Below, in pieces: positions 1 to 64,000 of a DNA stretch of 64,000 nucleotides. Numbering within the stretch: position 1 is the first letter of the stretch; each line of letters begins with the position of its first letter. The notes beneath the pieces were generated by a model. It ran no database searches. It saw nothing but the letters and a program-made list of their open reading frames with translations, and was not told the DNA's origin. Made by a program: the position numbers and the translations under genes. This DNA is from Clavelina lepadiformis (lineage: Eukaryota > Chordata > Ascidiacea > Aplousobranchia > Clavelinidae): assembly GCF_947623445.1 (NCBI RefSeq), contig NC_135243.1:4342501-4406500 (forward strand). The letters are read 5' to 3'.

Positions 1-215
1 TGCATAGTTGTACAGTTGTATATACACATACATACAGGCGATGTTACTCACTCTAAGTGGTTAAATTCTCGTTGAACGTTTTCAATTTGCCAGTGTTTTG
101 CTATTTTATTATTTTTTTGTTCATCTTTCGTTCATGTGATTTTGTTTGACATACCGTAATCATATTGATGATATAAATCTCCTAAAAATTGTTGGAAAGG
201 CATACATCCTGTATT

Positions 216-221
216 TTTATT
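216..221 (-). promoter_or_regulatory. Candidate polyadenylation signal of the zinc finger-OAS gene
   Basis: AATAAA on the minus strand about 245 bases after the OAS stop codon at 468-466. A second AATAAA lies at 110-105. Nothing else coding is seen in 1-465. Confidence 0.4.
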
Positions 222-465
222 TCTAATCATTCAGTGCTGACTGTGCCATCAGAAAAATGGCTTTGACAACCAGTGCAGTCCTTGCATTCATGTTGCATCT
301 ACATTATTGCGTTTAATGTCGTATCTATACAGCATATATCATACAACTTTAAACGATTTGACAATGTTTACATTTTGTCAGTTTAAATTTTGGTTTCACC
401 ATTACATTAGAAATAACTTCGGTATATGTCAACACAACAAGCTGGTTTGTTGAGGTCACCACTCA

Positions 466-3400
466 TCACCATTTTTTGGTGTTTGTAATTCCCTTGAACA
501 AGGGCTTTTTTAAACTTTGCTTTGCAACATAGGCCATCTCATCCCAGCAATTGCTGCTTTCGCAAACGTTGTTTAATGGATTTGCTGGATCTACTATGAT
601 GGGTCTGTAAATATAAACCAACAAGTCATGGAACAGTGGTATTGCTAAAGTGTCATGTGATCTTTGTCATTTTTAAGAAATCGTTTACGCACATTTCTGA
701 ACATTTTGATAATTCATGTCTTGCTTTTTGCTTTCGTTTCACGCGTTCTTATTCACACTCACAATGGACTGTTTGTTTTTATTATTCTTGGTATATTCTT
801 TCTTACCTTGGAGCTTGAAGAGTCTCCTTCAACCATTTACAATGCCGTGAGTAATTCTCGAACCAGACTACACACAAGTTTTCATACTTTGTCAGCACCT
901 TGAACACTGCGGCAAGTCCGTGGGTCAACTAGAGACAAAAAGGTTTTAGAATATACCCACGTTTAAAAGTTACAAGGTTAAGTGGTCGCTTTATTTTCGA
1001 ACCGAATGCTGTTGTTCAGCAGCATTTGTTTTATATCTTATTATGCAAATGATGATTCAAAAATACAATCTTTTGCTTACGCTGAATCTTATGGGTTTTC
1101 CATGCTTCTCCCAGGTATAAATGGTTATCAGTTCCAGCGTGTAGGAATTTGGCATGCGCCGGTAACTGCAAAAAGTCCGACATAACATGTGTCAACGTCG
1201 AAAGTGTACAAGGAAACTTCGGATCAAATGCAATCACAATGACAGTGCAGTATATGAGAGCTCGTAAACGGTTGCCAATGATATAATAATGGTAATTGCT
1301 TGCAGTAAAAATATTGGTATTTACCGCTGCACTTAAAAGAGCCGTATATACTAAAATTTTGCGATTGCCAGGATTTTGTTAGACGTTATACGGAAAGGTT
1401 AAGAAAGCGTATTAGACAAATCAGACGCCATGACGTTAGTGTTGTTTATTAGTGTGGGAGTTTTTCTAGAAAATGGAGTGTTAAAAACGTTCAAGTCAGA
1501 TGTTTAAGTTAGCCTGAATTGTACCTGAACATCGATAAAATTTGACTTTTTTGGTCCAAAATCGCAGTCTTGGTCTTAACCGTTTTATTGTAAGACTTAG
1601 AGATACATCATTCTATTGGAATTTCATGAAAGAATAGCCTAAGACAGGGGCGGGCAACTTCTTCGGTCGGCGGGCCTGATATGAGAAAATGAAGTACTTG
1701 GCGGGCCGGATTCCTGAATAGATTGAAACGCAGCTTTGTCTTATTAATGTTCATGGTCGAAAATGTTTGCTCATAAATGTATGTAGACCCGAACAGAACA
1801 AGTAGATTTATGGCCATCTTTCTCAGGTTGGCAAACTTGGACTTATTCAGTGACGCAATACAGGGATTGCGGCAGAATGTGGCCGCAGGCCACATTATCA
1901 TGTAAGACCGGAAACTGTCTGCGGGCCGCTCAAAATCCCGTCGCGGGCCGGATCCGGCCCGCGGGCCGTATGTTGCCCACCCCTGGCCTAAGACATACTG
2001 AAGTGACATGCAAAATTTTAGCGAGCCCCATGGGGGATTTTTCGATAAAATTCCATTTTAGTAATTTCACTTCATAACAAAAACAAAAAAATAGGCTTTT
2101 ATACAAGCATCTACGGCGCATTAAAAAATTTTTTGCACAACGCAAACCGGTCAACAATCTTACCAGCCGGGTTCACCAAAGTGATTTTGTTATGTTTTAC
2201 CACAAAGTGTTATACAATTTTCCAAATAATCTATGATTATGATTCACGGAAAATTTCCATCTGTTAAGTGAGGTTTCAATGCCCAACTTTCCATATAGGC
2301 TAAATAACTACCTGCACTCAGAGGTCGCTTTTCCAAATGAAACGCGCTTCCAATGTTTTACGAGCCTTATAAGATCGTGAAGTATTCTGGGTCGCTGACG
2401 AACAAATTCAACTTGAAGCTGAAGCAGGCAAGTATTCAGCAACAGGAGCTGATCTGTGTTCTTACAATTTGCAATCAGCTCGAAAATGGCGTTCTTGTCC
2501 TCTGTAGAGCGATATCTAGTTTTACCGGATATATGAGAATTTCATAAAGTAGAGACATCTAATGATATACTGAAATGAATAACTATTTTATTGGAAGAAC
2601 GTTGATGAAGCGCGCTGACAACAATCAGTATTGGTGGATTCTTATGCGAAATCACAGAACAAATCTGTTCTGATAAGGGTAAACCTGTTGTTGGCGCTTG
2701 ACCAAGTAGGTCGTTACAAGGTAGTAAATCAACGTGGTGTATGTGATCATCATTGTAGCATTTGTATTGGAATCTCAGAGCATGATTCGTTTCCTCGCTG
2801 ACTAGTATTCGGGTGGCCAGCAGGGAGCGCTGGAGAGCAGTTTTGACTCGACGAATGCAGACCGCTAATCGGTTTGCACTGGCGCGATCCCCCCCAAATA
2901 AGGGCATCCCTTCCAGAAACATGACCATGTCGAGATCCGAGTGACCCTTCAAGCAAGTTCTTTTTCCGTATGAGCCGCCCTTCGTGAAAATAGGTTGTAG
3001 GTTACTTGCGAGTCAAACAGTTAGCCTAAACTTTAAGGGAGAAGATTCAACGGTATTTGGTCAACAAATAGGAGACGCCTGAGCGATACACTAAGCAATG
3101 TAATTAATCCGAACCTTGGAAGCTAAACCTTGTTAACTCCAAGTTCGTGCTTAGGCAATACAAAATAAACCTATTTGCACATATATGTTTGCTCGTTTAG
3201 GCCTAATTTTTGTGATCTGGAAAAGTATGGGCTATTAACAAAAATGGGTTGATCACTTGATCACTGAACACTCAAGTTTCACTTACTCTAATAACTTGTG
3301 AGACATCTAGCGGCAACTGTTCAATAAGGAAATCAACCAGAATATTGACCTCTTTATTGCATTCAGTGCTTCCAGACAAAACTGGTGTTAAACCATGCTG

Positions 3401-4911
3401 AACGTAATCCCTGACGTCACAAGGTTGCAAGATATCGAGCATGTTTAAAGCAGGAAATCGCAAGGCCAACGAATCTAAGTTGTACAAAAATTGTTTAAGC
3501 TTACAAAGGTTAAAGGTTATGCCTGCTGCATTTAAGCCACACAAAATCTTATATTTATTTGTTTGTTGATATAATTGTTGTTTCCAAGTCGATTGTCTTT
3601 TATCATATTTTCCAAGCTTTGGATACTTCTGAAATATTACGTAGGCACTCATAGGCTATCTATTTAGTACTTGAGAACTTTGAGTTTATTACATACAGTA
3701 AAAATCTGTATAGGCAGACATGGCGGAACATCCTAGGCACCCCGCGTTTCCTACTAGTTGGGCCCAATCCCGCCACCTTTGAAAACCAAAATCGGTAAAC
3801 CTAAAGTCGAGCTTCAGATTTCGGATTACAAATTATAACTTACTTAAACTGGGCTCACCCACTTCGAAACATCCCGCCATCGCTGGCTATAACTTATAGG
3901 TGAAGCAAATCTGTTACAATTTGTATTTTTGAACGTATCACTTACTTCGCACTTGAGTAGTAAACTGATGTGCATCTCTTTCGTGCTGTTCTCTACCGTG
4001 TACGTCACCTAGTGATACTCCACAGAGACGACATTTTGTTAAAGTACCAGGAGCAACGAAGCTTTGAAGTCTCTCATCCGGGACTTCCCAGAAACTTTCG
4101 TCTTCTTTCGAAGCTTTCGGCTTCATAAGTTTCGACGTCGATTTGCTCCTGGATTTTTGATAAAAAGGCACAATCCCTCCATCTGTCAAGTGCTTATCAC
4201 CGACATGGGTCTAGGTGTATAAATTAACACAAATTATGCTCACCGTGACATATCCAGTGCCCCAAATAGATTAATTTTAAATTGCAACTTAGGAACAAAA
4301 GAAAGTATAAAGCAAATCGAACAACCGTTAACTAATAAATTCTTAAATTCAGGGGAAAGATGTAATCGTTGCTCTTGTTAAAGAAATGTCATGTCCATTA
4401 CTCCATCCGCCCCAAGTGATGAATCACATAAGAATACCCTACCCATGAAAACCACTGGAATACTTGATTTCTTATCAGATGCTTCGATTAATATATTTTA
4501 GTTTTCATAATTCGTGATCAAACTTATAAATGTGGCACCACAAAATTGACAAATAGCAATTTTAACCTTAGCAAAGGCCATTCCCCCTAATTATTTGCCG
4601 GTGGAATTGTTATTTTATCATGCTATACTGGTTACCATTTTATTTTTCGTTCCCCCACAAACAATAACCAAAAATAAAAACAATACAATCCAGTAGACCT
4701 CGCCTATCTACCTGGTTGAAAACCTATGTATTTACAAACTTAAAGTGTAAGCTAAGTTACCTTATCGATTTACCTGCATGAGTTTTTGGTATACCTCGAC
4801 ACCGCACTTCTCGCAAACTGATTTGTCAAAATGTTTATTACGTAGATGCATTTTCACTGCAGAGGGGCTGCCGAACTGCCTACCACATCGGTTACAGTGA
4901 TATTTGTGCAT
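466..4911 (-). CDS. Three C2H2 zinc fingers fused to 2'-5'-oligoadenylate synthetase (OAS-like), 8 exons
   Basis: Exons: 4911-4774, 4210-3946, 3474-3287, 2979-2685, 2501-2312, 1165-1081, 928-807, 604-466. All phases agree, giving 473 codons plus stop. The ATG at 4911 is the first after an in-frame TGA at 4935-4933. Residues 6-27, 33-53 and 106-127 are C2H2 fingers; the second is split across the exon 1/2 junction, which supports the fusion. The OAS unit follows: GGSYGKRT (198-205), SDLD (catalytic Asp212 and Asp214), VDLLP (third Asp, 281), an LQ.EFV..RP..L..LIRLVKHW helix in exon 5, a YTLELITIYTWE segment in exon 6, and RPIIVDPANPLNNV then W-DEMA in exon 8. This matches OAS nucleotidyltransferase plus OAS1_C along its whole length with the triad intact. 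OAS enzymes make 2'-5' oligoadenylate on binding dsRNA; that this one does so, and that the fingers sense nucleic acid, is inferred. The fingers are not part of vertebrate OAS. Confidence 0.88.
1645..1985 (-). mobile_element. Non-autonomous hAT-type element (341 bp) in an OAS intron
   Basis: Exact 8-bp target duplications (gcctaaga, at 1637-1644 and 1986-1993) flank terminal inverted repeats of the CAGGGGYGGGCAAC type, with GC-rich subterminal 'gcgggcc' repeats unlike the AT-rich surroundings. Inside, on the minus strand at about 1829-1728, a frame reads NLLVLFGSTYIYEQTFSTMN, which resembles the C-terminal dimerisation region of ZBED/Charlie-like hAT transposases. It is therefore an internally deleted derivative of an autonomous hAT element that kept the transposase C-terminus. 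It lies in the intron between OAS exons 5 and 6. Confidence 0.85.
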
Positions 4912-7900
4912 TATTTTTTTACAAGTTTCAACTCATCTGAAGTTGAAACAGTTTTATCGGACAACTTCAACTTCTGACCGCACAGGCCATAAACTTTGAA
5001 AGTACCACTGAGCAAATGACTGGTATGTCTTTTGTGGGCTTCACTAAGTTACAGGCATTTTGAAAGATATATCAAAAAAGGTCACAAAACATTATATGGA
5101 TCATTGAATACATTCACTCATGCCCAGCAACTTGACGTAGCTTACAGTTTATTCAACACCCAGACGTTGTGAAAATAAAGGAGAGTTTGTATAGATCTTT
5201 AAACCTTTTGTTATTTGTAATTTGATACCAGGTCGTATAACTTAAAAATGACTTAATACAACCTCCAGCGATTGGAGTAGACTATTAAGTCAACCATAAC
5301 AAAAAATTAGTAGGCTACCGAATCAGATCATGATGAAAGTATTCTATGTCTATGAAACTAATTATTCAGAAATGAAATCATTCTAAACTTAGAAGAAATA
5401 AACATATGACCAAAAATTTAGAAAAGTAAGAAAACACATGTCAAGATTTCGAGACTACAAAAATTACCACTTCTATTAAATCCGTTTCCGTTATTTACAA
5501 AAGATTTTCTTTTTTGCATATTTACCACTTGTTTTTGATCTAAAATTTTACACGAAATTGTAACCGTAACAATGTTTTCCTCTAGTCAAATAAAAACGAA
5601 GAATAAGGAGATCTAAATCACCCAATCTCTTAGTACATCTGACGAAGCAAGATGGCGCTTGCGAAAGTTTGTGTAGAGAAATTAAAAAAAAAAGTTAAGC
5701 TCGGAGTGCCATCCAATATCCTGTTTTCGTTTTATTTTACTGTATGCTGATTATCTGGGTTAACACGGTAACCATCAACTTTGAATAAAAACCCAGTGAT
5801 AGTAAATAAAACTTCCGCACAATTACTGCTTCATTAAATTGCATATTATAAACTTCAAAAAATATTTAGTTAGTACCCATTTTAGCATCTATTTTATACG
5901 ATTATCACACGTTTTTCTTACTAGTTAAAAAAAATGTTTTCAAACAAATAGATGGCACAGTTTTCAAGAAATTTGCCGCGAAACATCAAGCGTAGTGAAG
6001 ATAATGTAGTTGTGGGAAAATCCGTTTCTATTTGTCTCCACCTTGGAAGCAAAAATAAAAATGGCGAAAGTTAATAACTCAGCAAATGTAACGGTTTATT
6101 GCCGTCAATAGAACAGCATAAGTTCTCTAAACGGAAATTACTTCGAGGCTTATTTTATCAAGGGCATCTTAGTTTTTTCCAAGAAATTTCTGTTAAAACG
6201 TTGGTTGAGTGTTGACGAAATTTCTCGATTTGGCCTATCAGCCTTACAGCCTATACCAGATTTCGGTTTTAAAGACAAACTGGTCGCTTGAATGTCAATT
6301 TATAATAAATAAAGAAAGAATTAAGGCTTCAGTACACGCTATAACGCCAAAATTTTCCCCGTTGCATGCACGATATCCTGTTGAAAACTGACGTACTTTC
6401 CAGTCTCAGTATCAAGTTACAACTGTCTGTCAGAAGATAAAACTGAATTGAATTCCACTGCACTTGCATGTGTGTTTCTTGTGATATTTTGTGATGCAGC
6501 ACCAGAAAATTTGAAGGGAATATTTATGCCGGTGACATAGCAATTTGTTTCTTTGCCACACTGGAGCAATTTAATCCAACAGACTTGTTATAGAGCAGCA
6601 ACCATGGTCCTAAAAAATCTGAAAGGTGCAGTTGCTATGCTTTTCATTATGAAGCACTAGCCTAATACAGAAATGTGCAAGTAGCATCACAGAAGTGTGT
6701 AAGCTAAAAGCAATAGCCTATTATTCTAAACGGCAATTAAAGTAGTCTGCAAATTGAAATATATATGCAAAGGTGATTGAATTAGGCCAATTTCCAACTT
6801 GAATATTAGATTCAAACCGTAAATTCATCTTAAACTATTTCATGCTATATCGCAATTGATATACCCAATTAAAGTATCCCAATTCGCCTTAAACTATCCC
6901 CTCAGACCCAAACTCATTCAACTACCTCATCAAACTCTCACCATTCATGATTAAATTACTCCTAAAAATTTATTTCTCTAAATTCCAATCGGTTAAGTAA
7001 AAATAGTGGAAATCATTTTGTATTTTCGATTTTCTTCATCACTCTTGCCCTTCATTTTAGTGTCGGCCACTTTGTTTGATGCAGGTTTTCTCTGAAGAAC
7101 AGTTTTCGATCAAAAATTGAGCCTTGTTCTGCTTGCAGAAGAAAATGTTTTTTGGTTACAACATGATTTGTGTCCTCAATTTGTTATTTATTTAATATAT
7201 ATCTATATTCGCTGTGATAATGTTGTTTGCGACTTTATACATTATATACCAGTTGCCTGAGTTGCCCTCTAGTAACTGCTTTGGCCTAACTCAACTTGCT
7301 AATGACCTATTGGACTGCTTACATTTTATCACTAACCACTACCGCATAATGGACTATTAAGTATGCACATTGTTTCAATTATCCACTTCTAGTATGGTAT
7401 ATTTATTGTTTTTTAGAGAACCACTCTCCTTAATATTATATTTTATCTTTCTCATTCACACACTGAAGTCATTCTACATTAGTGCTTGTCCTTTGTAATG
7501 CTTGCATTGAGCTGCCTTATTTCATGCCATTGCAGTTAACATAATTTTATTTCAGCTTTTAAAAAACCAACATGTCTTAGTTTATTGTAAATTAATGTGA
7601 GTGCGTATCAGTATAGCGTGCATGTTGATGAGTCTCTTGCGTATGTGTGCCTTGTTACAGTATATCCACCTTACTATTGCCTAATATTAATGTTATCTTA
7701 TATTTTTCTTTCTACACCCATGGCCACTTCAAAATATATGATAGCTTCAAAACTGTAGTCTAAATCCGTTTTAGTATACTGTCATGTGTATTGAAAAGAC
7801 TTGATAGTTTTCAAAATAACGTTTGTTTTTTATATGGTAGGATATATGTATAAATACAGTTACTTAAGACTGTGTTGCATAACTTGTTTGCGCTATAAGA

Positions 7901-7944
7901 TACATTTCACAACAAAATAATAGCTGTACAATGAATTAATCTAA
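4912..7944. other. 3-kb intergenic interval between two divergent genes
   Basis: The zinc finger-OAS gene starts to the left (minus) and the RRM-ZC3H7 gene to the right (plus), so this interval should hold both promoters. I see no convincing exon, RNA gene or repeat here, only AT-rich sequence. Confidence 0.6.
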
Positions 7945-7964
7945 CTTTATTTGACTGATCACAG
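7945..7964 (+). promoter_or_regulatory. Splice acceptor just before the start codon (possible spliced-leader site)
   Basis: A T-rich stretch ends in a CAG at 7962-7964, eight bases before the ATG at 7973. An in-frame TGA (7952-7954) lies within the acceptor region. Either a non-coding exon lies upstream or this is a trans-splice acceptor, which is common in Ciona. The latter is inference; the leader itself is added in trans and cannot be seen here. Confidence 0.45.
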
Positions 7965-7972
7965 ATTGCATT

Positions 7973-10900
7973 ATGGTCAAAATATTTGTGGGGCGATTGG
8001 CTCCAACAGTGTCGTCTGCCCAACTTCGTGATCTTTTTGAAAAGTATGGACCAGTATCGGACTGTGACATTTTACGTGATTATGGATTCGTACACATGTC
8101 GCACGAATCCGACGCTCAACGAGCAATCAGCGCACTTGACAAGTACGACTTATGTGGAAGTCGACTCAGTGTTGAACTGTCAACTTCTCGGTCGATGAAG
8201 TCGTGTCAACTAACTGTGAAGAACTTACCGGGTGGGATAACCTCCCAGGATTTACATAAGCTTTTTAAGAAATTTGGAACAGTTACATTATGCAGAATAA
8301 ATTCGGACAGTGCCACCGTACATATGCGCTTTCCATCAATGGCAACTAATGCTGTAAGAAATTTAAGTGGCGAAACATATCGTGGAAATGTTTTATCCGT
8401 TCAATTTGCGAATACTTCTATTAACAAGCCAGTGGCTGCAGTGTTGCCAAAGCCTGCTGTGAAATCGAATGGTTCAATTGATCTATCAAATACTAATGGC
8501 ATCTCCAACCCAGGTAAGCATCATTGTTTCTTCAGTGACAGTCTTAACAGTTGTATAAGATATACACTGGTACAAGTTTACAAATGGCATGTTTTTACTA
8601 GATTGCTGTTAGTACAAATGCATGAAAGTCATAATTTTTACATTAAAGTGTTTACAGAACAAAGAAAACCAATCATAACGATGGCAAGCAAACCCAAACA
8701 GCCTGCATGGAAACAGCCTGAAGTGATTTTAGATAAAAATGCAAGCACTGGGTCATTAACCCCTGCTACAAGGTAAGTTTTCTTCCTTGTTAAATGTCAG
8801 TTGTGCACTCAACTTTTTGCAGATCTTTTCTTTAGTTGCTCCATTTTTCATGAATTCTCATTTACTTTCACATAAATTTGCTCTTTCAAAGGTGTTCTAT
8901 TGAACAATGAACACAGATAGTTATTTAACTGATTCATAATGATGATTCCAAAAGGATTTATCTGGGCTAGACTGATGTAGTAATTATGGTATGGTATGGG
9001 AATTTTATAGGCTATCATATATAACATGGCATAATTTATAACATGCCGACTTAATGGAGTTTTCATATATATGTATAAATGCTTTTATCATCTCATGATC
9101 ATATCATGTGCAGTCAATTTGTGCATGATTCATTATCAATTATTCATTATCAGTCCAAAATCATTAATTAGTCATGATTTGGTGATATTAAGTGGCATGT
9201 TATCGATACATAATTAATCGAATATGAACGTGATGAATTTTGAGTATATGTATTTCCACTAGACAATTGCTGTAATTGTGTGTATGAAATTACTTTCACC
9301 TCTCATAATTTACTTACTGTTGTAGTGCTGTATGCAAATTTATTATATACGTATGTGTGTATTATGCAGTGTTTTGTACAGTTATATATAAACATAGTAA
9401 GGCAGTCAGGAACAGGAAAATAGTGGGCTTTTTACATGTGCTTTTATATGTAGAACTGATTGCACAATTGCAGTCCACTATTAAACTCAATAATCTCTAG
9501 CTACTTGGCCTTCCCTGTTAATTTTTCAGCCACTGTTACAGTATATATATATCATACCTTATATAAACTTACAGCTCTAATAGAAGAAAAAACATCAACT
9601 TTGTATAATGCAAATTTTGTAATTTGCATTTGACAAAATTTGCATACACTACATAACAAGCTGCTTTCTTTACGATTATGCAGTAGATGTAATGTTTAAA
9701 GTCTGCTATAATGTGTCATCCCTGCTGTTTTAACACGTAATTATGATAAGCTTTGGCGACTTTTACTGGTTCCCAGAGCCTATTAGTGTTGTATTCTAAT
9801 CGGCAAGTAGCTTGCATATAAAATGTTTGTCCGCAATACCGAGCACTTCATTTACAAAATCTGCTACTGTTGTCAGCATCAGCTCCTCGATTGCTAAAGT
9901 GCAATTGGAGTTTTGGTTTATATATATTTATATATATCTGTTAAAAGCGTCAGGACTTTGTCATTTAAAATTATGAAGAAGACTCATTTTCTGCGCAGTG
10001 CCGTGCCTTCCACCAAACAAGGAAAACCATCGGAGTTGAGAGAAGGCCGACAAGTGCGAATTAAACAAGGGTTAAAGTTCTTACAGTGAGTTTGAATACC
10101 ATTGAAGTTTGGATTTTATTCTATTTTGGTACATAGAAAGCTATTATACACTATATACAGCTACATATATAATAGTATGTATTATATAATAGTATATAAT
10201 AGCTATATTTAATACATACATATGGAAAGCACTTTTTTATGTCTGTGTGTATTACATATTACATGACTATATATGTATCAAAACTTCAGAAGTATTTATG
10301 ACATGATATAAAAGAACAAATAGAAAATCCAATCATGTTTATGTGATATCTGTATATATATATAGTTTAATTATGTATAGGGCTATAGGCTTTATACTGT
10401 GCAATTTATCCATAAAATAGAACTGACAGTATTCGTAGGATCGTAATCTTGTTACTTGCGAATATTAAACCTTATGGTCCTGCTAATGGCCCTTCTTATA
10501 TAAAAATATGCATAAACTTGGGAGGAAACAATACTGTTAAACCACAGCTTGATTTTTGTTTCAAACAATCATTCATGTATTTATAGATCTCCTATGCCTT
10601 GGAGTGGTACACGCGAACACTATGAGGTAACAAAACTAGTTTATTTAACATGTTGCTGTAATTAGTTATGTCAGCAGAATTATATAGCAAATATTGATTA
10701 CGACCATCACATAGCACGTAGTTTCTGTTGACAAGAGCTGTCATGTGATCCCTGTGGTCATATTTCTGATTCTGTAGCTTGTTTATTTTCAGCTTGCATT
10801 TGTGATTTCATAGTCTGGTCCTATAAATAGACGCTATCTCACTGTTAATATATTTGCAACACGCAAATGTTTATTATCCATGCAAATACTGATTTGTTAG

Positions 10901-13900
10901 AAATTCAATTAAATTTTATATTCTGCATTAAAATGATTTCTTCTTTTCTCCATTGGAATACACGCTTTGTATGTACTTCAAACTTGATTATAGATTGGCA
11001 ATTAAGTTAACTTTCATTGCATCGACACAAAAAACAACCCTATTTTACAAAGCTGGCACTCTACAGTAAGGAAAGGTGCATTACATTTCACATTCTGTAT
11101 TTGTGTCCAACAGACTTTCCTCAACCAGCTTAAAGAGATGCTTCTCGAGGAGGGACCGGAGCTGTTTCGTGAGGGACACATCAAGGAAGCAATATCTCAG
11201 CTCAGTGAGGCGATAAACATATGCAACTACATGAAGACTGAAGGCATTAAAGGCCACATGGAGAATTTAGATAAGCTCCTGATGGAACGGGCCACCATGC
11301 ACTTGAATTCGGTGAGGTTTGTCTTGAGCTTGGTGGAATTAAACTGTTCAATTAAATGCTGCCACTGCTGTGACTAAATCAGTTGGTGAAGTGTACACAC
11401 TATGTTGTTTTGATAACTTTACTCATACATTTTTGGGTTGGTATTGATACCATTTGTAGTGAAAACTACGTATATATGTAATATGATTTCTTTAGGGAAA
11501 CTCAGTTGCTGCAATAGACGATTCAGACAAGGGTAAGTTTTAAATATTGTATTTGTAAATGATAAATTTGTGATTATTCGTTTCACTTGCATATAAATCT
11601 ACTTTTCTTCCTTTCAATTAATTAACCTTGTAGACAAAAGTATCAAACCCAGTATATATTGCTTAAGATTTTATAAATATTGTGACCTTTCTGTAAATGT
11701 TTATAAAGTGTCTTTTAAAATCACAACGGAAAATCCGTTGCTCAATGTCAGCCAAAAATAAAATCTCACATCAGTTAATTATTAACTATGTTCTTATGGT
11801 ATGTTTCAATGTTTTCTATATGACTTACTTGAATTTGTTTTGTTAGTGGGCGCTGTGTTTACTTAGCTTAGAAAGCGGTTGGCACAACAGTAGTAGCTTG
11901 ATATAAATGTCTTGTGTATGCGCCAGATCCTTGTAAAATTTTATTGTTTTATTGAACTTTTAATTAACTATAAACAAAAAATGCAACTTGCCACCTTGCT
12001 TTGATGTGGTCTTACTTCTAAGCAAGCTTAGTTTTGTGGTAAGCTATAGCCAATGGTTGTAGGCCCTGCATTAATAACTAGTAATATGATACATGATTAA
12101 CACAAACTGCATAATCAAAATGAAGGAAAAATGAACCTTAAATAGGTTGAGGCATGTATTGGACAAGGCGAATTTAGACTGAGCTTATTTTGTAATTAAC
12201 GTCGGCTATATCACTTTTCGAGCTTTTCGCAATCAGTTTCTATTTTTATGAGTTTGTCCCAGACCATATTAATGTTTTCTCAAGATTGTTGTTGCTGGTA
12301 GATTTACAGTATTTTCTAATATTAACTTTCTCATTGTAGCAATCAGTATATCCAATGGCCAGAATCAAAACGCTTTAAGATTCAAGGCAAGAATGCTTGT
12401 GGAATGCGGTAAGAGGAATGAAGCTCTGTGCTTCCTGCTCAAGCACCAACAGACTCAGACTTTAGTGAGTGGTTCTTCATCAAATCATTTGGACTTAAGC
12501 TTTTGCTTGGGTGGCTTGGAATGTTTCATATACAGTATATGCTTAACTTGACATTACCAATTTTTCATGGGTAACATTTTCGATTCGTGCTGTTAAGCTG
12601 TTGTGTAATTAAGAACTTATTAATTTTCCACGCCTCCAACGTTGCTTCCTAAATCATAATTACAGCATATTGGTCTAGCAATATATAACATTGCATTCCA
12701 GGACGCAGAATCGACTCAGCTTTGCAATATTTTGAAACAAAGTTTGGGTGTTCGTGATGACGCTTCTCTTCCCACCAACACAAAGGGTGCGATCGGTGAT
12801 GGACGAAGTCGCCCCTCCCCTGCTCAATCCTTCCAGTCAACTGAAGTAGTTAACTCAAATGCATTCGGTGTCCATAAATCTTCATGGCCAGTTATAAATG
12901 GTAGTGGCGATAATAAGAACTCGTTTGCGCCGTCTTATTCTAATTTTGGAGATGTTAGTTCACTGTTGGGTCCAGCAATCCAAGCACTGCATTCGAACAC
13001 TGATCCTTTTCCGCAACGTGGCAGTCATTTTCAGCAGTTTTTCAACCAACCAAAGAAACCAAATGTCTCGTCATCTTTTAATTCATTTTCACCTGGTCTT
13101 GGACTCGACACTCAAATTCCAGGAACAATTATGCCTCCGAATACCAGCGCTCTCTTTCCTTCGTCCAACTTCCAACCTCCTTCCTGTTCCTCATCGTCCT
13201 TATTCTCCTCCGATCTCTACAGCCCCCAGGAGCAAAACACTAACGGAGTCGCGCGTGATGTGTCTCGACCTTTGCCAATTGGATTTCGGCGGCAGCAAAA
13301 CTCGACGTCGTCACCTTGGAACGAATCCACGTCTCTTGGACTCTCCAGCGTAGGGAGTGAGTCGAGCGTGGATAATAAGATCGATGAGGAACTCGCTCGA
13401 GCCATCGAGGAAGAACTTGGAACTAATAATAATGTCAGTTTGTGCAAATATATGTTGATGATGATTTAAGCTTGTGATGTTACCCAAGGCAGAATCTTGT
13501 TTTGATTTGAGCCAGTCATAGAAAGTTACACGGCTTCAAATTATTATTAGTACACTTTGTGAATATCAATCACGGTCACACCATAGTGGAAATAAAATCT
13601 TGCTTCTATGTTCACAGATTTCTTCTTTTTCACCCGGCATTCCTTGGTCAGCTAACTTGGAGCAAGTAAACAGTAGTCTTTCATTCAGAGGTATATAAAT
13701 ATAAACACACTGTTGTTGTATGTATCGAATGCTCACAAATGTTTGATGATTGTGGGCAGCACATGTCGTACTTTTACGGCTAATGTTGTGTTGTTCACTA
13801 TCTGTTTTGTAATGAATTGCTTATTACTTGGATATTATTATTGGTCAAAGTTTCATCAAGTAATGTAAATTATACATATTATATATATACCATGTTTCAC

Positions 13901-16900
13901 GAACCATTTTCTGGAGGTTTTTGATAAATATCTTAAGTCATCGTGAAATACTTTTGTGTAGTACCTGATTAATTTTAGTATTTTGTAACACAAAGATATT
14001 GCCACTTGTAGTAGTCATACCTCACGACGTAATCTATCCTAAAGATCTTGCTGTTTTTTCATCTCCTTTCATAACTTACTTGCAAGTTTTCATTTAATTG
14101 ACTTTCCTGCTTTTATCTTTTCTGGGGAGTGTGTCTATAGTAGGCCTAAAATCGGTTGGATTATGTTCCTGTATGCTGCTAGCTTTTTATGGGAAACTAT
14201 TTATCTTGATGATGGAGTGCCTATATTAAGGGTATTATATACGGTACTGACAGTTTTTCCATGTATATATTTCAAGAATTTCAAAAACATGATTAATATT
14301 AGGTACATAGTGGTGGTTATGAAATGCATAAGTTTTATAATTATGATACTTTCCGAATAAAGACAGGAAAGGCATAATACAAGTACTTTTATTGTAAATT
14401 TTTATGCCCATTATGTTGTCTTTTGTGTGGTTTATTCTTTCCTTTACTATGGAGCTAAGTACATGTTATAACTATTTTACCAGTTTTAAAAGTGCTCAGT
14501 GTGATGTCATAGGTTGCCTGCATTTTTCATGTAGCTTGAAAATATTGTTTTGATTAATATAAATATTTTGACCATGCTGTTTGATGTATATAATATACCT
14601 AGATCAATGCTAAGAATTAACAAATAAAACCTACTGGTCATATAAGGACAATAATCCATCATAATAATTAATATATATATAAGATTATGGTCAGTTTTAT
14701 TGTTTTGGCTCTAGTGTTCGTTTTGCATAATAAGAATCATAACTTCCAACTTTTCGCGCCTATTTTAATAAGTATGGTTAGGGCTTAACTGTAAAATTTC
14801 TTTGTTTTAACTTTAAACTACACAAATTTAGGCAATGAAAACACGTCAAGCTACAGTCATTTTCCCATCGGTTCGTCTAAAACTGGGTTCACTGGGTCAG
14901 TTTTGGGTCCAGCCATGCTCGGTATCCACACAACGGCTCAAACAGTTAAGCCTGCCCCGCCTTCACCGATTGACACAAACCCAGGTGAGAATAAGCATCC
15001 AGTCAATATTTTTACGACTAATAATTAGTAATAGTTATAATCACATGTGATGTGTGGTGCAGAGTTGTTCTGATAGTGGCAGACTAGCAAACAAAAAGTA
15101 ACTACGGGAAAAGTTATACCTAGTGACCCATTCATGTTAGCTTCATCAGGGCAATGGCTTGTTGCTTTTTGGCTTTGTCTTGATGAAGATAACCCGAATT
15201 TGAATGTAACCCGAACAGTATATTTCAGATGCAAGGTATTAGCGCAAACAGTATATTTAGTCGTGAGGACATTTGTAACATGATGTACACAACAGAACTA
15301 TCTTGTTAAATATTGAAACACACTATAATTATATCTAGAAGAGCTGCATTCTGTTGCATAACATTCACTATAGTTAGCTCCCGGGTACGTAAACAAATAA
15401 GGCCAAAGTATGATGAACCGTTTTGACTACAGACGAAATGCTACCGAATTTAATTTACAATAATTCTGCCTCTGCACAAGTAGACCTGTTCTGGATGCCA
15501 GATAGCAAGGAGATTTCTCATTCTCATTGCAGAACCAACTCCTCCGTACGTGGAAGCACCAGACCAAGCAGAAATGAATGATTCTCTGAGTGAAATTTTA
15601 AGAAATCCACTGCACGATACTCATGAGTTTAAACTCGGCTGCACGGAATGCGTGTTAAGGACTGGGTCAAGGGTCGTGGACTTCAAGTAAGTTTCAAATT
15701 AACTGTTAAACCTTTAAACATAATCAACTACTTTTTTGGTGAATTTGTTTCAATAATTCATTGAAAGATTTACACTCCTTATAAAAGTGAACGAAAACTG
15801 CAAATGATATTTTTTTATATAGATTTATATGCACAGTGAAAGTTGGTTAAATCAACTTCTTGATAACTTGAAATAACTCGACTGGTTTTGAAAAAATGCC
15901 AGTTTTATAGTAATACTATGTAAATGATCTTCAGATAATGCTTATTTTTTGTCAGCCCCTTATCTTTAACTTTCAGTGAATGAGGTTTTGCTGTACTGTA
16001 ACGTTATTAATTAAACTTGTGTGCTCTTGCTGTGTTTGGTGATGGTATGTTGGTAATGTTAACTTACAAATTATCTAGTTAATGTTAAAGTTAGCAATTA
16101 ATATTTTGTTAAACGTACAGACATGATGAAGCAGTTCAGCATCTATGTTACAAAAACATTCTACTATGCCGACGTCGTGGAAACGTGGATTGGGTTAAGA
16201 TCCGACCCCGTCCTCAACCCCAATCCAAGGCCCAGCTCTACGATGGTCCGTATTACATTTGCAAAGATCTGATGTCGGGACAGGATTGCACTTATCCTGC
16301 TGTCTGTACGTTTGCATACAACCAAGAAGAAATCGATGTTTGGACACTTGAAAGAAAGGGAATGCTCAACAGGTGCAACATGTTCATGTCTGCATTTATT
16401 GACACAATTGTCATAATGACATTACAATATCATTGTAATGCAATGTACCAACTGTTGTTTCGACTTCAATATAAAATGTACCAAACCTTACACAGGCACT
16501 GATTTTGTGTCGAGGTATAGTGTTCATAACAATGAATGGGTCTTTTATTCTGAAATGCTGATTTTAGCAATGCAACCTTATACTGCGACAACTCATACAT
16601 GAATTTTCACCATGCTATGTCTGCTTCATAAAATTGGTTAAGCTGATCAGATGTTAATCGATTAGTTCATCATTATTTCTCAGAGCTTGGCTGTGCAAAT
16701 CAATGGACATGAATTTTGTCAAGAATCTTTCTCTGGTCGGATTAATTCTGTGCAAACATCGTGGAATATTTGATTTTTTGTGCAAGATGTGTTTTCAAAA
16801 CAAACCACGGATCATAAGCAAGTTTTCACCAACGCTCGGAAAATGCACCAATGAAAACACTCCTCACCGTAACATCTTGGACCATCAACAACTGGTTGGT

Positions 16901-19900
16901 TTAGATTTACCTTCGCTTATAAACTTTCAAAGCCAAGTTCTGTGCTTCATGTTATTAGCAGTAACAGAACATTATTATCATTGCATCAATTTGAAATAGG
17001 CATTAACGTCGGCTTTTGTTTACTTAACTTTCAGTGCTCATCGACTTGTGTCAATGTTTATGTAATAATCCAATTCTTTTGATGGGATTGCTCAAACTGT
17101 TAACTTTTTCTTCATCAATGTGAAATATACTGCATGCTTAACCTTTTAATATCAGATCAGTCTGTTTTAAAATACGTACAAGACAATATATTTGTGTTCT
17201 CACAGACACACATACTCCGCGAGGGAACAGTGAAATACACTGAAATTCGTTCGCCTACTCAGCAAGCAATTTTGTGTCGCCATGCTATAAGATTTCAATG
17301 TTCAAGAGGAGAAGAATGTCACTTTGCGCATAGTCTTGTCGAAAGAGATATATGGGCCATTATGAACAAAGAAAAGTACGTTATTGTTGGAGATATTTCA
17401 GAGAAAAATGTTTTTATTTGGATTCACTTGGTTTGTCCATGCTAGCAAGAGAAAGGTCAAAGGTTAATGTCAGGATAAAAATTACTCGGACTCAGATTTA
17501 AACCTTAACAAAATAATTATGTTAAAGTTTTTTGTTTTAATATTTTCATACTCATGACATTTTTTTAATATTTTTTACGAATATTCTCAACACTTTTTAG
17601 TTTGTCTGCCGCCGATATCGTCAAGCAATCGCTGGAGCATATGAACAAGCAGGTGTCAGCCAATCAGGATTCAGACTCAGTGGCACTGTTTTCCACCGAT
17701 GGAAGTTTGTCGGAGTTTAGGTGAGAACTTTCAAATGTATCATCGACATCAGATAAACATTGTGTGTGCTTTCAACACCATTTGTTGGTGGGAAAGAGAA
17801 AAAAACTAGAATTTTTTTGGAAAAGATTGTCATTAGGGTTGCAGTCGATTTCATTTTTAATTCTCAAACACTGCACGTAATCACAGGTGGAAGGCCAAGT
17901 TCATATGCTCGCTTTGCCACAAAAATGGCCAGATAAACGAAGCTACGAAGGATATGAAATACTGCACTGCTCGCGCTCAGCATTCTTGGACCACCAATAA
18001 GAAGGTGATGTTGGTGTTCACGGCAAGGAAGGCCTGGGCACAAGTGCGAGATCTGCCTTATCTTAAGAACAAGGTGAATTTATAACTAGTGGTTCACATC
18101 TTGATTGCTAAGATTGTGTTCTCCAAAAACATGCTCAAACTTTTAAAGTATGTCCGCATGATTAGGTTAGTTTTGATTCTCTTGAAACCCTTGTTGAGAG
18201 ATAAAAGCTGCTGTAACGAATATTCCTTTAGTGTTTCTGTAGCCCTTTCTAGACTTCACAAAAGTCAAACAGGCCAAGATTCGGCACAATTATCTGAAAA
18301 CTTATCAGTTTACGTATTAAATTATCATAATTGGCGTATCCATCTTTAAACAAGAGGCTGTCTGTTGGCTAGAATCTTCCTGCTCGTTTTGAACTTTGCG
18401 AGAACTACAGACGCAACAAGAAGTGCACTTTCTCCGGGAAATGCAACTTCGCCCATTCCCAAGAGGAGATGGATATCTGGATGTACTTGAGAGAAAACAC
18501 GTGTATGTACTTTGCAAGGAATATGTTATTTCTTCTAGCACAGCCTGCTTTTGCATTACATATTTGCTTACTATAATCTGCATATAACTTGCTGAAAGCT
18601 AGGTGGTGTATTTTGAAATGTCTTTCATAGGAAGCGGGATTTCTGACTTAAACCTGTTGTGCTCAATAATCATGATATAAGCTTACATCAGTTTTAATCA
18701 GTACATTACAGTCGTATAACACCTTCAATTTTGGTATAATCACAGTTTTCATATCGTTTTTCATACAGTAATGTATTTATGTTGACTTGACAATTGACAA
18801 ACGACATTTTTATTCCAGTGAAAGACTTGGAAGAATTATACGATGCTCTTACTAAGGACAAGCAAGCAAAGAGCAGCTCACGTAACTCCACACAGGGCCC
18901 TGACGCGAGTAACATTCTTCTTCCGACAGATATCTTACTTCAGGTCTGTACTTGTAGTTGCTTTCATTCTGTGTGCTTGTGATCAGTCAAAACATGTTGT
19001 TTATGATGAGTCTTTCAAACTGAATTGTACCATGGGGAAACCAAGATAATAAGGATAGATCCAACTTGACCATTCTACAGCGCTGTACAAGATCGTTTGT
19101 GTGATTTGACCTGATGACAGACAGTTGGTGACTAGAGTTATGAGCGCACAATGATGGCATGTTATGTTGTAACAACTCATCCTGATTTCATTCCAAGACC
19201 ACGTGTACCCAATACAAACTTTAAAACCCTTACAATAACACAGCAGGGTTAAGCAACCAAATGTAAATTGACCAAAGTTAACCTGTTCTTCTATCTAGTC
19301 ATGCCAGTGTATGGTATCAATCTACAACAGATATTAACCCGACAATGCGTTAACATTTTCTCAGTAGCTTAAACTTTATCACCTCGTACGTAGAGCGCCT
19401 TCCACTGTTGGTTGTGCGACAAAGAGTGCAACGGGCAGAGACAATGGGAGAAGCACTGTCTATCGGAGAAGCACAAACTCCGAGCCATCTCTGACAGCGA
19501 CGGTCACTGGCGCTTCCGCAAGCCGGGAGGGAATTATAAGATCTGTGAAAGGTAACCACCACAAATAGTGATTGATAAGAAGTAGAATTAGATCTTAAAG
19601 CTTGCTTATTATGAGCAGTCACTAGTAGGGTCACGCCTGATTTTCCTGGGAAACTTGTGTAGTTTCCTATGAATCAAAAATAAGAGAATCCCTCTCAGAA
19701 GTTGCGCCATTGTGTTTAGAAACATTTTTTTACGCGCGTGATTTTGCAAGAAATCGACATGATTACCCCAATCCCGTAATGACCACAAAACCAAACTGTA
19801 TCAACCTAACCCTTGTTTTGTGCAATCCAGGCACGGAAAAGGAATGTGTGAGTACGACTTGCTCCCGGCGAGTGAGAACGCTTGTCCGAACGCCCACAGC

Positions 19901-20032
19901 AAGGACGAACTGGAGGAGTGGGTGAACAGAAGACAATACGTCATCAACAGGATAAAGAAAGCACAGGACGACCAACTGATCGACAGCATTGAAAATATGG
20001 ACGATTTAATAAACTGCTCCCCACAGGCGTAG
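7973..20032 (+). CDS. RRM-RRM-ZC3H7 fusion protein: two RBM4-type RRMs, TPR region and CCCH zinc fingers, 20 exons
   Basis: Exons: 7973-8513, 8658-8772, 9999-10085, 10587-10626, 11114-11311, 11496-11532, 12340-12464, 12702-13433, 13618-13690, 14832-14984, 15533-15686, 16121-16372, 16684-16894, 17206-17375, 17601-17720, 17887-18073, 18373-18502, 18819-18943, 19394-19551, 19831-20032. All phases match: 1269 codons. RRM1 (about 2-70: IFVGRL, YGFVHM) and RRM2 (about 77-147) resemble RBM4/lark. From residue 219 on, the protein follows ZC3H7A/B: an IKQGLKFLQSP segment, TPR helices, a Ser/Pro/Asn-rich linker (exon 8), CCCH fingers near 799-818 (last ligand Tyr, as in human), 930-948 and 1074-1093, a C2H2 finger near 1155-1177, and a last CCCH with wide spacing near 1200-1225. 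Vertebrate ZC3H7 proteins bind RNA, including microRNA precursors, and lack RRMs. Exon 2 has no stop, so a separate short RRM gene is unlikely. Confidence 0.9.
8514..8657 (+). other. Intron 1 of the RRM-ZC3H7 gene: 144 bp, stop-free, multiple of three
   Basis: The intron has a strong donor (AG|GTAAGC) and acceptor (TTTACAG), yet it is 3n long and open in frame, so retention would insert 48 residues without a frameshift. The translated intron is rich in Cys, His and aromatics and looks non-coding. Splicing is the default reading. Confidence 0.6.
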
Positions 20033-20099
20033 AACTTCCGACGCGCGCTATTTTAAACTCCCCTCCCCCCCTTTGTCCCTCTTTTTCTGTCATTGTGAC

Positions 20100-20142
20100 T
20101 GACGTCATTATTCATGATGACGTAGTTTGTGTGATGACGTCA
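20100..20142. promoter_or_regulatory. Cluster of CRE-like TGACGTCA sites
   Basis: Two exact palindromic TGACGTCA sites (20100-20107, 20135-20142) flank a TGACGTA half site. Another TGACGTCA is at 20728-20735. CREB/ATF proteins bind this sequence. The cluster falls in the presumed 3'UTR, so a regulatory role is uncertain. Confidence 0.3.
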
Positions 20143-20281
20143 CGGTTTTTCTCAGATAATCATTTTTTAACGTTCTTGAACTTCGGAAGACGAACCAGCG
20201 ATTTTTGATACCCGTGCTTGAACTTTCAACTATTCAACGTGTTCGTGCCAAAAAGAATTAAAAAACTTCCCGTGCCTTATT

Positions 20282-20329
20282 AATAAACGACCAACCTCAA
20301 TGTTTTGGTCCGATTCTTGGCGCAATAAA
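20282..20329 (+). promoter_or_regulatory. Polyadenylation signals of the RRM-ZC3H7 gene
   Basis: Two AATAAA hexamers (20282-20287 and 20324-20329) lie 250-300 bases after the stop codon at 20030-20032, a normal 3'UTR distance. Confidence 0.6.
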
Positions 20330-21400
20330 CTGCTTTCAAAACCCCCGCCAAACTCTAGCGTTATCATTTCCGTATGTTGCTGACATCTCAGCTGCCTAAG
20401 CTGTTTGCGTTCCTTGGGCAATGGCGGTCCTTCTGTTGGTATCTTATCACACGGTAAGGCTTTTATACGTTGCATTTGCTGCGCTGTTTTTATTGAAGGC
20501 CATTCAATATTTTATAACTGATGAAAATAGCATTGTCGGTTTTTTTATTTTACCCACCACACTTTAGCTTTTCGTTTTGCTTCTACGTCCCAACGTCCGC
20601 TTTTCTTTTCCTTGACCCATTTCATCCCCTTGTGAGTTTGTCTTCGGCTCCCGCGTTTTTACAGATTGGTATAAGTTTGTTTTAAGACTCGCCCTCATTT
20701 TACCGCGCGCGTTTTTTGACGTTAGTGTGACGTCATCGTTTACGTAGCTGTGATGCAGTGATTATTGTAACATCACCTCGACCGATACTGTTGCAAAATA
20801 TGTGCTTGTACCACGAATTATTACGTCATTTTTATCGCAGAAGGCACCGTCCGCGCGGTGTCGCTGAAGTTTCACTCATGTAGATTCGGCGCCACTTGCC
20901 CAATGGAATTGTGAATACAAATTACATGCGCCTGGATCGGAGTGTTTTTAGTTGACTGTTCTATTCAGTTTGTTGTAGAATTAAATTCCCTTAAAGGCAA
21001 CAACCAAACAACTTTTTAATTTCCATTAATATAACTTAGTAGGCTTCCAAACTGTTAAAATTAATACAACAACAGCATGGATATTCACAATGCTATTTTA
21101 CTATACGAAAAAAAACACATGTTTCAAAAAAAGACTTACACGCAAAAAAGACTTCAATTTTCCATCTTCAGAGTGAAGCGAAGTGTCCAGGAATTGCAGG
21201 ACGAGAAAAAGAAAAAAATATACGTTGTTGGTGAGAAAGTTGCAGTAAATGGATGAAGTTTGGGTCAATGATCAAGTGTAAGACAACAGGGTCATCGAGA
21301 TAGCAATTAACATGACCATTTTATATTGCAGAAAACGAGTGAAAAATAATAACTAATCTTGGATTTATTGCATAGGACGGCAATATGTAGAATTAGGCCT

Positions 21401-22011
21401 TGTAATGGAATGATTGGTTATTGTTGTTGAACTTGACTGTACCAGTCACTCCAATACAATCTTTGATTGTCTGAATGTTTATTGACTTCGATATAATGAG
21501 TCTCAAGGCCGTTGTTTGCTTAATCAATCCTAGACTCGTTTGTTCAGCTAAAAGCTGATTGTCTTGTAAAGCCGACAAGCAGAGTTGTCTGACCTGACAC
21601 TGAGCTTGTCTTAAATTGTACTGTTCAATAGTTTGCACAAATTGTTGATTGTATGAACTGGTTATATTGATTCTTCGTTGTACGATTACAAATTGACAGA
21701 ACATTGGCACATCAACAGCACTTCATTCAACAGTCAATGTAATAGCATTTTGGCTTAGCTATATTCAACTGCATTAAATTGTTGATTGCTGATTATACCC
21801 AGACTTGTTACTTCGAACTGCCATACGCTAACAAAACTTATTTTCGATAAACTGAACGCATGCGAAAAAGGCGAAAATATTACGTCACAACAATGGTACA
21901 GGAAATGATTGCGGGTCGTGTTACTCTTAGCTAAAACGACATACAAGTACTAGAATTGAAATCTCACATAATCTGTATATTAGTTTTGGTTATAATCACA
22001 ATATTATCACA
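21401..22011 (-). repeat. 3' LTR of the retrotransposon (611 bp)
   Basis: Downstream LTR in element orientation. It is bordered on its inner side by a G-run polypurine tract and on its outer side by the gcct duplication at 21397-21400. Confidence 0.95.
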
Positions 22012-22022
22012 TAACCCCCCCC
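22012..22022 (-). other. Polypurine tract
   Basis: On the minus strand an AGGGGGGGG run sits directly before the 3' LTR, the expected place for plus-strand priming in reverse transcription. Confidence 0.7.
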
Positions 22023-22302
22023 TAGAAATTGTTTTAAAATGAAATTTTAAAGCAATTTCGAAACAAAATAGAAATAAAGTCCCGATAAGCCATAATTAAC
22101 ACAAAGTAATAACAACAAAATCCATATAATGCGGTTAACACAAAGCAAATCACAACAAATGTTAAAACACAAGTATAATACAGTTCATATTGGTTATATA
22201 TCAGTAATAAGGCGTTCACATGTATGCTTTGAAGTCATTGTGCAAAGTTAGTGCAACAATTCAAACCAATTATGATATTTATGAAAGGTCAGAGGTTAAT
22301 TG

Positions 22303-23517
22303 TTAATGAGCGTTACTTTCTGCTGAGTCACTATCTTCAGAGACATTTTGATTATCATTGTTTAAGTCAGATCGGCTAGCATGAACTATGACAGAATGAT
22401 TACGAATAGCATATATTTTATGACGAATAACAGAAACCAACATAGGCAAGGTTAACTTGAAAAACCAGAAAGTGAAAACAATGCTCCAAATATAGCTCAA
22501 AATCAACAGAATAAAACAAAAGCCACTAAGTATCGGCGATGTTATGCTAGAAATCATCTGTAAAAACACATTAGTTAAGGTGTTATCAATATTTTTCTGT
22601 ACATATAACATATCTACTGTATTTTCTGGATTCGTTCTACTTCCAATAAAATGGTATAATTGGTCATGCATCAAACGTGCGCGACTGACAGCTTGTAAAA
22701 TACCTGATAAGTCGTCAAAGTCGTTACCACTGCTAGGAAACAAATGAACAAAGTTAGAAAAATCTATTTCAGAGTAGGGTGCTTGTACAGTAATTAGAGC
22801 AGGTAAAAGTTGCTGGACGTTCTCATGGCGCATAGAGAGTGTATAATTATCAAACACATAATAAGCATCATTAATAAGAAAAGTCATGATTTTGCCAGGA
22901 GTATATTTCTCTACATACTTAACTCCCTTATAAACAACATCATTCGTGCCAACCTGGCCAATATATTTCGTCCCATTATTGTCACTAAATTCTACGAGAG
23001 GTCGAGAGGCAAAAAACTCCCCATGTTTCAAATTATGCAGTAGCGTAGCAGTGATATTTTGGCATGCTACTTCAATCAGTAAATCGCCCAATGCCACGCC
23101 AGTGGCAGGACGACCCAAAAGTTGTGTTAGGACTTCACTTGGAAACAATCGTCCCACTAAAAAATACATATTTGTCAGATACTCTTGTATTTGACATTCA
23201 AGAAAGTGTATATCAGACGTCAAAAAATGAAATGAATCGCTTGTTATGTCATTGACTTCATTCAAAAAATATGTTTCAGCTGTGTGAAAAGAAAAGGAAG
23301 GAAAAGGTATATCATTTTCATCTGCGATTTTGCCCAATTTTATGCCATCAAAACCATTGCAGCTGTAGGGTCTTAAAATCAAACCCCCTGGTGTACAAAT
23401 GGCGTCTGACCCATAACATTTTTGTACGGGACCTGGACAGCGACTTCGTTGATGAATGCTGATGCCTAGAGATTTTATCTCCAGACGAATGAGCTCGTGG
23501 TTCTTGTTATAATGCAT
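22303..23517 (-). CDS. env: Env-like glycoprotein frame, C-terminal part with membrane anchor
   Basis: 404 codons from the first Met; the frame is open from directly after the TAG at 23583-23581 and in the same phase as the upstream part. It holds several Cys and N-glycosylation motifs (NIT, NGT, NYT). A long hydrophobic segment near residues 330-365 should span the membrane. A polar, Ser/Asp-rich tail of about 35 residues follows. This is the layout of a class I or baculovirus-F-like membrane subunit, but I see no furin-type site I would insist on. Whether the intervening TAG is read through, avoided by splicing or simply inactivating cannot be told from sequence alone. Confidence 0.6.
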   Translation of the reverse strand: MHYNKNHELIRLEIKSLGISIHQRSRCPGPVQKCYGSDAICTPGGLILRPYSCNGFDGIKLGKIADENDIPFPSFSFHTAETYFLNEVNDITSDSFHFLTSDIHFLECQIQEYLTNMYFLVGRLFPSEVLTQLLGRPATGVALGDLLIEVACQNITATLLHNLKHGEFFASRPLVEFSDNNGTKYIGQVGTNDVVYKGVKYVEKYTPGKIMTFLINDAYYVFDNYTLSMRHENVQQLLPALITVQAPYSEIDFSNFVHLFPSSGNDFDDLSGILQAVSRARLMHDQLYHFIGSRTNPENTVDMLYVQKNIDNTLTNVFLQMISSITSPILSGFCFILLILSYIWSIVFTFWFFKLTLPMLVSVIRHKIYAIRNHSVIVHASRSDLNNDNQNVSEDSDSAESNAH

Positions 23518-23580
23518 TAAAAGTTCTTCGTGCTTTTGACCTATACGTTTGTAAGGACACTTGGCTTTTATTTTCGAAAC

Positions 23581-24210
23581 CTACCACACAAAGGTATTTG
23601 TCGACAGAGTGCAGCTTCCCTGGATAAGCTTGCAGTTCGTCATGGCTCCAATTGCACTTGATAACTGGTCTGTAGCATGATCATAAAGTGCAGTAGATTT
23701 AATCAGAATGGCGTTATAAGCTGTATGTGTATAGCCGTGTGGCCAGACATACTTGACGGAATTAGAATTATGAGTACTCCATGTGAAATCATTAGAGCTT
23801 AGTAACGGACCATAGCCAGTAGCATGTTTCGTTCTGACCCAATCTGCACAAGCTTCCACGCTTGGTGCAGGATTAATGAGTGATTTCTCATCACACGTTT
23901 TGGCCCCAAAAAAGAAATAAGTAGTCTTAAGAGTCGTAGAAATAACTGAACATTTGAATATGGGTATGATTTTCCTCTTTGGAACAGGATCATAGATCGA
24001 CACTCCACATTTTTGAATTAGTGTTGCATTCTGTCTCACACACTTATGAGGTTTGGGAATCAGATATTCTCCAGTATGAATATTATCATGACACAGCCTT
24101 AAATGCAGCCGTGTTCCGCTTATGCAGGAAAAAACAAAAATGCTTACAATACACAATGAGATGATTGAAGAACGCATTCTATCGAAAACGTGCAGGCTTT
24201 GTGATGACAC
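23581..24210 (-). CDS. env: Env-like glycoprotein frame, N-terminal part, ends at in-frame TAG
   Basis: This 209-codon frame starts inside the end of pol. A second Met at 24177, just past the pol stop, gives a better N-terminus: a hydrophobic segment (about residues 14-30) that looks like a signal peptide. The following region is Cys-rich with an N-linked glycosylation site (NAT), as expected for an extracellular domain. It ends at TAG (23583-23581). The same frame then stays open through 22303, so the two parts together have the size and layout of an errantivirus-type envelope. No specific Env family is recognised. Confidence 0.65.
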   Translation of the reverse strand: MSSQSLHVFDRMRSSIISLCIVSIFVFSCISGTRLHLRLCHDNIHTGEYLIPKPHKCVRQNATLIQKCGVSIYDPVPKRKIIPIFKCSVISTTLKTTYFFFGAKTCDEKSLINPAPSVEACADWVRTKHATGYGPLLSSNDFTWSTHNSNSVKYVWPHGYTHTAYNAILIKSTALYDHATDQLSSAIGAMTNCKLIQGSCTLSTNTFVW

Positions 24211-27200
24211 GTCCAGTTCTCGTGGTATACTGAGGAACAGGTTCTTCGTCAGCGTTTATGTCTTGTGACACAGGATGTGAGTCAATTTCCTCTTCTGCAA
24301 TAGAAAATGGTAAGTCAGATTGCAAAATTAAGTTTTCATCATCGTGGCATGAATTATTTTGACTGCTTGTGTTTGTCAAAAAACTTTCAGCAGGATTTGG
24401 TACAGGTATATGTCCAGCTTTCAAGCGATTTATGCTGATATTATCGATTCTACTATTCAAATCAATTGTGAAAAATTTTTCTTGACGGTCAATAACAGTA
24501 TATGGTCCACTATAGGGTCGCTGCATACCTGTGCGAACACCGTCATGCCTTATAAAGACATGTGAACAAGTTTTGAGTTCTGGATCAATAAATGTTTTGA
24601 TTGGGTATGGTTCATGCGGTGGAACATATCTTAACGTGGCCATAAATTGAGTCAGCTGTTCTACATATTTTGACTGTGGGATTATGTCCAAGCTCGGTGT
24701 TTCAAAAAATTCCCCGGGCAACCTTATTGAAGTACCAAAAACTAATTGACTTGGGGCGCATTCAATATCCTCCTTTACGCTTGCACGAATGCCTAGCATG
24801 ACCCAACCTAAATGAGAATACCAATCGTGGCTACATGAGTAAGCTTTCAAGGCTGTCTTGAGGGTTCTGTGAGCACGTTCTAGCATTCCATCGCTTTGCG
24901 GATGATGCGATGTTGTGTGTATCAACTTAGTGCCCATGAACTTTGCCATTTCGTGCCATAGCTGAGAGGTAAACTGTCGACCTCTGTCAGAAGTTATGAT
25001 CTTTGGGACGCCAAAGTTTGCTACCCAATTCAATATGAAGGCGTCGGCACATGTCTTTGCAGTAATGTCTTTTAGTGGAATTGCAACTGGATATCTTGTG
25101 TATCTATCAATCACTGTCAACAGATAAGAATAACCATTAGATACAGTAAGTGGTCCAACAATGTCAACGTGGACATGCGAAAATCTCTCGTCTGGTTTCT
25201 TAAATGTTTTCAATGGTGCAACAGTATGTCTACGCACCTTTGTTTGTTGACAAGGAATGCAAGATTTGCACATGTCCCTAATTTCAATCATCATTTTAGG
25301 CCAAACAAAACGTTCTGCTATGAGTTTTTGAGTTACCTTTATTCCTGCGTGACTTAACGAATGAATCGTGTCAAAGATTTGTTTTCTGAAGGAAGCTGGC
25401 ACAACTGGTCGTGCTTGCTTTGTGGATATATCGCATAAAATGCTAACGCCATGATCCGGTAACGTCACCCGTTTCAATTGCAGCGAGCTTTCTCCATGGA
25501 GTATTGCATCCAACGTGCGATCTGTATGTTGATGACTGGCCATCTGCAAATAATCTATGGAAGGCAAGTCATAATTTATACCAGCCACTGTTATTCGTGA
25601 AAGGGCATCAGAAACTACATTGGATTCACCTGAAATATGTTCAATTACTGGACAAAACTGTGCAATATACGACAAATATCTGAACTGCTGTGCTGTGGCA
25701 TTGTCTAATTTAGAATGAATGCCCGTGACCAATGCTTTATGGTCAGTGAACAGACGGAATTGTCGACCATCCAAAAAATATCGAAAATATTTGATGCTAA
25801 GGTATAAACCAAGTAATTCGCGATCATACACACTATATTTACGTTGTGCTTTGGTAAAAGATTTTGAAAAAAATGCAAGAGGCTGCGGACAGCCATCTAT
25901 TACTTGTTCTAACACTCCAGCACAGCTGACGTCTGAAGCATCAACAGAAAGTCTGATTTCCGCGTCGTGTACCGGAAATGCCAATTGTGTGGCTTCGCAT
26001 AACGCCTGCTTTGTTTCCTGAAATGCTTGCCTGGCAATCGGAGTCCATATGACGCGTCTTCTGCCCGAACCAGTGCCTAAAAGCTTGTTAAGCGGATCTT
26101 GGATTCCTGCAGCATTGGGTAAAAATCGTCTATAAAAGTTCACCATACCTAAAAAGCGACGAAGCTCCTTGATTGTCACAGGTAGTGGGTATTTTTCAAC
26201 AGCCTCAACTTTGGATTTGATTGGACTGGCTCCATCTGCATTCACAGTAAAGCCAAGAAATTTCACTTCTGTAGCATTAAACACACATTTTCTTTTGTTA
26301 ACAATGATGTTGTGTTCCTGAAAGCGTTGCAAAACAGTTTCAAGATGCTTCTTGTGTTCTTCAGGTGTGGAACTAAATACAATGACATCATCAATATAAT
26401 TGAAAGTGTAATCTGACAGTCCTCGTAAAACATTATCTATGCAACGTTGAAAAGTTTGTGAACTGTTGCACAATCCCATGGGAAGTCTGACATATTGGTA
26501 AGTGCCACTTGTGGTGGTAAAAGCGGTTTTGGGAATGTCTTGATCTGCAATTCTAATTTGGTGAAAACCTTTGAGCAAATCCAAAACTGAAAAATATTTT
26601 GAACCGGCCATGGCATTTGGGAAATTATTAATTAACGGCAGGTTGTAAGTATCAAATTGTGTTTGTTGGTTCAAAATTTTATAGTTGTTAACAATCCGAT
26701 ATTGACCAGCATCTTTTTTCTGTACTAACATTATCGGCGAACTGTAGGGAGAATTACTTCGTTCAATCACACCAAGTTCAAGTAATTTGTTGAGCTCTTG
26801 TTTGAGTATCTTTTCTTTCTCAGGAGACATCCGATAAGGTCTGCAACGTATGGGTTCACCTGTGGTTATAATGTGATGAACAGCATTGTTTATTGGCCGC
26901 TCGGAATAAGCTGAAACATCAAAAACATTGGGATAAGTTTTAGTCAAATCTGCAAGCAATCCATCTGACGTCATGTCAGCTTCTGCAGCCTGCGAAATAG
27001 AAGAAGGCTTAGTTTCCTGACAGCAGCTTGCAGAAAAAGGCCGTTTGGGTGTGGTAAAATCTGTGACGTCATTTTTGGCACGTGGCAGTGTCAAACGCTT
27101 AGCAGTGAGATCAATATTCAGACCAAAATGTATCAAGAAGTCAGAACCAATGATAGAATAAGCTATATCACTACTCATTTCAAAATGCCACAAAAATGTC

Positions 27201-27493
27201 CTATTGAGGTTTAATGAAACCTTCAAAGGCTCATTGCCCTTGATTACAATACGTGAGCCATTAATAGCATTATAAAATTTCTGCTTAAAACCATGCAAAA
27301 AGTAATCACTATGTACTTTTATCATACTGACTGGGGACCCTGTGTCTACCAAAAATTTAATCCCAGTTAATTTATCAGTAATAAAAAATAGGTGTGATGA
27401 TAAAAGTCCACCAACAGTTCGCAACCTAGAACGAACTGTTGGTTCTAGGCGTTTTTTGGACGTGGCCCTGTCCACGCACAAGGTGGAACACAT
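24179..27493 (-). CDS. pol: Retrotransposon Pol: protease, reverse transcriptase, RNase H, integrase
   Basis: The frame is 1104 codons, open throughout, in -1 relation to gag. Residue numbers count from the frame start at 27493, though translation probably enters by frameshift. Protease: DTG near 50-52. RT: first Asp near 305, RLPMGL near 336, YIDD at 366-369. RNase H: Asp518, Glu559, Asp584. Integrase: zinc-binding His711/His715 and Cys745/Cys748, then catalytic Asp777, Asp836 and Glu872 (D,D-35-E). Domain order is that of Ty3/gypsy. All catalytic residues I looked for are present, so the enzyme set appears functional. The 3' end overlaps the start of the env-like frame. Confidence 0.96.
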   Translation of the reverse strand: MCSTLCVDRATSKKRLEPTVRSRLRTVGGLLSSHLFFITDKLTGIKFLVDTGSPVSMIKVHSDYFLHGFKQKFYNAINGSRIVIKGNEPLKVSLNLNRTFLWHFEMSSDIAYSIIGSDFLIHFGLNIDLTAKRLTLPRAKNDVTDFTTPKRPFSASCCQETKPSSISQAAEADMTSDGLLADLTKTYPNVFDVSAYSERPINNAVHHIITTGEPIRCRPYRMSPEKEKILKQELNKLLELGVIERSNSPYSSPIMLVQKKDAGQYRIVNNYKILNQQTQFDTYNLPLINNFPNAMAGSKYFSVLDLLKGFHQIRIADQDIPKTAFTTTSGTYQYVRLPMGLCNSSQTFQRCIDNVLRGLSDYTFNYIDDVIVFSSTPEEHKKHLETVLQRFQEHNIIVNKRKCVFNATEVKFLGFTVNADGASPIKSKVEAVEKYPLPVTIKELRRFLGMVNFYRRFLPNAAGIQDPLNKLLGTGSGRRRVIWTPIARQAFQETKQALCEATQLAFPVHDAEIRLSVDASDVSCAGVLEQVIDGCPQPLAFFSKSFTKAQRKYSVYDRELLGLYLSIKYFRYFLDGRQFRLFTDHKALVTGIHSKLDNATAQQFRYLSYIAQFCPVIEHISGESNVVSDALSRITVAGINYDLPSIDYLQMASHQHTDRTLDAILHGESSLQLKRVTLPDHGVSILCDISTKQARPVVPASFRKQIFDTIHSLSHAGIKVTQKLIAERFVWPKMMIEIRDMCKSCIPCQQTKVRRHTVAPLKTFKKPDERFSHVHVDIVGPLTVSNGYSYLLTVIDRYTRYPVAIPLKDITAKTCADAFILNWVANFGVPKIITSDRGRQFTSQLWHEMAKFMGTKLIHTTSHHPQSDGMLERAHRTLKTALKAYSCSHDWYSHLGWVMLGIRASVKEDIECAPSQLVFGTSIRLPGEFFETPSLDIIPQSKYVEQLTQFMATLRYVPPHEPYPIKTFIDPELKTCSHVFIRHDGVRTGMQRPYSGPYTVIDRQEKFFTIDLNSRIDNISINRLKAGHIPVPNPAESFLTNTSSQNNSCHDDENLILQSDLPFSIAEEEIDSHPVSQDINADEEPVPQYTTRTGRVITKPARFR
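27411..27457 (-). promoter_or_regulatory. -1 ribosomal frameshift signal: slippery heptamer plus stem/pseudoknot
   Basis: On the minus strand the gag codons CCA AAA AAC contain the canonical A AAA AAC heptamer (27457-27451). After an 8-base spacer comes a perfect 11-bp stem (27442-27432 with 27421-27411) around a 10-base loop. Seven bases of the spacer (27449-27443) are exactly complementary to seven loop bases (27431-27425), so an H-type pseudoknot is possible. A -1 slip here moves from gag into the pol frame two codons before the gag TAG. All of this is read directly; efficiency is unknown. Confidence 0.85.
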
Positions 27494-28785
27494 TTATAGG
27501 CGTCACGACCAAATTTCTGATGAAAATAGCAAAATCTTGGGCGACTGTCAAAATGATTTTCCCTTCTGGAATAATTGCCCTGTGTACGATTTGGTATGGC
27601 TCTTTCAAAGCGACGGGGTCTGCGGTCGTCAAAGCCATGGTTGAACGCGGGTCGACGTTGTTCTGGTATCCTTGGTCTAAAATCAGACCGACTAAAACGG
27701 TTTGTGGGACCTGAAAATTGCCGATTAAAAGTCTCACGGCTTTCTGGACGTGAAAAATTTGCAGATTGATATCCAGACCTCGGGTTTCTATTACCATATG
27801 CAGTGTCATCAGAAGCTAGCTTATTAAATTTATCAGTCAGGGAGCAAATTTGACTTTCCAAAAGTCTATTGACGACAGCCTGTCGATCGTTATGAGCAGA
27901 GTTGGAGTGATCATTGAATTCTGGTCTACGCGACTGGGACATGATTTCGTCCGCCCGTAAAGCCAAATTGTCCAAGTCATCCTCTAAATACCCAACCAAG
28001 ATTTTACGTATATCAGAAGGCATTTTATCAAGAAACAAATTACGTAAAAGTGATTCAATCTGGGGAATAGATCTGTTCTGAGTGCCCATAAATTTCCTTA
28101 TATCCCGAAGCATTTCAGACGGTTTCTGGTCACCTAGGCTCGTATGATGCAGTAAACGATTTAAGCGATCGTGTTCGCTGACCTCATGTTCACTTAACAA
28201 TGCATTTTTAAGAAATGAATAAGGTCTATTCTCAGGACGATTGAAAATGACATATTCAACACTCTCTAAGTGACGTGGTCCCAAATTAGCTATGCATAAA
28301 TCAAACCGTTCAATTTCTGATGTTATATGATGTTGTCTAAAAATACTCTCCGCAATGCCAAACCACAGTTTCGCATTGTGCGCTGAGAACGGGGGTAAAT
28401 TGGGAGGAGAAAAAATTCTATCAGATTTACGTTTGGAAGAATTAGGGTTACCAAACTTAATAGAAAAAGGATTGTCATCACTAGCAGTGGTATTATCATT
28501 TGCAAACCGTACAGAACCTTCACCAGTACCAGCCATCGCCCGCCTACGTGAAAAATTATCCATTTCTATTTCAGTGTCAAAATCCAAAGTATCAGCATTT
28601 ATGTTAGAGCTATCAGCCATATCAAGACCACTATGTTCAGGATAACCTGAATCAAACAAATCACGCTTAATTGTGCTTAAATTCGAAGGGCGTAAATTAC
28701 GTCTTCGATCAATAAATTTACGATAGGGACCAGAAAGAGAATTAAGAAGATTATACTTAGAATTCATTAAGGAAAGAAAATACAC
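27445..28785 (-). CDS. gag: Retrotransposon Gag (446 aa)
   Basis: The open frame lies between the primer binding site and pol. The N-terminal half is polar. A capsid-like middle is followed by an Arg/Asn/Phe-rich basic tail, and the C-terminus carries a Cys/His cluster (CYFHQKFG....KCVPPC) of the kind seen at the end of invertebrate gypsy-type Gag. A second Met seven codons in (28767) is an alternative start. The frame closes with TAG at 27447-27445, just after the slippery heptamer at 27457-27451, and overlaps pol in the -1 frame. Gag would form the particle and bind the element RNA. No stop or frameshift breaks it. Confidence 0.88.
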   Translation of the reverse strand: MYFLSLMNSKYNLLNSLSGPYRKFIDRRRNLRPSNLSTIKRDLFDSGYPEHSGLDMADSSNINADTLDFDTEIEMDNFSRRRAMAGTGEGSVRFANDNTTASDDNPFSIKFGNPNSSKRKSDRIFSPPNLPPFSAHNAKLWFGIAESIFRQHHITSEIERFDLCIANLGPRHLESVEYVIFNRPENRPYSFLKNALLSEHEVSEHDRLNRLLHHTSLGDQKPSEMLRDIRKFMGTQNRSIPQIESLLRNLFLDKMPSDIRKILVGYLEDDLDNLALRADEIMSQSRRPEFNDHSNSAHNDRQAVVNRLLESQICSLTDKFNKLASDDTAYGNRNPRSGYQSANFSRPESRETFNRQFSGPTNRFSRSDFRPRIPEQRRPAFNHGFDDRRPRRFERAIPNRTQGNYSRRENHFDSRPRFCYFHQKFGRDAYKCVPPCAWTGPRPKNA

Positions 28786-28960
28786 AACACATTAAAATAA
28801 AAATCCATGTACCGATTGTTTGAAAGAGGATGTCTTTAAGTCCGTTGAAGTCCCGCGACGTTGAGAACGTTCCAATTGTCTTCTAAGTTGTAGATGTCCT
28901 TCGATGATGAGAAGGCGTTCCAAGATTCCGAGAATCCAGGATTGAAAAGCGAAGTTTCCA

Positions 28961-28978
28961 CCGATTCGCGGGGCGCCA
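28961..28978 (-). other. tRNA primer binding site
   Basis: On the minus strand, three bases inside the 5' LTR, the sequence begins TGGCGCCC, complementary to a tRNA 3' end of the GGGCGCCA type. Lys-type primers share this octamer, but the specific tRNA cannot be fixed here. Confidence 0.65.
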
Positions 28979-28981
28979 CGT

Positions 28982-29592
28982 TGTAATGGAATGATTGGTT
29001 ATTGTTGTTGAACTTGACTGTACCAGTCACTCCAATACAATCTTTGATTGTCTGAATGTTTATTGACTTCGATATAATGAGTCTCAAGGCCGTTGTTTGC
29101 TTAATCAATCCTAGACTCGTTTGTTCAGCTAAAAGCTGATTGTCTTGTAAAGCCGACAAGCAGAGTTGTCTGACCTGACACTGAGCTTGTCTTAAATTGT
29201 ACTGTTCAATAGTTTGCACAAATTGTTGATTGTATGAACTGGTTATATTGATTCTTCGTTGTACGATTACAAATTGACAGAACATTGGCACATCAACAGC
29301 ACTTCATTCAACAGTCAATGTAATAGCATTTTGGCTTAGCTATATTCAACTGCATTAAATTGTTGATTGCTGATTATACCCAGACTTGTTACTTCGAACT
29401 GCCATACGCTAACAAAACTTATTTTCGATAAACTGAACGCATGCGAAAAAGGCGAAAATATTACGTCACAACAATGGTACAGGAAATGATTGCGGGTCGT
29501 GTTACTCTTAGCTAAAACGACATACAAGTACTAGAATTGAAATCTCACATAATCTGTATATTAGTTTTGGTTATAATCACAATATTATCACA
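28982..29592 (-). repeat. 5' LTR of the retrotransposon (611 bp)
   Basis: Upstream LTR in element orientation. It reads TGTGATAATA at its start and CCATTACA at its end on the minus strand. By eye it is identical to the copy at 21401-22011. Confidence 0.95.
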
Positions 29593-29596
29593 GCCT

Positions 29597-30345
29597 ATAT
29601 GATGATAGCGTACAGGTTCGATTTATACAATTTTCCCTTATTCTAAATACAGTTCACACAGATAGTTAGCATGAACCTTTGAATGACTCCTGAGAAACTA
29701 CAACTAGTTTACAAAATAGCCTACTCGTATGCAATGTTAGTTCTTTAACAGCGCGTATAGAGAAATAAGGGGACCCTAAAGCCAGTAGGCTACTGCGTCC
29801 AGGAAGACAGGCGTCAGAACCAAGAAACCAGCTATTATAGCATTATATCATTGTTTTAGTTGCACGAATCTCATTTCCAGCAAGTAATTTGCAAAAGCTG
29901 CGACTTGCAATGTGCTCTACTGATTTGTATGTAACATGAATGATTACGTCACTGTGCAAGCATCGTGAAAAGATCGAGTTCAAGGCATCCGTACATACAT
30001 GCATTGCGTACATAGGTGACTGCACCCAATGTGAAGTCATAATCTTTTGTTGTATATCGCACATTAAACAATATTTTTGCAAATATGGTTGATAAAGAAA
30101 CACGGTAAAAAAAATTCAAATTTTCCAGAATTGAATCACGGCCATTAAAACTAAGTTCGAGTTTATTTTCAGTTTTAACGAAATAATTCAAAAACCAGAA
30201 ATATAATACAAAGCTAAAAATTTGATAAAATTATGTTTTATGGTGATAACATTCATTTCGTCATTAAAAAAAAAACATTAATTGCTGATCTTGATAATGA
30301 CTTGTTTAATGGAATCAACCATAATTTGTTCTTATAATTTGTTAA
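29597..30345. other. Intergenic, nothing recognised
   Basis: AT-rich sequence between the retrotransposon and the decayed finger array. No exon, RNA gene or repeat stands out. Confidence 0.5.
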
Positions 30346-30369
30346 TTACTTTTCGCTTTGTCCGCGAGT

Positions 30370-31090
30370 TGGCGCACGCTCCTCACAACTCTCCTCGTGC
30401 ATTACCCACCCGCTGGGACGAAGAAATCCCTTTCCGCAATATGAGCATTTATAACGATAATTTCCGGTGTGTTCTCTGATGCGATGCTCACGATAACTCT
30501 GTAAAACTCTATAAGTAGCCGCATTTGTATGGATGTTCGCCGGTGTGTGTGTGTGTGCGTTCGTGTTGATGTAAGTGCCTCGTACGTCTGAAGCTCTTTT
30601 CACAAAACTTGCACTTGTGAGGGAAAGCTCCTGGATGCGTTTTGAGATGATTCCTAAGATCGCGTGACCGTCGATACCTTACGCCACAAACGAAACATGC
30701 GCGAGGCAGTAAATTTAACTGAACTCTGTTGATGTGTCTTTTTAGATATTACGACGTATAACAAACTTCCTAGAACATTGTTCACATGTGCATTTTTCCT
30801 CGAGAATGTGAGTTTTTTCGTGTGCTGTTAAATTGCATTTTATGCTGAATCTGTTGTCGCAAGCTTCACAAACAAAAGGCCTCTCACCAATATTGTTTGT
30901 TATGTGATTGCGAAGTGACGCTGAAAAGTAGAATATTCGCATAATTCGCACGTCCGCACGTTTGTTAACATTTTTGTCCACATGTTGTTCATGTTCATGT
31001 TGTCCACATCTTTGTTCTTTACATGTCTGTTCAAGGCCTCTTTGAGGACAGAAACCTCTTCACATTCGTCACAAGCTTGATCTTCGTTGG
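30370..31090 (-). pseudogene. Decayed C2H2 zinc-finger array of the PRDM9-like family
   Basis: Reading down the minus strand there are about eight finger units, beginning with a CDECEE segment (near 31075) that matches the start of the finger exon in copy A, and ending with a YKCSYCGKGF finger near 30450. Frame changes or stops interrupt the array at several points: within the second unit, after a CTCEQCSRKF unit near 30760, and at a (GT)n run at 30543-30557 that falls in a T-H-T-G-E finger linker. No PR/SET exons are seen next to it (31.1-32.2 kb). It is best read as the dead 3' end of another family member. Confidence 0.7.
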
Positions 31091-32275
31091 GTATTGAAAG
31101 AACACAAACGTTATATACGTATACGTGATTAAGATGATATTAGCATCGATTGCGAATTTTAAATACAATTAAACCCTAAACAACTGAAGTCTATTTCTGC
31201 ATATCCAATTACTCATCCATCATGTCCCCAGCTAACTGCTTATCTTTCGAACCCGGCTCGAGTGGTCTACTTGGTAGAAACAAAAACTTTCAAAAAGCTA
31301 TGTTTCGTAATACCGTACATGCATAATCGGTTGTTTTGTGGTGGTTTTAAATGCGACATTTATGAAATCGTACGACACATCTTGTAAACCTGATGGCGAC
31401 GATCAGGTACAGCACGTATAAAGACAGATCTTTGGAAGATCGCGATAGTTTTTGTCAGTGGAAGCTTTACTGTGGCAAAATATTTGCAATTGTTTTTGTT
31501 TTTATTACCTGTGTTATCTTTCGTTTTTATCGTACACTGATTTCTTATATGCACGGTGTTGTTATTTTGTAGACTTTTATTTAAATTTCCGTTTAACGCA
31601 TTGTTACGGTTGACCAAATAACTGCTACGCGTCGTTTCCCGATTGGTGGCTTCAGAGCATTGTTGTGTAATAGGCTTCTCAGTTGATGCAGAGAGGGCTT
31701 TCCAAGTGTACGGGCCCAGCATAGTAAGAACATTCCTTCTTGTTGCGTGTCCGTGGGTCCGTTGTAAAGAAGTTTCAACCATTGCAATCCCGAATAAGTT
31801 CCTTTTGTAATTTTCCTTGTATGTTTTTAACCGACAAGTTTTACATTGTATAATACAAGCGAGTTGCTTTTACTCTACGCGCTTGGTTTGAATTGGACCA
31901 TCAAAGCGGTGAAGAAATACTTTGTGGACGTGATTTGTTATTATGTAATTTGTTGTCGAGAAGCTACAATCAAGGAACATAAATTAAAATTTTGCTAGTT
32001 TAGGTATATACGACGTTTATTGAAGATAAAACTCGAACAATATTCAATTACAGGAAAGAAAATAAAACCTTTAAACTCTCTAATTTGACGAACCAAACTC
32101 AAAACTGGAAAAACAAGGCAACAGCAATGTAATTGTGATAAAAACGGTCTGGCAGCAACTCCATTAATACATAGAAGACGTAACTTGTTGATAAAAATAA
32201 TGTTTTTCTAAATCAAATTTCTTACAAAATACGTTCATTTACTCACATCATGACATTGGCGACATGGTGCGACCA
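31091..32275. other. Intergenic between decayed array and PRDM copy A
   Basis: Apart from the weak 140-codon frame at 31782-31360, nothing is recognised. Its right end should contain the 3'UTR of copy A. Confidence 0.45.
31360..31782 (-). CDS. Unrecognised 140-codon open frame
   Basis: An open frame with a basic N-terminal part (RRNVLTMLGPYTWKAL) and an Asn/Lys/Thr-rich middle. I recognise no domain. It lies between the decayed finger array and copy A, in 1.2 kb that otherwise holds nothing clear. It may be chance or a transposon fragment. Confidence 0.15.
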   Translation of the reverse strand: MVETSLQRTHGHATRRNVLTMLGPYTWKALSASTEKPITQQCSEATNRETTRSSYLVNRNNALNGNLNKSLQNNNTVHIRNQCTIKTKDNTGNKNKNNCKYFATVKLPLTKTIAIFQRSVFIRAVPDRRHQVYKMCRTIS

Positions 32276-35200
32276 TTATTGACAATTTTTTTCGTGTTTC
32301 GCAAGGTCTCGTTTTTGACAATAGCCTTTTTTGCACTTCGAGCATACGTGAGCAAAGTCGTGGGTGTGTTTTCTTTGAGTATGTTGGAGATGGGACGGTC
32401 GACTACTAAAAGACATTGGACAATATTTGCATTTGTAAGGTCGTTCCCCGGTATGTGTGCGTTCGTGTATTTTCAAAACGTCGGCGCGTTTAAACATTTT
32501 ACCACAGTGCCGGCATTTGTGAGTGCATACACCCGAGTGCTTGGTCATGTGACGTTTAAGATCCCATGATTGCCCAAATTTTGCGTCACAAACGGAACAT
32601 GCATATTTTAAATGCTTTTCGTGAACTTGGCGGACGTGTCTTTTCAAGAAAGCTGACTGGGAGAACTCCTTACCGCACTGTTTGCAAGGGTACGTTTGGT
32701 GGGTGAGTTCGTGAACACGTAAATGTTTCTTAGAAGCGAATCCTTTTTTGCAAGTTTTGCATATAAAATGCTTTTCATCCTGTAGTAAAACGTCTTTGCT
32801 GACACTGGAAGAAGCAGCTTCATCCGCAGGAGCACTTAATTTGCATTCAGGTAGTTTTTCACAAAGAGTCTCTGCTTGCTTGCTTTCTAAATGTCTGAAC
32901 AAAGCTCTGCCGTTGAAGAAAACTTTCGCACACTCATCACAAGGTATAATATCATCAATGTCTGAAACAAAAACCACGGAAATAATGTTCATACGAGCAA
33001 CCAATAGTTTTTGCATCTGTACTAAAGTATATAGCCTACCGTATTGCTTTGCATACATTGCTTTATACGACTAAATACAGTATGTAGTTTTAAGATGTTT
33101 AGAAATAATGTACAGAACAACATATTAAACAAATTAATCATGGACTTACGCAATTTTGTGCATATAATTTCTCCAGTGCTTTTCCTACTTTCTTTCCGTT
33201 TTTTAGATGGTGTAGCATAAAATTGCGGCTCTTCAGCAACTAAAATTTCTGTTCCGCTGACAATGGGTTTCGTCGTGCCGTGATATACTTTGCCAAGTTG
33301 CTCAAATGCTATCACATTACTTTCTTCCTTGCTTCTAGAAAATTAATCGGTTCGATTTTGTTATCTTTTAATTACAGTATTTTGATAAATTAATAACATT
33401 ACTGTATTTATAGGCAGATTGTTTTTGTTACAGAAATTTTATACTCAACTCTGAAACATACAAAGTCTAACAACATTAAGTCTAAGAAACACAAGTCTGA
33501 TGAAAATGGTGTTTTGAGATTGTTAGATTAAACGACTAGCCATTTAAAGTTCGTGTTTTTTAAACTGAGAAGCAATAAAAAAGATTGATTAACGGTTGAG
33601 ATATTTTAGAATTAGATATAAATGGCAAAAACAAAATGTTGGTTTTATATTTAGAATATATTTTTAAATACATTTTAATGCAATATTTTTCAAGTACCTG
33701 TTATAACTACTTACAAGCTCAACATTTCATAACAGTGAGAAAGATTTAAAAAATGTGTTAAAATTCTATTTTACAACTAATTGCTGTAACTATCCACTAC
33801 GAAATGGAAACAAGATCAAGAATATAAAAGACAAAGTAAACTTCAAAAAGTTTTACCTTGCGAACTTAACGTATCTTAGCCAGTTACTTTTCTTTTCATC
33901 TGAGCCGTCAATACAATGTGAAAGTTCCCCGTCTGTGTATATCTGCAGCAATCATCAAAAAAGTGAGTGTAGTTTACTATTTTGCAAGCAAGATTTAACA
34001 ACTGATAAACCGTGCAAACTTGAAATGCCGATTGCCTATATTTGTCAACCTCGTTCAACATATGTTCTAATGTTATGAAATGTGCATTTCAAACAAAATA
34101 TTCCTTTTTTCTAACGTAATGCCCGTTGTTAACTTAAATTTATGTTGTGTATATTTTGAGGAAACCTAACTATTACATTTTCGTCTTTTGTCTTTTGGTT
34201 TTTGTCAATGTGCTACATTTATGACCAAGACATCGGAACGGGGCAAGCTGTCGAAAGTTGATAAAAACAGCATGAAAACAAACTTAAGATATTTAGAAAT
34301 GTTTTGCGATTAAGCGTAGCTGAAAAATCGTCCAATGTGCTTACTATCGTTGTTTATTGTTTACAAGTGTCAACAAAATAATACTTTTACCCACCTGCCA
34401 CGCGTATCCTTCTTGAACAGCTAGGGTTAGTTGTGTCAGGTTTTTTATGTCGACAAGGTCACCTTCTAAAGGACCAAAAATTGAGTCTTTCTCAAAATCC
34501 TTTTCTGTCCAAACTCCAAGTCTGCCAGGAAAGGCGTGTGATGGCCCGATGGTTATCCCGGCTGGGCAGGTTCGCCGGGCTCGTTCATCAGTGTTCTGTA
34601 ACGTAATCGTTGAGGTATCGTGTTATGAAGAGTCTTTTCCGAAAATCGTAAAAGAATCGCCCGTTTATCACAAAAGTCTTGCAAATGAGTTAACCGTGTT
34701 AACAATTTGTCTAAAGTCTCCCACCGTAACGCCATCATCACAAACGTCATAAAGCACTTCTCGGTATTTATGACGTCAAAATGTAAAACCATTATGGTAA
34801 GATCAAATACGGATCTTACAAAATTGAGCGGAATCGTATGTTTTTTACGAAATCATCAGAAAAAATTTAGTATTTCGTTTGTAAGATAAAAGTACCCTAT
34901 GTTTGAAGCAAGTTAATTGTTTCAAAAATCGTGATGACTCGGATCAAGCTTGACTCGACTTTCCACACACTGGCCTGGACTAAACACAGAGTGCTTTTGA
35001 GCGAAGAAAATACACTTCTTTCGTCCAAATATATTATACAGCAAAGTGTAACTTGAAATTAAAAATGTTTGTCTAAAACTCTCTGGGAAAGCAAAACATA
35101 TAAAAAAATCAGTATTTTTGTTTTTGGTAAGATTTGGTTTTACTGGTATCGGTAATTTGGTACTTGATTTGAGTCGGATTACTTCATTCAAACGACATAA

Positions 35201-37100
35201 TTTGAGTCTTGAAAGATAAATAACTTAACTTGACACGCAAATTGAGTTTTATGACTTTGTTACGAAGCTGATATCAATCAAGAGGTGACAACTGACAAGG
35301 TTTAAATGACTCCCCATTTCCATGCTTCGTCTGATAAATACAATGAGCAAGGTTAATGGAGTTGCTTTGGAGTCGGAACAGAGAAAATGTTAAAACTTTT
35401 CCTTTTTGTTTTCAAAAACCGCCTTTATCCAGTTTGATGCGTCCCCAGATTAAACGATTGTCACAACCAATTTTTTACGCTCACTTATGGTTAATTTCAT
35501 TGTAAGTGTATAATTAGTCTATAATAATGTAACAGGAACATCCATACTGTATATTGTACAGGAGCCAGCGCGGGAAAACAAAAAAAAGTCATAAACATAC
35601 TCAGCTACTCACCCATTTCACGAGAGTATCAACCACGATAACCATTGTTCTAATTTTTCGTATCCCAGTTTGTAAGTTGTTGTTAATTTTTCTTTAAACG
35701 AACAGAAACTACAGAAATCTACCTTAAAGTTATCTTACTGCACATTCTTATGATACAATCTAAACAATAGTATATGGAAATTGATTCTTTCATCTAAGTA
35801 CGTCGGGCAACCGGATCTTAAATGCAAACGGTTTTAAACATAAATATAGACAATTATTGATCATACAGCTAGTTGTAAAATTTTAACAGTTTTGATTTGG
35901 AGGACTGATACATGCAGTAAGTTTAACGTAGCCAACTGGGGTTTAAGTGCAGTTAGATTTAGATTACAAAGAAAATTTAGGTTAGGTTTAAGCTACAATA
36001 TGTTATAAATTTTAAGTTATATTTACAGAAAGCAGTAAAAATGTGCTATTTTTCCAGTGAAATAATAACAGCTTAATATATTTTTCGAAAGGTAACAATG
36101 GGTAAATGGTAAATGGTAACAATGAAACAATGGTAGAACCTTTTTACCTGGCACAACTGTATCTTATAAATAACTTGGTATAGCGTGACCTGTAATACAA
36201 CAAGGCCAAGTGGACCAATGAGATAGTCTTGATGACATTTTCATATACAGAAGATTTTACAAGAAATCGAAAAACAGGCACTGGTAACTGTAATCACGCC
36301 AGTGTTTAATTTGTGCGAGTATTAAGTGAAACTTGCCTACTAGTGTACGTAACATAAAAACCTCCACCTACACCTACTAACTAAGGTGAGTAATCTTTAA
36401 ACCTGGCTTGCAATAAATTCTGTCTGACTACCAGTAGCTGTTTTTCTTTGAGGAGCCTTCTTCTACTGTAGATTACTTTGGTTATTTTCAGTTTTATTAA
36501 TTGTTTTAAGGTTGACATCCTTTGCTTAATTATGACGTCATGGTGTTTTGCCAGACGCCGTGTTGCGCCTGAAACACAATGATGTGTGTTTCAGTAATCT
36601 TTCATAGTGGTCACAGCAGTATGCAAGAAATACAGCAGAAGGCTGTAGAAGGCTGAAATAAATGTACGTTGGAAGCTACTTTTCACAGTTTCTCGGTCAC
36701 CTAAGTTAAATTTTATAACAAAGTAACCAGAGCGTAACTTAAAGCTTTTTCTTAATCTAAATCTAACTTCAGTTAAAACCTAAATAGCTTAACTCAATTT
36801 TTGTATTGCCTACCCATAGCCCATTCCTCTAACTTTACCGCCTGTCTTGGACAATGGGTTATGTGACCAATTGACCAGCGAGCTTGTGGTGAAATGTTCA
36901 CCTTGATTTCACCAGTTTCTTTAACGTTGCAATTAACTTCTTTGGCTCAAGTTTTGTTCTATCTTGGGTATTGGCCTGATTTGCCACTTTTACATTAGGG
37001 TCGAGGTAATCGTAATCGTTATTTGAAATCAATTGTCTGTTGTTTTGCTATATGAACAAATCCCAGATTTACAAACCGGTTTCCAATCGAAACCTTTATT
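32200..37100 (+). repeat. Left outer arm (contains copy A)
   Basis: Inverted partner of about 57.1-61.9 kb: exon lengths of copies A and E agree (201, 86, 185 bp) and intron and upstream blocks match in inverted orientation. Arm ends are approximate. Confidence 0.7.
32276..34595 (-). CDS. PRDM9-like copy A: PR/SET domain plus six C2H2 fingers (5' end unresolved)
   Basis: Exons: 34595-34395 (201 bp), 33942-33857 (86), 33334-33150 (185), 32961-32276 (686); phases agree and give 385 codons. The first three encode a PR/SET domain like PRDM7/9: [29 protein letters not shown], then E-S-N-V-I-A-F. The segment that reads ELLVWY in PRDM9 is EILVAEE here, so methyltransferase activity is doubtful. The last exon begins with a degenerate Cys/His unit and then six fingers, the last ending HEKNC. 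No start codon is in frame before exon 1; an ATG-ATG-GCG at 34738 that corresponds to the start of copy E runs into this exon in another frame, so either a small intron is missed or the 5' end is broken. Confidence 0.78.
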
Positions 37101-37184
37101 TTAACAATCAGCTTTAGATGACCTTAAAATGAATGAAACACTTACTCGTAAATTTATACTTGTTTACGGTTAAAGCAAGTAAGT
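34596..37184. other. Upstream of PRDM copy A; inverted match to 57.1-59.3 kb
   Basis: No gene is seen. Short blocks (for example 36420-36560 and 36830-36880) recur in inverted orientation at about 58.0-58.15 and 57.13-57.18 kb, so this is part of the large inverted duplication. Confidence 0.55.
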
Positions 37185-37192
37185 GTAATCAG

Positions 37193-37796
37193 TAGGGCAA
37201 CCAGTTTTTTGACCTAAAAAGTTTAAATTTTGACCTTAAAATTTGCAAATTTTGACCTTATTTTGACCTAAAAAGTTTAAATTTTGACCTTATTTTGAAA
37301 AACGTTATACTGATAGTCTCTACAGTGTCTACAGCAAATTTCTAATCTAAAGCTGCATTTAAAATTGACAAAACGCTTTTCTAGTGTTGACTTTTTTTCG
37401 TTTCTGCGTATTAAGATTGACAACTTGCAGTTTCAAATGCAATGCCGTCACATCGTGACGTCACCAGACGCGCTGAAAGGCCTTCCCTCTCTTTGTGGCT
37501 TTGGTTCTAAGTATAATGTGGGGCACTGGAATTGTTTGCGTTACAAGAAAAGAGAAAAACGGAAGAATAATATTACAAAATGGTTACAAAATTACAAGTT
37601 TAATAGATTTTGACCTAAAAAGAAGACCTAAAGAAACAATTTGACCGTATTTTGACCTAACGTAACATTTTGACTTTATTTGACCTAATAACTTCTATAC
37701 CACACGTCGTACAAAGCTGAAATTTGTTTTGTGCTTGTTTGATAGCATTCTGAGCAGGTTAAAAAAAATTGACCATATTGACTTTTGGTTGCCCTA
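37193..37796. mobile_element. hAT-like MITE (604 bp) with internal TTTTGACCT repeats
   Basis: Exact 8-bp target duplications (gtaatcag; 37185-37192 and 37797-37804) enclose terminal inverted repeats beginning TAGGGCAACCA. Just inside are repeated TTTTGACCTAAAAAG/TTTTGACCTTA units on both sides. No transposase is recognised in the central 83-codon open stretch. The 8-bp duplication suggests hAT-family mobilisation. Confidence 0.8.
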
Positions 37797-37859
37797 GTAA
37801 TCAGTAATTACCTTAGTAACTAAATAAATACGTAAATAAGTATAAACGTTTAATAAATA

Positions 37860-40800
37860 TTCGAAAACATGGTTAAATAGTTTCATTCATCAAACAGCAA
37901 ATCCAGCTTATAATTGTACGTCATTATAAATTGAAATTTAAGTTGTTATATATTAAATACCAGACATGACAATATTACAGACATGTTCCAGCTTTACATC
38001 GATGTCAAAATTGACCTATTCCTTAAACACACTTGTGTTACCCTAATTTCAGGAAAATATGAAACAAAGTTCCAAAAATCGATGTCATAATTAATTTAAA
38101 TCCGATATTGTGACCAGTTTATGAAGGCCTGTGATATCATTTACGCATTTATTTACCAGTTTCAATTTTCCTTTAAAGGCTGTTCAAGGTCTTTTTATAT
38201 TTTTTTGTAGCTTTACAACAGAAAAAACGGCTCGTTAAAATATAATATTTGCATGAATTTTAATCATGGACATGAAAAAAAGTTACTTATTGTTCAGCTT
38301 TACAGAAATAAATTATAAATCACCAAAACATTTGACAAAAACTTTCCAACGTTGTCTGGTGAAACTTGCAGACATGTTGAGAGTAAAAAAATTGGCAAAT
38401 CACTCAGTTACAAACCACTTCAACACAATTTCAACATTTCTCGCAGGTATTAAAATCATTACAAAACAAACACGATAAAAATGCGATCGATAATTAATTA
38501 CATAAATATCGTAAATTACATAGAAATAAAAAATTATTAAGATTATAAATAATCAAAAATATTAATAATAATCAGTAAAATAGACTTTATCACTTTTTAT
38601 AGCTTCACAGAAAACCTGTCTTTTAACGGTGATTGTTGACAAATTTTATTTAAATTAAAAACATACAAAACACGTTCAATTAATATTTACATTTTCTTCA
38701 TTAAGCTTTAGTCAAGTTAACGCAAGCTTATGTAATATCTCTACACATGTTTCAGAAGCTATCTTATAGGTTTAAAAGGTTTGTCGCGTATCGAGCATAT
38801 ATGGGCAAAGAACTTGATGTGTCGACTGACAATAGGCGTTTTTAAATGACAAACATTCCTTGCATTGTTACGTTGTGTGCGTTTATTTGCTTTTAAATGG
38901 TTAGGCCACGTCGGTGTGTTGTATTATGCTGTGTATCGTCAAACGATGTGATATAAAACAACACACAAAATTAGAGCGGCTTTCTTGAGCTATAAACAAA
39001 ATTTTTGTTGCAGATGTCCAATGTGGTTGGACGACGTGCCGCTTGATAGAGAATTGAATGTCTTGTTTGAAGATTAACTTTCCTGCTGCGTCTTATTAAA
39101 TAGTTTTTTTTTCTTGAATTTCTTCTTGAAAATTTTAAAATCAAATTCCTTTATCCAGAATGATATAAAATGTGTCTCTTCAACTCGATAGAACTCTTCG
39201 CGGAAAAACCACATAACCTGCACGTCCACTGTCGTCTTCTGATTCTCGTCTTCGTATTCTTTTTCATTAAATGCCTTTTTAGACCTTTTTGGTTGAAAAA
39301 AAAAAATGATTTTACGTTTGTCGCAAGCTTGTAAAGTTGATAAAGTTAAAAATAAAAACATAGCTAAATTTTAGTTTACGATCTAGTTTTTGTTCATCAG
39401 AGCCCGAACTGTACCCAGGATGTTGCTCGTAGATAAACTTACTTATGCTCTTGGGTTCTTTCAGTTGTAAAACATCTTTCATTTGCATTCTTTTTGATTT
39501 CTTTGGAAATATACCAAGTAACTCAGCATACCTCTTCTCATACCAAAACAGAATTTCCGATTTACTTGAAATAATTTTTATTGCGCGGAAATAAATCTTG
39601 CCTTGGTACTGGTATGCTTGTACATTTTGTTCCTTTGCATTCCTAAAAATATTAACATTTCACAAAATGTTTCATAGATATTATACAAGAATAGTGAAGC
39701 CTATGTGCAACTTTATAATTCAATAACGCTTTAATCGACAATGCATGTTTGAACAGTGTCAGAGGTGATCGCTGAATTATAAAAGGCGTCTGTTTAGATT
39801 GGGATTTTCATTGTTCCCACCCAATGAGCCAATGAGCTTATCATGAACAAAGTCAACAAATCTCACCTTGCGCGACGGATGTATTTCAGCCAGCTACTTT
39901 TTCTCTCCTCTCTTGCATCTAAACAATGTGAAAGCTTCCCATTCTTGTAAATCTGCAAAGATCAGTAGGACATAAATATTTTTATGAAAACGCTTATTCC
40001 ACGGTTATATGCTTGTCCTTACAAAATCAATTACAGATCATGCAAATTACAGATGTGCAATGGTACATGTAAGTTATCGCGCAAGAAAAAAATTCAAAGG
40101 CAAACTAAACGGTCATATGGCTTTACTAAATCAATAGTGTCAACTGTCAACGTGTGTTTATGTGAAGTAAACCAGTTTATTTTATCTCGTCACACTCACC
40201 CCCCAAGGGAAACCGCCTTCATACGACAGAAGAAATCTTTTCATATTGTACTGGTTGATATATTCGCCCTCGTATGGCCCAAACACTGTATTCTTCGGGA
40301 AGTCTGTATCAGTCCATGCACCATCTCCACCAGGTTGAACACTTGATGGTCCGATGTTTATGCCTGGGGGGCAGGTGCGAAGTGCTCGGTTCGGCAAACC
40401 CTACAAAGTCCAAGTTGGAAATCATGCAAAAAGTGAAAATTATACGCATGGCATTTACTTAAGAAACAGGATCATTAATCAAAACGACAACAACATTAAT
40501 GACTTTAAAACAAACAGAGCAAATAAAAATTGCTTCAATTTACCCATTTTATAAGTTTGTTATAAATTTGTGGGTAAGACCCATGAGTAGGGCAAGCGCC
40601 TACCCAGCGTTGTTCGCAATCGTCACAATCTGTAAAATGCAAAAGATTGTCACTAAAACTTATGTAACATCTACCCAAGGGAACTTCGGTAACATTTTTT
40701 CAGTCTAGCAACTTTTCGGAACAAGCTGGCATAATTCTTTTTAAATATTAAGGAATAAAATTGCTTTGAAATAAAAATGTCATTCTATGCTTTTAGGAAA

Positions 40801-43800
40801 GGGTTTAAAGTATTTAAGCGTTAATTTGAGTTTTAATGTAATGTTTCAATATGTATCGAAGCATTCAAAAGTTTATCGTAAAACCCTTTTACATATATTC
40901 GTTTCCGTTTGAAATAGATTTCTTTAAATAACAATTGAATTTTGCGAAACAACGAGATTTATTAACTCGATGTGATAAGCTTGTTTGGGTCAGGATTAAT
41001 AATAGTTCAATTATTTCTATGCTTCAACAGATTTCACTCAAAGCCTGCAGTTAACATTTCACCTCATATAAGAAGTGTTTGTCTATGCGTTTTATACTTA
41101 TTTTAAGATTTAAAACTAATAAACTTCTCGTAATTAGCTCATATCTAATCGGTTTTTCATTTAGTTTATCATTTAACATTACAAAAACTATAATTCCCCA
41201 TAGACCTACACAAATGCTTATGACAGATTTGAATATACAAGTCCTTGATTAAAAGTTCTTACATAAGTAATCATCCTCATTCAAAACTACAAGATCTTCT
41301 TTTTTCGTTCCAATTCCAAGTCGATCAATATATCTAATGACTCCCTGAAAAAGAATTAACGCCATTTAATTCTTTACGGATTACCAGAAAAATGATAGAA
41401 AAAAGCTGAATTCCTTCTACGCCAACACCAACCAGCGCTCAAAAGCAACACGCAATAGTGCTAATTGTTTATGTTCATTATATAAGTGCCTTATATGGTG
41501 GCCGCTAGTTCCTAATCTTGTTGTTTAATAATTCCTTAAGATGTGAAATTAAATTTACTGGAATCTCTAACTTTCGTGAAAATAACTTATATTTGTATAA
41601 GATTGCATCAGATATCTAATCATCAACAATTATAAAGAACTTATTAATATAACCTTGATAAAGCAAACTTCCAAAAACAAATGTTTGAAGCGATTATAAT
41701 TGATTTAGATTACGATCGATTATGTCAAGTTGTGTTTTGCGCTTTCGAGACGAACAAGTATCTTTGTTATACATTGCTCGATCACTCTGCTTTCATATAT
41801 TTTCTATATCTTTGTTTGTATATATTGTAATGAGTCTAACAACAAAATTGGAAATACTGATAATAGGACTAATTACAGTATGGCGAGAAGTAAAGATCGC
41901 AAATGAACGATAAATCGCAAAAACAATTAGAATTAAACGAACAATACAGGTGTGTTTCTGCGGCAACGTGCAAGGCCTGTTCAGGACAACTGACCAAACA
42001 TTATGGCGAGATTCATCAAATAATGAGATAACTCTAACTATCGATATAGCCCAACAACAACCTGCTTTGTAACCGAGAGTTGAGTAATATGAATAAGAAA
42101 AGCAATGGAGCAAATTGGTGCTTATTGTAATACCTTTTACAAAGTCATACTTGCATTAGAATTGGTTATGTGATATGCAAACAAGTACACTTTCAAACTG
42201 TCTATGAAAAATATAGAATTATACCAACTTACAAATTGTGGTTCGTCATTGGTTTGCATTTTGCGATTTCTGGAAACTGAAATTTCAAACCTTCAGGAAA
42301 GCAAAGTCGCTTAAAATGGACAGATGTCGTAACTTTCCTTCTCGTCAAATACAAAAAGTATGAAACTATAAACAATCAAATACTTTTAATCGCTTTTGAC
42401 TTTTAACTTGACATGAAATTCTGCAAGGAAAAAAATTTAATTTATTTTATAACACTCTCTAAGTTGACATATACGACATTAAATAGATTTCTAAAATATA
42501 AAGTATTGTGTCCGTCTATCTCAAAGCCATGTGTCAAACTTCTGAACCTTCTGAACTTCAGAACCTCTGCCCTAAAATATGATAAAACTAAGGACTCAAG
42601 TGAAAATAAGGACATTTCTTAGAAAAAAGGTTTTGTATAACAACTTGCGATATGTATAATTCCAAGATAGCAGCTATAAAAATTTAAACAGCCACAAGGT
42701 TAAAATGATAAAATAAATTATACCCTACGACCAACTGCACTACAGCGAACGTAGCCAAACTAACATTATTGCACAAAAATGCGGGATAACACTTTTGCGT
42801 GCTGTGTGAATACAACACAATCTATGTTTCAGATTGCTGCTAGTCTGATACGAAACTTCAAAACCTTTCAAAAACTGGCTGTTAACAGTAAAACCTTTGC
42901 ACTGCATTTACCCAGCACAACACAGACCTTTCATGCAAACGACACAAGCCAACTAAAAGCACAAAGCATTGTACTTGGCTTTTAACCGCTTGATTTGCTG
43001 AAATTGGCGCGCTTTCTGAAATCAACCAATGGAAGTGAAGCATTGTTATAACTTTATAAGGTTATAGTTACGCATGGCTAATTAATTACACGTAGCTAGG
43101 TTCTATTGTTTTATCAAGCTGAGAGAGAAAATCCGATCACCAACTAACCTACTGTACTTTCAACAAAAAGAACTGGACAGTGCATTGTTGCTACAGAGCT
43201 CATCACAGTTGATTTTAAAAAACTGAAAAATTAAGCTTGGTTTGCCCGAGATCTTAGAATTGTAAAGTATTTTCAGTAATCTTCCACTAATTAGAGTGAA
43301 GATAAATTTGATGCTATCGCTTTTACCACCAATAAACGACAAATATAAATTAAAAGTTGTTGTTCATCTTTAATGCTAACACACATTGCATAAAAAACAG
43401 AACATAACTAACTGGTGTTGATTGATGACCAGTCGTGATAAAGAACAGCTTTTATTTTTCCGAAATTTCTGCTTTGAATGAAAACTAAGTTTAAAATGAA
43501 ATTCATGGCTGATGGCAAAAGATGTGTTTTCAATTTGGAAACATTTTTTGGAATCGTTGTATCAGTTATGTCAGGAACATTTAATGACAATGTTTTGAAA
43601 TACTTAAGGTAAAAAACTTTAAAACATACAATGTAAATATAGAATATATAAAACGATAAGCTGGTAAAATACCTTCAAACACTTCAAAAATGTAAAACTG
43701 GTTATTGTAAAAAGCTTGCCCAAGCAAGGTAATGAAACAAGCAAACCTAACTTAAAATTAGAATTTAAAGCAGTCTGTAGAAACAGGAATTCTTTCCACT

Positions 43801-44170
43801 AAAGCTTTGTCAATACAACCTGATAATACCCTCCAGGCTTCATCCCAGTCTTTTGTCTCCTTTTCAAACTATCTCACTTATTGTTCCTTTGTTCGTCTTC
43901 TATCTCCTATTCACCTATTGCTGGTATTGCACCTATTAATCTGTTTGACGCATTTTCTTTCCCTCGTATTCACACCTTTAAGTTTGTAAACTGCAAAAAA
44001 AAGCTTCCTTCAAAAGTAGTGGCAAACGATAAAAGCCCAACATGTAGACTGGATTTGCGAACTTACTTAACTGAAAAGGGCAAATCTGTCTGCCAGAGGT
44101 GCGATATAAACAATACAAGTCTTGTATGACCAGATAATACAGACAATAGAAAATGAGGTGTGAAGTTAAA
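37860..44170 (-). repeat. Tandem duplication unit carrying PRDM copy B
   Basis: Coding exons, introns and flanks match the unit at about 45.65-52.35 kb in the same orientation, with similarity extending past the genes on both sides. The unit ends are approximate. Confidence 0.7.
39151..42259 (-). CDS. PRDM9-like copy B: zinc knuckle, PR/SET, one C2H2 finger (271 aa)
   Basis: Exons: 42259-42233, 41344-41263, 40629-40544, 40400-40200, 39952-39867, 39642-39443, 39284-39151. All phases match. The protein opens with a short acidic leader, then the PRDM9-type pre-SET knuckle (YLYCDDCEQRW....C..HG, built across an intron), the PR/SET core (LPNRALRTCPPGINIGPS, FGPYEGEY, SSWLKYIRRAR, QNVQAYQYQGKIYFRA) and the EILFWYEKRYAELLG segment that aligns with the catalytic Tyr region of PRDM9. 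A single finger (CRLC....H...H) ends it. PRDM9 methylates H3K4/K36; the KRAB and SSXRD parts of vertebrate PRDM9 are missing, so a meiotic role is not implied. An acceptor directly before the ATG suggests trans-splicing. Confidence 0.82.
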
Positions 44171-46616
44171 GTTATTGGTTTACAGGTAATTGACTATGGC
44201 TGGTCAATTTCAAGTAAAAGATTGGCGAATTCAGATTTTTATGGTATTTATGAAAACTAAAAGCGCCATCAAGAGCTTATGCATATTTAATGTCGGTCTT
44301 AACAGTCCAGCCCAGATAGATTTTGCAATATGTTTCGCATTTTCGTAATATTTCAAGTAGTTTACGAAAGTTTTTCTTATATTCATTCAGTTATGGCTTA
44401 TTTTCTTTATCTAATATTTTTGTGGAATAATGACGCGCAGTCTTACCGTAATATAATGAAATGTAAACATGCTGTAGTCTAATGATGTTACACTATTTTC
44501 TTAATGTAATAAAATAACGCAGCAAAAAGCAACGTTCAACCTCAATAATTAAATTGATACATCATTTTGGATGTGGTGGGCAGTCGGGATTTGTTATTAA
44601 AGCTTTTTATGAAATATAAATCCACGTGGTGTAGCGACAAAACTTCCCGGTATGAAGATTGTTTAATGGCGTTCACTGAACATTGCAAGGTTCACCGATG
44701 TACATTGTGTTGGTTTATTTCGCCACGGCTTTGTTTGTTACGGTGTAATGTTCTATATATGGATCAACGGATGAATGATGATAAAATATTGTTCTAATAT
44801 TTATCAATATTTGTTCACATTAATCCACCGTTAATTAATTAAGATGCATTTAATAGATGAGCAAAATACAAGGGAATATTTTGTTAAGATGAGGGACAAG
44901 TCCAAAAACAAGTTGATTTTATGTGAAAGAACACTACTCACTGAATATCCTGGTAGAATAATTATAAAACTTACTTCTTGATTAGGTAATTATAAGCAAA
45001 ATAAAATCGCAAAATTGGCTTTAATTGTGACGTCGATGAAAGCTCTTGCGATGTCATAGACATAGGTAATCAGACAACATACTCAAATCAATAACTTTTG
45101 CAATAATCGTCTACGTCGTACCGTATATCAAGTATGTATCTGTTACAGTTATATAGGTTGCTCTGACTGGCAATAGCTTGATAGTTGACAGCTTATTGCC
45201 TTAAAACAGCATTTAGAAAGGTACCGGTTTGACGGGTAGCCTATGAAGTCCAAAGAATACCGTAACTTCACGGACGCGACTGATTGAGCTGCCGTATATT
45301 TTGTTTGTAAAACAATCGTAATTTATTCAGTTACATTGCTTCAGTTTTCTAATTTCTTCAAATGACGCTTAAATGAACCTAGCCTAAAATCCTATGACTT
45401 AGGATTTCAGTTAACTACCGCCCAAGGAAAGCAACAGCAGTAGCACCTTGAATATAATCTATAACATTACAAGAACCTTGATCTATCGATCAAGTAAACG
45501 TCACAATGGAGGCAAAAATTTTTTATTTTCTTCAATTTGTTTTCAAAAATATATTACCAGAATGTTAAGTTAATAATGTTTTTTCATATAAGATCAACTT
45601 GTTTTTATACTTGGTTCACACTTTAACGTTTACAAAATTGTTGAAATCAAAAAACTAAATGACTATTTCACTGTAAGTAGGTCACTGATTAAAACTGAAT
45701 CAAAAAATTAAACTATTCGTCTTAACTTGTGAACTTCAGAACCAAATTCCAAAATTGGTGGAATTAATATTTAACAGCCGATATTGAAACCAGTATGATG
45801 ACGTGTGACGTCAATTACAAAATAGTTTAATTTATAGCTTACAGTTTTACAATAAAGTTTTATAATTTGTAATCATGCCATGTTCTTTTTAAGGCTATTC
45901 AAAGTTTTTTTGGATGTAGATTTACGACAAAAAAATATCATTTCTTATACTCAGCTTCGCAATCACTATATTGGAAATCACTGAACGCAGTTACGTTTGA
46001 TTTTTAAAAATTTGCAGAAGTGTTAGGTAATTATTATGTGGCAGTTATGAAACAGTCCTACGCAATTACAACAGTTTCAGCAAGTGAGAAATTTATTACA
46101 AACAAGCAAACACGATAAAAGTTCGATCACTCAAAAAATAAATTACGGTCAACAAAAAATATGATTTCATTGTAGAATCAATTAATACATTACAAATGTA
46201 ATACATTACTTACATACAAAACCGTTCTTATATCAACCAACCATAAAAAAATATCAGTGATATAGAATTTTCATGAAAACACTTTTCCGAAGTCACAGCA
46301 AAAACTTGCCTTTTAGCGATGATTGTTGATGAAGTTTATTTAAAGAAAAAACATATACTTATGTGATAACTTTACACGTGTTTCTGAAACTCTCTTGTAC
46401 GATTAACACTAGAAGCCGTGGCCAGAAGACACAAAATCCAAACGTCTTCTTTAAATTACATGAACTTTTGTTTGCAGATGTATCACGTGATTGAACTTTT
46501 TTTGCTACGTGGTTGACGCGGTTGTCTCAAGTTTATATCTCCACGCAGAAAAAGTTGTTTTACAAAAGTATTGCTTACTTTCCTAAATGCATGTTTACAA
46601 GTTTAACAAGCTTGCT
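42260..46616. other. Spacer between PRDM copies B and C
   Basis: No gene is seen. The left part (to about 44.17 kb) is a direct repeat of the region upstream of copy C (about 49.9-52.35 kb). About 44.2-45.6 kb is unique, and 45.65-46.6 kb repeats the region downstream of copy B. Confidence 0.55.
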
Positions 46617-49600
46617 CTACTGAGTATGATTCAACATGTGTCGTTTCAGCTCGATTGGACGACCAGTGGAAAATTGACAAAACTTGCACCGATATCGTGT
46701 CGTAGCTTTCCTCTCCGTATGTTTGCTCTTTGAACCTTCAATCACAGCCTTGAGGTTGGAAGAAATAGTTTCATATTTTTCAAAATCTTGAAAATTTAAA
46801 AGGTTGAAAGAAAAAATAAAAATAAATTAAATACCATGCGCTTATTGTTACTCACTATATCCATAACTGTCCCTATGACATTGGTCGTTTGCATAACATC
46901 AGCTTTATTGCATGTTACCAAAGATATGCCTAAAACACGGTATTCTAGCTTGACAACGCAACTCCATTAAGATATCCAAATAAACACAACCATATAAATC
47001 TTTTACAATGAACATATTTTAAGTGCTTACGCCTTTAGCAGAAAACACATAAAAAAAATTTACTTTTGTTGCTGGGTTCTGTTCTTTGTGAAACAGCTTC
47101 CACTTTCCTTCGTTTTGATTTTATTGTTGCTACTCCAAGTAACTCAGCATACTTTTCTTCGTACCAAAAGGCAATTTCTGATTTACTCGAAATATTTTTA
47201 ATCGCCCGAAAATATATCTTGCCTTGATATTGGTAGGCTTTTACATTTTGTTCCTCCTCGTCCCTGAAATTTTTGACATTTTACTAAATTTTTCCAGATA
47301 AATTTTTAATAAATGTCACATAAGAAAAGCATATATGCAACTGTATTATTCAATAACACTTTGCTCGATAAGCAATGTTTGAACAGTATCAGCTGTGATC
47401 ATTGATATTTAGAAATTTGTTTTTCGATAATTCAATAACGATTTGCATAATTGCATAACCAGAACTGCATCTGGTTTGCATAATTCAATAACGCTTTAAT
47501 TTTCGATTGGAGTCGTCATTGTCTTCGCCCAATGAGCGAATGACCTTATCATGAACAAAGGAAGTAAATCTCACCGTGTGCAGTTGACGTATCTCAGCCA
47601 ACTACTTGTCTTCACATCATCTCCATCGATATAATGTGAGAGCAATCCGTTCTTGTAAATCTATAACAATCAGTAAGAATTGAGCACTTCAATGAAAGTA
47701 TTACTGTATTACGTATTAAGGATACTTAAAGCGGTCACCGGCCACTCAAAAGAATAAAGTTAACTTCTCAAATCTGAACGAAATATGACGATCATTTAAA
47801 ACGAGACACAGAACGGGTTTATAACTAATGGTAATATTACAATAGCGGTTTTGTTATGCAGAAAATCGTTTATAGTTCATTCTCAGGGTAGCGAAAAAAA
47901 AGTTTGTGGCAAATTACAGATGTACAATTGTACCTGTATATTATCGTGCATTAATAAATTTCAAACGAAAACTAAGCGGTCATATGGCCTTAAAGAAGTC
48001 AGTAGGGTCAACAGTCAAAATGTGTTTATGTAAAGTAAACGAGGTCAATTTTATTTCATCGCACTCACGCCCCACGAGTATCCGCCTTCATACGATGGAC
48101 AAAGTCTTTGCCTATTCTGCTGGTCGATATATTCGCCCTCGTACGGTCCAAACACTGTATTCTTTGGGAAGTCTATATCAGCCCATGCACCATCACCACC
48201 AGGTCGAATCCTTGACGGTCCGATGCTTATGCCTTGGGGGCAGGTACCCAATGCTCGATTTGGCAAGCCCTACAAAGTCAAAGTTTGAATTTATATTGAT
48301 GGCATCTGCTTAAGAAACAGGTGTCAGCTTCTTAAAAAAGCGTTAAAAAATCAAGGAGAATTTTAACAATTTACCCAATTTACAAGACTGTTAAAAACTT
48401 GCAGGTAAGGCCCATGAGTTGGACAATCGCCTACCCAGCGCTCTTCACAGTCGTCGCAATCTGTGAAATGCAAACGTTGTAAAATGCAAACGATAATATA
48501 AGCGAGAAAGAAAGAGCAAGAGAAGAACCGCTTTTTCCACTATGCGATTGTTGACTAGCCATGCGTAGCACGAACCGCGATAAAGTGGCAAATTCAAAGT
48601 GACGTTGTAGTTAAGGTTCTAAAGGTCAGTGTTTTGCGAAAATTATATCTTTCATGAAACTTAGATTGGAGTCAGAATAGAATTCTAAATAATTCGTTGC
48701 CAATTTATGAAAATGCTTCATTGTCCTACGCCGAGTAGTTTTTGTATAAATAACAATTGAGTTTTGCGCACCGGTTCAAAACACGACATTAGATTTATTG
48801 GCTCGATGTGATAAGCTTATTTAGATTAGGATTAATAAGATGTCAACTAATTTCTATGCTTCAACAGATTTCACTCAAAGTCTGCAGTTAACATTTGACC
48901 TCATATAAGAAATGATTGCTTATGCTTCTTATGCTTACTTTAATATTTAAAACTAATAAACTCATATAACTAGTTCATATCTAAACGGTTTGTCATTTAG
49001 TTTATCATTTAACATTACAAAAACTACAATTGTCCTATATAAACTAACGCTTATGACAGATTTGAATATGCAAGTCCTTGATTAAAAGTTCTTACACAAG
49101 TAATCATCCTCATCATAAACCACACGTTCTTTTATATTTGTTTCAAGTCTCAGTTGATCAAAATCTTCAACGACTTCCTGAAAAAGAATTAACACTATTA
49201 TATTACTGTATAGCAGTAAAATGACAGAAAAAACCTGAGTGCTTTCCACACGTCTTTCAAGAGCATTCATGGTCAAGATAAAAGACAGCATTCAAATCAG
49301 CAACCACCAACCAGCGCTCAATATCAAAACGCAACAATGCTAATTGTTTATGTTCAATGTATAAGTTCCTTATTTGGTTGCCGTTAGTTAGCATTAAGAT
49401 TTAAAATTAAATTTACTGGCATCTATAATTTTCGTGAAAATAACTTATATTTGTATAAGATGTCATCAGATATCTAACCATCAACATTAATACCACAAAT
49501 ATAGAAAATTTTTTTAAAGAAATTCACGTCAAATGTAAACTAAATGCAAAAAACAAAGTGTAAGTCATGTTCAAGAAAACCGATCAAAAATTATTGCCAG

Positions 49601-51560
49601 ATTTATGAATCATGATTCATGAGATAAATCTAACTATCAATAGCTACAAACATCAACCTGCTTTGTAACCGAGAGTTGAGTAATATGAACAAGTCAAGCA
49701 ATGGACCAAATTGGTGTTTATTGTAATATGTGTTACAAAATCATACTTGCAATGCACTTGGTTATGTGATATGCAAACACTAATAAAACTCTGCTGCTAC
49801 CGCTTTCAGTTGAGTTTGTGAAATATTTGGACATTTTGTTACATAAATTAGCGATATATGACAAATATCGAATTATGACAACTTACATATTCTGATTCGT
49901 CATTGGTTTCCATCTTGGATTCCATCTTGCGTTTTCTTGAAACTGAAATTTCAAATTTTTAGGAAAGCAAAGGCGTTTGAAATTGGCAGATATCGTAACT
50001 TTCCTCCAGGTCAAATATAATAAGTATGAAAAACAACTAAAACTATAAACAAAAAATACTTTTAATTGCATTTGACTTTTAACTTGACGTGAAAGTCTAC
50101 AAAGACAAAAATATCAACCATACGTTTTACGTTAGTATGTTAGTATTTTAGTTACTCTATCTATATTATAATTTTAATTAAATACATTCCTACAGTATTA
50201 AAACACTGTGTTTATCTACTTCATTTCCGTATATCCGTTTCATTTAACTTTGGTGCTATCCACTTTACAACACATTTGCTCCTGGTTTGCGGGCGGTTCT
50301 TGTCACTTTTTAAACAAAGGATTTCTCGCATTGCTTCGATTTTTTTATATTATCCTATTTAAAACCTAGTTATTATTCAGACTGGACAAATGTGCGGATG
50401 TTTCTGTCCCTTATTTACATTTATTAATGGCATCATAAAATGTAGCCCAATTTATTATGCGAGTAAACGCGCTAGATATCAACACCAAGTAAACTGCTTT
50501 GGACATTTTTCGAAATTTATAAATAATCTGCTCTGCAACAAGTCATTGTTTGTTAGATTAAGTGCATCATTATAGAATTGCGCAGCTTGTATGAAATTGG
50601 CTACGTATTATGTGCTTTACTGTAAGGGTTTCATTACGTTTTGCACTGGACCATATCCAGAAAAAATCTGTACATATATCAATAATCATAAAGTCCAGAT
50701 AATAGAACAAATTACATTGTACGCCCAATTTAATGTTTGCTTGCGGCGTATCGTAAGCTGTACCCAGGCAAGCATTGTGCAGATTTATCGTTCCCTATCC
50801 TTTGTTTGAGTTTATGTCAAAGCGCCTGCGAACGCACAAAAAATATCATTTTCCATGCAACTGTCAGGGAATACTTTTGCTGCAGTGCTGTGTAAAAGCA
50901 ATGTGGTCAACATTTTTAATTACTGGTAATCTGATGCGACAACTCACAAACAAACAATATATGCCTTGCTAACAATAGGCTACAAGCGATTTTTGTGCTG
51001 TGCGTGATAAAAGGTTTTCAACAAATATTACCTAAAAATCTTTTCAAAGACGCGTTATTATAGTTTACACGCTACGGAATTGGACAGATTAGTCAAAAAC
51101 AACTTCCTTAACATAAAACCTTTTTACTGCCTTCACCTCACAATACACCATCTTTTCACTCAAACGGAGTCTGTTGACTGAAAAGCACATAGGACTGCAC
51201 ATGGTTTTAATCACTTGCTTTGTATAAAATTGGCGCGCTTTTTGAAAGCATCCAATGGAAGCTAAGCGTTGTTATAAAACAATGGGTCTAGTTACGAAAG
51301 CGATGGGCCTATTGTGATGCACAGCTGAGAAAAGACATGTGACGACCAGATAACCTAATTTGAACAAAGCAAAATGGACTGTGCATTGTTTCTATGAAGA
51401 TCATCGCTGTTAGTTTTATCAAACTGGGAAAAAACTGACTTGTCCTTAGAATGTAAAAGCTTTTTTGTTAAATTTCTACTCATTAAAGCAGAACTAAAAG
51501 GATGTTATGGTTCATCGTGCACATCGTACAAGCATCATTGTTTAGAAAACAGCATCTAAC
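45650..51560 (+). repeat. Left inner arm of the palindrome (contains copy C)
   Basis: Its reverse complement is found at about 52340-57080. Clear paired blocks: 51293-51475 with 52452-52680, 50775-50880 with 53090-53200, 49880-49950 with 54290-54360, 48660-48860 with 54850-55030, and 45950-46140 with 56450-56650. Arm ends are estimated by eye. Confidence 0.8.
46617..49925 (-). CDS. PRDM9-like copy C: zinc knuckle, PR/SET, one C2H2 finger (287 aa)
   Basis: Exons: 49925-49887, 49177-49096, 48460-48375, 48269-48069, 47660-47575, 47263-47064, 46786-46617. The five middle exons have exactly the same lengths as in copy B (82, 86, 201, 86, 200 bp). Domains in order: knuckle (YLYCDDCEERW....C..HG), PR/SET (LGTCPQGISIGPS, FGPYEGEY, SSWLRYVN, EEQNVKAYQYQGKIYFRA) and EIAFWYEEKYAELLG in the catalytic Tyr region. 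One finger (CKFC....H...H) is followed by a stop. The acceptor of the last exon is a weak AAG. Copy C mirrors copy D on the other side of the palindrome centre and is the tandem partner of copy B, so it is probably the source of both. Confidence 0.82.
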
Positions 51561-52339
51561 TGGCGGTGGTTGATGACTTGTTGAGATATTGAATAGTTTA
51601 AACTTCACTACTTTTGAATTAAAAACCAACTTCAAAATGGAGTTATGACCGATCGCACATCACCATATCATCAGACATCGAAAAATTGTTACATAGGTTA
51701 TATTATTTATAAGCAGCACGTAAAAAATCTTTTTAGTGGTTTAAGACAGAACGAATTTCAAAATAAATATAAAATAAAGCCTGCCACCATTTCCCCTGAA
51801 AATTCGTGCGTTTGAAGCTATATTTTCTCAGTTCCTTGTCAACCCACAGTAACTTAAATGTTATAACACAATAATTTATGCTTAACCTAAATATAACTTC
51901 TAATCTAAATCTAACTTCAATCAAACCTACGTAAGGTAAAATAATCACTTTGTAAAATAAAACGCTTTGAAATACTAAAGATGGGTAAAATTTATTATTA
52001 TGAAAGCAAGCTTTCTCCAGCAAGGTAATGAAACAAGTAAACTCAATCTAAATTTAAAGCAGTCTACGGAAACAGGACATCCTGTCCACTAAAACTTTTT
52101 CAATAAAACTTATAAGACCCTCCAAATATCATGACTGTCTTGTTTCTCTATTTCAAACAATGGCAGTTTTTGTAAATTTTAACGCATTAAACCCGCTTCT
52201 TTTTACACCTTTGTCTAGTAAGCTTAACGGCTTTTTAAACTGTACTGCACATAAGAGGCTGTACGTATGGCAGCCAAAGGTGTGAAATAAACAATACAAG
52301 ACTTTATACCACCAAGTAGTACAGACAATCTCAAATGAG
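51561..52339. other. Spacer at the centre of the inverted duplication
   Basis: About 0.8 kb is not mirrored, between arms whose matching blocks sum to about 103,900, placing the centre near 51,950. It contains no gene. Part of it (about 51.96-52.35 kb) is a direct repeat of 43.7-44.17 kb. Confidence 0.65.
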
Positions 52340-55300
52340 GTGAGGTTAGATGCTGTTGTTTGTAAACAACAACTAAACAATGTTGTTTGTATGATATGTG
52401 CGATGAACCATAACATCCGTTTTATTTTTCCTTTAATAAGTAGAAATTTTATAAAAAGCTTTTACATTCTAAGGACAAGTCAGTTTTTTCTCAGTTTGAA
52501 TAAACCAACAACAAAGATCTCCGTTAGTAACAATGCACAGCCCATTTCGCTTTGTTCAAAGTAGGTTATCTGGTCGTCACATGTCTTTCTCAGCTTGATA
52601 AATAAAACAATGAGATGCCAGATGTGCATCACAATAGGCCCATCGCTTTCGTAACTACACGCATTGTTTTATAACAATGTTAAGCTTCCATTGCCTGCTT
52701 TAAAAAACGGCGCCAATTTTATACAAAGCAAGTCATTAAAACCACGTGCAGTCCTATGTGCTTTTCAGTCAACAGACTCCGTTTGTGTAAAAAGATGATG
52801 TATTTTGAGGTGAAGGCATTAAAAAGGTTTTATGTTAAGGAAGTTGTTTCTAACTAATCGGTCCAGTTCCGTGGCTTGTAAAATGTAATAACGCGTCTTT
52901 GAAAAGATTTTCAAGAAATATTTTTTGAGAACCTTTTATCACGCACAGCACAAAAATCGCTCATAGCCTATAGTTAGTGAAGCAGATTTTTTCAGTTTGT
53001 GAGTTATCCCATCAGACTAGCAGTAATGAGAAATGTGAACCACATTGCTTTCAGACAGCAATGCAAAAGTATTCCCTGACAGTTGCATGGAAAATGACAT
53101 CTTTTTTTGCGTTCGCAGACGCTTTGATATGAACTCAGCCAATATGGCGAAAACAAAGGATAGGGAACTATAAATCTGCACAATGCTTGCTTGGATATAG
53201 CTTACGAAATGCCGCCAGCAAACATTAAATGTAATTTATTCTATTATCTGGACTTTATGATTGTTTATGTATGTACAGATTTTTTCTGGTTATGGTTTAG
53301 CTCAAGTTATTATAAAGTCCTTACGTTAAAGCACATAATACGCGGTAATATTCATACGAGATGTATTCTATTTCTCTGTGCATGGTTTTAAGTGTTATCT
53401 GATTGTAATGACAGTTCTGCAAAGTTATAAAATCTCCTTAAACGGAAATGAACAAAAGCGTTTAATGATGAAAGAAATATTTGAAATTTCAGAAGTTTTA
53501 AGTAATTCTTATGAGAAACACAAGTGAAAACATGAATACAGTTTGAAAATATAGAACCATGTACATTTCAATAGTAAATATACTCTATGGCATATTGTTT
53601 ATAACTGTTTGCCTTACATCCAGACATCAGATTTACAGATTTGCGTGTTGGTCATTTATAAACTTCTCAATCAAGAGACTCTTTTCATTCTTTCTCATCG
53701 TTTGCTTTCATACAATGCGACGTCAATTAGTCTGGTACTAAATGTCAACATTAACTTGCCTGAACAAGAACTAACTGATTGTTTAGCAATTAACTTTTGA
53801 CCGAAATGTCTGCGTTCGGATACATTTCGGTTCGGTTTACACTTATCATCATATTAGAGGTGATAGATGTCCAACTAGGAATGTAGAGATAGTGCGAAAA
53901 TGTGCGAGAAATCTTTTTGTTTGAGTGGAGAAATAAGTGACAAGAACCGCTCGCATGCCGGGAGCAAATGTGTTACAAGGTCGATGGCGCAAAGTTAAAT
54001 GAAACGAATATACGGAAATGAAGTAGATAAACACAGTGTGTTATTAGTTATTACTTTAAAAAGTTATTTCTTTAATATAAATTATTGTTGAGATTGAGTA
54101 ACTAAAAAGTGCTAACGTAAAACATATGGTTGATATTTTTGTTTTTGTAGAATTTCACGTCAAGTTTAAAGTCAAAAGCGATTAAAAGTATTTGATTGTT
54201 TATAGTTTTACTTGTTTTTCTACTCATTGTATTTGACCTGAAGGACAGTTACGATATCTTCCAATTCCAAACACCTTTGCTTTCTTAAAAATTTGAAATT
54301 TCAGTTTCAAGAAAACGCAAGATGGAATCCAAGATGGAAACCAATGATGAATCAGAATATGTAAGTTGTCATAATTCGATATTTGTCATATATCGCTAAT
54401 TTATCTAACAAAATGTCCAAAGATATAGTATTAACGACAAAGATATAAGGCACTCAGAAAAACTTTCAGTTTTTTTTCTATCATTTTACTGCTGTATGGT
54501 AATATTATGGTGTTAATTCTTTTTCAGGAATTCGTTGAAGGTTTCGATCGACTGAGACTTGAGACAAATAAAGAAAAACCTGTGGTTTTGGATGAAGATG
54601 ATTACTTGTGTAAGAACTTTTAATCAACGACTTGCATATTCAAATCTGTTATAAGCATTAGTTTATATAGGACAATTGTCGTTTTTGTAATTATAAATGA
54701 TAAACTCAATGACAAACACCCGTTTTAATATGAACTTATTATAAAAAGTTTTTTTAGTTTTAAATCCTAAAGTACACGCATAGACAAGCACTTATTACAT
54801 GAAGTCAACTTGAATCTGTGAGTGAAATCTGTTGAAGCATAGACTTTAGTTGACCTATTATTAATCCTAATCTAAATAAGCTTATCACATCGAGTTAATA
54901 AATCTCGTTTTTTGAACTTTTGCGCAAAATTCGATAGTTATTTATACAAAAATTACTCGGCGTAGAACAATCAAGCATTTTCATAAATTGGCAACGAATT
55001 ATTTAGCATTCTATTCTGGCTCTATTTTGTATTTCATAAAAAGCGGTAATTTTCGAAAAATATTGATCTATACACGCAATACAGCAAGGTCACTTTGAAT
55101 TTGTGGCTTTAGCACGGCTTCATGCAGAGAATGGCCAACTAAACAGATCAGAAAAAAGTAGATTTTTTATCCAGTTTCGATGACATTAAGCTTAACTCAA
55201 TTAGAATTTCCATTAAATTCATTCCATGATTTTCCATGACAATTTTAAGTTTGTATTTTACAGCAAATGATTTGCTAATGTTCACGTTTTAATTAACATG

Positions 55301-57080
55301 ACCCAGAACGCTGCAGTGTATGTTACAATAATACTTCAAGTAGAGAACATCTGTAAAATAATTTTACATTATCTTAAAAATCGAAAAGAAAAACGCTTTT
55401 GTGCTTTAGCCCCTTTACAAAATTCACAACTAAACTCACCCAGCAATATAGGTATAAATTTGTCTTCAGTATTTTCTGCTGTTGGCAAACGGCCTTAACA
55501 TAGGGTAACTCTAAAAGAATAGTAGTTACGTTATTTTGGATATCTTTTAATTTAATTGTTATATTTTAGTTACAACTTCGAAAGCTTATGAAAAACGTGA
55601 AAGCAACTTTTCTGAACAAGATTCTTTAAGCGGACATTTAAAGAAGAAACGCGCGGACAGGAAAGTTAGAAAACGTCATCGGTGCAAGTTATGTGATTAT
55701 TCTACGGGAAGTTATCTCAAGCTCAAACGGCACGTCTTAAAGCATACAAACGCTGAGAACTACTTTGTTTGCGAAAGTTGCGACAAGGTGTTTTGGAAGA
55801 AATGCAGCTTACTTCGACACCAATGGTCGCACGCTGATATGAAAATGTGAAACTTGAAGCAAGAAGCTCATTTACGTGGGATATCTGTAAACAAACATTC
55901 GTGTGGTTCTTCAAAGAAATTCGGATATTGTGTGTTCTAGTTGCTTCGCATCGATTTAAGGTGAAAATGATTTTGCATAGCACACGACAATAGACACAAA
56001 TGGAAACAATTTCTGCCTAGTTGACAGTGCTTAAAGATTTGGGTCATCTAATCAATTAGAAGCATACAAACCGTGGAATGATCTTGCAAATACAAGCAGT
56101 TTTTGTCGTTTGCAAACGCTTTTTATTAGAAAACTCACCAAGTACTTTGCCTGAATTTGTTCATATTTCTCAATCTGCGACAAACGTTCGAATGTTTCAA
56201 GACAGCTTTAGAAACATGTGTAGAGATAGTTTATAAGATCGCTTTAACTTTTCTAATGCTCAAGAAAGTAAATGAACATATATGAACGTGTTTTTTACTT
56301 TTTTAATTTAAAGAAACTTCGTCAACAATCATCGTTAAAAGGCAGATATTACTGTGACGATAAAAAAGTTTTTTCAGGAAAATTTTACGTTGTTGGTATT
56401 TTTAAATTGTTAGTTGTTTAAGAACATCTCAATTTATTGTCGACCGTGAGTAATGTTTTTGAGTGATCGAACTTTTATCGTGTTTGTTTGTTTGTAACAA
56501 ATTTCGCACTTGCTGAAACTGTTGTAATTGCGTTGGACTGTTTCATAACTGCCACATAATAATTACCTAACACGTCTGCAACTTTTTACAAATCAAACGT
56601 AACCGCGTTCAGTTATTTCCGACATATTTTTTGCAAAGCGGAATATAATAAGTGAATTTTTTCCACCCTTAATATTTTTAGGTTTCATGCAAAATTATGT
56701 TTATAAGTGCGTATAAACACGTGCATACATATGTATACATATATTTATTTTATATTTAGCCTTCGTCGTAAGTTTACATAAAAAGGTCTTCAACACAAAC
56801 ATTTACATATTTCGTAAATGACGTCAAACGGCTTGAAAATATATTAAAATCCAATGAAAAATTTGTTGTGATTTTGTAATAAAAAGTGATTTATTGCAGT
56901 AAAGTATAAGTAAAAAGGTAATATGTAGTAAAAATGTCGTTTCTGTAATTTGAAGAATTTTTTAATTTCTTATTTGAAAGTTCACAAAGTGTAAGAGGAA
57001 TAGATTCAGTTTCTTGACTTCGCTTTGGTCAGTGACCTACTTACATTACAGTAACTTCTGATTTTTGATTCTACCAGTTT
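52340..57080 (-). repeat. Right inner arm of the palindrome (contains copy D)
   Basis: Inverted copy of about 45650-51560. It is shorter because the stretch matching 47.0-48.56 kb, which holds the knuckle and PR/SET exons, is missing between about 55.05 and 55.57 kb. Confidence 0.8.
54322..55850 (+). CDS. PRDM9-like copy D: SET-less derivative with two C2H2 fingers (133 aa)
   Basis: Exons: 54322-54360, 54528-54609, 55570-55850. The first two match exons 1 and 2 of copy C (the leader METNDESEY and the DEDDYL segment). The third is the finger exon, with two fingers (CKLC....H...H and CESC....H...H) after a Lys/Arg-rich stretch. The knuckle and all PR/SET exons are gone, yet exon 2 ends in phase 1 and the finger exon starts in the matching phase, so the remaining exons still splice into an open frame. 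It could make a small DNA-binding protein with no catalytic domain, or be a relic that stays open by chance. The conserved TTTCAG acceptor before the ATG is kept. Confidence 0.68.
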
Positions 57081-59309
57081 CCTTAACGCCATGATAAAAT
57101 TCCCTTATATTTATTGTAACTTATTTATTTAATGGTAAATTGGTCACGCTGTCCATTATTGAAGACAGGCAGTTAGGTTAGGAGAATTGCAACATTTAAC
57201 TTGGGTTAACAAGAAACTACATGAAAAACATCTTCCAACATATACGGAATTTTTCTTGTGATATAGTAGAAGACAAAAAAGAGGAACATTTATTTTTCAA
57301 CAGTAAAACCTGAAAGCAGTTGATAAACACTTTGAAATAGGGTTCATTTTACAATTTAATTTCTGTAGAATGAACGTAGAATGAATCAATTCTACTTGAG
57401 CATTTGCCAGCCGAGCGCCACACAATAAAACGCAGACTCAATCGCTGTCACGCAAGGAGAAAATGAGCGGGGGGGATGGGGGCGCTAATTACAAATTAGG
57501 CCCTAGGGGTAGCGATGAAAGGCGTCAAAAGAAAAAGACCAGAAATGTATTCACATACGAATAGGTAAAAAATGCGGCAATGCGTTAGCAAACATAAGAA
57601 AACTTGACCAGCATACAAACGAATGAGACAATGCACAGATCGAAGAAAAATTGACGTTGACACACACATTAGACTAAATTAACGTATATGAGTGGAACGA
57701 ACGGACAGTGTACGATGTGAACAAGTGACTTCCAAATTGGGTAAACAAAATGCAGGGTATCTAGAACAGGTAACAACTCACACCGTAAACAAGTCACTCA
57801 CAAATTGGTTAATACAATATTAAAATGTGGTGGTTCTAACACGGGCGTATAAAAATATCTCGTGACGAAAGCACGATTGCCATGAGTTGTTTTAGAAGAA
57901 TTTTGTTCACCACATTCTGATAATCGAAAAACGTACTTTGGCGTGGTGGATCGAACGTGTACTCTGTTTGCTGTTAATCCAACCTGTCAAAGAAAGATAA
58001 CAGCTTTGGCGGCACTGCGTTTCAGGCATAAGGTAACCTCCAACAAAAGGAGATGATGTCATAATTAAACAACGCACGTAAACGCGAAACTATTGCTAAA
58101 ACTGAAAATAATCAAACTAATCTAGAGGAAGGTTCTTCACAGAAAAACTACAATTGTTAGTCAAACAGGTTTTGTTGCAGGCCGGTTTTAAAGACAATTC
58201 TAGGTAGTTAGTTAATAGCCAAGGTGAAGGTTTGTGTGTTGCGTAGACCAGCAGGCAAGTTTCACTTGATACCCACACGAATTTAACACTGGTAGAAAAA
58301 CAGTATCCCGCATATTACAGGGCCAGATTTCCTATTTTGGTTGAAAACTCTTCAGGTATATCGCGCGAGTTAACCTCGTTGTTTATTACAGATCTCACAA
58401 CAAAATAAAGCCATAGTTATAAGAGACAGTGCTGCCAGGCTAAATTGTTCTATAGTTACCGTAATTTTTCTTTTTAGGACATAATGATAAGCTGTCACTA
58501 TTTCTGAAAATATCGTGCTTTTCAAGCTTTTGTTCGGTTGTTTCTTGCTAGTCTAACTTAAATCTATACTTTCTGCAACAGATAATTAAAAACAAGTTTA
58601 ATTTCTGTCGTTTCCGTGGGTAAATAAGAATCAGTAAACATTTCTAATTTGTACAAGTTACAGTAGAACAATGGTTGTCGTGTCTAACACCTTCGTGACA
58701 TGGGTGAGTAGCTGAGGGACTGTTCCATACAGAAACAATGTAGCTAATGTACCTAAACGGAGATTCAAGTTTAACTTTTCACCGTCTTGATTGTAATCAG
58801 CCTCGTAAAAAAGCCATCTAGCTTTATGTGCTAGTCAAGTCAAGTTATTTATCTTTTAAAACTAAAGTTGAAGAAATGACATGATTTGACCCAAGTATAC
58901 CTTAAATAGAAAATTAGACTAAATTCATATCAATTGATATTTGAAGCTAAATTCTACGCAAGACAGAAACACCGCTTTTGTCAACAAGAAACGTTCGAAC
59001 GTTAAAAAGTTACTTTATTTTGTTTTGTCGTAAGAGTTATAATAAAGATAAAAAGTTATAATTTTAAGCTCCATATTGCGCGAAAATGTTTTGACAAACA
59101 ACACGTTACAGTATTTCACCTTAAAGTTAAACGTACTCGGACCCAAGTCGGGTACTTTCAAATATTGACTCGAGTCAAATCTGTTATAAAGTTTCCTGGA
59201 AAAAGATTAAAAAGTCAAGTATGTGCAAAATGTGAGTCGTGTCGAACGCGAGTCATCACGATTCTTGTAACAACTAACTTGTTTTAACATATTTTGTCTT
59301 ACAAACAAT
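55851..59309. other. Region between PRDM copies D and E
   Basis: No gene is recognised. About 55.85-57.08 kb mirrors sequence downstream of copy C. About 57.1-59.3 kb mirrors sequence upstream of copy A. A short G-run interrupts the AT-rich sequence near 57.47 kb. Confidence 0.55.
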
Positions 59310-61652
59310 ATGATGGCGTTTACATCGCAGAACAGTGAACACCGAGCCTGTCGAACCTGCCCAGCCGGCATAACCATCGGACCATCTCATACTTATCCTG
59401 GTAGACTTGGAGTTTGGGCAGAAAGAGGTTTTGAGAAAGATTCAATTTTTGGTCCATTCGAAGGTGACCTTGTCGACAGAAAAAACCTGAGGAAGTTGAA
59501 GCTGGCATTTCAAGGTGGATATGCATGGCAGGTGGGTAAACGCATATGTTGTGAAAGCGCGTTGAAACAGCATCAAACAATTTCATGTAAGCACATTTCT
59601 TCTTGTTACTATCCACTTTTGATTATGCGACGATGTAAAATATATTAATTTTGTGTTCTTACTGTGTTTTATCAACCCTAAACAGCACTTCTCTCAATAG
59701 TATCCTGTAGAATGGCATATTCCTGGCAAAAAACGCCTCCGCAATACGGAAAATTTGAATAAACGGGAGCTAACACTGTGTTTGTTAATAACGGGGTACA
59801 CACACGTTAAAAGAGTGAAACATTTTTTTTCTTGTGTTGAAGTGTTGAAGTGTAATCGGCATTTGGGTTTTGCAGGTTGCTAAGTTATTAAATCCTGGTG
59901 ACGATGTAGTAGATTGTTATAAACTTATAATCATCATTTTCTTATGATTGCTGTAGATATACACAGACGGGGAACTCTCATATTGCATTGACGGTTCAGA
60001 TGAAAAGAAAAGTAACTGGCTAAGATACGTTAAGTGTGCAAGGTAAAACCATTTCTTTGCTTTGTTTGTTTTCTGATTTGTTTTCCATTTTTGCTTAGTT
60101 AGTTGTAGTTAAAATTCTTTAACATATCAGGCAAAGTGGTTTTCGTTGTTATTGTATGTTGAATATTGTGTAAGTAAGAAGCTACTGTAAGTTATAATAA
60201 GCGCTATAAATATTATATTTTCAAAATGGAAGAAATATTTGTTTTTGTCGTTGATATACTTATTCTAAAACGTTTTTACAGTTAGTAGGTTGTAGTTGAT
60301 TGTCAGTTTAAAAACATAGATTTATAATGGATAGTTGTTAAGTCTAACACTCTGTTAACAAACAGGTAATCATAACTTGAGTTTTATATTTTGTAAAGGC
60401 AAATGTCTGTAAAATTGATTACAGACATTTGTCTGTAATATTTCATAATACAATTTAATAAACTTTTATTTTTGTAATTTTACTTTTAATAACGTTTAAA
60501 TTTTAGTTAAGGAACTTATCTTTAATTTACTTCATACAACATTAATATAGTATAAAATGACTAAACTCACCAACATCAGGTACTCTAGGATTCTTTAGAC
60601 AGTTGTTGACAATCCAATATATACCGTATCAGAGTATGTACGTAAAAGCAGCAACATATACGAATCCTTGCCCCATACAGTATTATATTTGGTTTAGATA
60701 TTCATATTTCAGCAAAACGGCATCATCACTCATCAGTATCTTATTCAAATAGAAGCTACTTAAATAAGATACTGATAATTCGTGATTCACCTCTGCTGTT
60801 TTTACATTTAATAATGCAATATTTTTGTAACAAAATATTTTGTCCATTTTTGCAATAATATCAGTACTTTGTCAAAACAATATAATTACAAAGTTACAGA
60901 GCTGAACCGAAGTACGTACTTTCTAGAAACAAAGAAGAAAGTAATGTGGTAGCGTTTGAGCAATTTGGCAAAGTTTATCACGGCACGACGAAACACATTG
61001 TAAGTGGAACAGAAATTTTGGTTTCCGAAGAGGCCCAGTTCTGTACTACACCACCTGGAAAGTGGAAAGAAAGAAAAGAGGCGGAGGTAGAAGATATATG
61101 CACAAAAACGCGTAAGCCTTTAAGTAATTTGAAAACTTTTAATATGGTATAAACTCGCCTTAAGCTTTACACTGTACAGTATTCTTAATCGTATAAAACA
61201 ATGTGTATAAAGCAATACGGTTACCGATAGGTATAGTGTATACTTTACAGATACAAAAAATTATCAGTTGCTCGTATGAACATTATTTATGTCTTTTTTT
61301 AGCACCTGACGATATTATAGTTTGTGAGGAATGTGAAAAAGTCTTTTTCAACGACGAAGCTTTTTTAAGACATCAAGAAAGCAAGCAAGCAGAAACAATT
61401 CGTGAAAAACTATGTGAATGCAAAGTAAGTGCTCCTAAGGAATCACGTGCTTCTTCCAGCCTTAGTCAAAAAGTATTATCACCAAAGGATGAAAATACTT
61501 TGATTTGCAAAAGCTGCAAAAAAGAATTCACTGTTGAGAAACAATTACGTGTGCACGAACGTACTCACAAAATGTACCCTTGCAAACAGTGTGGTATGGA
61601 GTTTTCCTTGCCTAGCCGCTTGAAAAAACACCTTCGTGTGGTTCACAAATAG
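59310..61652 (+). CDS. PRDM9-like copy E: PR/SET with a truncated finger array (about 280 aa)
   Basis: Exons: 59310-59531 (an in-frame ATG-ATG at 59310; an acceptor at 59330 would instead start the exon at 59331), 59957-60042, 60927-61111, 61303-61652. Exon lengths 201, 86 and 185 equal those of copy A. PR/SET motifs: [38 protein letters not shown]; the PRDM9 ELLVWY segment reads EILVSEE, as in copy A, so catalysis is doubtful. The last exon has the degenerate Cys/His unit and only two normal fingers before TAG at 61650-61652. Remains of further fingers follow, so the array was longer. Confidence 0.78.
60400..60431. repeat. Perfect 13-bp hairpin in a copy E intron
   Basis: CAAATGTCTGTAA at 60400-60412 and its exact reverse complement at 60419-60431, with a 6-base loop. 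Confidence 0.75.
60732..60776. repeat. Perfect 14-bp inverted repeat in a copy E intron
   Basis: ATCAGTATCTTATT (60732-60745) and its reverse complement (60763-60776), 17 bases apart. Possibly the core of a small hairpin transposon. Confidence 0.7.
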
Positions 61653-61739
61653 TTTCTGTAAGTTCGGTTTGTAAAGTGAAATACGGGCATTATCCGATAT
61701 ATGTAGTATAATAGCGTATATTATATATAGTATTCAATA

Positions 61740-61900
61740 CTTATCCGATCGAAAGCTCCACATGACGAAGCACTCAAATGTTTGGGTTCACAAATGCTGG
61801 TACTGTGGCAAAAGTTTAAGCCCCCTCACCAGCACGCTCAAAAAGACACACCGAAGCACAACGTTACAAATACAGGTTCTGTACAATGGATTTTAGCGGT
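61740..61900 (+). pseudogene. Remnant of the lost fingers of copy E
   Basis: A frame reading RKLHMTKH, then HKCWYCGKSL and a degraded second half, matches the third and fourth normal fingers of copy A ([18 protein letters not shown]). It lies about 90 bases past the copy E stop and is no longer joined in frame. Confidence 0.6.
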
Positions 61901-62357
61901 CCGTTGAATTATGCAGAGGATGGTAGGAAATTTAAACTGTTTATTCGCTTCATAAGTGCTCGTAGTAGAAAAGGGGTTTTATTCAACAAAATAAAGTTGC
62001 GAAACACACAAAGATATGTTATTGATGCGCGTCCAACATCGTCGACTGTGTAATATAGTAAATGAACGAATTTATTTATTATGTTTGTATCGATTGAAAT
62101 TAACTAATGCGTTTTTCAATGTGTGGATGGATTTTTTTATGACATCATAAGCAACAGATTTTATCACAATTACGATAATGTTGTCCTGTTTTGTGTTTGT
62201 TCGGATTTGTTATGTCAAATAATAAATTTTAAATAAGTTTGGATTTTGTTGAATAGGCTTTCACTTGTGATTAAATTTGTTTGTGCTTCATTGTTACGCA
62301 ATGAAAATCGTATATGGCTTTTCTAGTGCGTTCTATTCCGTATAGCTTACATCATAT

Positions 62358-62814
62358 AAGCCTCTATGCACAATTTACAAATTCATTTGATTCATGAAGA
62401 TGTGAATACAAGGAAGCATAACACGTGAAAACTAACTATGGGTGAGATTGTTTGTAAAGAAGAGATAAAACTGGGATGAAGTCTGGATGGTATTAACTGG
62501 TTTTATTGACAAAGCTTTAGTGTAAATATTTCCTGTTTTAACAATCCTAATTTTAAATCGAATTTACTTGATTTAATGCCTTGCTTGGGAACACGTTTCA
62601 TTATAACCGACTTCACACCACACTAACAAGTATTTGTTTTCCAACCACTTCTGAACAAAGCCTTTATGTACAGTTTACAAATTCATTTGATTGATGAAGG
62701 TGTGAATAAAAGGGAGCATATTGCGTTAAAATTAATCATAGGTGAGATTGTTTGTAAAGGAGAGATAAGATTTGGATGAAGCCGATAAGGCATTAAATGA
62801 TTTCATTGACAAAT
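62358..62814. repeat. Two direct repeats of about 157 bp, 300 bp apart
   Basis: 62358-62514 and 62658-62814 share the order TTTACAAATTCATTTGAT ... GATGAAG ... GGTGAGATTGTTTGTAAAG ... ATTGACAAA with scattered differences. Confidence 0.65.
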
Positions 62815-62929
62815 TACTCTATATTCGAATTTTCATCGAGTTTACTTGTTTTATTACCTTGCATGGGAATATATCTTATGAACTTATTTGTATTTGTGGG
62901 TTTTTTAGCTTTTTATCTTAATAAACATT

Positions 62930-64000
62930 TACTAAGAACGCTTCAACATTCTAAGGTCACCGACAAAAGGCTTGTCCAGTTTAAAACACCCAACAGTGAA
63001 AAGCAACGATGCACAGCCTAAATCGCTTTGTTGAAAGTAGGCAAGTATGTCATCAGACTTTTTGTCTCTCTGCTTGACAGTCACCACAATAAGACACCAG
63101 CTGTGCATCACTATAGGACCTTACTGTTTTTAATTATCGACATTGTCTGATAACAATGCTTCACTTCCATTGGTTGCTTTCAAAAAGCGCGCCAATTTTA
63201 TACAAAGCAAGTGATTAAAAGCCAGGCACAATGCCCGCTGCCTATCAGTTGCCGTTCCGTTAGTTTTGGAAAGAGCAGTCTCAGGTGAAGGCAGGCAAAT
63301 GTTTTAATATTAACCAAAATTTTTCTTAATCTATCTGTCTGTCGAATCCTGTAGCATGTAAATTGTAGCAAACGTTTTTGCAAAGATTTCAAAGTGATCA
63401 TTTGTTGCGGACGTTGTACCACGCACAGCACAAATATAAACTTATGGTCGATCTCTAGCAAAGCAGATATTGTGAGTGGTCGCATTAGACTAAAAATAAT
63501 CTGCAATTTGAATTACTTTATTTTCAAAGCAATGCACGCTCAAATATTATCAGACAGCTGTGTTGGAAATGAGAGTTCTTTGCGTTTGCGGTAGTTTTTT
63601 TATGAAGCTAGGGTCGCAGCTTTAAGGCGAAACACAAACGATATAATGCTTCACAATACTAGTTTGCGTATGTGTCTGTGTTTGCGGTAGTTTCTATATG
63701 AAGTCAGCGTTACAACCTTTAGGCGAAAAACAAACGATCTGAAACGATATAATGCTTCACAATACTTGTTTGTGTATATGCTACTGAATGCAGTAAGAAA
63801 ACATGAAATTGAGTATACGCTGAACCCAATTTTGTTATTATAACTTCTCGATTGTTTAAAAGTGTACAAATATTTTCTGGAAATTATGTACAGCGCAATT
63901 TATTACGCAAGGCCTTATGTCATAGCGCAAAATAAACATTTTCACACGAGATGTATTCCGTCTATCCGTGCGTAGATGTATGCCTTATCATATTATAAGC
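62930..64000 (+). repeat. Further copy of the region upstream of PRDM copy D, cut by the window edge
   Basis: Blocks at 63060-63240 match 52560-52750 in the same orientation, 63470-63560 matches 53010-53090, and 63935-63965 (CACGAGATGTATTC) matches 53350-53375. The start of copy D lies about 950 bases past that last block. No coding exon is reached before the window ends. Confidence 0.6.
63584..63783. repeat. Two-copy tandem repeat, 96-bp period
   Basis: The units begin GTTTGCGGTAGTTT at 63584 and 63680 and each ends in ATAATGCTTCACAATACT plus a GTTTG run. The second unit has a short insertion. Confidence 0.7.

Follow-up and report, generated by a model that had tools for sequence, protein, structure and literature searches.

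The locus examined here raises two questions, namely whether C2H2 zinc fingers and a 2'-5' oligoadenylate synthetase (OAS) domain that lie next to each other in the genome of the ascidian Clavelina lepadiformis belong to one protein, and what kind of OAS such a protein would be. In the textbook view, OAS proteins are antiviral sensors of double-stranded RNA (dsRNA) that feed RNase L. A preliminary description of the 64-kb stretch of DNA analysed here (the window) had proposed three C2H2 fingers joined to an intact OAS domain, and the gene structure, the exon phases and the conservation of the fusion all agree with this proposal.

The gene lies on the minus strand of the window, from 4911 to 466, and comprises eight exons with a predicted product of 473 amino acids; its seven introns (152 to 1146 bases) are all of the GT-AG type and the exon phases are consistent. 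Exon 1 (4774..4911, residues 1-46) contains the start codon, finger 1 and the first half of finger 2, and is matched by residues 1-47 of the Ciona protein with 57% identity. Exon 2 (3946..4210, residues 47-134) supplies the second half of finger 2 (4210-4190), a variable linker and finger 3, and exon 3 (3287..3474, residues 135-197) the N-terminal helices of the OAS nucleotidyltransferase lobe, ending just ahead of the GGS motif. Exon 4 (2685..2979, residues 198-295) holds the GGS loop (2979-2971) and, by alignment, the codons for Asp212 (2937-2935), Asp214 (2931-2929) and Asp281 (2730-2728), and it closes with the donor ACAG/GTTTAC. The OAS1_C domain begins in exon 5 (2312..2501, residues 296-358), where Val326 (2412-2410) occupies the place of human OAS1 Arg195, and continues through exon 6 (1081..1165, residues 359-387) and exon 7 (807..928, residues 388-427) to its end in exon 8 (466..604, residues 428-473 plus the stop codon), which is matched by Ciona residues 425-472 with 67% identity. 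The start at 4911, the stop codon end at 466 and the junctions 4774/4210 and 3946/3474 given in the preliminary description were exact to the base; an in-frame stop ahead of the start codon had also been claimed, and two exist, 24 and 45 bases upstream of the ATG.

Three donors were tried for exon 4, all of them frame-preserving. Those at 2601 and 2571 would add 28 or 38 residues that are absent from both the database protein of Clavelina (P0001) and that of Ciona intestinalis (P0002), and the donor at 2685 was taken as correct because P0001 and P0002 both show the sequence joined in this way. P0001, the closest database protein, whose entry bears no OAS name, represents the same gene as that of the window: it is 99% identical (four of 428 residues differ) and has identical splices through exon 7. 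It ends just past that exon, as if intron 7 had been read through, so the last 45 residues of our model are missing from it. Intron 5, the longest, perhaps holds a transposon remnant, since the hAT transposase dimerisation domain was matched weakly there (1608-2057, minus strand; E-value 0.009; 16.2 bits, with the cut-off at 21.4).

Elsewhere in the window, two RNA recognition motifs in one frame (7955-8773, plus strand; RRM_1, 97.8 bits) mark an ordinary RNA-binding protein gene beside the OAS gene. Frames of an LTR-type retroelement occupy 22306-28791 on the minus strand (reverse transcriptase RVT_1, 121.2 bits), and a long frame downstream could be envelope-like. The PRDM2_PR profile matched above its cut-off at 39315-39659 on the minus strand (49.9 bits) and below it at 59271-59645 on the plus strand (19.6 bits), and arrays of C2H2 fingers were found at 32279-33070 (minus) and 61197-61649 (plus); the regions 32279-39659 (minus) and 59271-61649 (plus) are possibly duplicated PRDM-like genes.

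In the OAS gene product, two tandem C2H2 fingers are followed by a loose linker, a third finger and the OAS nucleotidyltransferase. The ligands are C6, C9, H22 and H27 in finger 1 (residues 4-27, about 4902-4831), C33, C36, H48 and H53 in finger 2, and C106, C109, H122 and H127 in finger 3 (about 4039-3968). As had been claimed, finger 2 becomes whole only when exon 1 is joined to exon 2: neither exon alone holds all of it, and both unspliced frames are blocked, that of exon 1 by a stop three codons beyond the exon end and that of exon 2 by a stop immediately 5' of the exon. No Pfam finger profile exceeded its cut-off (the best, zf-C2H2_4, reached 22.8 bits against 27), so the finger call is based on the ligand spacing, the conservation and the structure model of the Ciona orthologue, in which the fingers have the C2H2-type pattern of helix and strands (block pLDDT 85-90 for fingers 1 and 2, and 71-78 for finger 3). 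The list from the structure comparison was filled by the OAS domain, and no finger match was among the matches listed. Three C2H2 patterns are present in the protein; in 20,000 shuffles of residues 1-134, the pattern occurred three times in none, twice in one and once in 381. All 12 ligands are common to Clavelina, Ciona, amphioxus (P0020) and the sharks (P0013 and P0014) in the alignment, and across the 22 aligned rows fingers 1 and 3 are complete in 22 and finger 2 in 17. Among ten representative rows chosen by hand, finger 3 had the highest mean pairwise identity (0.63), ahead of OAS1_C (0.58), finger 1 (0.57), the nucleotidyltransferase lobe (0.46), finger 2 (0.43) and the linker (0.25). 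The N-terminal part is basic, with a calculated pI of 9.3.

The remainder of the protein is an OAS domain. The OAS1_C profile scored 133.7 bits against a curated cut-off of 19.9 and was matched over positions 9-175 of 188, the predicted fold is the OAS1 fold (a structure prediction made from 21 sequences, with a pLDDT of 57.7, was left out of this statement), D212, D214 and D281 correspond to D75, D77 and D148 of human OAS1, and the GS loop is aligned with S63. The GGS loop, three catalytic aspartates and C-terminal domain of the preliminary description are thus all in place. Neither the Mab-21 nor the DZF profile was among the 14 families listed up to an E-value of 10, and the protein was assigned neither to the cGAS-like receptors nor to the ILF2/ILF3/ZFR group.

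The same combination is found in other chordates. P0002 of C. intestinalis, named '2'-5'-oligoadenylate synthase 1' in the database, is a full-length orthologue of 473 amino acids, which aligns with 100% of the query and is 55% identical to it. A search with a three-sequence profile matched 23 proteins, from which P0022 and P0023 were set aside, since their printed sequences lack N-terminal fingers; 19 named species and two further sources account for the remaining 21, all of which were treated as predicted proteins. Together with the window model they form the 22 aligned rows. Judging from the genus names, we take the taxa to be Clavelina, Ciona, Branchiostoma, two sharks, a reedfish, two caecilians, two newts, six squamates, a turtle, a whale and a goat. 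The preliminary description had treated the fusion as a tunicate feature, a framing that has to be given up, because finger-bearing OAS form a chordate-wide branch with members in amphibians, reptiles and some mammals. It had also named related ascidians lacking the finger exons as evidence that would speak against the fusion; the opposite was found, Ciona carrying those exons. P0023 contains OAS1_C and also has a C2H2 pattern, located at the C-terminal end, and fingers and OAS may therefore have been joined more than once or in another order. Viral contigs gave 47 pattern matches in a search for relatives of the OAS part, but none was confirmed.

To place the gene, a fingerless set was collected with pig OAS1 as the query: the best 120 of 416 matches comprised five finger-bearing and 115 new proteins, the named members of which are mammals, and the C2H2 pattern occurs in none of the 115 fingerless proteins. 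A tree was then calculated with IQ-TREE, with the fingers removed, from 21 finger-bearing rows (without P0001), 14 fingerless rows picked by hand from the 115 and the outgroups P0022 and P0023. The split between finger-bearing and fingerless OAS was supported at 98/99, and that between finger-bearing OAS and the fingerless proteins plus outgroup at 94/94. Clavelina paired with Ciona (100/98), the vertebrates, together with two further rows, formed one group (100/99), and Branchiostoma was placed beside the vertebrates with low support (85/33). Support for the root is weak (49/10), with both outgroup rows on very long branches, and long-branch warnings were raised for these two rows and Artibeus OAS2. 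In this tree of the OAS part, the Clavelina gene groups with the finger-bearing vertebrate OAS, and the broad order of the tree is compatible with that of the species, which speaks for descent of these OAS from one finger-bearing gene of the chordate ancestor.

In OAS1, activation moves Arg195 onto dsRNA. The finger-bearing proteins have Val in that place in all 22 rows, while Lys66 is kept in 22 and Glu233 in 21 (the other row has a gap), and the canonical OAS1-type dsRNA switch, Arg195 with Lys66 and Glu233, is thus absent from them. The places of human OAS1 R130, T191 and Q229 are changed in all rows that are ungapped there; R130 and T191 are acceptor-pocket places. At the place of K204, none of the 21 rows shown has Lys and eight have Arg. 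K213 is mostly kept. K199 is Lys or Arg in 22 of 22 rows and K60 in 20 of 22, so that, with the eight Arg at the K204 place, part of the dsRNA contact surface remains. Clavelina retains Thr at the place of T188, which is likewise tied to 2' specificity. Because P0023, which has no N-terminal fingers, also has Val at the place of Arg195, this Val may be the older condition and not a change that went with the fingers. The catalytic side is better preserved: GS is intact in 22 of 22 rows and the triad is DDD in 19, the exceptions being EDE in whale and goat and DDN in caecilian P0010. The whale and goat proteins (P0019 and P0021), of which that of goat has also lost the finger 2 ligands, would fit a catalytic decay preceding gene loss in other mammals, as far as two sequences can indicate this.

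The finger-bearing gene is the sole OAS locus found in the Clavelina genome. A whole-genome search with P0002 (ten candidates scored) gave a single locus, whose seven collinear matches share a strand and account for Ciona residues 1-354, 358-402 and 425-472; exon 7 was left unmatched and two of the seven matches overrun exon edges across stops. The OAS1_C profile (five candidates scored) recovered only this gene, by two exon matches. In a genome search for the nuclease (KEN) domain shared by RNase L and IRE1, one locus with two matches was detected (C4:5500948-5501625), and its frames match the luminal domain as well as the nuclease of IRE1 among solved structures, which identifies it as IRE1. 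RNase L was thus not found by the nuclease-domain search, by which a strongly diverged gene could be missed, and this outcome is consistent with the view, expressed beforehand, that RNase L is a vertebrate enzyme. In a table of Hu et al. (PMC6307210, available in part), four sponges and eight other invertebrates lack RNase L; tunicates are outside that table.

The gene structure, the domain order, the fusion conserved among predicted proteins and the single OAS locus found are observations, and from them we consider it fairly probable that the Clavelina gene is the tunicate orthologue within an old OAS subfamily of chordates, 'ZF-OAS', most likely OAS4, in which the fingers position or switch on the enzyme. 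The basic N-terminal part would bind nucleic acid or a protein partner and thereby position or activate the OAS enzyme, which would join ATP (or other NTPs) into short oligonucleotides. With Val in place of Arg195 in all members and Lys66 and Glu233 remaining, control should not use the known exchange of Lys66 and Arg195 on dsRNA, and since the acceptor-pocket places differ, the product may be other than classical 2-5A. A changed ligand, proposed earlier from the fingers, or a changed control is plausible, and Val at the place of Arg195 is more direct support for this than the fingers by themselves. A wider reading, possible as a whole although we would not expect it to hold, is that finger-bearing OAS represent the older chordate pathway, in which the fingers would determine the ligand, be it RNA, DNA or a complex of nucleic acid and protein, and an oligonucleotide messenger made by the enzyme, other than classical 2-5A, would act on a receptor other than RNase L, the dsRNA-gated, Arg195-bearing OAS1/2/3 being a later branch and the only one kept in humans.

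It is rather unlikely that the protein is an ordinary dsRNA-sensing 2-5A synthetase with an OAS1-like enzyme and fingers that merely serve as a passive element for localisation or stability. The OAS1 fold, the intact GS and predominant DDD, and the retention of K66, E233, K213 and K199 (as Lys or Arg) in most rows accord with such an enzyme, but the changes at R195, R130, T191, Q229 and K204 do not; nor does the failure to find RNase L, and a conservation of fingers 1 and 3 similar to that of the OAS part would be odd in a passive element. Still less probable is an adaptor driven by fingers that bind RNA, DNA or protein, with an OASL-like use of the OAS fold as a scaffold and with enzyme activity secondary or lost: whale, goat and caecilian P0010 have altered triads and yet retain the ligands of fingers 1 and 3, as an adaptor would, whereas the other 19 rows, those of both tunicates, amphioxus and the sharks among them, keep DDD, which suggests that catalysis has been selected for. 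Finally, adjacent finger and OAS genes not spliced to each other may have been fused by annotation; P0001 is itself short at exon 7 and the database proteins are perhaps all predictions. However, the identical join recurs in Ciona, amphioxus and 18 vertebrate or other-source predicted proteins, most of the Ciona protein is matched by one collinear locus, and finger 2 is split between two exons, so an artefact is very improbable.

A finger-bearing OAS that lacks Arg195, is conserved in tunicates and amphioxus as well as in reptiles and hoofed mammals, and is the only OAS found in a genome without detectable RNase L makes two questions testable, namely the role of OAS before RNase L and the other ligands and messengers of the family. 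If the genes are the same, the uncharacterised OAS4 also gains a concrete domain layout to test.

Among known systems, OAS4 ('OAS1 in the ERAP2-RIOK2 region') is the nearest. According to the available part of PMC9964502, it is an OAS paralogue outside OAS1/2/3/OASL and older than OAS1/2/3, which occurs in some amphibians, sauropsids and mammals including cetartiodactyls and has been lost in humans, bats and pangolins; there, Eckhart and Sipos (2023) cite Wang et al. (2022) on OAS4 and ask for tests of its properties. The spread of finger-bearing OAS over whale, goat, reptiles and amphibians is compatible with that of OAS4, and on this ground the finger-bearing vertebrate proteins are probably the published OAS4; they differ in that finger-bearing OAS exist additionally in tunicates, amphioxus, sharks and reedfish. 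In Clavelina, Rio2_N lies on C3 and the OAS gene on C4; synteny with RIOK2 was thus not found, and over this evolutionary distance it need not be kept. The word 'zinc' is absent from the main texts of five OAS or CD-NTase papers (PMC9964502, PMC6307210, PMC10732462, PMC9854896 and PMC11171313), the titles and abstract starts among the matches listed in a literature search contain no description of a finger-bearing OAS, and the available part of the pangenome paper PMC12373286 holds nothing on OAS.

Human and pig OAS1 share with the finger-bearing group the OAS fold, the GS loop, the three catalytic aspartates, Lys66, Glu233 and Lys213, but OAS1 has no fingers, and the group lacks its Arg195, Arg130 and Thr191 and, in the rows shown, Lys204. 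The DZF proteins of the NF90-NF45 type (ILF2, ILF3 and ZFR) have a nucleotidyltransferase fold related to that of OAS, and ZFR carries zinc fingers. Ciona P0002 has the same 12 finger ligands and DDD and differs by sequence divergence only; its database name is silent on the fingers, and a Ciona OAS has been modelled by Hu et al. 2018 (PMC6307210, available in part). In short, what is added here to a probably known paralogue would be its presence in tunicates, amphioxus and sharks, the N-terminal triad of fingers and the altered switch.
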